A stretch of 64,000 bases of DNA from Acorus gramineus (taxonomy: Eukaryota; Streptophyta; Magnoliopsida; Acorales; Acoraceae). A program made the translations under genes and the position numbers. Each line of letters starts with the position of its first letter. Positions within the stretch are counted from its first letter, which is position 1. The notes under the pieces were generated by a model. It made no database searches, had not been told where the DNA came from, and saw only the letters and a list, made by a program, of their open reading frames with translations. The stretch is taken from the NCBI GenBank assembly GCA_030737835.1, contig CM060849.1:20568074-20632073 (forward strand). The letters run 5' to 3'. This document shows positions 1 through 64,000 of this stretch, one piece after another.

Positions 1-28
1 AATTTTTTTTTCTTCTATTCATTTCCAG

Positions 29-755
29 TTATGTTGATGAAGATGGAAAACAGTTGGTGGCGACTGATGACACCGCCAACTCCATCGAACTTGGAAGTGG
101 TGGATCTGAGCTCGTAATATCGACAAAAATTGATGGTAGAATCCGTGTCAAAAATCTTGGTTCTCGTGAATTCATGCGTTACTACCGCCAGAGGCCACGC
201 CCATCTCCTTCACGCAATATTGCCCTAGCCATCTCACTGGCTTCAAGGTATTCGTCTCCCTCACTTGTCATTTTCTTTGTTCAAAACCTACTAGAAAATA
301 GCAACCACCTTTAAAAGAAACCCAAATGTGCTGGCCATGGCCATCCAGTTTGAATTCGCCCATTCTTGCTTGATGCTTGAGGTTTGTGGGTGATTCTATG
401 CTTTTAGGGTTTGCCCAACTAGTTTTGAGTTTGCTCTTTTACTAGTGTAGTGTTTGGAAACGAGTTTAGACATCTTTTCTAAAGATTCTGCTTTTGCATG
501 CATAACTTGTATCCAAACGCTGCCTAAATTTTAAATAAAAGTTTGAAAAAGTTGAGGTGGTTGAGTTCCTACTCATTAGTGTTGTGGAATTCCAGGTACC
601 GGAGCATGGGTTTGGCGACAGTTCAATCGAAACAACAGATGATGAGGATGAAAGTCCTGAAGGAGATGAACCGGTCAGGGGTAGATGCGATGCGCTCCAA
701 GATTGGAATGAAGAGCAATGTCATCAGGAACCTCCCGAAGAATGTCGAATATTGA
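29..755 (+). CDS. REIL: REI1-like (REIL) cytoplasmic 60S ribosome maturation factor, 3' part only
   Basis: Two coding exons are visible, 29-247 and 596-755, joined AG|G with GT-AG borders; bases 1-28 are the end of an upstream intron. The reading begins YVDEDGKQLVATDD, passes MRYYRQRPRPSPSRN, and ends after the splice with YRSMGLATVQSKQQ and GMKSNVIRNLPKN. That tail is the conserved C-terminus of plant REIL and of yeast REI1/animal ZNF622. The family recycles shuttling factors from cytoplasmic pre-60S particles, and in Arabidopsis REIL genes matter for growth in the cold. The N-terminal zinc fingers lie outside the window. Stop codon at 753-755. Frame is intact throughout. Identity is sure; which paralogue is not. 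Confidence 0.9.
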
Positions 756-1240
756 TCCAGTTTTACTTTTATCATATTTTATCTGGGTTTTCATCCCAGC
801 AAATCCTGAGTGTTTTCAGTTCTTGTAGTTCAGATCTCTGTAGATCTATCTATCTATTTCAACAGTGTATTTTAAAAATTGTACTGGGGTGATCCTTGCA
901 CTTCATACCAATGATCAGTTTTGTTTTCTGTACCTTTATTATCATGGTTGTTTGTGTCAGTGTAACCTCCATTTGTTTTTTTTTTTTGTTTTGTTTTTAA
1001 GCTGGGCCGGGCTGCGCGTTGACGAATTCGCGGTCAACAACTGCTTACGCTCACCTGTGACGTAATGCTCTGAGCCCTTCAACAAACGAGGGCTGTGCAA
1101 TCAAATGGACTGACAATTCCAAGCCCCCCGTTTCTCTGCGTTTTACTCTAAGTGGCGGTAAAACGAACTCTTTAAATTCACCGAGTGAAAAAAAGGAAGG
1201 TTTAAAAGGCAGGGTCAAACGAAGCAGGGCCTTCGGAGGC
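756..1240. other. REIL 3' UTR and following spacer
   Basis: After the REIL stop the DNA is T-rich and likely 3' UTR to about 960. The stretch 1000-1230 is locally GC-richer, with GGGCCGGGC, TGACG and TTTAAA-like words, and may be the promoter of the weak transcript candidate that follows. No coding frame is seen. Confidence 0.4.
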
Positions 1241-3150
1241 TGCGTGAGAGCAGCCAATTCTCCACTCTATCTCTTTCTTCCCATTATTGGAAGGGTTAGG
1301 TTTTTCTTTTCAATCTCTCTTTCAATGCGAGTAGTAAATCAATGCATCAACATGAACATCTGTATTTGATTCTAGGCTTGTTAATCTGTCAAAATCGTGG
1401 TTTTTAGCAGATTCTAGGTTTGCCTTTTTTATTTTATGGAATTTGATGTGTATCTCAATCGATTGAATCGGTGTTTTTTCTGAGTGTAGTATTGTTTGTA
1501 TTGATGGAAAATTTGGTTTGCTGATACGCATTTGTGGGAGGTATTGCAATGAAACTTACTGATTGAGATACCTAATGTAGCTTATGTTTTGTGTGGTTCC
1601 GAGACTAGTAACATGTGTTATTTCAAAATTGTGAGCTTTGTACATATTTGGATGGGCATGTGTCTCTTGATGTGAACTCTCAAGTGTTTATGCCAATTTT
1701 CTGACCCAATATCTGTTTTTGGTTAGATAGGAGGGTACCTTGTTAGTGATTAAACTCCTAGTCGTAGCTATTATGCAGATAGTGAGTCTTACCTTGGTTC
1801 TTTGTTTATGAATAGGAAAAATAAAATGTATAAAAGACTAGTACTTTTGATATATGCATTGTATCTGTTGGTAAAGGCATGTTAGATTGTTGTGCCGATC
1901 TACTACGACTTCCATGGACGTGGAGTACAGGTTTGATGAGACTGATGATGAAGTTGAGTCCAACAACTACTTCTAGCCACCGCAGGTTAGGAGGACCTTT
2001 TCATTACTTGTTCTTCTTTTTCTGGTATCCCTTGCATCCATCATACTATTTATTATTCACATGCCATGGCTGACCTTAAAACCATGTTGAACTGGACCTC
2101 ACGGATCATCCAAAATTGAGATGCTGTATATTATTATGAAAATTGTCATTATTTAAATGCATGAATTGTCACATTGTCAGTCAATTTTTCAGTTTTACTT
2201 TCATATGTTCTCTTTATATATGATTCTCTCAGTTATCCTAGTGATCAGATAATTTGATTTTTAGGAGAATGTTGTGATTAAAAACATAATCCAATAATGC
2301 AGAATCCAACAATATATTATACTTGGTTTTTTATTCATTCAAGAATGAAAAAGAAAATTATGTACATCAAATCAAAATAAATTGGCACTTGGTGGACTAT
2401 GAGGAGAAGCGTGCAGATAATGTTGTCATAACGAGACTTGTATCTTTTGAATAGGGTACCATTATTGTACTACAATAACTTATAAGCAATTGCATGATTT
2501 GCTTTTTTCAGTCAGTTCATCTATTGGTGGCAGTGTTAATTCTTGAGTTGGGGGGATGTTACATAGTGCATTTCAGTTATGTGTGTTGTTACTGCTGATA
2601 GTCGCCATTATATTTTTCATTTGTGTATGTAATGTAGTTCTAGGAGGCGCCGTCGATTCCATGACCCCTAACCATCCAGGGTTTGTCAAGATGCTCCTGT
2701 TGAGTGGTATAACCTTCTGTTATGACCCTTCAAATGTGCATATAAATGGTCGTTCCAACCATGTTCTTTTGATCAATCACATTTCAGGTGTTAGATCCAT
2801 CTCATGCATTGAAGATGAACTTTATCATGATTACTCTGATTACATGCTGCCTCCTCATATCACATTTATATACAAACAAATATGAAATTTAATGGACATG
2901 GCCACGTGGGTGCCGTGACTAAGCAGTTTGATTGATTGGATGAGATAGTGAGATGTGGTTACAAAGATTTTACACTTGTTGTTCCATTCTTGGGATGTGG
3001 TTGTTTTTGCAATCAACTGAACTCAAGAGCCAATATAATTCCTCATTTTCCCTGCTATTTGCACCACAGTGGTTGGTATGGAAGGACATATGGAGGCTTG
3101 ATCAATGACATTTTTGGATGAATTATTTAGCCAAAGATAATTGATATCAT
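1230..3150 (+). other. possible spliced transcript with a 20-codon ORF (unrecognised)
   Basis: A pyrimidine-rich leader-like stretch at 1255-1320 precedes a candidate exon at about 1879-1987 with a TTAG acceptor and a CAG|GTTAGG donor. It carries ATG at 1912 in good context (TTCCATGG) and an open frame of 20 codons beginning MDVEYRFDETDDEV, acidic, ending in a stop before the donor. Another exon-like block lies at about 2647-2787 (TTCTAG acceptor, TTTCAG|GTGTTAG donor) without a clear frame. I do not recognise the peptide. It may be a non-coding RNA, a short-peptide gene, an upstream ORF or chance. Nothing else in the block looks coding. Confidence 0.2.
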
Positions 3151-5340
3151 CCTGGTTACATGTGAGAAAACATATGAATTCAATCTCTCATTATAATGAA
3201 TGACAATATACAAGATTAGTGGTTCAAACTTTGTAATCTTTTAATAAAATTCTTGATGTAATTATGCTTCAATTTATATTTTTTGTAGTCTCAAAATCAT
3301 TAAAGGGAAAAAAAAAAAGAATTGGTTAATTTATCTGGAATCAAACAATTTCTTTGAATTAATTTGACAACAAAAAAATATATTTTTTTTATAATAAATT
3401 TTTACTGAACTTTATTGATTACACATATGACCCAATTTATAAAACACATAAAAGATAAAAAATGACAACCACTTCGAGTTTGCATGCAATGGTTGACATG
3501 CACTGAATGTGTGTCTAGTGGAAAAAAAAAGTCATAAGCATCTGCAAGGGGCCCCAGTTGGTGAAGCTTTGAAGCTCTATTGTGCTTTTAAGTAATTTAT
3601 TTATGCATGTTTTCCCTTTGCCAAATGTCTTCTTTCACCATGAATGGGTTAGGTTAATGAGTGGAAGGGTTTTCTTCCACTGGTTTACTTTAGCACTTGA
3701 ACATTTCTTGGTCCGTATCTGTATTTGACTTCTGATTTTTTTTTGGGGGGTAGCAAATTAGTTATGATTTCACAGTCAAAACATCAACATAGTATTGCAA
3801 AAGTGCATTTAAAACTCAAATCTGCATGTTAGGACATCATACTTTTGAAGATTATCAAGGGAGACTGGTTAATGATTGACAACTGGGATTGTGGGATATT
3901 ATATATATCATTGCAGCAGTTGTGAAGTCTATATGTGTATAGATAATCAACGAAAATGTTGAAATCTAGTTCTAATTGATTATAATGAGTGGTTCTCTTG
4001 CATTCTACACCAGCAAGTTGTAGAGTTGCAGATTAGTTTAACTGTACTGAAAATTTTCATGGTTCTAACAGAAATCCTGCATCCATCACTGTCAAGGCCA
4101 TTGAAACTGGGACTTGTTTTTATATGTTTGATGACAAAGATTTCTCAAGTTACTTATGCCCATTTATTCTTTTATATGATTGATCCCTTTACTCTTATTT
4201 AATTAAGGTTTTATTCAAGCAATTGTTTAATCAGTGCCAATCTGATCTTCAATATAGTTTATATCTACAGCATGATTAGTTCATTATTTGTGTATTTCCT
4301 TAGAAAATGCATGCATGCTATGAAGGAAGTGTATCTTTTTTTATTGACAGCTGAACTCGATGAAGATATCCTATCTCCCTCTTTGTGTACATTGATATTT
4401 CTTAATTTACATTGTTAGATAGTCCTTATCATGGAAACCGTGAACCTGTGTCACAAATAATTCTAGGCTTTCTGGTAGAACATAATGCCAGTGATTTAGG
4501 TGTTCTCAATTGTCTCAACTGAAGAATTTTAATTCTTACTCTGACATGAAAGCACAACTTAGGTAGGCCATTTCTTGGGCATATTCAATCCTAATCATGC
4601 TTCTTTTATAGAAGCAATTCCCAAGGCCTATGTGTGCCTGCTTGTTCAACTAATCTCATGCTCTAATAAAGCCTCTTGTTATCAGACAAAAAACACTGAA
4701 TTGATTTGTTCACCAACCTGTCCAACCAAAACACTTGTGCACACCCATTATTCCATTGAAGTGCCTGGCCCCCGCTAGCAAGACTCCTGCCCCCACAAAG
4801 GCACAAACCCACCCAGCTAAAAACATACCTGTTCCAAGGTTTCAAAACTGCCATGACCATGGCCAACCTCCACTAGGGAATTGAAAGCTACACTTCTTTG
4901 ATATTAAGTATTCTTAAATTCAAAAATTTGCCAACCTGTTTGTAAAACACTAAAACCACCCCATGCGTAGGATCCTCTCCTGACATCCACATGGCATCCG
5001 GCTGGAAGAGCCATCTGGACTTGCCTTTTGTTGATTTGGCCAATGTTTTGGTGGATGAGTGTGGCATCTATTATTGTTATCAGTAGTAGCATTATTATTT
5101 GTTTTCTATGTTGTGAAGCCATATGTTAATTTTATGGCTTTGAACTTCTCAATGTGTTTAGGTAATCAATAAATGTTTTTGATGGAGGATATTTGTTAAC
5201 CTTTCCAATGGAATTAAAGAAGTGAAACAAAACCCAAATATTCTTCTCTTTCAAAACATACATTCTTGCTTGGTATACATACATCTCTTCTCAAAAAAGG
5301 GTTAGGTAATCAATAGATGCTCTAACTGATTGTGCTAATT
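3150..5340. other. intergenic, no gene seen
   Basis: AT-rich sequence with homopolymer runs and no frame showing protein-like composition or splice signals. The right end is presumably the 3' UTR of the kinase gene transcribed from the other strand. Confidence 0.5.
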
Positions 5341-7924
5341 TTAGCTACACTGGGAGCTGCTCATCGATAATGAGTTGATGGTGGAGGTCAGGAAGGGGCT
5401 ATCGCATTCGAGATCGTCGAAGCCCCATAACTCTTCTTCCTCTTCTTCTTCTGACATGTCCCAAGAATCTTTAAAGACCTCTCCATTCAACATCAGTTCT
5501 AAAACCTGCCAATCCATTCAAACACTCAAAATATGATATAGTGACAGATGAGACTCTTGTCCATCTTAAAAACAAAAGACAAGGTACAGGCCACAACTTG
5601 AATATACTCTGTTGAGTTGCTTATAAACTATATTAAAGATATTGTAATCACAGATTATTGTTTTTATGGTCAACTTGAGAGGTGGCCCGCCAATTAGATG
5701 GTCGAGGCTGGCGTGGGGGTGAACCGGTTGGACGGCCCAGGTCCAGCTAATCCCATGCAGCACTTGTTGCAAGTTGATCTCAGCTGTCCATTAATGGACA
5801 AAAAAAAAATCACTGATCAGATGCCTTCATTGGATACTTTTTGGGGGTTGAGATATAAATTTTAGATCCCAACTGTTTATTGAAACTCCAGACAGTATCA
5901 GCTGCTTCAGCCATCATATGGGTTTTCAGTTTTGTTGGGACCACTGTGGAAGTCCAAATTGGATGATACAATATGGAACTTTGCATAACCACTAAAGAAA
6001 CTCTTTATAGAGACTGACACAAACATCATAACTGTGGTTTCTCGTTTAATATCTATCTTGTTATTGTTTATCCCCATGAGCAGTGTTGAATTTTAGGGTA
6101 AACAAACCTTGTCTATTGGGTTTTGGCAGTATTATATATTTGTTTTAACATATTGCATTATATTAGAAACCCATCAAAACCAACTTAAAAAAATCAACAC
6201 CTTGGCAATTGTATTTGGTGGATAGAGTCAATTAACAATCATTCTACGTAAGCTGATAATAGAAGTTTAAATTTAAAAAAAAGACAGCTTCTCCACCCTT
6301 ACTGCATAAACAAATACTACATAAATGAAGCATAATTTAAAAGTGTTTTTCGATGGAGTAACACATATCACTGATTAGCTTTTAGCACCAAAGATGGTTT
6401 TAAAAAATGTGACTTAATCAGTGAACCAAAACACAGCAACAACACATACCTCACTCATCGATGGCCGCCTCGAAGCGTTCGATCGGATGCAGAGGGAGGC
6501 GGCGAAGGCGACCCTCTTGAGCTCCTCGATGTCATAGTCGCCTCTCAGACGAGGATCGATCAACATATGTATTGTGCCATCTCTCAAATGTGGTTTGGCC
6601 TGCAATGAAATAATGTACTTCATTAGACTAACTAGATGTTAAAAAAACTGAAATACATGCTCGAATGAATTGTGTGTATATATATATATTATATATATAT
6701 GTATATATTATGTTTTTCATTATAAAATAAAAAATATATATTGTATTAGATAATTTCATATAGTGAGTTATGTTTGTTTGTTTTTACCCAGCTAAGCAAG
6801 CTTTGATGGTTTCCATCAACCGGTCTTCGTCCGGACACGGTTTCGAGGAGGAAGACTCCGAACGCGAAAACATCGGTCTTCTCATCAACAATTCCATGCA
6901 TGAAATACTCCGGAGCCAAGTACCTGTCGATGAATTCAAACAATCATCCGATTTTGTTTACAATTCAAAAGCTTATCAAACTCAACAAATGGAGGAGAAC
7001 CCAAACCCACCCGAATGTGCCTTCGATTGGAGCCACCGCGCGATGAGTCCACTCCGACGGAAGCCATTTTGCAAGCCCAAAATCCGATATCTGCAAAAAC
7101 AGGATTCGATGAGTCATAAAAACCAGAGATTGATCACCCAAAAGTATGGACAGAACTTGTGTTACCTGTGGTTCGAAATCCGCCGTTAAAAGTACGTTTG
7201 AGGTTTTGATGTCTCTGTGAATGATCCTTCTCTGACACCCACTGTGAAGATAATTCAGTCCCTTCGCCGTCCCCACCGATATCTTGTACCGCAGCTTCCA
7301 ACCCATCGGCGGCAGAGATTCGTCTGTCAAAGAAGGACTCCATTTGAGTGAACCCGCTGAAGAAAAAATGGAAAAGCTTGTATCTTTGGAACATTTAGAA
7401 AGGACCCACTCTGTTTACCATGAAGAAGAGAAGCAACAGAGCCGAGGGAGGAGAATTGGAAGACCAAATGGAGCTCCTTTTCGATGCAGAACCCGAGAAA
7501 GGCCGACACGTTCGGGTGCCTCACGTGCCCGACCGTCCCGAGCTCCTGCAGGAACTCCTTCTCCTTCTGCTCATCTGTCGACGCCCTCATCAGCCGTTTC
7601 ACGGCGATCACACGGCCGTCATCGAGTGTTCCTCTGTACACCTCGGCGTACCCACCTTTCCCCGCCAGATTATCTGCTATTGAGAGTGACCCATTGAATT
7701 TCAAGCGAAAATAAAACATGGGTCTTGATCGGAATTGTGTTTATACCTTTGTGGAAGCCATTGGTGGCTTGGAAGACCTCCTCGTAAGAGAAGCATTTCC
7801 AAGTGGGTCGATTGGGAGTCACTGTATTGACGAAGTCCTCTTCCAAGGTGGTGTTTTTAGGTGACACAACCTCAGCTTCTGAGCTTCTCCGGCGGCCGAA
7901 TGAGAGGAGTCGCTTGAGGCGCAT
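5341..7924 (-). CDS. receptor-like cytoplasmic kinase, class VI (RBK/At2g18890 type)
   Basis: Seven coding exons on the minus strand: 7747-7924, 7419-7673 (or 7676), 7166-7323, 7011-7090, 6788-6923, 6450-6599, 5341-5505, all GT-AG and in frame, giving about 373 residues. There is no signal peptide or transmembrane segment, as expected for RLCKs. [13 protein letters not shown] precedes the glycine loop GKGGYAEV, the ATP lysine in AVKR, the catalytic loop [34 protein letters not shown] and [15 protein letters not shown], so every catalytic residue is present. The tail has a run of eight glutamates, then LWGFDDLE, matching the acidic WGFxDLE tail of this subfamily. Members bind ROP GTPases in Arabidopsis (RBK1/RBK2); that role is inferred. 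Exon 3 starts at 7323 because DESLPPMGW then fits the family; an upstream AG at 7357-7358 would add 11 residues. Confidence 0.9.
6670..6712. repeat. TA-rich microsatellite in kinase intron 5
   Basis: An imperfect run of TA and TATG units lies between exons 5 and 6 of the kinase gene. Probably length-variable; no function suggested. Confidence 0.7.
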
Positions 7925-7932
7925 CTTTAAAT

Positions 7933-7944
7933 GGGGGGGGGGGG
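7933..7944. repeat. G12 homopolymer (C12 in the kinase 5' leader)
   Basis: Twelve G on the plus strand, read as twelve C in the kinase mRNA, only eight bases upstream of its ATG at 7924. Such runs are prone to length error in sequencing and in vivo. Confidence 0.8.
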
Positions 7945-8099
7945 TGGTCTGTGTATCTACTACAAAGGGAATAGCTTCACCTCATAAGTATTAAAGTACT
8001 GTCTCTCTCTGTCTCTCTCTATGTATTCATAGACTGCACTCTCCATATGAAGAAAAGGAGAGAGAATTGAAGAGGATTTTGAATGGAGGTCATTAAGTG

Positions 8100-9757
8100 G
8101 GGGAGGGTCGGCTCTGTCGCGGAGGCTCTGTTCTTCCCTTACAAGAAGAACAACTAAAATTAAATATGATTTTTGTAAGGGAAAAATCCATATAACCCCG
8201 ATAAACTACCCGTCATTCCTATAACCTCAGACTTTTTTTTAGAGTCCATAAAATAAAATCCTCTAAAAATATCAATGAATAATTTTTTTTTTACATTTTT
8301 AACGTGTTGAAAAGAGTTTTTGATATATTTAATTTTTAATTAGGATTAATCAAATTGTATATTCACTGTTGATTGGGTGGGTGTGTGTGTATTTGGCACG
8401 GGTTTTGGTTAGTGGGGTAGTTAGGGGTGGGGACATTTATTGCCATTTCGGCATTTATGAAGGGTAGTTTGAATCCTTGTAAAGTTATATCTTATGGAGT
8501 CTACGTGTTAAGGAAAGAATGGTAAAGATGAAGTGAAATACATCCAATAATTTAATGCCACGTAGAAATCAACTTTACCTTGCGACGCAATATTACTTTA
8601 ACGAACATGGTTCAAACGACACGAAAACCCTTTTTTGGCTTTGCGTGTAGGACAGTAAAAAAGATTCAATCCAAAAAATTTAACCCAAATGAATAAGAGA
8701 ATGGCCACGCACACATCTCAAAAAGTGAAATAATGAATATCTCTCTCTCATTAAGTTTTAAAATGAGCATGATTAATAATTGAGTTACAAATTGATATAC
8801 TGGATCAACACTTTCTCTTTTGTCATCTAAAAAGATATAAAATTTTTCACACAATTTATAATTAATTTAGTGATTCAAACTGAGTGCACAAATCATATAT
8901 GGATAATTAATCACTCCTCAAAAGTGATAAAATAACATGTTTTTTTAATTATTTTTTTATTGGTTGTTTTTTTTATCATTGGTTTAAAAGAGAGTTTATC
9001 ATGTCTTATTTAACTCATTTGGACTCGTTCAAATTTTTTTTTTGTGTTTAATTTATTTAAAATTTATATAAAAAATATTGACTGGTAGAGGTTTCTCATT
9101 TTTTTTATACCTCACTTGAATGATTCAAACCATTTTTTGGATTAAATGAGTTAGAAGGATTATCTTAGATATACACGTACAATTACATTAAACTATATTC
9201 GTTCATCATTGTTATTTTATGATTGTTTAGGCTAAGACTTGATCACTAAACCAGTGTTTTCGTATTTCTTGGTGCATGAAAAATTATGACCATTGAATAT
9301 TGTTACATATAAACAATACAAAGTCACGGGATTTGATAGAATGATTTTTTATTTTTTTAGCAAAACTTGATAAAATGGTTGAATGATAAATGAATCCATC
9401 AACTCATGTTTGTGTACCGAATCTCTTCTTAGTAGGATGAAAGAAGTATCATTTCTTTAGTGAGAGAACTTGATTTCAAGTTTTACCGCTGCTGATAGAA
9501 AAGATTTGATAAAAAAAAAAAAAAACTTAGTATCTGTATTTGTGTAACTCACTCTAATGCTATTTTTGCTTTGTTTATTCTGTTTCAGAGCAATGTAACT
9601 TTTGATCAAGTTGTACGTGACCCATTACTAATTCAAAAACAAAAAACCAAAAACTCAGGTGACATCCGGATTGTTCCTATCAACGATCACAACAGCTATC
9701 ATGTTGTCCTTTTTTTTGTTTCAAGCTATCATGTTGTCCTTGACACAAAAAATAAAA
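8100..9757. other. kinase upstream region and spacer with a MITE remnant
   Basis: The start of the block is the likely kinase promoter, with CT-rich leader near 8000-8030. At 8180-8215 the words GGGAAAAATCCATATAACC resemble the end of the Mutator-like MITE found intact at 9758-10293; no matching opposite end was found, so this is probably a fragment. An 18-bp word (AGCTATCATGTTGTCCTT) occurs twice, near 9694 and 9725. No gene seen. Confidence 0.4.
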
Positions 9758-10293
9758 GGGAAAAATCATCTTACCTCTTGTAAACTTATTGAAATTCATA
9801 TAACTCTCTAATTTTTTTTTAAATTTATATAACTCGTTGAAAACACTTAGTAAATTCAAATAATCATCTGAATAAAATTTACATTTATAAATGATGAATA
9901 TTTTGTAAATATTATGTTTAGTTAACCCTGGTAGAAAAAATAATATAAAAAAAAACCTTATAATATGTTAAAAATATGAAAAACCTTTTATAAATGATGA
10001 TTTTATTCCTTCGCATAGGATTTTATAATATATCTAGAGAGGATAAAATTGTCATTTTCATATGATTTTTCTCATTTTTAACATATTATAGTGATTTTTT
10101 AGTATATCATGTCTTCAGTCAAGGTTAACCAAACGAAATATTCGTAAAATATTCATCATCTATTAACGAAAATTTTATTTATAGGGTTATTTGGATTTAT
10201 TAGGTGTTTTCATGAGGTTATATAGATTTTAAAGAAAATCAGGGGGCTATATGGATTTCAATTAAATTTCAGGGGGTTGTATGGACTTTTCCC
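9758..10293. mobile_element. Mutator-like foldback MITE, 536 bp, 9-bp TSD
   Basis: The left end GGGAAAAATC and right end GACTTTTCCC are inverted repeats, and complementarity continues inward with mismatches for well over 200 bases, so nearly the whole element is one imperfect palindrome. It is flanked by a perfect 9-bp duplication AAAATAAAA (9749-9757 and 10294-10302). A 9-bp duplication with long terminal inverted repeats fits the Mutator superfamily. It has no coding capacity. The right arm has several GGGGG words where the left arm has C>T-type differences, consistent with some age. Confidence 0.85.
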
Positions 10294-10673
10294 AAAATAA
10301 AAACATAAAATCAAATTATGAATGACCAATTCAGAACAAACGATAGAATAGGAATATCAAGGATTTTTGCCATATCTGGATGCCTATTTGAATGGCGCAA
10401 AAAAGGGATATAAATTTTTTATAACAATTCAACAGTGACTGATGTGATGCATCATATCAAATGATTTTCTGCGGAGTATATGTTTGGATGCCAATTTGGA
10501 TTTTCACAAAACAAAGGGCAACATGTAGTGCAGAAGAGAAGTCGCTTTATATCATCAACGGCCAAGGCAAATAGTGCACATGACAGACAATGACAAAAGC
10601 TTTTTTAAAATTTTCTTCGGCCTGGGCTGAATACGTGTTAGTTTCAGACTCTCTGTTCAGACCCACTTTGATG

Positions 10674-11283
10674 CAGGGTCGGCAACGGGCCGGGCTGGCT
10701 GGTCGAAACAGGGCCCAGGCCCGCAGGCCTGCTTTGCCAACGGTCCTGGGCTGGGTCTGCCCATGACTGAAAAAGAGGGACCAGGTCCTGCCCACGGCCC
10801 GGGTCTGGCGGGCCGGGCCCAGGCTTCGAGCCCATGGGCCGGTTTACTGGCCCAGATTTTAAATATTTTATTTCTTTTGATTTTTTAATTTTAAGTTGTT
10901 CATTTATATATAATGTTAAAATAATACAAAATTTAAAATATAAAATATTTACATCTAATGAATTTTTAAAAATAAAAATATTAAATAAATTAATTACTTG
11001 AAAAAATAAAAAATATATATGTAACTAACTAAGTTGGCACATACATAAATATCAATAATTTATATAATTTAACCACAATTTAAATAAAAATTACATAAAA
11101 TTAATTGAACTGTCCCCATGGGCCTACGGGCCAAGCCTGTCGGCCAGCCCAAACGGATCCAATTCTGGTGGGTCTACAGGCCGGGCCCGGGCCCAGAATT
11201 AGGCACAAGCCTGCCCCATGAACGGGCCCGTGCCGGGCCGAGCGGGCCGGGCTTTCGGGCCTCGAGCCTTTTGATGACCCCTA
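10674..11283. mobile_element. hAT-type MITE, 610 bp, 8-bp TSD
   Basis: The element begins CAGGGTCGGCAACGGGCC and ends GATGACCCCTA, giving YAGGG-type ends. A perfect 8-bp duplication CTTTGATG flanks it (10666-10673 and 11284-11291), diagnostic of hAT. About 180 bp at each end are rich in GGGCCGGGC-type words, whereas the centre is very AT-rich. The GC-rich ends create short open frames on both strands that are not genes. Non-autonomous. Confidence 0.85.
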
Positions 11284-11291
11284 CTTTGATG

Positions 11292-12620
11292 TTGAAAGTA
11301 TACACTTATTTAGTCCTTTCAGTAATACTGATCAAACAAATGTTTTAAAAAATGGTCTCACTAATCGGTTTGAATCTTTGATAAAAAAATAAAAGGTGTG
11401 CATAACTCTATTTTTACACACCTAAAAAAACATATTAAAACTGCTTTAAACACCCCTCATATATAAACTCTGCTTTGGGTTTATATTCACACCCAGCAAA
11501 CCATTTCGAATCAACACATCAAAAAAACTCTAGCTCTCTCGCTCCCTCTCACCGTCAACAATCATCGTCCCGCACTCTCAATCATTGTCAACAACAATTC
11601 TGGTCGGTGCTCTTCCGTTGATAATCGTATTGTCCTGTGCTCTCCCTCTCCGTCAATATCTCCTCACAATCATCTCTTTCGCAACCTAAAATTTTTTTGG
11701 ATAGCACTTGGACTCTGTAGTGCATGTAAAAAAATTGAAAAAAAAATACTTTATAACATAAAAAAGGAAGATATGCATTAAATTTTATTTACTTTATTTT
11801 TATAAAAAATATTATAATTAATTAATTTATATATTTAAAACTAAAAAAGTGTGCGAGTTCTAAACAGGATAAAAAAAAATCGAATGTAAAATTTTCGTTA
11901 TTATTTTATTTAAAAATGTGTTTTTTAGCATCAACATATTGTTAGACACTCACATATTATATTAGAAAGGAAAAATGTTATGTTCAACTCATGCCTGCAC
12001 TCTTCAGTTTTTTTTTATAAAAAAATTCATGCTTGTATTAATTCAATTCATAATTTTTTGCATTTTAGTAATAGAGTATCTAATATGATAGGATAATATA
12101 TAATACATTAGTGACGTGATGATTGTAAATGGGAACTGTAAAACAAATTGAGTGCATAAGTGTCTAATAAGAGAAATGAATAAGAAATGTCCAATAAGAG
12201 AATATGAGAACTGTAAAACAAATTGAGTGTATAAGTGTCTAATAAGAGAAATGAAATAAGAAATGTCCAATAATAGAAATATTCATATTTTAACTCCAAT
12301 TCAGAGTTGTATTACAAAATCCAAAATAAAATCATGGTATCAATATCTTGTGTTTTTGCAACAAAAAAAAAAGTGTCCAACAAGAAAGATATATATATGT
12401 TACGCTGAGCCTCGTCTGCTACAGGCCCAATGTCCAGAGGAGAACAAGCCAATCCAACACTCTATCGTGGGCCAAGCCCATAATTATATTCTAGCCCAAC
12501 CAGGGCTCACTTGCCCCCAAGGCCCCTCTCCCCCCATGACCATGAGGCCCCACCACAACCCAAACCCAACTCAATCCACTAGATTATAAACACAAGGAAT
12601 ACGTACAAATCCTTTTATCA
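11292..12620. other. intergenic, repeats only
   Basis: AT-rich spacer containing a CT-rich patch at 11500-11680, a 75-bp tandem duplication (listed separately) and a GC-richer patch at 12400-12580 with GGCCCA/AAGCCCA words. No coding gene recognised. Confidence 0.4.
12133..12282. repeat. tandem duplication, two units of about 75 bp
   Basis: The unit starting GAACTGTAAAACAAATTG recurs at 12208 with only a few differences. It contains AACTGTAAA...TTGAGTG, words typical of the interspersed MITE family described elsewhere in this window, so it may be a duplicated MITE end. Confidence 0.75.
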
Positions 12621-12757
12621 TCCTAGGTCCATACATTTTTTAATTTTTTTAAAAAATACATATATTATCTAATGAAATATATGTTTTTATAAAAAATAAA
12701 ATATATGCTATAATAAATTGCATGAACTAATTTATAAAAAATGTAACAACGCTCTAA
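12620..12757 (+). mobile_element. partial copy of the window's common MITE family
   Basis: Shows the ordered words of the family: TTTTAATTTTTTTAAAAAA, ATCTAATGAAATATATG, GCATGAACT and the 3' end TGTAACAACGCTCT, but is shorter than other copies. Assignment by eye. Confidence 0.5.
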
Positions 12758-13009
12758 ACATAACAGTCATTTTCCAATTCCAACAAGTTTTTAATTTTGT
12801 TAAAAATATGCAGATGTCTAATGTCTCATAAAAAAATGAATTATATTATCGATTGATGAATTGAATTATATTTGTTTTTAAATTTCTTCCAATTGAAAAT
12901 ATATTGTCTAACCTAGTATATACTGATTACATAAATCACTACATGATTGACAAATTATATCAAAGCCCATGAACATATTAGCTTTGCGTGCCAGATTAGA
13001 TCATATTTA

Positions 13010-13211
13010 GGGTGCGTTTGGTTGCACGATTACAAAATTGATTCTGCAAGAAGCCCATCTCCCCAATTTTTGAACATCGCGGCTTTTGAGCACTATATGC
13101 CTGAAAATCTGTGTACAAGAAGATACCACAGTAAAACTCTTTGGTTACACGATTGTAAAAATAGCTTCTTGCAATCACAAAAACTGTACAATCGCGCAAC
13201 CAAATGCACCC
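13010..13211. mobile_element. Tourist-like (PIF/Harbinger) MITE, 202 bp, TTA TSD
   Basis: The left end GGGTGCGTTTGGTTGCACG is the reverse complement, with few mismatches, of the right end CGCGCAACCAAATGCACCC. TTA is present on both sides (13007-13009 and 13212-13214), as PIF/Harbinger elements produce. No coding capacity. Confidence 0.85.
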
Positions 13212-13312
13212 TTAGCGTCATGAGTTGAGTAAATCCTATTTGAAACCAAACCCAAATCACATGAGATGTCAGTCCGCAACCCCCTGTTTACATCCAAGTA
13301 TCCAACCCATAG

Positions 13313-13761
13313 CCCTTGCTTGGAACGGGAATAAACCCCCGGATAACCTGGTATTGACTATATTAGGGGTTTTAACCTGTTTGTTTGCCTGATATATCTT
13401 GGAATATCTTATGCAGAATAAACTGGTATAAAATGGTATATGGATTCCAATCAACCCCTGGAAGTAAAGTTATCCTAGGTTATTCCATTCAAAGAATATG
13501 TGGGTTCACTGTCAAATCAACTGTTATCACCTCTTATAAATCACCTATCAAATCAATTATCATTATTTTTCACTTTTTATAAATCATTATCCATACCTTA
13601 TTCACATTTTATTCAAATAATAAAACATTTATTTTTACGTTTACCAACGAGAATAATTCAATACACAACCAAACACAAAATCACTTTATCTTTATTTATA
13701 CTCACTTATGCTTGTATAAATATATATCCAAGAATAAATCTTATTCCCGTTCCAAATGGGA
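13313..13761. mobile_element. second Harbinger-like MITE, about 449 bp
   Basis: Inverted ends: left CCCTTGCTTGGAACGGGAA, right TTCCCGTTCCAAATGGGA. The word CATAG lies on both flanks (13308-13312, 13762-13766), so the exact duplication is uncertain. Inner sequence is AT-rich and non-coding. It is only about 100 bp from the preceding Tourist-like element. Confidence 0.65.
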
Positions 13762-14048
13762 CATAGAGTTTTCAATTAATAGTTGTCAGAAGAATTAAAA
13801 AAGGTGTTTGATTTTTTGTTTGCACACCCTCTCGATGTGAAAATATAGGACCTGTGAAACCCTCCCCAAATAACCTCTCAGAAGCTTGAATATGGGGAGG
13901 CACAAAATAAACGTAGATTTTATAAAAAAAAAATTATTCTAAATAAAACTAAGACACGCAATTTAAGTGATGTATATAAATAAGACAAATTTAAATAAAT
14001 ATTAAATTTTTATATTTATTAATAGAAGACGGGTAATTAGTTTTAAAG

Positions 14049-14560
14049 GAAAATTAATTAGGGGTCTCTGTGCTCACCTGGCTATTATTTTTAGATCTCT
14101 AAAAATTTTCATGTTTTTTTAGGTTCTTAAAAGCAGTGAAAAATTATTTTTAGGTCTCTCCAGCTAAATGCTTTTCAAAAATATCAAAAATACCCCCCGC
14201 ACATTTATTTTAATACACTGTTAACATTCTCCAGTACATTGTTAAGTATCTCCAGTACATTGTTAACACTTCTCAGTACAATATTAGCATTCGTATAAAA
14301 TGTCCCCTGTCCATTATTTCAGTACACTGTAATATTCTTCCATTCATTGTTAAGTATTTTCAGTACATGGTTAACATTTTTCAGTACATTGTTAATTTTT
14401 ACATAATTAGACGAGAGCATTTTCAGTATTTTTAAACAACAACCCGTGGAGGAACCTCAAGACAATTTTTAACGCCTTACAGACCTTAAAAAAAATTAAA
14501 ATTTTAAAGATCTAAAAATAATAAATGGGTGATCACATGAACCTCTAATTAATTACCCCT
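14049..14560. mobile_element. foldback MITE with an internal minisatellite, 512 bp
   Basis: Inverted ends built on AATTAATTAG (left GAAAATTAATTAGGGG, right CTAATTAATTACCCCT) continue inward about 150 bp with mismatches. A 10-bp duplication AGTTTTAAAG flanks it (14039-14048, 14561-14570). The centre (about 14210-14400) repeats words like CAGTACATTGTTAA six to eight times. A relative lies at 48702-49162. The 9-10-bp duplication suggests the Mutator superfamily, but this is tentative. Confidence 0.75.
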
Positions 14561-14579
14561 AGTTTTAAAGATGGAAAAA

Positions 14580-14810
14580 GATACACTCGGTCACATTACC
14601 AACAAAAACTCAGATCTCACATGTTTTTATTTTTTCATAAATAATAAACATTATCTAATGAAGTATATGTTTTGATAAAAAATACATATCGCTCCATTTC
14701 AAATTGAATGAACCCATTTTTAACAAATGTAAGAAAAAATTTAATTAGGTATATGCATTATCTAACGAGATATATGTATAATTAAATCTGTAACGAGGTA
14801 GCAGCACTCT
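14580..14810 (+). mobile_element. common MITE family copy
   Basis: Carries the family's ordered blocks: CAGATCTCACATG, TAATAAACATTATCTAATG, TTTTGATAAAAAATACATATC, TTCAAATTGAATGAACCCA, and a 3' end GCAGCACTCT. It lies ten bases from the foldback element. Assignment by eye against copies at 18591, 36849 and 59731. Confidence 0.6.
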
Positions 14811-15309
14811 TTAAATATTACAAAAAAGACACCCATCACATGGACCCAAACCAAATGAAAGAGAGAGACAAGGAGAGAAAGACAACATTCGAGTCCGAGA
14901 AAATCGAGGCCTCTGGGAGTCTATAATTGGATCCGATTGCTTTGTAAAAAATTAAGATTTTTATTTTTAAGTTTTCATAAACTATAGGATTTAGTGTTCG
15001 ATCTCTCATTTCTTCATATTTTGATTTTAATTTTCAGATTTAAAGGATATGTTCTTTTTTAGTCTCTTCCATAAATAAATCTTATATTCTGTATCGATCA
15101 CTAAATTTTATAATTTACGAGAACTTAAAAATAAAACCCAAAAATTAATGAGAGTTATTAAAATACTGTGTGGGAAGATGGGAAGGTGTAATAGTATAAA
15201 GGAACACAAACAGCTGTGCAGGCGGATGAACCCAAGAACAGCCTCACTCACTCTAGAAAAAGAAATTGATACTTCAACCTTAAATGCAATCACATCCAAG
15301 CATGTCATT

Positions 15310-16020
15310 GAAACGGATACAGATCCGATAGATCTACATCAGTATCAATATAAATTTTTTTTTTTTTAAATATCTGTATCTAATATCCGATAAATATTCA
15401 TATGAAAATCCGTATTCATATTTAGATAGTAATTCAAAATATCTAAAAAAATAAAACTAATATATCTAATATATGAAATATCTGTATCCGTATTAAAAAA
15501 AAAAATTCGTATCCATATCCAAAAAAATATATCTATTTGATATTTGACATATATTTAAATTAAGTATTTGTACCTGTATCTGATCTAAAAATCTGTATTC
15601 AAATTCGAAAAATTATCTAAAATATTAAAACAATAAAACTAATATATGAAATATCTATATCCATATATATATAATATACATATCCAAAAAAATATCTGCA
15701 TTTGATATATGACAAATATTTTAATTAAGTATCCATATTTGACCTGAAAATTCGTATTCAAATTCGTATAATTATCCAAAATATCCAAAAAATAAAACTA
15801 ATATATCTAATATATGAAATATCTATATCCATATAAAAAAATCTAAAAAAAAAAAAAACCAAACAAATTCATATCCATATCCAAAAAAATATTCGTATCT
15901 AATATCCGACAGATATTTAAATTAAGTATTCGTATCTAATCTAAAAATTTGTATTCAAATTCAGGTAATTATCCAAAATGTTCAAAAAATAAAAACAATA
16001 TATCTAATATATAAAATATG
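15310..16020. repeat. AT-rich degenerate tandem array, unit about 160-190 bp
   Basis: A block containing AATAAAACTAATATATC and GAAATATCTATATCCATAT recurs near 15431, 15612, 15771 and 15967, separated by variable ATCCATATCCAAAAAAATAT-type words. Four degenerate units are visible. No coding potential; possibly the internal part of a degraded DNA transposon. Confidence 0.65.
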
Positions 16021-16429
16021 TAAAAAATCTAATAATTACCTAATGTGAAACATAAATTACAAAATTTATAAGTACATTACATGGTCTAAAGTATAATAGA
16101 TAATTAAAAAACCTCATACCAATCCTAAAAATATAAATATACTATCCATATATAAATTCTTAGATATGAATTCAGATCTGATACAAATTTTTTATAATAA
16201 TTGATAGGCTAAGTCACATCCATAGTTTTCATCTATTTTTATTTTTTAAATATATATTGATCTATTAAAATACATATTATTATTAAAATAAAATATACAT
16301 ATGAGATACACTAATATATTTTCTTAAAAAATAAAATAATTTTAATTTTCAATTTCAATTTCCGATACACTACTATATATATATTGTTGAAATACAATTT
16401 ATAGACTACAGAAAGATATGCAAAACAGT

Positions 16430-16888
16430 TAGGGCTGCAGCTTAGGTCGGGTTGAACCTGGTTTTTATATTGGTTGGGTTGGTCAAATCGGATTCGGGTT
16501 CGAGTTCAGATTGGCCAATTCGAGTTGACTCACAAATTGGGTTGGGTTCGGGTTAGCCTCACTCACAACCCAACCCAACCCGAACCCGTAAATTAATAAT
16601 TAAAAAAAAATATCATGATCGTTCATTTTATAGCTCATAATCTGCACCGTTCAAATTTTAGGTAAACCTAATTAATCTTACGGGTTGGGTCGGGTTGATT
16701 TATTTAATTTGCATTATGTTTAAAAATCGGGTTGGATCGGTTGATTTATTTAATTGCGGGTTGGGTTTAGATTAGTTCAATTCAGATTAAAAATTGGGTT
16801 AGATCGGATTATGATTGAACAATTTAAAATTCGCGTTAGGTTTAGATTGGATTCAACCAAAACTCAACCCTCCAGAGTTGTAACCTTA
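16430..16888. mobile_element. hAT-like element just upstream of RBCS
   Basis: It begins TAGGGCTGCAGCTTAGG and ends GAGTTGTAACCTTA, with GGGTTGGGTTCGGGTT-type repeats at both ends as in many plant hAT MITEs. Flanking 8-mers AAAACAGT (16422-16429) and AAAACGAT (16889-16896) match at six of eight bases, so the insertion is not recent. It ends about 100 bp upstream of the RBCS TATA box. Confidence 0.6.
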
Positions 16889-16991
16889 AAAACGATGCAT
16901 AAGAAACGAAGGCCCCCACATAACAGTAGGATTATACACACCGTCTTCTACAACAAACTAGTTCCCACAAAAAAACAAACAGAACTCACTT

Positions 16992-16999
16992 TATAAAAA
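16992..16999 (+). promoter_or_regulatory. RBCS TATA box
   Basis: TATAAAAA lies 132 bp upstream of the RBCS start codon, which would leave a leader of about 100 nt. No clear G-box or I-box was seen between this and the hAT-like element. Confidence 0.6.
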
Positions 17000-17075
17000 C
17001 AACAAACACTAAACAAGTATCATTTCCATGATCGCCCCCTTTTGTCATTCTCTCTGAAAACCCCCTTCAAAACAA

Positions 17076-17086
17076 CCCCCCCCCCC
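17076..17086 (+). repeat. C11 homopolymer in RBCS leader
   Basis: Eleven C in the presumed RBCS 5' UTR, 38 bp before the ATG. The third poly-C/G run found in a transcript leader or trailer in this window. Confidence 0.7.
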
Positions 17087-17123
17087 TCCCTCACTTTCCT
17101 TCCCCAGATCAACATCCGAAGAG

Positions 17124-19148
17124 ATGTCGTCAGCACTCATGTCGACAGCCGGAACAACCTACGTGGGTCTGAGACAGGCAACAAAGACCCCTCTTTTGGG
17201 TTGCGACAACAAGAGCAACTACAATCCTTGGACCCAAAAAACCGTCTCCAATGGGTCCAGGACTCACTGTATGAAGGTATGTATAGTGATCAGTGATCAG
17301 GATCTAAAAGAACTTCCTCTGGTTTTGGGTTTTGGGGATGATTTGTGTGCACGAACAGACGTGGAATCCGATCGACAATAAGAAGTTTGAGGCGCTGTCG
17401 TACCTTCCCCCTCTCACGGATGAGTCCATCGCGAAGGAGATCGATTACATGCTCTCCAAAGGGTGGATCCCCTGCTTGGAATTCGACGAGGTCTCTCTCT
17501 CTCTCTCTTGTTGTAGACTTGGAAGGCGATTGTCAAAATTGATTCTTCTTTTGTAAAATCAGTTTTCAGACCATTATATTCCAAACTACTATTTTTGAAA
17601 TCATTTTATTTTGAGGATGTGGGTTTCGGGAGATTGTAGTTATAAATGATCTAAAAATTACTGACAGTTTTTTTAAAAAGCTACGATTAGGCTTTAGGCC
17701 ACTTCCTATGCTACTTTTTCATAAAATCGGGTTTTTCAAACGGTGACATTTATGCATTAAACATCCAATAAAAAATTACTTGAGAATAGATTCCTACATA
17801 AAAGCTCTTTTTGAAAATTGATTTTAATGCACAGTTATTTTTGTAATTAATTTTGTAGTCCTAACTTTTTCTAATATTAAGGTAGAAATAAGAAAATAAT
17901 GTATGTATTTCATTTATTTGATATATAATTTTTTTTTTTACAGGTACCACAAAGTGATTAGATCATTATTATATGAATAATATCAGGGATAGTTCCACAA
18001 GACGATCCATATTTGATTTTAATGTTTAAAAATAGTAAAATTCATTTAATGAGATATATATTTTAAAATGAAAAAAAATGAATTGATTTTTAACTAACGT
18101 AAAAATATTTAACATGATATATAACTCACATAAGAAGATATATATCTCATATGACTTTAAAAGTACAGAGACTGTCCAACACGTTTGTGGTCGTTTGATC
18201 AATTCATCTCGAGATAAAATTTATGATTGAGATATTCTATTATATTTGAAAGTTCAAAAAAAATTCAATTAAATTTTTGTTCTTCCTTTATAGAATGCTT
18301 CTTAATTTTATCCATATTGAGTTGATATGATCGGACGGCTAGGAATAATTTGGATAATATGATTGTTCAATGCTCGTTGAATCCAACCCGATCTAAAAAA
18401 TACATGGACTACCCATGCCAACCTTGTCTTATGACACTGTAATAAAAATCTTTTTAAAGAAATGACTCCTCCTGCCCCTCATTTTTTCCTTTTCTCAATT
18501 CGATTTTGAATCGGAAGATCCACCAAATAAATCCCCCCATCTTGGTGAGAATGATGATTACCATTAAAAGAATAATAATAAAAAAAATAAATGTTAAGGA
18601 CAACCTGTGAACAGTCCCACGTACAGTCTCTACATATTTTAATTTTTTAAAATTAATAAATATTTTTTTTTTTAAGAATGAGTTAAGTGTATCTTTTGAT
18701 AAAAAGTTTATATAATTCTATTTTGAATTGAACGAATTTATTTTTACATATGCAAATTTTTTTTTTTATTGAGAGAGAGATACATGACTAACGAAATATA
18801 TAGAATTGTGTTTGATGCTGTAATAAGAATTGCATGCAACAACGCTCTAAAGAAAACCCCAATTTGAGTGGCTTTTTTTTTTTTTTTTTTGTGAACTGAT
18901 TGAAGGTGGGGCACGTGTACCGGACGAACAGCCGGATACCGGGATACTACGACGGGAGGTACTGGACGCTGTGGAAGCTGCCGATGTTCGGGTGCACGGA
19001 TCCGGCACAGGTCTTGAACGAGATCCAGGAGTGCAAGCAGGCGTACCCAAACACATACATCCGCTGCTTGGCCTTCAACAGCCAAAAGCAGGGCCAGTGC
19101 ATGTCCTTTGTCATCCAGAAACCCTCCTCTGCCTCCACCACCAACTAG
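17124..19148 (+). CDS. RBCS: Rubisco small subunit precursor (RBCS)
   Basis: Three exons, 17124-17276, 17359-17490 and 18906-19148, encode 175 residues. Introns fall at the two standard angiosperm RBCS positions. Residues 1-49 are a chloroplast transit peptide rich in Ser/Thr and poor in acids; the mature chain starts near Met50. Family landmarks: [31 protein letters not shown], the loop [48 protein letters not shown] and CMSFVIQKP. The product assembles with the plastid-encoded large subunit in the stroma for CO2 fixation. Oddities: the mature N-terminus reads [10 protein letters not shown] rather than the more usual MQVWPP type; intron 2 is 1,415 bp, unusually long; and a hAT-like element crowds the promoter. 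The frame is intact and looks functional, though expression could be unusual. Confidence 0.95.
18591..18848 (+). mobile_element. common MITE family copy in RBCS intron 2
   Basis: Starts near ATGTTAAGGACAACC, includes the CATATTTTAATTTTTTAAAA block and ACGAAATATATAGAATTG, and ends GCAACAACGCTCT just before the poly-T tract of the intron 2 acceptor. A second, more degraded copy may lie at about 17985-18185. Together they account for much of this intron's length. Confidence 0.6.
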
Positions 19149-19934
19149 CTTTGTTTTTTGCAAGGGAAGTTGGGTTTGAATAAGAAAAACAATGGGGGTG
19201 TCTCTGTCTTTTGTTTAGTCTTTAGTGTGGTTGTGTCGTTTAGTTCATATCATGTTTTGTGTTTTTTTTAGTGATAAAAATGGGTGAATGATTCACTCCA
19301 CTCTGTTTTGCTTGACTTTTTGCTTGTGACTCAGCACGTTGTTTATGCAAACCATGGGAGTTTGTTTTGTCAGTGGATGTTTTTTTTTTTTTTTTTCTTG
19401 GGTTGACATGGTAATTTGTTTTCTTGATTGCTTTTACATGGTCTTTCAGGGTCCCTTTAAAAATACATATTGAAAAGTAGTTTTTAAAATAAAGTTTTTT
19501 TTTAATATTATTTTAGATCTTCACTTTTATTGTGATACTTTTTTTAATTTAGGAATCAATATTCGAAAGCAGTTGATGTTTGGCAGATAAAGTTGTTTTT
19601 CAATTCAAAAAATCAATTCCAACAAAAAAACATTGTTTCTGAGTTTTTCAAAACACGGATTTCGAAAGAAAAATTAAAAAGAATCCATCTCCCGATTCTG
19701 AATAAAGCAACCCAGTTTGGTTGCACGATTTTAGCTTTTCAGCTTTTCAAAAATCAAAAGCTGCCCTAAACGTGCAATCAAAAATCAAACGGGGCCTAGT
19801 CTCATGTATCTTAATAAAACTTCCATTGATTATTATAGTGACACACATGTCTTATTAAAATATTTTACGATATATCATTCTATAAATAATATCATTCAAT
19901 TCATTGAATAAGTATATATTTCTTATTTTATAAA
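19149..19934. other. RBCS 3' UTR and spacer with a short Tourist-like remnant
   Basis: The first 200 bp are probably RBCS 3' UTR. At about 19707-19798, CAGTTTGGTTGCACGATTTT faces AATCAAAAATCAAACGGGGCC in inverted orientation, like a shortened Harbinger MITE. No gene seen. Confidence 0.4.
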
Positions 19935-21312
19935 AGTGCATATGAGTTATATGATTTTTTTAAAAAAAACAAAAATATGGGTGGACTGTATTTTGGACTA
20001 TAAAGTAAATTGAGTGTAATATTTTCTTTTTAGCTTGCGCCATAGTTCATTAACTTTGGAGGGTGGTAGATTTCTTAGTATCTCCTCCTACTATTCAATA
20101 TTAGTATAATGTTAGAGACAACCTAAATGCAATCCCATCAATAGTTTTAAAATAATAAATTTCATCTAATGCGATATATGTTTTAATGAAAAAATATCTT
20201 TTTAACTCTTAACAAATAGTGAAATTAGATAAAGAGAGTTTAAAAGGCTCAACTAGTACTATTACACTCTTACACGCATGGCACTTTGGCTAAATTTAAC
20301 AGCTTTCAACAAAGAGCATTATTATACTAAGTTCATTTTATAATCAAAATACGATCTCATATATTTCATTTATTCCTTTCACTCACTATAACGTGATATA
20401 AATCTCGTTGGAAAATTTTTACACTTTTTTTTATTTATATATGATATCGTCCAATTGGTTGGAATATATATTTTATCTTTTATAAAAACACATATTTCAT
20501 TAGAAGAAATATATGATTTAAATAAAAATAAAAATATAGATGTACTGCATTTAAATTGAAAATGAGACTGAGTGTAATATTTTTTCATCGACAAAATCTC
20601 CAATAGTTAAAAGAGATCATTTCGACTGAACTAAACAACAGATGTCCCCCAGCTCTCCCTGAGGCCTGAACTATCTCGACTCATTTCATGCTGTGTTGAC
20701 ATTTCAGAAAAAAATGATCAATTTGCAAAATTGAATGCACACATCTTCAATAGTAAATGGGTGCGTTCAAACATGATTTTATTTGACCCCAAAATGGAGT
20801 CCATGTGCCTCGTTAATCATCAAGCGAGGAAAATACTTCCTTATATAAGTGAGGTATATATATCTCTCCTTAATTTTTTTTACACTAAAAAATATTGAGT
20901 CTAATTAATTTCAAATTGAGTGATATATATTTTTCATCAAAATATATATATATATACCTAATTGAGATGATTTTTTTTTAATTAAAACATGTATGTAATG
21001 TCCGAGGGATTGCATATTTGCACTTCTTGTTGTACCTAACATTATTCGTGGTAATTATATATACAAGGGAAAAAAAATATTTTGACCGGTTAAAAATCTT
21101 ATTTTCTAGTCACATATTCAAACTTGGAATCCCATTGAATATGAAATCTAGACCAATATCCATACAATAAAAATGAGATTTCATTCTCCATTAAAATAAA
21201 AAATAAAACCCTTCATGCCTTGTATGACATCTACATAAACGCATTTACAATTCAAAGTATCATTAAAACAATAAATTCAAAGATCTTATTCCATTTTCAG
21301 AAAACGTAGCAT

Positions 21313-21320
21313 TATATAAA
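21313..21320 (+). promoter_or_regulatory. TATA box of defensin-like gene 1
   Basis: TATATAAA lies 90 bp upstream of the ATG, in sequence conserved in all four units. Confidence 0.65.
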
Positions 21321-21402
21321 TCCTTGAATGGGGCAGATCTCCTACAATCAAAAACGGTATTTTAAGTGATATAGAGATACATAGAGGGAGCATACAACAA
21401 AA

Positions 21403-21934
21403 ATGGCTAAGGCTGCATTGGCTTTGTTTTTCGTAGTGTGCGTGGTCATGAGTTCAGCAAGTAAGATATCTTTTTATTGTTAATCCATCTCACTCTTTCC
21501 GTATTTTTTATAATAAACATATGAAAAATGTTACGAAGAGTCTTCACGTGTTTTAATTTTTTTATAAATAATAAACATTGTCAAATAAATTATATGTTTT
21601 GACAAAAAATGTACACCATTCCATTTCGAATAAAATGAACTTATTTTTAGAAAATGTATACTTCATCTAAGGAGCTATATACATTGCTGGATGGCTAAAG
21701 ATTTATGTAGAACTGTATTTGATACTGTAAATAAGACTGTGTATAACAGCGCTCTAAACATATGTTACAGACCACGTGACGGCTCAAAATTGTTGTGCGG
21801 AGAACAAGATCGGCCCATGCCACCCTGACAAACCCGTTGAAGTGGCTCATTGTGACAAATTCTGCCAAAGTAACTGCAGGGGTGGGGAATGCAAGTTTAG
21901 AAATAATGAGTGGAATTGTCACTGTTATTGCTGA
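21403..21934 (+). CDS. defensin-like secreted cysteine-rich peptide, array copy 1
   Basis: Exons 21403-21460 and 21771-21934, one phase-1 intron (GCAA|GTAAGA ... TTACAG|ACC), 73 residues. Residues 1-24 form a signal peptide with core ALALFFVVCVVMSSA and likely cleavage in VTA|QNCC. The 49-residue mature chain has ten cysteines spaced C-C-x7-C-x10-C-x3-C-x3-C-x4-C-x8-C-x-C-x-C. The CX3C and CXC parts fit a cysteine-stabilised alpha-beta fold, and the intron just after the signal-peptide exon is the classic DEFL layout. Ten cysteines would allow five disulfides instead of the usual four. Such peptides are secreted antimicrobials or reproductive/cell-signalling ligands; which applies here cannot be read. 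It belongs to no subfamily I can name. Confidence 0.88.
21537..21755 (+). mobile_element. common MITE family copy filling the defensin-like intron
   Basis: Spans AATGTTACGAAGAG to TAACAGCGCTCT with the family's internal blocks, taking about 219 of the 310 intron bases. The same insertion is in the introns of all four array genes and, in diverged form, in the broken fifth copy. It therefore predates the duplications. The splice acceptor lies 15 bases beyond its end. Confidence 0.65.
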
Positions 21935-22449
21935 TCCATTCAGCACTACTTAAAATTGTGATGGATTATAATTGTAATAAACCGGTCATTGCAAAGTGGC
22001 CCATGAAAGAAATTGTTGTGATTGAGTAATGATAAAAATCAAAGTGGCTTTTTTGCGAATTAGTGATGATTTTTCTGTGCATCATTTTTTTTTCTTTTGT
22101 TGTTGCTACTGATTATTATAATTAGTGTAATGCCAATAATGTATCTTTGCCAATGCTCATCAAACAATGGATTTAGAATTTAGATGACATGGACCAAGCA
22201 TATTTGAGTCCAGGAGGTAGGTCCTTAATTATTCAGAAGTAAGATTTTAGATTTTATATATTTCGCCTTATGAAAAAGAATAAAAAGAGATTGCTCGGTT
22301 AACATTGAAGAAATAATGTTGTGAATCGAAATAGAGAAGAAGTAAGCCACACGTGATTTACGTGGTTTTAACAAAAGATTGACTACATCCATGAGGTGGA
22401 ACGATTTTTAGAAATTGCCAAATTTTTTTAAAATATGTTAAATTCAGAA

Positions 22450-22699
22450 ATTTTTTCAGTCTAAAATTCATACCACACATAATTTTTAATTTTTTTTAAA
22501 TAATAAAATTATTTAATGAGGTATATGCTTTAGTAAAAAATGTATATTGGTCCATTTCGAATTGAATGAACCAAATTTTAGTAAGTGTGAGAAAAAACAA
22601 TTTACCGGGGTATATATGTACATTATCCATGTTTCACTAGATTTCCAACGGGCAACTGCATTTTAGACTGTAAATTTTTTTTAATGTGACAACGCCGTT
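22450..22699 (+). mobile_element. common MITE family copy 3' of defensin-like gene 1
   Basis: Contains AAATAATAAAATTATTTAATG, ATGCTTTAGTAAAAAATG, GTCCATTTCGAATTGAATG, CACTAGATTTCCAACGG and the end GACAACGCCGTTT. It recurs at matching places in units 2 and 3. Confidence 0.6.
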
Positions 22700-22879
22700 T
22701 TCTTTTATAATAAAAAGTTACTATTACTACTGTGATTTCATTTATTGAATTCGTATGGACAAAATGTTATCATGCCTTTTAAAACAAGTTCCGTATATAA
22801 GTGATGTTATTCGAAGATGCATGAGGAAGAACTTTTTTATTATTTTTGTATAATAGCTTTGTTAATTAGGATATGACAT

Positions 22880-23295
22880 ATAATAGGACTCACAAAGGTT
22901 TTGGCCTAGGCAAATATTATCCTCCTCACATGCGCACGGACGATTCTCGAAAACTCTTCATTCTAGATATTTCTAGTGGTGTTTAAGAGGGAGTAGGATT
23001 TCCTTTGTTTTGGTAAGACTTCTTAAGAGTTATCCTAAAGAATTCGCTCAGTCCAGGTCTGGGGTTGCCTATGCGCGGGGGCCAGCCCAGTTCAGGTGGA
23101 GAGGAATTCGCTCCTCATTGCTCCGTAGGATGGAAGGATGGAGATCCGATGAATGCCTTTGTTAGATCTGTTAATTAGGCATTATTTAGATCCCCTCTCC
23201 TTGCTAATCCTCTATATTTTGTTTTCTAGGAACTTTACTCCTTTTATAATCAAAGAAGTGACATATTCACCCATTATCTTTTAAAAAAAAAAACA
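22880..23295. repeat. GC-richer block ending in poly-A, present in units 1-3
   Basis: This stretch (CACATGCGCACGGACG, GCCAGCCCAGTTCAGGTGG, then TTATCTTTT and a run of A) stands out from its AT-rich surroundings. It recurs at about 26848 and 30806. The A-run suggests a retroposed sequence such as the 3' end of a non-LTR element, but no A/B boxes or reverse-transcriptase frame were found, so it stays unclassified. Confidence 0.4.
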
Positions 23296-25278
23296 TGAGT
23301 TATCCTAAAAAAAAATGGTGAATTGCTCAAATGTGTTTATTAGACCAACTGCTTCGAATTTTTTTTTTTTGTCCTTGGAATTTTTTTCTTTACCCCTACA
23401 GTGGTGTCTAATTTTTTTTTTACCCTTGACATTTCATAATATATGAACTACACTTACAGACAAATTTACAGAAATACTAAAAATTTGATACATATAGTAA
23501 TTATACACATATATACATATATTTAATAGTTACCTACATAGAGCATTCAACATACACAAAGATGTTTAAAAACAAAATAGTTATGGATAAATTCCTAATG
23601 TCATTACAATGAATTCATAAATTGTAAGTCTTGTTATTTTATCATCTATAAGTGCATTCAACGTATATAAAATGATTATAGATACATTCCTAAAATTTCA
23701 TTAAAATAAATACATCAACTGCTTGAATAACGACATTGTTTTTCTCTCTTAATGGAATCAGATATTGTCTCCCACTTGATCCTCTTAATGTCCTCTTGGG
23801 TGAATTTGAACCCATTGTAATGTAATTACAAATTACAGAATTATACTTACAGAAATATACTATTCTCATTTTTTAAAAGTGTATATGAATTATATGATTT
23901 TTTTTTTAAATAAAAACATGGGCGGACTGCATTTTGGACTGTAAAGTAGATTGAGTGTAATATTTTCTTTTTAGCTTGTGCCACAGTACATCAACTTTGG
24001 AGGGTGGTAGATTCCTTAGTATCTCCTCCTACTATTCAACATTAGTATAATGTTACAGACATCCCTAAATGCAGTCCCATAGGTAGTCTTCACATGTTAA
24101 TTTGAATTTTTTAAAATAATAAACTTCATCTAATGTGGTATGTGTGTTAATAGAAAAATCTCATTTAACTCTTAATAAAGAGTGAAAAATTACAAAAAGA
24201 GAGTTTAAAAGGCTCAACTAGTACTATGACACTCTTACTACACGTATGGCAATTTGGCTAGATTTAGCAACTTTCAACAAAGAGCGTTGTTAGGCTCAGT
24301 TCATTTTATAAATCAAAATGCGATCTCATATATTTCATTTGCTCCTTTCACTCACTTAGCGAGATATAATTTTCATTGAAAAATTTGCACATTTTTTTTA
24401 TTCATAATGAATATATCGTCCAATTTGTTGGAATATATGTTTGATCTTTTATAAAAATACATATTTAATTAGATGAGATATATGATTTAAATAAAAATAT
24501 AGATGCACCGTATTCAAATTGGAAATGAGACTAAGTGTAATATTTTTTCATCAACAAAATCTCCAATAGTTAAAAGAGATCATTTCGGCTGATCTAAACA
24601 ACAGAGGCCTCCCAGCTCTCCTTGAGGCCTGAGCTATCTCGACTCATTTCAAGCTTTGTTGACGCTTCAGGAAAAAAATGATCAATTTGCAAAATTGATG
24701 GCATACATCTATCTTCAATAGTAAATGGGTGCGATCACACATGATTTTATTTGGCCCCAAAATGGAGTCCATGTGCCTCGTTAATCATGAAGCGAGGAAA
24801 ATACTTCCTTATATAAGTGAGGGATATATATCTCTCCATAATTTTTTTTACACTAAAAAATATTGAGTCTAATTAATTTCAAATTGAGTGATATATATTT
24901 TTCATCAAAATATATATATATACCTAATTGAGATGATTTTTTTTTAATTAAAACATGTATGTAATGTCCGAGGGATTGCATATTTGCACTTCTTGTTGTA
25001 CCTAACACTATTCATGGTAATTATATATACAAGGGAAAAAAAATATTTTGACCGGTTAAAAATCTTATTTTCTAGTCACATATTCAAACTTGGAATCCCA
25101 TTGAATATGAAATCTAGACCAATATCCATACAATAAAAATGAGATTTCATTCTCCATTAAAATAAAAAATAAAACCCTTCATGCCTTGTATGACATCTAC
25201 ATAAACGCATTTACAATTCAAAGTATCATTAAAACAATAAATTCAAAGATCTTATTCCATTTTCAGAAAACGTAGCAT

Positions 25279-25286
25279 TATATAAA
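25279..25286 (+). promoter_or_regulatory. TATA box of defensin-like gene 2
   Basis: TATATAAA, same place relative to the ATG as in unit 1. Confidence 0.65.
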
Positions 25287-25368
25287 TCCTTGAATGGGGC
25301 AGATCTTCTACAATCAAAAACGGTATTTTAAGTGATATACAGATACATAGAGGGAGCATACAACAAAA

Positions 25369-25900
25369 ATGGCTAAGGCTGCATTGGCTTTGTTTTTCGT
25401 AGTGTGCGTGGTCATGAGTTCAGCAAGTAAGATATCTTTTTATTGTTAATCTCTCTCACTCTTTCCGTATTTTTTATAATAAACATATGAAAAATGCTAC
25501 GAAGAGTCTTCACGTGTTTTAATTTTTTTATAAATAATAAACATTGTCAAATAAATTATATGTTTTGACAAAAAATGTACACCATTCCATTTCGAATAAA
25601 ATGAACTTATTTTTAGAAAATGTATACTTCATCTAAGGAGCTATATACATTGTTGGATGGCTAAAGATTTATGTAGAACTGTATTTGATACTGTAAATAA
25701 GACTGTGTATAACAGCGCTCTAAACATATGTTACAGACCACGTGACGGCTCAAAATTGTTGTGCGGAGAACAAGATCGGCCCATGCCACCCTGACAAACC
25801 CGTTGAAGTGGCTCATTGTGACAAATTCTGCCAAAGTAACTGCAGGGGTGGGGAATGCAAGTTTAGAAATAATGAGTGGAATTGTCACTGTTATTGCTGA
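25369..25900 (+). CDS. defensin-like secreted cysteine-rich peptide, array copy 2
   Basis: Exons 25369-25426 and 25737-25900. By eye both exons are base-for-base the same as copy 1, so the peptide is the same 73 residues with a signal peptide and ten cysteines. The intron is the same length as in copy 1 (310 nt) but differs at a few sites, for example CTCTCTCAC where copies 1 and 3 have CCATCTCAC. The leader carries C at 25340 where copies 1 and 3 have G. Identical coding with differing introns points to very recent origin, exchange, or purifying selection. Confidence 0.88.
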
Positions 25901-28900
25901 TCCATTCAGCACTACTTAAAATTGTGATGGATTATAATTGTAATAAACCGGTCATTGCAAAGTGGCCCGTGAAAGAAATTGTTGTGATTGAGTAATGATA
26001 AAAATCAAAGTGGCTTTTTTGCGAATTAGTGATGATTTTTCTGTGCATCATTTTTTTTTCTTTACTTGTTGCTACTGATTATTATAATTAGTGTAATGCC
26101 AATAATGTATCTTTGCCAATGCTCATCAAACAATGGATTTAGAATTTAGATGACATGGACCAAGCATATTTGAGTCCAGGAGGTAGGTCCTTAATTATTC
26201 AGAAGTAAGATTTTAGATTTTATATATTTCGCCTTATGAAAAAGAATAAAAAGAGATTGCTCGGTTAACATTGAAGAAATAATGTTGTGAATGGAAATAG
26301 AGAAGAAGTAAGCCACACGTGATTTACGTGGTTTTAACAAAAGATTGACTACATCCATGAGGTGGAACGATTTTTAGAAATTGCCAAATTTTTTTAAAAT
26401 ATGTTAAATTCAGAAATTTTTTCAGTCTAAAATTCATACCACACATAATTTTTAATTTTTTTTAAATAATAAAATTATTTAATGAGGTATATGCTTTAGT
26501 AAAAAATGTATATTGCTCCATTTCGAATTGAATGAACCAAATTTTAGTGAGTGTGAGAAAAAACAATTTACCGGGGTATATGTGTACATTATCCATGTTT
26601 CACTAGATTTCCAACGGGCAACTGCATTTTAGACTGTAAATTTTTTTTAATGTGACAACGCCGTTTTCTTTTATAATAAAAAGTTACTATTACTACTGTG
26701 ATTTCATTTATTGAATTCGTATGGACAAAATGTTATCATGCCTTTTAAAACAAGTTCCGTATATAAGTGATGTTATTCGAAGATGCACGAGGAAGAACTT
26801 TTTTATTATTTTTGTATAATAGCTTTGTTAATTAGGATATGACATATAATAGGACTCACAAAGGTTTTGGCCTAGGCAAATATTATCCTCCTCACATGCG
26901 CACGGACGATTCTCGAAAACTCTTCATTCTAGATATTTCTAGTGGTGTTTAAGAGGGAGTAGGATTTCCTTTGTTTTGGTAAGACTTCTTAAGAGTTATC
27001 CTAAAGAATTCACTCAGTCCAGGTCTGGGGTTGCCTATGCGCGGGGGCCAGCCCAGTTCAGGTGGAGAGGAATTCGCTCCTCATTGCTCCGTAGGATGGA
27101 AGGATGGAGATCCGATGAATGCCTTTGTTAGATCTGTTAATTAGGCATTATTTAGATCCCCTCTCCTTGCTAATCCTCTATATTTTGTTTTCTACGAACT
27201 GTACTCCTTTTATAATCAAAGAAGTGACAGATTCACCCATTATCATTTAAAAAAAAAAACATGAGTTATCCTAAAAAAAAAAGGTGAATTGCTCAAATGT
27301 GTTTATTAGACCAACAGCTTCGAATTTTTTTTTTGTCCTTGGAATTTTTTTCTTTACCCCTACAGTGGTGTCTAATTTTTTTTTACCCTTGACATTTCAT
27401 AATATATGAACTACACTTACAGACACATTTACAGAAATACTGAAAATTTGATACATATAGTAATTATACACATAGTTACATATATTTAATAGTTACCTAC
27501 ATAGAGCATTCAACATACACAAAGATGTTTAAAAACAAAATAGTTATAGATAAATTCCTAATGTCATTACAATGAATTCATAAATTGTAAGTCTTGTTAT
27601 TTTATCATCTATAAGTGCATTCAACGTATATAAAATGATTATAGATACATTCCTAAAATTTCATTAAAATAAATACATCAACTGCTTGAATAACGACATT
27701 GTTTTTCTCTCTTAATGGAATCAGCTATTGTCTCCCACTTGATCCTCTTAATGTCCTCTTGGGTGAATTTGAACCCACTGTAATGTAATTACAAATTACA
27801 GAATTATACTTACAGAAATATACTATTCTCATTTTTTAAAAGTGTATATGAATTATATGATTTTTTTTTTTAAATAACAACATGGGCGGACTGCATTTTG
27901 GACTGTAAAGTAGATTGAGTGTAATATTTTCTTTTTAGCTTGTGCCACAGTACATCAACTTTGGAGGGTGGTAGATTCCTTAGTATCTCCTCCTACTATT
28001 CAACATTAGTATAATGTTACAGACATCCCTAAATGCAGTCCCATAGGTAGTCTTCACATGTTAATTTGAATTTTTTAAAATAATAAACTTCATCTAATGT
28101 GGTATGTGTGTTAATAGAAAAATCTCATTTAACTCTTAATAAAGAGTGAAAAATTACAAAAAGAGAGTTTAAAAGGCTCAACTAGTACTATGACACTCTT
28201 ACTACACGTATGGCAATTTGGCTAGATTTAGCAACTTTCAACAAAGAGCGTTGTTAGGCTCAGTTCATTTTATAAATCAAAATGCGATCTCATATATTTC
28301 ATTTGCTCCTTTCACTCACTTAGCGAGATATAATTTTCATTGAAAAATTTGCACATTTTTTTTATTCATAATGAATATATCGTCCAATTTGTTGGAATAT
28401 ATGTTTGATCTTTTATAAAAATACATATTTAATTAGATGAGATATATGATTTAAATAAAAATATAGATGTACTGCATTTAAATTGAAAATGAGACTGAGT
28501 GTAATATTTTTTCATCAACAAAATCTCCAATAGTTAAAAGAGATCATTTCGGCTGATCTAAACAACAGAGGCCTCCCAGCTCTCCTTGAGGCCTGAGCTA
28601 TCTCGACTCATTTCAAGCTTTGTTGACGCTTCAGGAAAAAAATGATCAATTTGCAAAATTGATGGCATACATCTATCTTCAATAGTAAATGGGTGCGATC
28701 ACACATGATTTTATTTGGCCCCAAAATGGAGTCCATGTGCCTCGTTAATCATCAAGCGAGGAAAATACTTCCTTATATAAGTGAGGGATATATATCTCTC
28801 CATAATTTTTTTTACACTAAAAAATATTGAGTCTAATTAATTTCAAATTGAGTGATATATATTTTTCATCAAAATATATATATATACCTAATTGAGATGA

Positions 28901-29243
28901 TTTTTTTTTTAATTAAAACATGTATGTAATGTCCGAGGGATTGCATATTTGCACTTCTTGTTGTACCTAACATTATTCGTGGTAATTATATATACAAGGG
29001 AAAAAAAATATTTTGACCGGTTAAAAATCTTATTTTCTAGTCACATATTCAAACTTGGAATCCCATTGAATATGAAATCTAGACCAATATCCATACAATA
29101 AAAATGAGATTTCATTCTCCATTAAAATAAAAAATAAAACCCTTCATGCCTTGTATGACATCTACATAAACGCATTTACAATTCAAAGTATCATTAAAAC
29201 AATAAATTCAAAGATCTTATTCCATTTTCAGAAAACGTAGCAT

Positions 29244-29251
29244 TATATAAA
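29244..29251 (+). promoter_or_regulatory. TATA box of defensin-like gene 3
   Basis: TATATAAA, same place relative to the ATG as in unit 1. Confidence 0.65.
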
Positions 29252-29333
29252 TCCTTGAATGGGGCAGATCTCCTACAATCAAAAACGGTATTTTAAGTGA
29301 TATAGAGATACATAGAGGGAGCATACAACAAAA

Positions 29334-29853
29334 ATGGCTAAGGCTGCATTGGCTTTGTTTTTCGTAGTGTGCGTGGTCATGAGTTCAGCAAGTAAGATAT
29401 CTTTTTATTGTTAATCCATCTCACTCTTTCCGTATTTTTTATAATAAACATATGAAAAATGTTACGAAGAGTCTTCACGTGTTTTAATTTTTTTATAAAT
29501 AACAAACATTGTCAAATAAATTATATGTTTTGACAAAAAATGTACACCATTCCATTTCGAATAAAATGAACTTATTTTTAGAAAATGTATACTTCATCTA
29601 AGGAGCTATATACATTGCTGGATGGCTAAAGATTTATGTAGAACTGTATTTGATACTGTAAATAACAGCGCTCTAAACATATGTTACAGACCACGTGACG
29701 GCTCAAAATTGTTGTGCGGAGAACAAGATCGGCCCATGCCACCCTGACAAACCCGTTGAAGTGGCTCATTGTGACAAATTCTGCCAAAGTAACTGCAGGG
29801 GTGGGGAATGCAAGTTTAGAAATAATGAGTGGAATTGTCACTGTTATTGCTGA
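29334..29853 (+). CDS. defensin-like secreted cysteine-rich peptide, array copy 3
   Basis: Exons 29334-29391 and 29690-29853 encode the same 73-residue precursor as copies 1 and 2. The intron is 298 nt, 12 nt shorter than in copies 1 and 2, because AAATAACAGCGC replaces a longer AAATAAGACTGTGTATAACAG-type stretch near its 3' end; copy 4 shares this. The leader base at 29305 is G, as in copy 1. The splice sites and TATA box are unchanged, so it should be expressed like the others. Confidence 0.88.
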
Positions 29854-32800
29854 TCCATTCAGCACTACTTAAAATTGTGATGGATTATAATTGTAATAAA
29901 CCGGTCATTGCAAAGTGGCCCGTGAAAGAAATTGTTGTGATTGAGTAATGATAAAAATCAAAGTGGCTTTTTTGCGAATTAGTGATGATTTTTCTGTGCA
30001 TCATTTTTTTCTCTTTTGTTGTTGCTACTGATTATTATAATTAGTGTAATGCCAATAATGTATCTTTGCCAATGCTCATCAAACAATGGATTTAGAATTT
30101 AGATGACATGGACCAAGCATATTTGAGTCCAGGAGGTAGGTCCTTAATTATTCAGAAGTAAGATTTTAGATTTTATATATTTCGCCTTATGAAAAAGAAT
30201 AAAAAGAGATTGCTCGGTTAACATTGAAGAAATAATGTTGTGAATGGAAATAGAGAAGAAGTAAGCCGCACGTGATTTACGTGGTTTTAACAAAAGATTG
30301 ACTACATCCATGAGGTGGAACGATTTTTAGAAATTGCCAAATTTTTTTAAAATATGTTAAATTCAGAAATTTTTTCAGTCTAAAATTCATACCACACATA
30401 ATTTTTAATTTTTTTTAAATAATAAAATTATTTAATGAGGTATGTGCTTTAGTAAAAAATGTATATTGCTCCATTTCGAATTGAATGAACCAAATTTTAG
30501 TGAGTGTGAGAAAAAACAATTTACCGGGGTATATGTGTACATTATCCATGTTTCACTAGATTTCCAACGGGCAACTGCATTTTAGACTGTAATTTTTTTT
30601 AATGTGACAACACCATTTTCTTTTATAATAAAAAGTTACTATTACTACTGTGATTTCATTTATTGAATTCGTATGGACAAAATGTTATCATGCCTTTTAA
30701 AACAAGTTCCGTATATAAGTGATGTTATTCGAAGATGCACGAGGAAGAACTTTTTTATTATTTTTGTATAATAGCTTTGTTAATTAGGATATGACATATA
30801 ATAGGACTCACAAAGGTTTTGGCCTAGGCAAATATTATCCTCCTCACATGCGCACGGACGATTCTCGAAAACTCTTCATTCTAGATATTTCTAGTGGTGT
30901 TTAAGAGGGAGTTAGATTTCCTTTGTTTTGGTAAAACTTCTTAAGAGTTATCCTAAAGAATTCGCTCAGTCCAGGTTTGGGGTTGCCTATGCGCGGGGGC
31001 CAGCCCAGTTCAGGTGGAGAGGAATTCGCTCCTCATTGCTCCGTAGGATGGAAGGATGGAGATCCGATGAATGCCTTTGTTAGATCTGCTAATTAGGCAT
31101 TATTTAGATCCCCTCTCCTTGCTAATCCTCTGTATTTTGTTTTCTAAGAACTGTACTCCTTTTATAATCAAAGAAGTGACAGATTCACCCATTATCATTT
31201 AAAAAAAAAAACATGAGTTATCCTAAAAAAAAATGGTGAATTGCTCAAATGTGTTTATTAGACCAACTGCTTCGAATTTTTTTTTTTTGTCCTTGGAATT
31301 TTTTTCTTTACCCCTACAGTGGTGTCTAATTTTTTTTTTACCCTTGACATTTCATAATATATGAACTACACTTACAGACAAATTTACAGAAATACTAAAA
31401 ATTTGATACATATAGTAATTATACACATATATACATATATTTAATAGTTACCTACATAGAGCATTCAACATACACAAAGATGTTTAAAAACAAAATAGTT
31501 ATGGATAAATTCCTAATGTCATTACAATGAATTCATAAATTGTAAGTCTTGTTATTTTATCATCTATAAGTGCATTCAACGTATATAAAATGATTATAGA
31601 TACATTCCTAAAATTTCATTAAAATAAATACATCAACTGCTTGAATAACGACATTGTTTTTCTCTCTTAATGGAATCAGATATTGTCTCCCACTTGATCC
31701 TCTTAATGTCCTCTTGGGTGAATTTGAACCCATTGTAATGTAATTACAAATTACAGAATTATACTTACAGAAATATACTATTCTCATTTTTTAAAAGTGT
31801 ATATGAATTATATGATTTTTTTTTTTAAATAACAACATGGGCGGACTGCATTTTGGACTGTAAAGTAGATTGAGTGTAATATTTTCTTTTTAGCTTGTGC
31901 CACAGTACATCAACTTTGGAGGGTGGTAGATTCCTTAGTATCTCCTCCTACTATTCAACATTAGTATAATGTTACAGACATCCCTAAATGCAGTCCCATA
32001 GGTAGTCTTCACATGTTAATTTGAATTTTTTAAAATAATAAACTTCATCTAATGTGGTATGTGTGTTAATAGAAAAATCTCATTTAACTCTTAATAAAGA
32101 GTGAAAAATTACAAAAAGAGAGTTTAAAAGGCTCAACTAGTACTATGACACTCTTACTACACGTATGGCAATTTGGCTAGATTTAGCAACTTTCAACAAA
32201 GAGCGTTGTTAGGCTCAGTTCATTTTATAAATCAAAATGCGATCTCATATATTTCATTTGCTCCTTTCACTCACTTAGCGAGATATAATTTTCATTGGAA
32301 AATTTGCACATTTTTTTTATTCATAATGAATATATCGTCCAATTTGTTGGAATATATGTTTGATCTTATATAAAAAAAAATATTTAATTAGATGAGATAT
32401 ATGATTTAAATAAAAATATAGATGTACTGCATTTAAATTGAAAATGAGACTGAGTGTAATATTTTTTCATCGACAAAATCTCCAGCAGCTAAAGAGATCA
32501 TTTGGCTGAACTAAACAACAGATGTCCCCCAGCTCTCCCTGAGGCCTGAACTATCTCGACTCATTTCATGCTGTGTTGACATTTCAGGAAAAAAATGATC
32601 AATTTGCAAAATTGATTGCATACATCTTCAATAGTAAATGGGTGCGTTCAAACATGATTTTATTTGACCCCAAAATGGAGTCCATACGCCTCGTTAATCA
32701 TCAAGCGAGGAAAATACTTCCTTATATAAGTGAGGTATATATATCTCTCCATAATTTTTTTTACACTAAAAAATATTGAGTCTAATTAATTTCAAATTGA

Positions 32801-33191
32801 GTGATATATATTTTTCATCAAAATATATATATATACCTAATTGAGATGATTTTTTTTTTAATTAAAACATGTATGTAATGTCCGAGGGATTGCATATTTG
32901 CACATCTTGTTGTACCTAAAATTATTCATGGTAATTATATATACAAGGGAAAAAAAAAAATTGACCGGTTAAAAATCTTATTTTCTAGTCACATATCCAA
33001 ACTTGGAATCCCATTGAATATGAAATCTAGACCAATATCCATACAATAAAAATGAGATTTCATTCTCCATTAAAATAAAAAATAAAACCCTTCATGCCTT
33101 GTATGACATCTACATAAACGCATTTACAATTCAAAGTATCATTAAAACAATAAATTCAAAGATCTTATTCCATTTTCAGAAAACGTAGCAT

Positions 33192-33199
33192 TATATAAA
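33192..33199 (+). promoter_or_regulatory. TATA box of defensin-like gene 4
   Basis: TATATAAA, same place relative to the ATG as in unit 1. Confidence 0.65.
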
Positions 33200-33281
33200 T
33201 CCTTGAATGGGGCAGATCTCCTACAATCAAAAACGGTATTTTAAGTGATATACAGATACATAGAGGGAGCATACAACAAAA

Positions 33282-33801
33282 ATGGCTAAGGCTGCATTGG
33301 CTTTGTTTTTCGTAGTGTGCGTGGTCATGAGTTCAGCAAGTAAGATATCTTTTTATTGTTAATCTCTCTCACTCTTTCCGTATTTTTTATAATAAACATA
33401 TGAAAAATGTTACGAAGAGTCTTCACGTGTTTTAATTTTTTTATAAATAATAAACATTGTCAAATAAATTATATGTTTTGACAAAAAATGTACACCATTC
33501 CATTTCGAATAAAATGAACTTATTTTTAGAAAATGTATACTTCATCTAAGGAGCTATATACATTGCTGGATGGCTAAAGATTTATGTAGAACTGTATTTG
33601 AGACTGTAAATAACAGCGCTCTAAACATATGTTACAGACCACGTGACGGCTCAAAATTGTTGTGCGGAGAACAAGATCGGCCCATGCCACCCTGACAAAC
33701 CCGTTGAAGTGGCTCATTGTGACAAATTCTGCCAAAGTAACTGCAGGGGTGGGGAATGCAAGTTTAGAAATAATGAGTGGAATTGTCACTGTTATTGCTG
33801 A
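33282..33801 (+). CDS. defensin-like secreted cysteine-rich peptide, array copy 4
   Basis: Exons 33282-33339 and 33638-33801, the same precursor as the other three copies. The intron has the short form shared with copy 3, but the leader base at 33253 (C) and CTCTCTCAC in the intron agree with copy 2. The upstream block at 32510-32700 agrees instead with copy 1. The downstream flank matches the other units only to about 34195, making this the last unit of the array. Confidence 0.88.
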
Positions 33802-34305
33802 TCCATTCAGCACTACTTAAAATTGTGATGGATTATAATTGTAATAAACCGGTCATTGCAAAGTGGCCCGTGAAAGAAATTGTTGTGATTGAGTAATGAT
33901 AAAAATCAAAGTGGCTTTTTTGCGAATTAGTGATGATTTTTCTGTGCATCATTTTTTTTTTCTTTTGTTGTTGCTACTGATTATTATAATTAGTGTAATG
34001 CCAATAATGTATCTTTGCCAATGCTCATCAAACAATGGATTTAGAATTTAGATGACATGGACCAAGCATATTTGAGTCCAGGAGGTAGGTCCTTAATTAT
34101 TCAGAAGTAAGATTTTAGATTTTATATATTTCGCCTTATGAAAAAGAATAAAAAGAGATTGCTCAGTTAACATTGAAGAAATAATGTTGTGAATCGTAAT
34201 ACACATTCGTCCATTGAAATATACTATTATAAAATAGTGAAATACATACTAAAATGCATTGGTATATTTTTTCTAAATTAAAAAATAATGTTTTTTTTTT
34301 CATAA

Positions 34306-34364
34306 TATAAAATGTACTATCACAGTGTATAAATAATATAAAATGTACTATCACAGTGTATAAA
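34306..34364. repeat. short tandem duplication between array and fifth copy
   Basis: ATATAAAATGTACTATCACA with following GTGTATAAAT occurs twice in a row with a unit of about 30 bp. It lies in sequence not shared with the units. Confidence 0.7.
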
Positions 34365-34695
34365 TGGTTGAGATTTATGAACTATGGACACAAATATAAA
34401 ACAGATTAAATATATTAACACTCTATTCTAAACTCATAATAAACTTAACCCTATTTTATTGCTAGTATTCTAGAATGGAATAAATACAAGAAAGATTCAA
34501 ATTTGAAATCCCATTATGAAATCTCGACCAATCCCCGTATAATAAAAATGAGATTTCATTCTCCATTAAAAAAAAAAAAAAACCTTTATGCCTTGTATGG
34601 CATCTACATAATCACATTTACAAGTCAAACTGTCAAAGTATCATTAAAACAATAAATTCAGTGATCCTATCCCATTTTCAGGAAAAGTGGCATCA

Positions 34696-34703
34696 TATAT
34701 AAA
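34696..34703 (+). promoter_or_regulatory. TATA box of the decayed fifth copy
   Basis: TATATAAA, 90 bp upstream of the former ATG, in flank clearly homologous to the intact units but more diverged. Confidence 0.5.
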
Positions 34704-34870
34704 TCCCTGAATTGGGCAAATCTTCTACAATAAAAAATAGTATTTTGAGTGATATACAGATACACAGAGGGAGCAAACAATAAAAATGGCTAAGGCTGCA
34801 TTGACTTTGTTTTTTCATGAGTTCAGCAAGTAAGATATCTTGTCCTCTCATATTTTAATTTTTTAGAAAT

Positions 34871-34980
34871 TGTTAAAGAATTCCTTATCTGTATTTTAGG
34901 ATTTCCTTTATGTATCTATAAATAGAGCCCTTTGGCTCCTCTAATATAATAACAATAATTCCCTTTTCTTTATTCTAACA
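34871..34980 (+). mobile_element. solo mini-LTR (TRIM-like), 110 bp, 5-bp TSD
   Basis: Starts TGTTA and ends TAACA, flanked by a perfect 5-bp duplication GAAAT (34866-34870, 34981-34985). It has a TATA-like word TATAAATAGAG in the middle. Size and termini suit a single LTR left by a terminal-repeat retrotransposon in miniature. No internal region remains. It sits inside the MITE in the intron of the broken defensin-like copy, so the order was MITE first, then LTR element. The perfect duplication suggests moderate to young age. Confidence 0.8.
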
Positions 34981-35263
34981 GAAATAATAAACATCGTCTA
35001 ATGATATATAGGATTTGATGAAAATTATACATCACTCTATTTCAATTGAATAAACTCATTTTAGAAATATAATTTTTTTTTATCAATGTACATAATATAC
35101 ACTGGATGACTAATTTTGTAAATAAGACTGTAAATAAAACTGTGTGTAACAACATTCTAAACTTATGTCACAGGCTACGTGACGGCTCAAAAATGTTGTG
35201 CCAAGAATAAGATCGGGCCATGCCACCCTGACATTCCCAGACACCAGGCTCATTGCAATGGCT

Positions 35264-35736
35264 CACTACAAGAAAAACCATTTTTTGCGACGCTGTTTTT
35301 GCGACGGATGGCCAAAACCGTCGCAAATACTCATATCTTTGATTGTCTTTAGATTCATTTTGCTGCATGTCTTTTTAAAATCTTAAATAAATAAAAAAAA
35401 AAAACATTATTTGCGACGGTTTAGGTCTCTGTCGCAAAAGTCAAAAAATGAAAATAAAAATGTTTTTTGCGACAGCTAGTTTATCCGTCGCAAAATATGT
35501 AGTTTACACTACTAGAGTAAAAAGGAAGTTTTTGCGACGGATTATTTGCGACGGTAGCAAAACCGCTATAAAAGATATTTGCGACGGCTAAAAACCGCTG
35601 CTATTCTTTTGCGACGCCGTTTGGTACGACGGAACCCAAACCGCCGCAGAACCGTCGCAAAAGGGTATTTGCGACGGTTATAGAGGCTTTTTGCGACGGT
35701 TTCAAACCGTCGCAAAAAATGGTTTTTCTTGTAATG
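35264..35736. mobile_element. CACTA (En/Spm) MITE inserted in exon 2 of the broken copy, 473 bp
   Basis: Ends CACTACAAGAAAAACC and GGTTTTTCTTGTAATG are inverted repeats, flanked by the 3-bp duplication GCT (35261-35263, 35737-35739), as CACTA elements make. The word TTGCGACGG or its complement occurs about fifteen times in both orientations, the dense subterminal motif typical of transposase-binding sites in this superfamily. The first 32 bases of each end pair almost perfectly, so the insertion is fairly young. It is not in any of the four intact copies. Confidence 0.92.
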
Positions 35737-35819
35737 GCTTCTGCCAACCACACTGTAGGGGTGGGGAATGCAAGTTTAGAAAGAACGAGTGGAATTGTCA
35801 TTGCTATTGCTGATCAATT

Positions 35820-36848
35820 CGGCACTACTTAAAATTGTGTCCGACTTGAAATTGATTATATGTAATAAACCGATCATTACAGAGATATCCATGATATTGG
35901 TGTGATTGAATAATGATAATAAGCAAGTGGTTTTTTTGCAAAATAGTGATGAATTATCTTGGCCTCATTTTTTTATTTTGTTGTTATTTTTAGTGAAATG
36001 TGGTCATTTATTATACGGTTTTTTTCTAGCCTCAATTCCAGTCTATACTTAATTTGAATTTTTAAAAATAATATACATAATCTAATGAGGTACATGCATT
36101 TTATAATAAATGAAGTATATATTCCAATGAATTAATTGCATTGAAACATTTATAGAAAATGTGAAAAATTTCTATCAAAACATATGCCTCATGTCCTCAT
36201 TATTCTCAGTTTCAAGGGGACTTAAATTAGGCAGTGGTGACAAGAGCAGCAAGGTGAAATATAGAGCTAATACACAGTCTTTTTTGCTACCCCATATACT
36301 ATAGTAGCACAATAAATATCTTAGTGTATAACAAAAAAATTTCATTTTTTAAAGTAAAAAAAAATACAATATTGTATCTTAGTATATATACTTTATTTTA
36401 TAATATAACAACATATACTTCAATTAAAGAGTATATGATTTTTTTTAAAAAAATAAAAAATTATGTGGAGACTGCACTTGAGAGACGTATCATTTTACAG
36501 TGAGATATTGTATTTTTTTTTGGTTATATGTTTATGTTGAATCAAATCCTCTGTCTAAGCTTGTCAGCGGAGCGGAAACGGATGAGGGAGGCCCATATGA
36601 GGGTCATCATATGGCCCGCAGCCCGAACGCTGGGCCAAGCCAAGCCTAATTCAGGGGACCAGGCCTGACCCATGGGCTCATGGGAAACCCACTCACAAGA
36701 GGGGCAAGTGCCATCAATTTAAAAAAAGCGGGACAGGTGTTGTCCCGTTGGAGCGGGGGATTCCCCATCCCTCAAATGTTTTTTTGGGCCCATAGGGTTG
36801 TCCCATGGACCAAAGCCAGGGCCAGACCTTAACCTATTTTTTTAAAAA
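35820..36848. other. spacer with repeat remnants
   Basis: A likely degraded MITE-family copy at 36050-36185 and a GC-richer stretch at 36590-36840 rich in GGGCC/GGCCC words, which resembles the ends of the hAT element at 10674 but lacks readable ends. No gene seen. Confidence 0.35.
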
Positions 36849-37121
36849 ATGTTAGACTCAGTCGCGTTCACCTACTAAAATTCAGACCTCACGTGTTTTT
36901 ATTTTTTTTTAAATAGTAAACATAATCTAATGAGATATATACTTTGATAAAAAGTGCATATCGCTTCATTTCGAGTTGAATAAACTCATTTTTAATGAGT
37001 GTAAAAAAAATTTTAATGTGATACATACAACATCTAAGGAGGTATATGCTTCACTGGATTTCTAACATGGTATATAGGACTGTGGTTTGGATTGAGAAAA
37101 AAATTGAGTGTAACAGCACTA
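36849..37121 (+). mobile_element. common MITE family copy, near full length
   Basis: From ATGTTAGACTCAGTCGC to GAGTGTAACAGCACT. Within it are CAGACCTCACGTG, AATCTAATGAGATATATAC, GCTTCATTTCGAGTTGAAT, TAAGGAGGTATATGC and ATTTCTAACATGG. The ends show a short imperfect inverted repeat, GTTAGACTCA against TGAGTGTAAC. One of the best copies for defining the family. Confidence 0.65.
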
Positions 37122-37757
37122 TTTTTTTGGTCTTTGCCAGTAGCCCGGGCCTGTTTGCCAGATAAACCCGTGGGCCTGGATCCTGTTTTCCTATGTCGGG
37201 ACAACCCGTTCCGTTGCCGATGCATAAGCTCATATCTGTATCCGAATTGAATATCGAAAAACAATGCATATGTTTATGAATAACCAATTGACCTTTCACT
37301 TTTGTGAATATCTATTAACCTCCGTAATTTTTTGATGGATAAATATTTAGCCCAGAGTTAGTTTTCTTTCAAATTTTAAGGTATATTCTATTTATCTAAA
37401 AATGTTGTAAATGTGTTTATCTAAATAATCTCATAAGATTTAAGAAAAAAAATCTCGTTCTGTTTTTTCTTCAATATGTTGAGAATAAATTATTTTATAT
37501 TGTTATGTTAACCACACATAATTCATTAGAATATATGTTTCATTTTTTTTTATAAAAATATGTACCTCATTAGATGAATTATATTATTTTAAAAAAATTT
37601 AGAACTTTTGTGGATTGAAATTGGAGCTGAAAAAAAAAGTTGTACATAACATTATCCTAATAATAATGTAGATAACTAATTAGACAAACGTTGCACTGTG
37701 TATGCTTCTTAAATAGGATTGTGTGTATATATAGCTCTCTCCCGTAGCTTATCAAGT

Positions 37758-38028
37758 AGAGTGTTGTTACACTCAATTTTTTTCTTAGTTCAAAATACAA
37801 TCCTATGCATCTTGTTAGAAATCCAGTGGAGTATATACCTCATTAGATGTTGTTTGTACCTCATTAAATATTTCCTTACACTTATTAAAAATGGGTTCAT
37901 TCAATGCAAAATATATTTATTTTTTTATCAAAACATATACTTTATTAAATGATGTTTACTATTCTTTTAAAAATAAAAATATATGTAGTCTAAGTTTTAG
38001 TTAGTAAAACAAACGGAGTCTTTAACAT
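37758..38028 (-). mobile_element. common MITE family copy, reverse orientation
   Basis: Begins AGAGTGTTGTTACACTCAA, the reverse complement of the family's 3' end, and ends near GAGTCTTTAACATTT. Internal order matches 36849-37121 reversed. About 640 bp separate the two copies. Confidence 0.65.
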
Positions 38029-38029
38029 T

Positions 38030-40657
38030 TTCCTATCAAGTGAGGGGACCTGTGGATCCAGCCCTGGCAGCCCATCATGAGCTCTTGTTGAAGGGCCCAA
38101 TCAGGGCACGTGTAATCCCTATTCAAGGGCTTATGCTTCTCTTCAGAAAAAAAAAAAAAAAAAAGAAAGAAAAAAGTGGGTTGTGGATATAATCTGGCAT
38201 TCCTACATTACATGCATTCTTCTCAAAGATACATTACAATTTTTTTAGGCTGAATAATATTTATAATGTCAAGGACAATCCAACCTCCGCAGAAGTTTTT
38301 ACCTATATTTTTTGGCAATCGTGAATGTTTTTATATATTTTTTGAAAAATCATATATTATTTTATATAGGTCACAACTCATGAGACATGTATTTTTATGA
38401 AAATTAAAATATAAAATATATATATTCTAATCAATTACATATATTCCATTCACACAAAAATAAAAAAATAAAAAATTCTATGTTCTACCTAACTATAACA
38501 TATATACGCGTGACTGCATGTAGGACAAAGACTGAGTATAACAGCCCCTAATTATGTCATTTTTGTTCTAGAATGCTGTGCTATTGATGCTCGTTGAGTT
38601 CACAAACTCTTCATTTGGTTACATCACATGCATACGTTCATTCAACAAACTAAGAAATTATTTACATCATTTGTGGTGGTTGCAACTAATAGTACTCCAT
38701 GCAATCTAGGCTGCCTCCATCGATCCGCACCAATTAATCTCAATAGACAATTATATCATGCAAATGTGAAAGGAAGGCTATCTAGTAATAGATGTACAAC
38801 ACACCCAAAGTAGCTGTGAATCCAACTATAATTAATCCAGCACATGATGCATGTTCACCTATTTGAATCCTCCGTGTCCCCTATAACACGCATGGTTGGC
38901 AACCCTAATCAGCTAATCACGTGTGCCTCCCATTATATTAACCTTAACTAATCATGCTTTCCTCTAAAGGAAGATATGGTCAAAACCCCAAAGACACCAC
39001 TCCCCTTGATTCACTCATGCCCTGTCCATCTTGTTAGAGGCAAACCCTAGTGTTCCTTTAATAATTAAAAGAGAAAATTAAACAACTATTTTTTTTGAGT
39101 CATCGTCAGAGACATTAAAGATTTATATACATGGAAAATGAAATGTGCTGCTGCCGGCCGTGTGCACCCCGGCCTGCATGCAGTTCTCATCTATCTAAAA
39201 AAAATAACATACTTGTTAATTAATAAAATATATTGTTATACGAATTAAAATAAATATTAAGATACAGTAATTTTTTCTTTAAAATTTACGACTTCATATA
39301 GTATTATAATAAAATCATGTGATATAGTAGTGTATGAGATTGTAAATGAAATTATATAAAGACTGAGTGTATCAAAACTCTAATGTAGACACACACATAT
39401 ATCATGGTAACATAGCTAGCTAGCTAGACATTAAAATTAAAACATGATAGATTTACACATGCAACAGTGAACAAGTGGGGTGGCCAACATGGCTTGTACA
39501 TACCCTAAGAGGGAACATAAGGGAAACAGTATACTGATTTAAACACATTAACAATATAACAAATGCAGTCCTTGATTTGACTAATAGTTCTTGTTTCATT
39601 GTCTCTTTTCAGAGGATCGCATGTGAGGGGGAGCTTAGCTTACAAGAATCTCTTATGCTCATGATTTGTTTTTTAAAATATAAGCACATAAGATAGAGAT
39701 GGATTTGGGTATTATTATCTTAAGTTCAGTCAAATTCCGGTCAAATGTTTAGTGGGGTGTTTCTCATGAACGCCGAAAGGCTCCCAAGACAACCCTAGTC
39801 CAAAAATTTGGAAATGAAAATATGAATAAATGGGTATTGAACCTTCCACAAAAGGACAAAATTTTTTTTTTTTTTTTAAAAAAAGGGAAAACTTCATGCA
39901 ATACAGCAAAGATAGCGTGTTTGGATATAATAGTGTTGAATAAATGAATGACATATGTGACACGAGTCTTTATCGTATCATTCTCATATGACATCCAGCT
40001 TTCAGACTCTGCATGGTCACTTGGTTAATTTTCTCTATTTTGTTCGGTTGTGAACTTGTGATTGATCGAATTCTATATATTTTTTTATATATATAGCATG
40101 CATGCATGTTCAAGAAAATGAGTGGGATGGAATGAATTAAGGTTAGGTTTGCTATAAGATTACATCCATGCAAATTGTTGTAGAACATACAAGCTTTATT
40201 TTGGAGTGTAAAAGATAAAAAAAGAATAGGTGAAAAAGTGAGAGAACAAACAAAAGAATAAAGACAAAACATAGAAACGGATATATATGCATAGAATTTG
40301 AAAGTGCAGGTTATGGGCTTCTCTTTCATGTCAAGTCAGGCCAGCATAAAACATACAAATCCTTCTCTTTTTCACACTCTCTCTAAAGAAAATAAATCCA
40401 TGTCAGTCACCAACAAAAAAAAAAAAAAAAAGCATAGTAAAAATAAAATAAAAAAAGCAAGAAGAAATAAAAACATGACCCAACTAAGTAAAATTTTTCT
40501 TTTCTTTTCTTTTGCATGAGTTAGTCCCCTGTCTCTCTGTCTGTCTCAGCTGTCCTCAACTTTTTCTTCAGCTGTGAAATGTCAGTTCTAAGTGATTCAA
40601 AATTTTGAAGTAACCAAACAAACACCCCCCCCCCCCCCCAAACTGCCTTTCTTATTT
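38030..40657. other. intergenic region downstream of AIL5
   Basis: Two degraded MITE-family copies are visible (about 38320-38549 and 39185-39381, ending in GAGTATAACAGCCCCT and GAGTGTATCAAAACTCT). The stretch 38560-39060 is somewhat less AT-rich but no protein frame or RNA gene is recognised. The part nearest 40657 is presumably AIL5 3' UTR. Confidence 0.4.
40625..40639. repeat. C15 homopolymer (G15 in the AIL5 3' UTR)
   Basis: Fifteen C on the plus strand, 18 bp beyond the AIL5 stop codon. In the transcript it would be a G-run. Confidence 0.75.
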
Positions 40658-42985
40658 TCATTCCATTCCAAAAATGGGTGTCTGAAACACTGATAGATTC
40701 TGCTTTGATGACTGGAATGAATGAATTGTGGGGGAAACCCAGCTTCCATAGACAGGACTTTCATAACTGCTGCTGCTGCTATTCCCAACTGTTATGGGCA
40801 TTGCAAATGGGATGCTCGAGTTCTGCTGCTGTTGCTGCTGTTGTACAATCCCACCATCGCTCATGAACACATCTCCACCACTTTGGGTACCGTTTTGGGT
40901 CACAGTGGCTGTGGCGAAGTCCATGTTAAGGCTTGTTGTTGTGAATCCATGGAACCCATTGTTGTGGTTTTGGTAGGCCATGAGTGAGGGCCAGTAGTCC
41001 TGGAACTGATCGTGCTTGATTGGGACGGCGAAGGACGCCGCGGAGAAATCTTGGTCGTTGATTGTCATGGGACGAGGCGTATCGGACGATGAGGAGGAGT
41101 CCGAGTGTGCGGCGGCGATGGCTCTGGATTTGGAGGAGGTGGTGGTGGTTGCTCCGCCGATGGGGAGGTTGCTGTTGGCTATGCTTTGGACGTCGTATCG
41201 GCTCATGTCGAAGTTCGTGACGGCGTTCAGTCCCCGGAACTTGATCGCCGCGATGTCGTAGGCCTCCGCCGCCTCTTCTTGGGTGCCTTCAATGAAATCT
41301 CAGTTAAACAGTGAACACCCAAAACAATGCGCCTTATTACACCCGTTTTACAGTCTCATATACATCATTAACAATTCATATATCATTGGTTAAGTTACAT
41401 AACTTGATAATTTTTTATTTATTAAAAATAAAGTAAAATATAATTTTCATATAATTAAATATGTCGTTCAACGAGATTTATTACTATTTTAAAAAAATTA
41501 AAACATAGCGTTATCCTTTGTTATTTGAACTGAAAAGAAGGAATCCAAATTAAGCTTACTGAATGTTCCCAAGTAGAGATCTTTGTTGCCTGCGACCCTC
41601 CCAATCCGAGCTTGCCATCGACCATGTTGATGATGCCTGAGAACCCAAAATGGATTGAAAACTAAATGAGTGACCATCGGAAAACAAATATAAAAAAAAT
41701 GTATTTTGGAATTTGTAAAGTTGAAAAACCTTGTCACCCCTCTATAAATGGAAGCTCCTCTAGAGAACCCACTGCTCTTCCTGTTCATCATCACATGCAA
41801 AATCAATACAATACAACCAAATTCAAAAATACAAGTTCACAGTACTTTCATTATATATTACCTCCGGAGAGAAGCAACGAATTCCTGCCTAGTCATGGTT
41901 TTCATATCCTCCAACTCTTTTTCATAGTTCCCAACCTTTTTTTTGATGAAAAACAAATTATCATCTTTAGTACTTCATTTACTATTCAAAAACGCCAACT
42001 TTGCTTCAAATTTCAAAATATGGAGGAAGAAAAAAAACAACATACAGGAAAGTTGGTGGTGGTGGTTGGTCCCCAATACTTCAACGCCGCAAGATCATAT
42101 GCTCTCGCCGCCTTCTCCTCTTTATCATACCCACCTATTTTTTTAGACCCAAATAATCAATATAAACTATTTATCCTCAACAAAAAAATATTAATAAATT
42201 CAACAAAAAAAAAAAAAAAAACTTACCCAGATAAACTGAGATAACCCCCAACAATCATTCACCAAGCACAACCAAAAAAAAAAAACCATGTTAGAAAAAA
42301 TATATATATCTACCAATATTTTCAAAATATAATTTAAATAATAATAATAAAAAAAACCTTGTCTGCCTTTCCGACTTTGCCCTTCTCTTCTACAACTGTT
42401 ATCCCACAAATGTGCTTCATATCTCCCCGTCCATCTGTGCCTGCTCTCACACAAACACAAAACACAGACTGCAAAATATTAATTCATCCATGCATTTCCG
42501 ATTCTACCCTCACCAACCCACGATAAATTACCTCGTCACCCCTCTATAGATCGACGTCCTCTGCCCAAACGTGTCCGCCGCCTTCTTCGAAACCGACGAC
42601 TCCCCCGCCGTCGCCGCAACCGCTGCCTTCGACTCCGTCTCCGCCGGGCACCCACGAAAGAACCCGGCGGCGATCGACTTCAGTTCGGAGTCATAGATCA
42701 TCCCGCCCTCCGGCTCCGCCGCCGCCACGGATCCGCCGCCGCCGCCTCCAAAGAAGTCTTCCAGTTTCGGACCTCCGTTTAGCATGGACAGATCCGCCGC
42801 CACCCCATCTCCTTCAACTCTCTCTCCTGTCAAAAAAAAAAAAAAAACCATAAAAAACAAAAACAAACACAAATGCAGCTTTTAAGGGTTTTAGAGAGAG
42901 AACCGTTGGAGGAGTTGAAGGGGTCGAGGAAGGAGTGGTGATTGGAGAGGGAGAAGGCGAGCCAGTTGTGGGTGGTGGTGTCCAT
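40658..42985 (-). CDS. AIL5: AINTEGUMENTA-like AP2 transcription factor, AIL5/PLT5 type
   Basis: Nine coding exons on the minus strand: 42904-42985, 42532-42826, 42358-42440, 42227-42235, 42046-42134, 41862-41935, 41730-41780, 41560-41636, 40658-41286; 462 residues, frame intact. Exon 4 is a 9-nt microexon encoding VYL, as in other ANT/AIL genes. NWLAFSLSN opens the protein; PKLEDFFGG and [11 protein letters not shown] are euANT/AIL5 motifs. AP2 repeat 1 spans about residues 119-186 ([20 protein letters not shown], then [15 protein letters not shown]) and repeat 2 about 221-280 ([19 protein letters not shown]), joined by the conserved linker [16 protein letters not shown]. The C-terminus has seven consecutive Gln (402-408) and ends [13 protein letters not shown], close to Arabidopsis AIL5 (PLT5/CHOTTO1). 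It acts in the nucleus in organ, root and embryo/seed programmes. Confidence 0.95.
41331..41514 (-). mobile_element. probable degraded MITE-family copy in AIL5 intron 8
   Basis: In reverse orientation: GCCTTATTACACCCG, then ACAGTCTCATATACATC, TTAACAATTCATATATC and, at the far end, TTAAAACATAGCGTTATCC. It occupies most of the last intron. More diverged than the other copies, so only tentative. Confidence 0.45.
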
Positions 42986-45440
42986 GATACAGGGGTATTT
43001 TTGGGAAACAAAAAAAAGTAAGGGTTTTGCTTTGTTTTGAACTTTGATGACAGAGAAGTGAAGAGAGAGAGATGTGGGCGAGACACAGATATAGAGATGG
43101 TGTGCGCGAACACCGAGGGTTTTTTTATTTGTGTTTTTGAAACACCCAAGTGTGTGAATTTAAGAGGACAAGTGGGCGGTCTTATTGACCAGGATGGGAT
43201 GGGTGAGAGAGGGGAAGATGAAGGTGGGGTTGGGTGGGAGAGGAGTGTGAGTGAGTGTTAGGGGTGGAGGAAGCAAGAGGGGATATGAGGGGACACGAGG
43301 GCTGAAATGAGAGGGGGAGACTGTGTCTATTTTTTCATTTCATTGCCGTTGTGTCTCACCTCCCACTTTTTAACACATGTCATCATCATCTTATTTCGTT
43401 TTCATTATTTTTTGTGTACGTGCCTTTGTTCGAGAGGAGTCCATGGATAAAGATCCACGTTATTACATTACATTTACTTTTATCCTATACTTAATGAACG
43501 TGAAAAGTATACCGTTACATGATTATAATATAAATAAATAAAAATATGAAATGTTTTAAAAAATATTTACAGTAAAGCTTTTACTCATTATATGATTTTA
43601 GTAACGAAAATCCAAAATTTTTTTATTATATTTTATATTTTAATAAATAATTAATCACAATTTCTTTGTATAAAAAATCATTTAATTTAATCAATTCACA
43701 GCCGGTTTACAAAAAAATGTTAATTGAACCGGTGGATTTGGATTGATTGGGTTTAATGACTTTTTATACTGTTCGGTTGTAATGTAAACTAAAATGTAAT
43801 TCAAAGTGGATGAATGTTAACTAGTTTAACCAGTCGGATCGGGTTTGGTTTTAATACAATGCCCATACTAGCCTTTCCTAGTCATGTATATTGGGTTTAT
43901 CCTTTTGTGCCTTTGATGCCGTATATGTGCTTATCCTTTTGAGTCATGTGTATGGCCTTATCCTTTTAAAACATAAACAAATCATTTATAAATAAACAAA
44001 AATAAGAAGTGAACTCTTTTTTTTTTATTATGAATCTTTTTTATATTTCAATGTAGTGGTCAAGAATGCATTATAGCGCATAACTATTTCAAGGGTTCCA
44101 TTTAGAACCAATTTTTTAAAAAAAATATTCTTTTTCATCAAAAGTCATCTTTAAAAACTTGTTTTTGTAAAAAAAATTTGTTGACTTTGAAAAATAACTA
44201 AATTTAAAAATTAGAAATTGAAGTACGAAATGTATATAATATTAGACACAGTCTTTTCTCTATCTCAAAACATAGCCCGCATCTATTTTGAATTTTTTTT
44301 ATAAATATCATAACTTATTTATAATAAGATAAAGATGAGTTATACATCTCTGTAAACGTGGTTAATCTCATATAAGCCTCTACCAACGTTGGAGCAGACA
44401 TATAAATTCTTAAAAACACTCAAAAACTTAATTATCAACCTCAGTCTAAAATTCTATTTAAATTTGAATGTTCTGTCACTATTTAATTGTGTATATATTA
44501 TAGTTCCCGTAAATAAGCATAAGGATAAATTATTCATTATAAGGTCAAATTATCCCTATGGAATTTTTTTTATGTTTGATCATTTCCATAATAGATGCAC
44601 TGTTTGAAAATGGTAAATTAATTTACCAAAATTGAAGTATCTCTAGAATATAGTTTTCATCAAATTAAGATAGATATGTACCCGCAATGGATGTTGGGGG
44701 CGGTTAGTATACAGTGATTGGACCCCGCTTGGATGGTCCATCTCCATCACATGCAAATAGTGAAAACTTATACTCTCTGCATTTTCTCTTTTGTCCTCAT
44801 CTGACCACTTCCCTTGATTATTCCCTCTCTCACAAAAAAGGACCACCACCGTGTCAGCCAATCACATCATTTCTCCACCGTCCGTTTATCATCAGACGGT
44901 TATTCCAACTCTGCCCCTCATCACCAACCGTCCAATCCCCGTACCTCACCGACATGAAATCCCGGAAATTCACGTCACCTCTTCATTTCCATTATTCACT
45001 ATCCTCCGCCAATAGAAACCGTAGATTCAAACAAAAGGCGGTCGTTAAATCGTCTCTTAAACTTTCCTGGAGGTGAACGTAACAACACTAAAGTAAAGTA
45101 AAAAAAAAATTAAAAAAATCTGAGTGGGAGAAATCGGCGGTAATGGAGTAAATGCAGGGTGTGGAATTCGTAATTTAAGCTCCATTGTCTACGGTCAAAA
45201 GAACCCTTTTTTTAATAATTTTTTAAATTTTAAATAAATAATAATAATAATAAATATTAGAGAGAGTGACGAGTCATTCTTCACGTTCCAATCCAAGTCC
45301 AAGATATTATAATTAAAAAAAAATTACTTTATCAAAAACAGTGATTTATTAATACGAGTAATATCTGCTACAACTGCAGCTTAGTCATTTAAATTTAATA
45401 ATAATAATAATAATAAGTTAATTTAGGAGGATCCAACGCC
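42986..45440. other. AIL5 leader and upstream region
   Basis: The CT-rich (minus strand) stretch 42986-43320 is the likely promoter and leader of AIL5. Further out, 43400-44640 is AT-rich with no gene. At 44820-45080 a GC-richer block with several CCGTCC/ACGG words gives a 120-codon open frame of no recognisable protein character. (TAA)n runs lie at 45238-45256 and 45396-45417. Confidence 0.4.
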
Positions 45441-45444
45441 GTTG

Positions 45445-45560
45445 CACGTGTAAACGGAGGTGTGTGAGTGAAGTCCGCAATGGACGGAAGCACGTGAGAG
45501 GGTGGTATGATGACGTGGACGTCCGACTGACCTCGTATTCCCCGTGTCGCCATGCACGTG
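45445..45560. promoter_or_regulatory. G-box/ABRE cluster upstream of AIL5
   Basis: Three CACGTG palindromes (45445-45450, 45491-45496, 45555-45560) and a TGACGTGG site (about 45512-45519) lie within 116 bp in an otherwise AT-rich spacer. These are binding words for bZIP (ABF/ABI5, HY5) and bHLH factors. The nearest start codon is that of AIL5, about 2.5 kb away. Arabidopsis AIL5/CHOTTO1 acts in ABA responses of seeds, which makes a link plausible but unproven. Confidence 0.45.
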
Positions 45561-45599
45561 CGGTTACTAGGGCATCCTATGGAGATTTCTTTTACATGA

Positions 45600-48500
45600 A
45601 GGGAATCTAGTCAAAGAGGTTTTTGAAAACAATATATCATCTGTTAATCTCACTCGCTCGTTTAAAATATGACCTCATCTTCATCGGACGGTTGGGATTT
45701 ATCGAGGGTTGGGGTTTGGGTTGGCCCGAGGGACAGTGTAAGGGGGGTTGGGTCAAAACTCAAAAGTGAAGGGGGGGTTTTGTTCATGTGAACAAAGAAG
45801 TAGATAATCATGGAGGGGGAGTTGCTTTTTTTGGAGTCCTTATCTTGTGTTGTGTTAGATTATGATAGGATGAATATTGAATATTATTAATATATATATA
45901 TAATAATTAGGGTTGGAGGAGTGTGTTATAATTAATGGAGACCATGTGCAAAACACTAGGTTGTGTTTTTTTTCTTCTGTGGTAAGTGCAGTCAAATTCA
46001 CACATACTGGCAGCAGATTTGTAGGTCAAGCGTTTTTGTCCTCTTTTTGTGATTTGTTTTCTAAGCTGGCTTTTGGAACAGGGTTTGAGTATATTGTAGA
46101 GAATTTTTTTTGGTAATAAAGATCTTTATTTAGCTAAAAGGGTAGCAGAACACTGTTTTTTTTTGTTTTTTTTTATAGGAAATGGTAGACATTCGCCAAA
46201 GCAGAACACTGTTTATAGACTCATAGTAATAGAAATGTTTGGAATAACGCGGTTACTGAAAAGGACCGTGGAGTAGAATCTCACAAGAACTAGGAATAGG
46301 GTTATATAGCGTTCAAATCTAGTCAGATTTGATACTATTAGTATCAAATTGTACGATCTATGAATCATACTGCACACTACATACAACAAAAACAAATTAA
46401 TCAACACGAGACTCCATGGGAAATAGGTTCTTACCACCAAACTACATATTGACATTCAAGATAATTTTTAAAGATTTATTTTTAACAATAATTATCTTTA
46501 TTCTAAACTTGTTTTTAAATACTTACAATGTTTTTCCTAACCATGCATGAAAATTGAAAGTGAAAAATAATTTATAAAAAAAAAAAAAAAAAGGATTTAT
46601 TATGAAAATTTAAAACCTTCAAAAAAATTAACTTCCAAATATTACCCAAGCCAAGCATGGAATAGGTTGAGTTTTTACCTGCATGGTTCAATGACATTTT
46701 GGTACAAATATCCCAAATGACATGGTGAGGTCTGTAATTTGATGCAATTTTGAACACGTATCAGCCGTGCTTCATCTGCAAAAATAGTGATTCCCTGGGC
46801 GTTATATCCCAACTCCCAAATCATTGTTTTACACGTCAATTATAACATATTAAAATTATACGATTCATTATTTTTTACACATTTCAATAAAAAAAAATTC
46901 CAAAAATATGCTGGAAATTTTTTTTCAGAATTCATGAAACTTAATGTGTGAGGTTATAGTGATTGTTTAAAGCAAAGTTAAAATTTGATTTTATTCAATT
47001 TTGTATTTAAAAAAAGAGTTGCTCAGTTTTTTTCTTAGTTTAAAACACAGTCCTTTAGAAATCCAGTGAATTATATACCTGGTTAGATGTTGTATATACT
47101 TCATTTAATATTTTCTTATATTTACTAAAAATGAGTTAATTCAATTCAAAATGGAGCGACATTCATTTTTTATTAAAACATATATTTCATTAAATAATTA
47201 TTACTATTTAAAAAAAAATAAAAACACGTGAGGTTTAAATTTTGATTAGTGAATATGAGTGAATGTAACATTTTGCGTAAGACAAATAAGATGACAGACG
47301 CGGATACAGCCCATTGGCCACCTTTAAGAAGGCCCATTCATTACACTCAGTTCATTAATAAAAAGTTTTTATATTTATTTGAAAAATGTTATCTACAATT
47401 TTTTTTCAAATCTCAATTTCACAACATGTTTTGAATTTTTAAAATATAGTATATTTCATCTAATAAGACATGTGTTTTTATAAAAAATAAAATAACTAAT
47501 AAATTATATGGATTCATTTATAAAAAATAAAAATAAAAATTAACAAGACATATCTCATTAATACGTGTATGACGTTATCGAAACATATGGAACTGAAATT
47601 ATGGGTGCACAGAAGATATCATTTTTATTTATTTATAAGTATATTAAAATGACAGGCCGTTACATGATATTATCTGGGACTTGCAGTATATAGGCATAAC
47701 TCTTAGGAAATCGGTAATTTAAAAAGTATGGTTTACAAAATAATAATAATGATGATGATGATAACTACAGCCAGAGATTTTTTCTATTTTCAGAAAATAA
47801 TATGTTGTGTAGGCTTATCCATAGCCTACACCTGTTATTTTAAGGATAATATTATTTACAGCTTTTTTTTAACCCTAATTTCAATCTACATAATTTTTTT
47901 TATTTTAAAAAAAATATATCTCCCATAGAATTCAAACCGGTAATCACCCTTTTTAAAGTGGAAGTGTTGATTTCCCAGACTTCTTTTATTCAAAATAATA
48001 ATAATAATAATTCATCTAATGAGATATATATTTTTATAAAAAAAAATGAAATATATACTTTAATAAATTACATGAATACATTTATAAAAAATATAAAAAA
48101 ATTTTATCGAAGTATATATCTCGTTAAGGTGAGCATATAATGTTAACTAAGCATTAGAGACTGGAATTAGAGCATAAAAAGGAGACTGTGTGTTACAACT
48201 ATTACATTTTCTTTAAAAAAAATATACTCAAATACATATTATATGCAAATTGAAATATACAATAACAAATGCTAGTGCATTTTTTTCTTTAGAAAATTGC
48301 AAAATAATATAATGTAATAAAACCTATACATCACCGTGTATGAGACTGCATAAAACAGACTAAATGTATGAGTATGTTTTTTTTCTTTCTTGTAAGTAAT
48401 TCAACCATAATTGTTGAATCACATTATCTTGGAATTGAGTGTGAAAATGGAACTTGATGTACGGAAAATGTTAGACACAAGGCTGTAAATGGGATGTTCC

Positions 48501-48700
48501 TTCTTGAGTTAACATTTCCCTCCCGAGCTTCGTGACACTTATCCTATTTTATAATATCTTTTATAGTCTTATATACATTGTTAGACTCTGCACTCATTGC
48601 ATAAAGCTCATTAATTTTTTTTTCATTCTATAATTGAGTCAATAATTTCATTGGAGTGTATAATTCACTTTTTTAATAAATATACATAGGTATTCTAATT
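45600..48700. other. intergenic, MITE-rich, no gene seen
   Basis: Short open frames here have no recognisable protein character. Contains a MITE-family copy at 47015-47272 (listed), a further probable copy at about 47985-48205 with AATAATAATAATAATAATTC at its start, and degraded pieces at about 47350-47600 and 48220-48372. Confidence 0.45.
47015..47272 (-). mobile_element. common MITE family copy, reverse orientation
   Basis: Begins AGAGTTGCTCAGTTTTT and ends GAGTGAATGTAACATTTTG. Internal words AGAAATCCAGTGAATTATA, AATTCAAAATGGAGCGACA and AAACACGTGAGG fit the family read backwards. Confidence 0.6.
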
Positions 48701-48701
48701 T

Positions 48702-49162
48702 GGGGAAATTAATTAGGAGTGCTTGAGTCTACCCTCTTATAATATTTAAGTCCCTAGCAGTTTTAGAGTTTTCTTTAGGTTCCCATTCCAGTTTTTTATT
48801 ATTTCTAGGTTCCCGGGGTTAGCTGCCGTTACATGTCCCATTTAAACTATCCAAAATACCCTAAGTCCTCAACCCTACCTCAGTACACGAATATGTACTC
48901 TATCCTCAGTATACTGTTATGTATTCCTTATACTTTATTAATCATCCTACATTGTTATAGAATTTATGTACACTGTTATTCCCAGTAACTAGAAAGGACT
49001 GGGGGTATTTTGAGTAGTTTAAACAGAGGATGTAACAGCAACTAACCCCGAGGACCTACAAATAATGAAAAAGAGGAATATGGACCCAAAGAGAACTCTA
49101 AAACGATCAGTGACTTAAAAATAATAAGGGGGTGGACTTAGGAACCCTAATTAATTTCCTCT
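48702..49162. mobile_element. foldback MITE related to the one at 14049, about 460 bp
   Basis: Left GGGGAAATTAATTAGGAG and right CCCTAATTAATTTCCTCT are inverted, and pairing continues inward about 170 bp (for example GGTTCCCGGGGTTAGCTG against CAACTAACCCCGAGGACC). The centre again has degenerate CAGTA...TACTGTTAT words, as in the relative at 14049-14560. A clear target duplication was not found. Confidence 0.7.
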
Positions 49163-49454
49163 ACTAATAAAAATAAAAATAAAAAAAGGTGTGACTGAAA
49201 ACCGGGTGGAGTCTAAACATTTTTCTTCTTTATTCTGCCTTCTGCTTTTTAACAAGCTTCTAAAAGCCCATTGCGGACCATGGGCCGACCCAGCCCATAT
49301 TCCATTCCCCCAACGGTTGAAAAGCCTGGTCAGAATTTTCAAATTCAAAATTATAGAAGACTTCCCGGCTTTCCCGTAACAACCCAATATGCTGCAACAG
49401 AATTGCTGATCGATCTCCAACAAAAACCATGAAGAATCTCTCCCCAAACACACA

Positions 49455-49460
<6 letters not shown>

Positions 49461-49507
<47 letters not shown>

Positions 49508-49509
49508 CA
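49461..49509. repeat. (CT)n(AC)n microsatellite in a 5' leader
   Basis: About 15 CT units followed by about eight AC units lie directly upstream of the ATG at 49515. Confidence 0.85.
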
Positions 49510-49514
49510 AAACA

Positions 49515-51056
49515 ATGTCAGTCCACCAGAAGAAGAACAAGAAGAAGAAAATCCTCCCATCACCTCAAGTGGTCTCCATTGGGTGTTCAAAGATCAAATC
49601 ATACCTGACCACCACCACCACAAAACACACCACCAACCCACAATCCCCACCTCCTCTGCCCACACCCAACCCATCCCCACTCCACCCTCCGACCCACTTC
49701 AGGAACCGGAGAGAAGCAGCGCAGGCCTACTGGAGAAGGGCCTGGCAAATCGAGGTGGAGCTCTTGCAGCTCGACCGGTGGTTGAGCGCAGAGAAGAGGC
49801 TGAGGGACTCTCTCAATGATGACAACGGCGGAGGTGGAGACAGAGTTGATGGAGTCAGATTGGAGTCTCTCGTCGAGGAGGAGCTGGTGAGGCTGATGGA
49901 TGGGAGTTACCTTCGCAGGATGAAGAGGTTGGGTTGGCCTCTCAAAGGGCAGTTGGCCATGCAGGTGTCCTCGCCCGCGGTGGCGGAGAATGGTTCCTCC
50001 GCTTCACAGGTGCGTTCAGGACCGGCTATCGTCTCATACATCTAAATTACTGTTTAACAAGATATTTTCATATTTCCTATAAATATGTTCAAGCAATTCC
50101 TTGGAGTGTGCTTTATTTTATTTTTATAAAACATATACATACTATTTTTATAAGAAAAATTCAACTATGCACAGATACTCCCAATTATTTGCTACACGTA
50201 CCCAACTCTATTTTTTAGCTTCCATGGAAAGTGACTAATTTATAAATACACATTCATGATTCACGTGCATGTAAATAAAAATAAATAGTAGAACTGAATG
50301 TACTTTTGTCTTTGTGTGTTGTACATTGTGTAACACACAGTTCCTTTTACATCCATGCAGAGACCCCACATGGTATATACTATATTTTATGAAAAAAAAA
50401 TATATGTATACGCCCTTTAAAAATTTAAAATTGTACAAATCTGCATTATTGATTATCCTTATTATACATTTTACCATTAAAATTTTTTAATGGTTGCCTA
50501 ATTTTTCAATTTCAATCCACAATAGGTCCTCAACTTCATGGCAACCCTGGGCGAGGTAAGACTGCGAAGATCATTGCTTCAACAGATGCCAATGGAGGAC
50601 ATGAGCAGGTGTGCTGTGGCAAACCTTGAAAGAGGTAAACCTGTATTTCTTGGTTCAGAGAGAGGTTTCATGGAGTCCATCATAACAGGAGCAGTTGAGA
50701 GGTTGGAAGAGCTAGCTTTAGAAGGCTTGATGATCCAATCATGCAAAAAGGAAAAGGAAATAAAGGAAGCCATGGAAGAGGCGAAGAGTTGTGATGACTT
50801 TGTCGTGGTAGTTACGTTGATCCAAATGAGGGATCCAAAGAAAGGATACGAGGCTGTTGGGGACCTGATGATTGCACTGGTTGAGGCGACACCAGATGCA
50901 GAGGGAGCTGCGAAGAGGGTTCGCATTGGTGGAGTTCATGTGGCAGGGTTGAAATGCATGGCTGGAGCAAGAGATGGGGAGGGCTTCATCTGGAGCGTTT
51001 CAATGAGAGGCTCTTCTGGACATCTTGTGAGGGACTCAAACATAGGCTTTCACTGA
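49515..51056 (+). CDS. stand-alone homologue of the PMI1 C-terminal domain
   Basis: Two exons, 49515-50009 and 50526-51056, phase-0 intron (TCACAG|GTGCG ... AATAG|GTC), 341 residues. The second half resembles the C-terminal domain of PLASTID MOVEMENT IMPAIRED 1 and its relatives: QMPMEDM, then VERLEELALEGLMIQS (compare IEALSIEGLRIQS), then TLIQMRDPKKGYEAVGDLM (compare VQLRDPLRNYEPVG) and VHVAGLK. The first half is basic, then Pro/Thr-rich, then has a helical segment (EAAQAYWRRAWQIEVELLQ), and no NT-C2 domain is present. Full PMI1 proteins are over 800 residues and act in light-driven chloroplast positioning. What this short form does is unknown. The comparison is from memory, so the family call is moderate. 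Confidence 0.6.
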
Positions 51057-51698
51057 TCAACACAGAATGTGGGTTTCCAGTTTTTCATTTGTCTCTGAAG
51101 AGTCTTTATTTTCGTTTAAGGTTTCAAGAAAGTGATGTTTTGTGTCAATGGCTTCATTATGCACAACAGGAAAAGATGGATAATAATAGCCTTGAATATA
51201 TAGAACTATTTTTGTGTCTTGGAATCCATTATATACAAAATAAGCATATTAAGATACATGATTCTATTGGAATTTCATGAGCATCGGATGAATCTTCCCA
51301 CCATGCCAAGCTGCTCTGGTTTTAAGCTGGATCAACGATGGCGCATTGAATTTTACAGCGACTGAAAGCCGGAAAAAGACAAGATCAGCAAATAAGACTA
51401 TTAAATATTTCCCTCAGAAGATTAAGAAAACCCTTAAAAAACTGCAAAATTTGCAACAAGTTCTAGGAATGGATGGAGAAGCATCAGTAGCTGATTATAT
51501 AAATGAAACAAGTGTAGGGGGCATGTCGGATAAGCTAAGCGGTAAGCAATGAAAGATGCCAAGATTAAGCCAATAGGTGTCTGTGCGTGTGTATGTACAA
51601 CATTTTTATAGAAGAGTTAAATTTAGTTATTTTTTTATCCTTTGTATTCCACATAACCATTGGCATTAAAGATTCCATGATGATGGCAGCAATCTTAA

Positions 51699-54600
51699 TT
51701 AATAACATCCAACTTCAAAGCCAGTTAACTGGAAAATATATTTCAGAAAAATGAAAAATACATTTACCTCCACTGATGGTGAGTGAACTGATTCTCTGTC
51801 ACCATCCATATTGCCACTTGATCTCCTACAAAATATTTCAACCATTTAAATCACTGTAAAACAACTAAAATATCAACCTAACCAGATTGACAGAGATACC
51901 TAGGCTTCTCAGACTTTGCGAGATGTCTTGACAATATAGAGGCCTGCAACAAAAAACTTAGCGTCAATTTTTTTCCGGGGTTCCCAAGTATAGCAAGTCC
52001 ATAAAACAATTAGTGTGCTAGACATTTTCATCATTCATGTACCTGTAAAAAAGCTCATCCATGCTTCTTTTAAAACATAAAACAGCAAAGAAGCAAGATA
52101 GGAATAAATCTTGAACATTGTTTATGATTTGAAGGAGAAAGATACTATCTTCAAAAAGGATATTTTAATGAGCAAATAGATCTTCAATGAATTCATTCTA
52201 TTTGAATAAATGATGGTTAGGGAATACCATAACGAAACTGCCACATATGAAATGGGAATCATTATCTCATCATCTATTATCACTTACTATGTAGACATCA
52301 CAAACAATTTCACAATATGCTACAAACAATGTCCTTATAATCAAGAAATTTGTTCATTTGCATGTCCCGAATAAAATTAAATATCAAGATGCGGGCACGA
52401 TAGTGAATCAATATATTTTTTTCTGAAGAAAATATATAAAATCTCCTCCTCTTTTTTTTTTAAAGTAAAGGTAGACTAGCTACCAAATCTCCTTGTTAAA
52501 GCATCCACACCAATGATTCGTCAGTAAAGCCAAATTTCAAAATTAAGGGCATCACTTGACTGTTAAAGAATAAATTACAAACCTGCTCCTGAATGATGCT
52601 CCTAGCTTCAACAAGTTGAGCTTCAAGCTCAAGCTCCCTTTCGCTAGCTTCAGAGGTGACCTCTGCACCCTTCTGTGCATCTTGAAGCTGAACCATCCGC
52701 TCCTTTCCATATAATAGCACATATAAATTATAGTGATACAGGAGTAGAACAAATAACATTATAATCCATCATGAATTTTTGTCTTCAAGAAAAGCGAAGA
52801 GGTCAATTTCAGAAGTGGTAAACATGGAAATTGCATTCACCTTAATTGAAGCCATCTTAGTCCGGAGGCTCTCTTCTATTTGATCTCTGGCCATGTGGAA
52901 GGGAAGATCAAATACATCCTGCAGTCAAATCAATTTAATACAAGAACAATTAAATATGATAGCTCACATGTACATATTTTATTGGGAAAGATAGTCACTC
53001 AAGAGCCCTACCGTTTTACCACCTAGAGTAGATTGGGGAGCCTCTGCACTGAGTTTCTCAGCCACCGTCAAACTTTGCTTGGATAGATCATTTGGAGCAT
53101 TCAAGAACTCACGCATGTCCATCTTTTAACATCCCGCAACCATAATCAAGCAGGAATAACATATTAAAAATGCTAATAATAAATGGCATAATAGTTACAG
53201 AATAACTAAATAGCTCTTAATCTGAAAACAAGAATAGAACAGTATGCATACTGACCAAAGATAGCTTTTGCAGTTCAGATAGTTTGATACATGATATAAT
53301 AAAGCAATAGATTGTGCACATATATTAAGTCCATGCATTAGTTATGAGTCATGACCAAATTTTGAGAATTAAATGAACAATCACAATTAACATGGAGCAG
53401 TACATGTGCACAATCTTACTATAATTATTATTTGTTCTAATGTGTCTTTGCCATGCCTGTGTCCTAGTTTCTCAAGATTTTCTTTTTCACCACATCGTAT
53501 AGTGTCATATCGTGTCCTGTGTCCATGCTCTAGTGTTTGAACTTCGAACTAATTTTAAGATTTTTTGGGTTAGTTTGGCAAGGAGATAAGGTTTTGAGGA
53601 AAAGTTGTCCTAATTTTAAGGGATAAGAAATCCATCAATTTTGTTCATATTTACATTTGTCAAAATTAGGATAAAAAGTGGGGATAAATGCTATCCCAAT
53701 CTTTAGGTGCAATAAAATATCCCCATTTTCATTTTAAAATTGGAACAATTATCCGCAATTTATCTCAATTATTTTTTATACCAAACGGGAACAAGCTGTC
53801 ATCCTACTCACTTATCCCATAATTATCCCTTACCTCAACACTTATCCCCTTGCCAAATCGGGGCTTTAAGTTTTAGATGGAGGATTTCAAAACAAATTCC
53901 TTTCATTTTGTCTTATGTGCATGTGCATTTGGTTTAAGAGGGTTGGATACAATCACCAGATCTCTGAAAGCAGAGATCCGATAATCACACCTTTCAGAAA
54001 AGAGACGCCCTTTATTAATCAATCATAAATACTTTTAAATATAAAGAATAAAATAACAAATTGAAATCAAACAATGATGTGTAACTCCATCAAAACATCA
54101 ATCACAAGTCTTTAATTTGAGGACCAAAAAATATGTTTGAACCATCAGATACAATTGCAGGATGATGTATAACTCTAGCTAAGGCGCTAATCCTTAGTCT
54201 TAAATTGAGGACCAAGAAATATTTAGTCTGTTGGATCCATATTAAACGACAATGAAGGATTTGGACATTTATTGCTAGACCAATTAGTTTAATGGGTTGT
54301 GCATTGACCAATCAATTGTTTCAACTTATAGGGAGCAATTATTTGAATTTATTGGATGCATACGAAGCACGAAAGAACCAATTAATCATGCCAATTTTCA
54401 TCACTTTTTGAAGGAATATAAGACTAATTAAAAAGAAGAGGAACAAAGGCTTATGAGTTCTACGCATGGAGATTCTACCTGCATTGAACGCAATAGTGCC
54501 CGAAGATCAGCATTTTCTGCCATAAGCTCTTGTTTCTTCAACTCATATGCATCCACCTATGGACGGATAATAATAGTCATAAAACAAGTACTATTTGAAT

Positions 54601-56347
54601 TTACCCCACAAAACAGTGACTGGTATAAGTATCCCTTACAATCATTTTGTAAAAATCACTATCAGCCTTCTTTCCATTCCATGTCCCGCGTTGCCGTCCT
54701 TCTTTCTAAACATATTTAACATAAAAACAATTTAATAAAAAGGACATAGTCAAAGTATGTAAAAAAAAGTAATATAAATTTATATTAAAAAAAAAAAAAA
54801 CCATTGTGGCCGATAATGCAACGATGACAAAGTCCTAGGTATATGACTTATGTTCACACCACATTATCCATAGTTTCAATGCCTACCGACAAAAACAATT
54901 GAGCTTATAAAGACAACCAGTGCTACCTGAAGTAAATTCATAATCTCCATGCCTGACCTGGATTCCTTCTTTTTCTCCACCAGAACTTGGTTCAATCTCT
55001 CCTGCAAGACCACAAAATGATATACACATTTAAAATATGTCATCTTTCCTAGTGATTGTCAAAGTTTCACAAAATGTAGTACTAGTGTACTTTAATGATT
55101 ACCATTCTTGAAAATCCAGTTACAATCAATTAGGACGCACAAAGAGATCTTACCTGCAACTTTATGTATTCCTTCTCCTTTTTCTTCATTTCATGTATTT
55201 GCTGAGTGCGCACTTGCTTCAAAACAAAGACAATGCAAGACAATCACAATCATCATTCACAAATGATACCTTCAACATCACAACTATGCACAAATGAAAC
55301 ACTTCAGGTGAAAGCAAACCAAACTGCAAAGGAAGATCCATCACCTGATTGCCAATAACCATCCGTTGGAATTCATCACGCTCTTGTTGCAACTTCTCAA
55401 TCTGAGCTTTGAAACCCGCCTTTGCTTTCGCTTCCTGATTATTCAAAACTCATAAACAACTAGCACAACGGGGGCAATGAAAGAGTTAACAACGCCATTC
55501 AAGAAATGGAGACAAACAAAATCATAACCGAACATTTCGAGTCAAGGTGGCCAGCTCTCGATCCTTAGCCGCCAATTGGCCCTCGAGCCTCTCTACCTTA
55601 GCCTCTAGTCTCGAAATATCCGACAACAACCTATAACCCACCCACATTGTCATCTTTATAAAAAATAATGCAAACCAAACAACAAAAGAAACAGCAAGAG
55701 AAACATAAACTTCAATTGCATACATGTCAACCATCGAAAAGTTTCCAAGCATGAAATTAGGGGAAACACACTTAAAGATCCCACCTTTTCACATCTAAAA
55801 GAGTCATAATGCACCAAAACCTAAATTTCTAATCGTATTTACAATACATATCAAGATTTCAAGCTCATTCAACTGTTCAAATCAAATTAAAAAAAAAAAA
55901 CCCCACCTCTGCCTCTGCTCATTCGAAGACTCCCTGAAATCGATGTCCCGCTGCCTCTGCTGCAGCAGCGAATATATGCAATTGCACGTCCGTGCAATCG
56001 ACACCTTCAAAAAAAAAAAAAATCAGTGCAAAGGCTCACTTGATCTACGGCTGAGAAGAGGCGGATCAAAAGCGAAAAGGCACACCGGATCTCCGGCGAA
56101 AAGATCGAGCGACGCCGGGAAACCGAAGGTCACGAGAGACTGGTTCAGGTACTTCGCACAGTGATCCAGGTTCGTCGCGTCCGCGAACCCGCCGTAGTCC
56201 CTGCAAGAGGACACGAATCGGGCGGTCAGATGAAGGCATTGTCCCACCGATCGGAGGGCGGAGGATCGACGGAGATCTGACTCACCCGAGTCCGAATCCG
56301 GATTGCACGGGCGAGCGAATCGACTCGAGAGCGTCCGTTGCGGACAT
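51699..56347 (-). CDS. plant afadin/alpha-actinin-binding (ADIP) coiled-coil protein
   Basis: Fourteen exons on the minus strand: 56286-56347, 56086-56200, 55907-56004, 55534-55630, 55345-55434, 55154-55216, 54927-55001, 54640-54705, 54479-54556, 53012-53122, 52841-52918, 52583-52702, 51900-51943, 51699-51825; about 407 residues, frame continuous. The head reads DYGGFADATNLDHCAKYL and VSIARTCNCIYSLLQQRQRD, characteristic of plant proteins with an ADIP domain, followed by long coiled-coil stretches (RLEAKVERLEGQLAAKDREL; FKAQIEKLQQERDEFQRMV; MHEMKKKEKEYIKLQ-type). Animal ADIP/SSX2IP works at centrosomes and adherens junctions; the plant role is unclear. Exon 4 uses a weak AAT|GTTCGG donor, the only one keeping frame. 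The C-terminus is uncertain: a good donor at 51767 could splice to a further exon. Convergent with the PMI1-like gene. Confidence 0.85.
53567..53864. mobile_element. MITE in ADIP intron 9, about 298 bp
   Basis: GTTTGGCAAGGAGATAAGG near the left end is inverted at the right end as CTTATCCCCTTGCCAAAT. TTT occurs on both sides (53564-53566, 53865-53867), compatible with a Harbinger-like 3-bp duplication. Internal DNA is full of ATCCC/GGGAT words. It explains part of the 1.36-kb intron. Confidence 0.6.
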
Positions 56348-56349
56348 TT

Positions 56350-57563
56350 TTTCGTTTTTTGTTCTGAAATGGAAGAAGCGAGAGGGGTTCTCAACTTATC
56401 AGTTCTGTGTTCTTTAATTTGAAAATCGGGTCCCTGAAAAAACACGCCATGGTCTTTAGTGGGGTCCATCGAATCAGACGGTGGGGATTGGTCGATCGGT
56501 TCTTTTCATGGGGGGCAGTGTCACGTGATGGTCGTGTTCGGCCTCTGTGTTGGTAGGTTGCTTCTGACGTTGTTTGGATGTTATCCGGCATAGCGAGTCA
56601 GAATGGTTGGAGATTCATCAGGGTCCCGCGATCCGGAAAGTAAAAGTCAAAAATGCCCTTTTCGGGGGAGACCGCCAGAATAAGTTCAGCCTTCCCGCTT
56701 TACGGAGACAAAGTAGTTTTTTTTTTTTTTTTAATGAGTTTTAAATATTCCTCTAATTTTAGTTTCCTTCAAATAACCTATAAATAGTAGCTTCACATTG
56801 TATACAGCAACAATTTGAGGATTAAAAAAATTCACTTCTCTTATCTGTTGACTGTGTTCTTATATAATGTTTAGTAATTTTACTTTGTTTTACGGTATAA
56901 AAATATTATTTAGAGACAACGGTACCAAAGAGACTTTTTAATGAGAAGTATTAATTATTATTGTGCCAGGCCTAGAGAATTTTAGACCGACATAATCCGA
57001 TCGGTAGGTCTATCTCCACCATCCTAAGTTATTGATCCTCCCAATAAAAAATAAAAATCACATTTTTTTTCGGTCATTAACCCCACCAACCCAACATGAC
57101 ATGTCTCATGTGAGCTAATTGTAAATAAGATGCTGATAAGTATTTATCAAAATTTTAAAAATGATTTAACCCGTGAACCTCCTGATTTATAAAAGGTGAT
57201 GACGGTTGATTTGATAATGTGAACTCTTTTATACTAGTGGAATAACACAATTTCAAAAGGACTTAAAATATAAATACTAGCTTATTCTCACTTAGTCTGT
57301 CATAATTATATTCATTTGTTCTTCTAAACAAATAATTTTTTAAGCCTATTATTCATCTATTCCATTCTATTCTCCCCTAACACCTCTCTATCCAAACAGA
57401 GACATAATGCTTAATAATTTTATTCTGTTTTACAATATAAAATATTATTTAAAGATTAAACAATATTAAAGAGACTTAAGAGAATTATTAATTATTACTG
57501 AGCCAAGTCGAGTCTAGAATTTCTAGACCAACAAAATCCGATTACGCACTGCCAGGACATTTT
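56350..57563. other. ADIP promoter and repeat-bearing spacer
   Basis: 56350-56700 is GC-richer and likely the ADIP promoter. Beyond it, about 130 bp at 56868-57000 recurs imperfectly in direct orientation at 57410-57545 (both include TTTTACAATATAAAA-like, AGAGACTT and CAAAATCCGAT/CATAATCCGAT words). No TG..CA ends or coding domain were found, so it is listed as a duplicated segment. Confidence 0.5.
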
Positions 57564-58006
57564 GGGTGGGGCTATTTGCACCCCTTTTTTCCATACACAC
57601 CCAACATATATGGATCGTTTACGAGATTCATTTATGTTGGGTGTATGTTGGGTGTATGTTGGGTGTGCTTAGATAGGGAGAGGGAGGCTAGGTGGATAGA
57701 GCCACAAAGGGTGGGGCTGGGGCGGAGTCTTGGGAGAGGGCAGGGTGGGGCGGAGGAGGAGGAGGGAGGCGGCGAAGGGGGTGGGATCAGTAGTGGAGGT
57801 AGGGTTTGTGGTGAGGGTGATGGAAGAGGCGGGTCGGCGGACTTCGCAGAGACCAATTCTTTGCGCGCCATTGTTGGTATGGTTTTCGTCGGCGGGGGTC
57901 AGCTTCTTGTTGGATTTTTGTGTGTGAAAATATTTTATGTGTTTAGTATGTATTTTATTGTCTTATGTATCCATAGAAACTGAAACTATCGACAAAATTA
58001 GATTTT

Positions 58007-58245
58007 GTAGACACTGTATCTGTCGACAAGATCCCAGAAACAAAGTCAAGTGGTTTCTGGACCCAGAGACACTGGAACTGTCAATAAAATTGATTTTGTA
58101 GACACTGGATCTGTCGATGAGGTTCCATAAACAAAGCCAAATGGTTTTCTGGACTTTGTAGACACTAGAACTGTCGACAGAGTTAGTTTTTGTAGACACT
58201 AAATCTGTCGACAAGATCTTAGAAACAAAGCTAAGTGATTTTTGG
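58007..58245. repeat. tandem repeat of about 92 bp, roughly 2.5 units, inside the Pack-MULE-like element
   Basis: TTTTGTAGACACTG/TTTTTGTAGACACTA begins units at 58007, 58098 and 58192, each followed by ATCTGTCGA and AAACAAAG. A half-unit spaced copy (GACACTGGAACTGTC) suggests an older 46-bp period. Confidence 0.75.
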
Positions 58246-58439
58246 AGGGGACATGAGCTATTACTATAAAGGGAAGTGAGGGAGACAACCAATTTGTTAT
58301 TTTTTTTTGTGGAGATTTGGAGGGACAAATGAAATGTTAAGAATTTTTTTCAAAAGGATCGACACATGGGGTGTCTACGAAATGTGAAGCCGTCGACACT
58401 AGTAGTGTCTATGCGTGCAAAAGAATGACAACTTGTTCA

Positions 58440-58665
58440 CATCTTCGATTTCATCCCCCTAACCTCGTCTCCTGGTTTGCCTCGTCTCTGCCTACGCCCA
58501 CCACTCCCTCCACGACCACTGCTTCCATGCACTCGCCTCGAAAACCGCACACCGGCCCAACATTGATTTTGATCGTGCAACTCTCCTCACCGCCTCTCCG
58601 CTTTCTCGAATCTCCACGGACGTCGAGGGCTGCCAACATATCTTCTCGAAGGCGTTTTTTCCCAC
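58440..58665 (+). pseudogene. captured PPR gene fragment
   Basis: PNLVSW at 58458-58475, a hallmark start of a PPR motif, is followed after a frame change by LVSAYAHHSLHDHCFHALA, then PNIDFDRATLLTASPLSRIS and DVEGCQHI, resembling the VSWTALVSAYA ... TLLSALSALS ... GCQIH pattern of PLS-class PPR proteins. Only about two motifs are present and the frame is broken, so it cannot make a PPR protein. PPR proteins edit or process organelle RNA. Confidence 0.55.
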
Positions 58666-59045
58666 CTAGCCCAGCCCCACCCTCTACCCCAGCCTTCCTT
58701 CTCCTCCTCCTCCTCCTCATCCCCTTGCATAATAAGTTTACTTGAGAGTGTTTAAAGCAATCAACTTATTTGGGTGGGGTGTATAAAGACATGAGTGTGT
58801 TTGATAAAAAGAGGGGTGCAAATAGCCGGACCCGAACACTTTATAAACAGACGACCATTGATACTGTCCTCCCGAGTTTCGCATCGAGCACCCCCTATTT
58901 GACCGACAAAAATATGTCGAGGGAGTCGAAGCGTGCTTTCGAACGTACCATGAATTTGGCGGGAAACCCTTCTCTCTCCCTATAAATCTTCATTTCTTCA
59001 TCACTCTCTATCTCTGTAAATCTACATTTTTGTTGGTCTGAAAAA

Positions 59046-61504
59046 ATGGCGTCGAAGAGGAAAGCGAGGGAATCGTCGACGAAACCCGGGGCTACTACCA
59101 AAGGACCGGAGAAGAGTTGCGGGCGCCGGACGTTGAGCTCATTCAAGCCAGGCAGAAACCGCGCAAGAGGACCCCAACTGTGGAGGGGACGGCGGTGGAG
59201 GTGGTGGAGCTGTCACCATCGAAGGGGCGCAACCGCGCAGGAACGGAAGGAGAGGGAAGGGCAAGTCGCCGGCCTCTGCCTGCGCCTCCGCCGCCGATCC
59301 TCCATCGGACGCTCCCAAGACCGTCATCATCGAAGCATGGTGAGTTCTCGTCTCGTCTCTCTGTACTGCTCTGATTTTTGTTGAAAATGTGATTTCTTTA
59401 GGGTTTCGTAAACCCTAATGTTGCGTCTTCGGCTCTCGAGAAAGCAATGCTAAAATTATTAATTGTTATTTTTAATAGAAATCATAATTTAGTTGTTTTG
59501 TTTTGGGATTTATTTTTGTGTTTTTAGCAAGCAATTTCAGTCGTTCAAGAGAACGACAATGGAAAGTTGAGGCTGTTCTTGAAAAGAGTGTCCCGGGCAT
59601 TGTCGTGAAGGTGAATCCGGAAAAGATTGGATATTTTTAATTCGTCATTTTAAAGAACGGGCATTTGGAGATTTTTTTAGTTGCGTTGTGTTTATAAATT
59701 TTGGCGGTGGTTTAATGGTATCATATGTGACAGTTTACACATGTTTTTTTTTTTTTTTTAAGTCAACCTCATCTATGAGGTATATACTTTGATGAAAAAT
59801 GTATATCATTTTATTTTGAATCAACCCTTTTTTAGCTGAAAAATTTAATGAAATATATACCTCGTTGGATGGCTAACGACATATATCATACCGGGAATGT
59901 AAAAAGTACTATGTTTAATAGCGCCCTGGTTTTTGTTTTGTTTTGCCCAAAATAGTATACTATTGTACTACATGAATGCTGTTGTGGGTATGTTAAACAA
60001 TGTACATATTGGATTTTGTTTGATTCAGGTTTTATTTCATCAAAATTTTCTGCCACGACTGATCTATTCTTGATTTCAGCATAGGAGAGGGTGCTTTGAG
60101 GTTCGTGAGGAAATGGTCAGAAGTTTGTTTCTCTTCTGGTAATGACTCATCTTTCATGTCCTTAAACAAGTTATGGATGAAGCTTATTCTGGGACACTCG
60201 AACATCCACAAAGCTGTGGGTGATTTCACGCATCTGGATTTTTTCCAACTAACGTTTGGGTTCCTCGTCACTAAAAGATACATCTACAAAGCCAAATATA
60301 TTTCTAACTAGGTTCACTTCATATGCAAATATAGGATAGTAAAATCTTGTTTTTTCTTGGAAATTGATGCACTCCTAGAAGATGGATGTGCTTCCTTTTA
60401 TTAACTGGACATCAGTATATATATAACCTTTAAAGAAATGTATTGTTCGTTATGAGTGGAGTAAGGTTTAATTTACATCTTCCATCTGAAATTTTGTTTA
60501 AAGATTATGGTTGAATGTAATTAACATGTAAAATTGTGTTTTGTGGAACAATTAATTATCTTTATAGAGATGATGTGCTTCTAACGGGAAAACTTAATTT
60601 GTTTGAAGGATGGTGCTTGAAAATTAACTTTAGAGCATAAATGAACTTTCAAATAATATGCCAAGTGGGCTCACATAGAGGGGTATAACAAGTACATACA
60701 GATGTATGCCTGTATTCAAAAACTTTAAATTGATTCTTGAGGCATAGTGGGCAAAATTTAAGCTTTTCCACTAACACTGTTCACCATTTTGTTGAAGACA
60801 ATACATCACCATATAAATCTCTTCATATACTTTTCCTCTTTCATCAATATATTTGTGTAAACAACATTGCCAATGCCTGATTCTTTTGAATCTTGTGTCC
60901 TTTTGCTGGTTAGTTTTCTTCCATACTTTTAATACAAGACATTGTTTGTGAAGAGTAAGAAAATATTATATGATCATTTGGGGACATGAAACATATGGAT
61001 CAAGATAATGGACGCATCACATTTGGGAAATTTCATGTGCTCTTCAAAAAAGGGAAAGATTGTGATAGAAGATATTTCTTGGAGATATTTTGTTGTTCTC
61101 CTGAATTTAGAATTTTGCATGTGAAATATGTCTATGGGGAGTGTTATAACAACCATTTTTTTTTTAAACCACCAAGCTTAGTTCCCTTTGATTATTAAAA
61201 AAAAGGACAAAGCTTAGCTCCCCTTCCAAGGCAATGGATTTGGATAGGATGGACATGGAAACTCGACAAATTCATGCATTCCTTTATATTGTGTTCAATG
61301 AGCTATGGATTGGCACCATGTCTATATGTACTTTAATATGTTTTCCTCTGCAAAAGAAGATGTCAAGGAACAGATTAACATCTACAAAGCACTTTCATAA
61401 CACTTTCATCTTTTTCACAGGACATGAAACGTCCCTTCACACTGATGAAGGAACTCAAATTGGATGAAATCATTGCTAACATCAGCCAGAAAATGAATGA
61501 TTGA
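59046..61504 (+). pseudogene. selenoprotein-H-like (SELH) gene with broken frames
   Basis: Four blocks in order: 59046-59339, about 59532-59625, 60080-60138, 61421-61504. Exon 1 starts MASKRKARESS, like the basic head of plant SELH-like proteins, and its last part reads PKTVIIEAC only in a different frame. Exon 2 reads WKVEAVLEKSVPGIVVKVNPEK, exon 3 RRGCFEVREE and, one base out of frame, GQKFVSLL, and exon 4 DMKRPFTLMKELKLDEIIAN then a stop. These match the family order VNPEKPRRGCFE...SLL.MKRPFTPMKEL. Breaks: the frame change in exon 1, a one-base shift in exon 3, and no GT after NPEK at 59625 (an earlier GT at 59611 would drop VNPEK). SELH-like proteins are nuclear, thioredoxin-fold and redox-linked. 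Either a decayed gene or an assembly with indel errors; splice sites elsewhere remain good. Confidence 0.7.
59731..59927 (+). mobile_element. common MITE family copy in intron 2 of the SELH-like gene
   Basis: CTCATCTATGAGGTATATAC, TTTGATGAAAAATGTATATC, CTCGTTGGATGGCTAACG and the 3' end TTTAATAGCGCCCT follow the family order. Confidence 0.6.
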
Positions 61505-62753
61505 TGGTGTCATGGTTGCAGCGATGATATGAAATTGAGCAACTGAACTTTTGAGGCATCAGTTCTGCTATGGATGTGTGATTTTTTTTGTCAATATACT
61601 GTCATGCTACATGGGCCGTGTCCTGCGAGTTGGTGCATGATTTGCTTTTAATTAACAGCTTCGTTTTTGTTTATTATGGTTGGAGCTGCCATACATCTGT
61701 TCATAACTGACTCTGAAGTTGAACCACGACTGAAACTCTTGATAGGGTCTGACATTTTTTTCATTTAAATTTCATGATTTTGGCTTGAAGATGGTTATGT
61801 AGTTGCTTACACATCTTGACTATAACTATAAATTTCATGATTCATTTTTCCATTAAATCTTCAGCCATATACAATGCAGGCATTGTTGTATTTTTTTTTG
61901 TCTACTGAAGTACATACGCAAAAAATAAAGTTCATATTCAAACTAATTAAATGCATACATTTTTAGTTTTTCATAATAGAGTATATACAGTATGTTAGTA
62001 ACATAAAGTTTGCAAGAATAACGTAAAAGTGTCTTGGTATATCAGTGCCCAAAAACAAATTAGATGAAATTAATAAGATCATGTGCATTTTATATATGGC
62101 ATCATCAAAACTAGTCTTATACTAATTTTTTTTCATGTACGAGGTGCATAAAAATATAAGTAATAAATAATATGATATGTTAATGAACCACTAAGAAAAA
62201 CTTATCATATTAAATAAAATAAAAAATTTAATGATCAAACCCTATTAATCCCAATGAATTTTTTTATAATAAAGTAATTGAACTCCACCCACATCCTATA
62301 ACCAATCAAATAATATGATATGTCAATAAATATTAAAAAATAATCCACCAATAAAATAATAAAAAAAATGAATTAATGAAAATATACTCATCATTAATAA
62401 CAATAATTAAGAAAAAAAACAATTATTTAAGATAAAAATGGGTTTTAATAATTTCGTAAAGGTAAAAACATAAAAATATGTTACATACATATTCTAGATA
62501 GATTTACATGGTGATTTAAATTTGTAGTTTAGTTTGATCCCCAATAGGCTTTCATTATCAGCAAGACAATTATCAACCCTTCAAAAAACAGGATGTCAAA
62601 GAAATGGTCAACACTTTCCCAAACTTAGCCAAAGAACACCCTTTGACATCAAACCATAATAACTACCTCCAAATTTGGCTTAATAAAAATGAACACAGGG
62701 TAGGATAAAAAAAAAAGAAAAAAAAAACCAGAGCAGAACCTCCCTAATTCTCC
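61505..62753. other. intergenic, no gene seen
   Basis: The first 250 bp are likely 3' UTR of the SELH-like gene. The rest is AT-rich; ATAATATGATATGT occurs twice (near 62168 and 62307). No coding frame or RNA gene recognised. Confidence 0.45.
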
Positions 62754-62760
62754 TATATAT
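62754..62760 (+). promoter_or_regulatory. TATA box of the FLA gene
   Basis: TATATAT, 57-63 bp upstream of the ATG, followed by a CT-rich leader. Confidence 0.5.
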
Positions 62761-62816
62761 TCCCTCCCCAGTCTCTCCTCCTCCAAAGAGAGGAAACCCA
62801 AAAGAAGGGAAAGGCC

Positions 62817-63743
62817 ATGGATCCAAGACCCTCCCTTCTCCTCCTCCTTCTCGTCTCCGCCGCCACCTCCGCCGCCGCCTTCAACATCACCAAGATCCTC
62901 AACCAGTTCCCCGACTACTCCTCCTTCAACAACTTCCTCTCCCAGACCGGCCTCGCCGACGACATCAACCGCCGCCAGACCATCACCGTCCTCGCCGTCC
63001 CCAACGGCGCAGCCTCCTCCCTCTCCGGCCAGCCCGCCGACGTCGTCAAACGCGTCGCCTCCCTCCACGTCATCCTCGACTACTACGACGTCGACAAGCT
63101 CCAGAGCCTCTCCAAGGGCACCGCCCTCCTCACCACCCTCTTCCAGACCACCGGCCTCGCCTCCGGCCAGATCGGCTTCCTCAACGTCACCGAGAACAAG
63201 AAGGCCGACGCCCAGGTCGCCTTCGGGTCCGCCGTCCCCGGCTCCCCCCTCTCCGCGTACCTCGTCAAGTCCATCGCCGCCCAGCCCTACAACATCTCGG
63301 TTTTGGAGGTCAGCGGAATCATCTTCCCTCCCGGGATCGTCAACGTCAACGCCACCGCCCCGAACCCGCCTCCGGTGGCCCCCGCCCCCTCCGTCGCCCC
63401 TGCCTCGCCCGCGCCTTCCAAGGCCGCGTCACCCGCGTCACCCGCGCCCGCGCACACAAAAGCCGCGCCCGCTGCGGCGCCCGCGGGTGATGTTGATGCG
63501 CCCGCGCCGGCTGCTGATGCGGAGGCGCCCGCGGAGGGACCTGTGACGGAGGCGTCTTCGCCTCCTTCGCCGACGATTGCGGCGGCGCCCACGCCGAGTG
63601 CTGAGTCGCCGTCGGATGATGGGGTGGGTGCGGAGGCGCCGGGGCCGGTGACGGCGGAGGAAGCGTCTTCAGGTTCGAGGGTTGGGTTGGGTGTTGCGGG
63701 GATGGCCGGTCTTGTTGGGGTTGCGGTATTGGCTGCTCTTTGA
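62817..63743 (+). CDS. FLA14: fasciclin-like arabinogalactan protein, FLA14 type
   Basis: A single uninterrupted exon of 308 residues with ATG in strong context (GGCCATGG). Signal peptide about 1-21 (LLLLLLVSAATSAAA). One FAS1 domain, about 22-170, with H1 motif TITVLAVPNGA (55-65) and H2-like HVILDYY (84-90). NxS/T sites at N23, N123, N159 and N178. Residues 181-285 are rich in Ala-Pro, Ser-Pro and Thr-Pro, the sites for hydroxyproline arabinogalactan. The last about 20 residues are hydrophobic after SSGS, fitting a GPI-anchor signal. NITKILNQFPDYSSFNNF and RRQTITVL match the single-FAS1 FLA14/FLA3/FLA5 group from memory. It would act at the plasma membrane/cell wall. Coding GC is very high, especially codon third bases in the first two thirds, unlike the other genes here. 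Confidence 0.92.
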   Translation: MDPRPSLLLLLLVSAATSAAAFNITKILNQFPDYSSFNNFLSQTGLADDINRRQTITVLAVPNGAASSLSGQPADVVKRVASLHVILDYYDVDKLQSLSKGTALLTTLFQTTGLASGQIGFLNVTENKKADAQVAFGSAVPGSPLSAYLVKSIAAQPYNISVLEVSGIIFPPGIVNVNATAPNPPPVAPAPSVAPASPAPSKAASPASPAPAHTKAAPAAAPAGDVDAPAPAADAEAPAEGPVTEASSPPSPTIAAAPTPSAESPSDDGVGAEAPGPVTAEEASSGSRVGLGVAGMAGLVGVAVLAAL

Positions 63744-64000
63744 ATTGGATGACGGGTTTGTGGTTGAGATGGATGTTAAGAAGTGATTTGAGATGTGATT
63801 TGTTGTTTCTTTGTTCTTTGTGAAATGTTGAGGAAGGATGTTGGGTCAATTATTCAAATTGTTATGCGTGATACAAAAGGGACCTTAATAAAATAATAAT
63901 AATCATGGTAATTGAATGGATCTTATTTTTTTTTGTAAACTCGAACGCATCTGTTCGTCATTCTTTCAGAGGTAATGCCACCCAACATAGTATATGAAAT
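63744..64000 (+). other. FLA 3' UTR
   Basis: T-rich trailer with AATAAAATAATAATAAT at about 63888, a plausible poly(A) signal region. No further gene begins before the window ends. Confidence 0.5.

Follow-up and report, generated by a model that had tools for sequence, protein, structure and literature searches.

A tandem array of four defensin-like genes with identical coding sequences in Acorus gramineus, and evidence for sequence exchange between its repeat units

Four intact defensin-like (DEFL) genes with one and the same coding sequence lie head to tail in a 64,000-nucleotide stretch of the Acorus gramineus genome (the window, C3:20568074-20632073, in an assembly of 398.6 Mb and 137 contigs), and the repeat units that carry them are mosaics, sequence having been exchanged between copies since their origin. 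We consider it likely, with a probability of roughly 0.75, that this is a locally amplified array homogenised by recombination, all copies of which are transcribed, so that the dose of a peptide with a somewhat favored signalling role is raised.

Self-BLAST places the homology span of the array at 19920-34201. An earlier sequence-only reading of the window had given limits of 19935-34195, which are close, but the span holds ~3.6 units and not four complete ones, since the 3' spacer is missing from unit 4. The spacing stated in that reading is borne out by the start codons, which lie at 21403, 25369, 29334 and 33282, i.e., at intervals of 3,966, 3,965 and 3,948 bp, and repeat finding over 15-40 kb of the window recovered repeat families at the expected spacing. 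The longest exact matches in the six unit pairs measure 260-601 bp, far above chance. The units, as delimited by self-BLAST and unit alignment, and the genes within them are as follows.

19920-23862, plus strand: repeat unit 1, of which the first ~735 alignment columns are ~12% diverged from units 2-4
23863-27825, plus strand: repeat unit 2
27826-31780, plus strand: repeat unit 3
31781-34201, plus strand: repeat unit 4, partial, without the 3' spacer
21313-21321, plus strand: TATA box TATATAAAT of gene 1, 90 bp before the ATG (also at 25279, 29244 and 33192)
21403-21460, plus strand: gene 1 exon 1, signal-peptide exon
21771-21934, plus strand: gene 1 exon 2, mature ten-cysteine peptide and stop codon (PF10868, E 2.3e-07 for the spliced protein)
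25369-25426, plus strand: gene 2 exon 1
25737-25900, plus strand: gene 2 exon 2
29334-29391, plus strand: gene 3 exon 1
29690-29853, plus strand: gene 3 exon 2
33282-33339, plus strand: gene 4 exon 1
33638-33801, plus strand: gene 4 exon 2

All four genes have a coding sequence of 222 bp including the stop codon, a GTAAGA donor, a TTACAG acceptor and a phase 1 intron, and their spliced product is the 73-residue MAKAALALFFVVCVVMSSANHVTAQNCCAENKIGPCHPDKPVEVAHCDKFCQSNCRGGECKFRNNEWNCHCYC. Exon 1 is 58 nt long, and the mature peptide is encoded entirely within exon 2. Such a layout of two exons, with the intron in the signal-peptide region, is typical of DEFL genes. That both exons are identical in all four copies and that each unit has a TATA box, as had been read from the sequence, hold in full, since none of the 222 coding columns varies and TATATAAAT is identical in 4/4 units.

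The earlier four-gene account can be extended by a fifth, older copy to the right of the array, in which a start similar to those of the array genes is found at 34786.

34495-35985, plus strand: fifth copy, a pseudogene, about 73% identical to the array upstream of an insert and 78-79% downstream of it
35264-35736, plus strand: CACTA-like insert of 473 bp that splits exon 2 of the fifth copy, with GCT on both sides

The fifth copy is a pseudogene, broken by this insert and by a 14-bp deletion that leaves its signal exon 14 bp shorter than that of the array genes. The insert has the ends CACTACAAG...CTTGTAATG, and we take its CACTACAAGAAA terminus to be the signature of a CACTA element; it is also rich in TTTGCGACGG motifs.

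Relatives are few among the best candidates scored in our genome searches, although more family members are possible given this scope. A protein search of the assembly, made with a query that carried one wrong residue, returned eight matches, viz., the four array genes, two pieces of the fifth copy, and one match each on C8 and C4. A search with PF10868 returned nine matches at E <=1 (four array genes, C8, one piece of the fifth copy, two on C4 and one on C10), of which the second C4 match lies just at the 25.1-bit cut-off and the C10 match below it. Outside the array region, the cut-off is thus passed by one intact relative on C8 (L009 4476-5469), whose cysteine spacing is identical to that of the array peptide, and by a diverged tandem pair on C4 (L010). 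The members of this pair are ~2.3 kb apart with a dS of 0.12, and they are more distant relatives of the array than the C8 gene. The dS and the matching stretches of ~80% identity speak against the C4 pair being another homogenised array, an idea we therefore dropped. The core promoter is also shared with the C8 gene, to which ~80 bp around the TATA box can be aligned with a score reached by 0/1000 mononucleotide shuffles; the alignment of one C4 gene's promoter to that of the array or C8 was not above shuffles (613 and 895/1000 as good).

The array peptide matches the Pfam Defensin_like family (PF10868) with 31.9 bits against the curated cut-off of 25.1 (E 2.3e-07). The earlier description of a tandem plant DEFL array encoding one ten-cysteine peptide, probably secreted, was right. 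The precursor has a hydrophobic N-terminus, followed by a 49-residue mature peptide with ten cysteines (both N-terminus and cleavage site judged by eye), and is probably secreted. Its cysteines are spaced C-C-x7-C-x10-C-x3-C-x3-C-x4-C-x8-C-x-C-x-C, which includes the CxxxC, GxC and CxC (CSab-type) motifs, and an alignment of four distinct family genes shows the ten cysteines and the GG and CHC motifs to be invariant. As a small, cysteine-rich and probably secreted peptide with CSab-type motifs, it resembles the plant DEFL/LCR/PCP-A peptides (PF10868; pollen-coat DEFL/LCR proteins, PMC9856046). Its own ten-cysteine spacing sets it apart, and we place it at the level of PF10868 and not in a subgroup. 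A single-sequence structure model has the order strand-helix-strand-strand (E-H-E-E; pLDDT 69.0, pTM 0.47). Structural comparison of this model with the PDB gave 105 matches at E <=10, the best with E 0.094 and none at <=0.001; the first five, all weak, are the plant defensins or antimicrobial proteins Ah-AMP1, OsAFP1, ZmD32, PsDef2 and TPP3, a designed mini-protein ranks sixth, and unrelated proteins occur among later rows. Searching the PDB by sequence returned a single weak match to a plant protein (1bk8, E 0.11), alongside two unrelated entries.

The net charge (K+R-D-E) of the array peptide is 0, as compared to +5 for the C8 peptide and +4 and +4 for the C4 pair, and the two pieces of the fifth copy have charges of +3 and +2 versus -1 and +1 in the matching pieces of the array peptide. 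Since the peptides of the fifth copy, C8 and C4 are all more positive, positive charge was likely lost in the array lineage. Because of this predicted loss, we slightly favor a role in signalling or recognition, which in this superfamily is often reproductive, over membrane-active antifungal action, against which the charge would argue no more than mildly. The alternative of a classical antifungal defensin whose gene was amplified to counter pathogens draws on the description of PF10868 as 'Cysteine-rich antifungal protein 2, defensin-like' and on the plant antimicrobial proteins and defensins that are the best, though weak, PDB matches of the array peptide; we consider it possible though unlikely, given a net charge of 0 against +4 to +5 in three relatives and given that DEFL genes, as far as the available text of the source goes, are expressed mostly in reproductive tissues in Arabidopsis, though mostly in nodules in Medicago (PMC3601123).

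Strong purifying selection acting on the peptide, rather than recombination, might also be the main reason why the coding sequences are identical. Variable sites number 0/222 in the coding sequence versus 22/1,162 in the flanks (p 0.021), and other choices of flank give 22/1,222 (p 0.025) and, when narrower, 13/866 (p 0.051), so that coding identity weakly exceeds what the flanks would lead one to expect. Comparison of an array gene with the C8 gene (dN 0.25, dS 0.94, dN/dS about 0.27) likewise suggests a purifying trend. However, introns and spacers are also ~99% identical and the similarity is therefore mostly not specific to the coding sequence, which leaves selection as an improbable main cause.

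Alignment of the units with MAFFT, in which variable columns were listed from column 550 on and then tested, reveals a sharp step in divergence. Over columns 0-735, unit 1 differs from units 2-4 by 11.6-12.4%, whereas units 2-4 differ mutually by 0.96-2.07%. Across a transition zone (columns 640-970) the difference varies between pairs from 2.1 to 8.6%, and in columns 971 to 2450, the gene zone, all six pairs differ by 0.34-1.03%; in the spacer the difference is 1.18-1.38% in the three pairs. About 12 indel events were counted among the units by eye. The sequence-only reading had the same introns and flanks in all units, and this holds for the most part, with the exception of the left edge of unit 1 and of 12 bp in the intron that are present in units 1-2 and missing in units 3-4. 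The 12%-diverged left edge implies that the repeat of this segment long predates the ~1% divergence of the rest. With approximate substitution rates, the edge would date very roughly to ~5-10 My and the rest to 0.1-1 My.

The variable sites fall into conflicting blocks: 15 sites at columns 740-970 group units 1+4 against 2+3, four sites at columns 1164-1603 group 1+3 against 2+4, and nine sites at columns 3433-3932 group 1+3 against 2. Along the 23 two-against-two sites the pattern switches only three times (as few or fewer in 11/10,000 permutations), and along 27 three-copy sites eight times (as few in 0/10,000). The two-against-two clustering is partly due to the diverged edge, but an exchange is required for the very drop from 12% to 1%. 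Such clustering of incompatible site patterns points to recombination between copies, and the units are thus mosaics. The earlier proposal of a recent amplification or an ongoing homogenisation was therefore right as to recent homogenisation; its either/or falls with the older edge. A single very recent amplification, in which one founder unit gave rise to four without later exchange and all differences are new mutations, would account for the 0.3-1.4% by which most of each unit differs, but we regard it as very unlikely because the ~12% divergence of the left edge of unit 1 stands against it, as do the permutations and the three conflicting blocks, which are impossible on one tree. An assembly artefact, with haplotypes or read errors laid out as false tandem copies, is highly improbable, for although near-identical arrays are prone to assembly error, the substitutions are dispersed (48 transitions and 33 transversions among two-state columns, counted from 640 onward) and every unit has sites private to it, unit 1 is 12% diverged at its left edge, the array is adjoined by an older, decayed copy, and among the matches listed, for which the best candidates on the 137 contigs were scored, there is no stray near-identical copy elsewhere.

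Our preferred reading of a recombination-homogenised array can be extended by the repeats at the unit joints.

19834-20030, plus strand: dispersed MITE-like element that runs unbroken through the left array end
21544-21755, plus strand: stretch of intron 1 resembling a dispersed repeat, at the same place in every unit
23309-23851, plus strand: 3' spacer, a high-copy dispersed repeat of ~540 bp that ends just before the unit joint in units 1-3

For the spacer repeat, 37 of the 42 matches listed are copies elsewhere in the genome at 74-80% identity (best 40 of 3010 candidates scored), and for the intron 1 stretch (query 458-709), 36 of 43 matches listed lie outside the array, the fifth copy and the C8 gene (best 40 of 620 candidates scored). 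The left part of the unit has 47/52 matches listed outside the array and the fifth copy, and 46 of these 47 fall in query 1-110 or 414-697, which are pieces of another dispersed element; between the pieces (query ~110-414) the only match listed outside the units is one of 42 bp on C4 (E 5.2e-4). At the left array end, matches from each of 12 fetched loci, a non-independent sample picked for matching the MITE-like element, run across position 19920. At the first joint, nine of the 12 match and only two (L022 and L024) extend left of 23863. As the matches cross 19920 and mostly stop at 23863, the first joint cuts an element of which the left array end has an intact copy. The comparison covers the first joint, with which the joints at 27826 and 31781 align. 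At the unit joints, then, the ~540-bp dispersed repeat meets what the matches indicate is a truncated dispersed element. Matches to the dispersed element found in the array units are also overlapped by the two arms of an inverted repeat further to the right in the window (36968-37120 and 37760-37912; 153 nt, 82% complementary).

Based on these patterns, we infer a recent re-amplification and homogenisation of an older duplicate via unequal crossing over and/or gene conversion. An older local duplication would have come first, with the diverged left edge of unit 1 as its relic. Re-amplification by unequal pairing may then have been aided by the dispersed repeats, as the positions of the joints suggest. 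Crossing over and gene conversion would subsequently have homogenised the interior, from which the outer edge of unit 1 escaped, and all four copies, if transcribed, would jointly increase the dosage of a single extracellular peptide. No spacer is present at the right array end (34201), where a simple duplication model thus has to assume an additional deletion or rearrangement.

The array fits the known picture of tandem DEFL clusters with pseudogenes and is ordinary in kind. The earlier statement that plant DEFL genes often expand in tandem agrees with the AtLURE1/CRP810_1 cluster of Arabidopsis thaliana which, in the available portion of its description, comprises species-specific tandem DEFL genes and a pseudogene, 80-95% identical to the other copies, an arrangement that the authors tentatively ascribe to duplication and/or gene conversion (PMC3525529). 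The present array similarly has a pseudogene alongside, but its four coding sequences are identical, unlike the AtLURE1 copies, of which one has a changed cysteine (PMC3525529, same portion). The likeness is one of cluster layout, and we claim neither kinship to CRP810 nor membership among pollen-tube attractants. A lineage-specific, charge-neutralised ten-cysteine DEFL signal, for example in pollination, with its dose raised by an array that repeat-assisted recombination keeps identical and whose copy number varies between individuals, would be LURE1-like with one ligand fixed; we hold this to be quite improbable. If true, homogenisation would fix one exact ligand rather than diversify it.

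In the HMA4 triplication of Arabidopsis halleri, too, tandem plant genes that are nearly identical undergo ectopic gene conversion, together with an effect on dosage; the gene encodes a transporter, however, and in the accessible part of that work the case for dosage and selection is built on expression and population data, whereas here they are inferred (PMC3749932). As far as the available texts go, Arabidopsis DEFLs show fewer recombination events than NLRs (PMC5731061), and in pear whole-genome duplication is named as the main source of CRP expansion, tandem duplicates being over-represented in clusters (PMC5557327). A literature search on PF10868 found no papers, and further searches listed none that, judged by titles and the starts of abstracts, could be tied to the array gene.

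With its identical coding sequences, a decayed fifth copy and an unlinked relative on C8, the array offers a place to ask about amplification for dose, and also how dispersed repeats seed and maintain arrays. Most discussion of DEFL clusters treats them as sources of diversity. The unit-specific SNPs and the 12-bp intron indel allow copy-resolved genotyping, and telling the transcripts apart needs a variant outside the identical coding sequence, such as those at unit 1 positions 21374 (5' leader) and 22003 (3' region), provided that these are transcribed.

A few other features of the window may be mentioned. On the minus strand, open frames with SIYRGVTR stretches at 40658-42881 presumably resemble AP2/AINTEGUMENTA-type factors; a Pfam scan of two of these frames gave no match. 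Pieces of a protein kinase gene (PF07714/PF00069) are present at 6965-7740, also on the minus strand. Just right of the array end, a sequence of ~30 bp is directly repeated once (34303-34362, offset 31). Upstream of the array, at ~18905-19148, there is a RuBisCO small-subunit-like 3' exon (PF00101, E 9.1e-14, for a 49-residue piece), which is of a divergent type as judged by eye.
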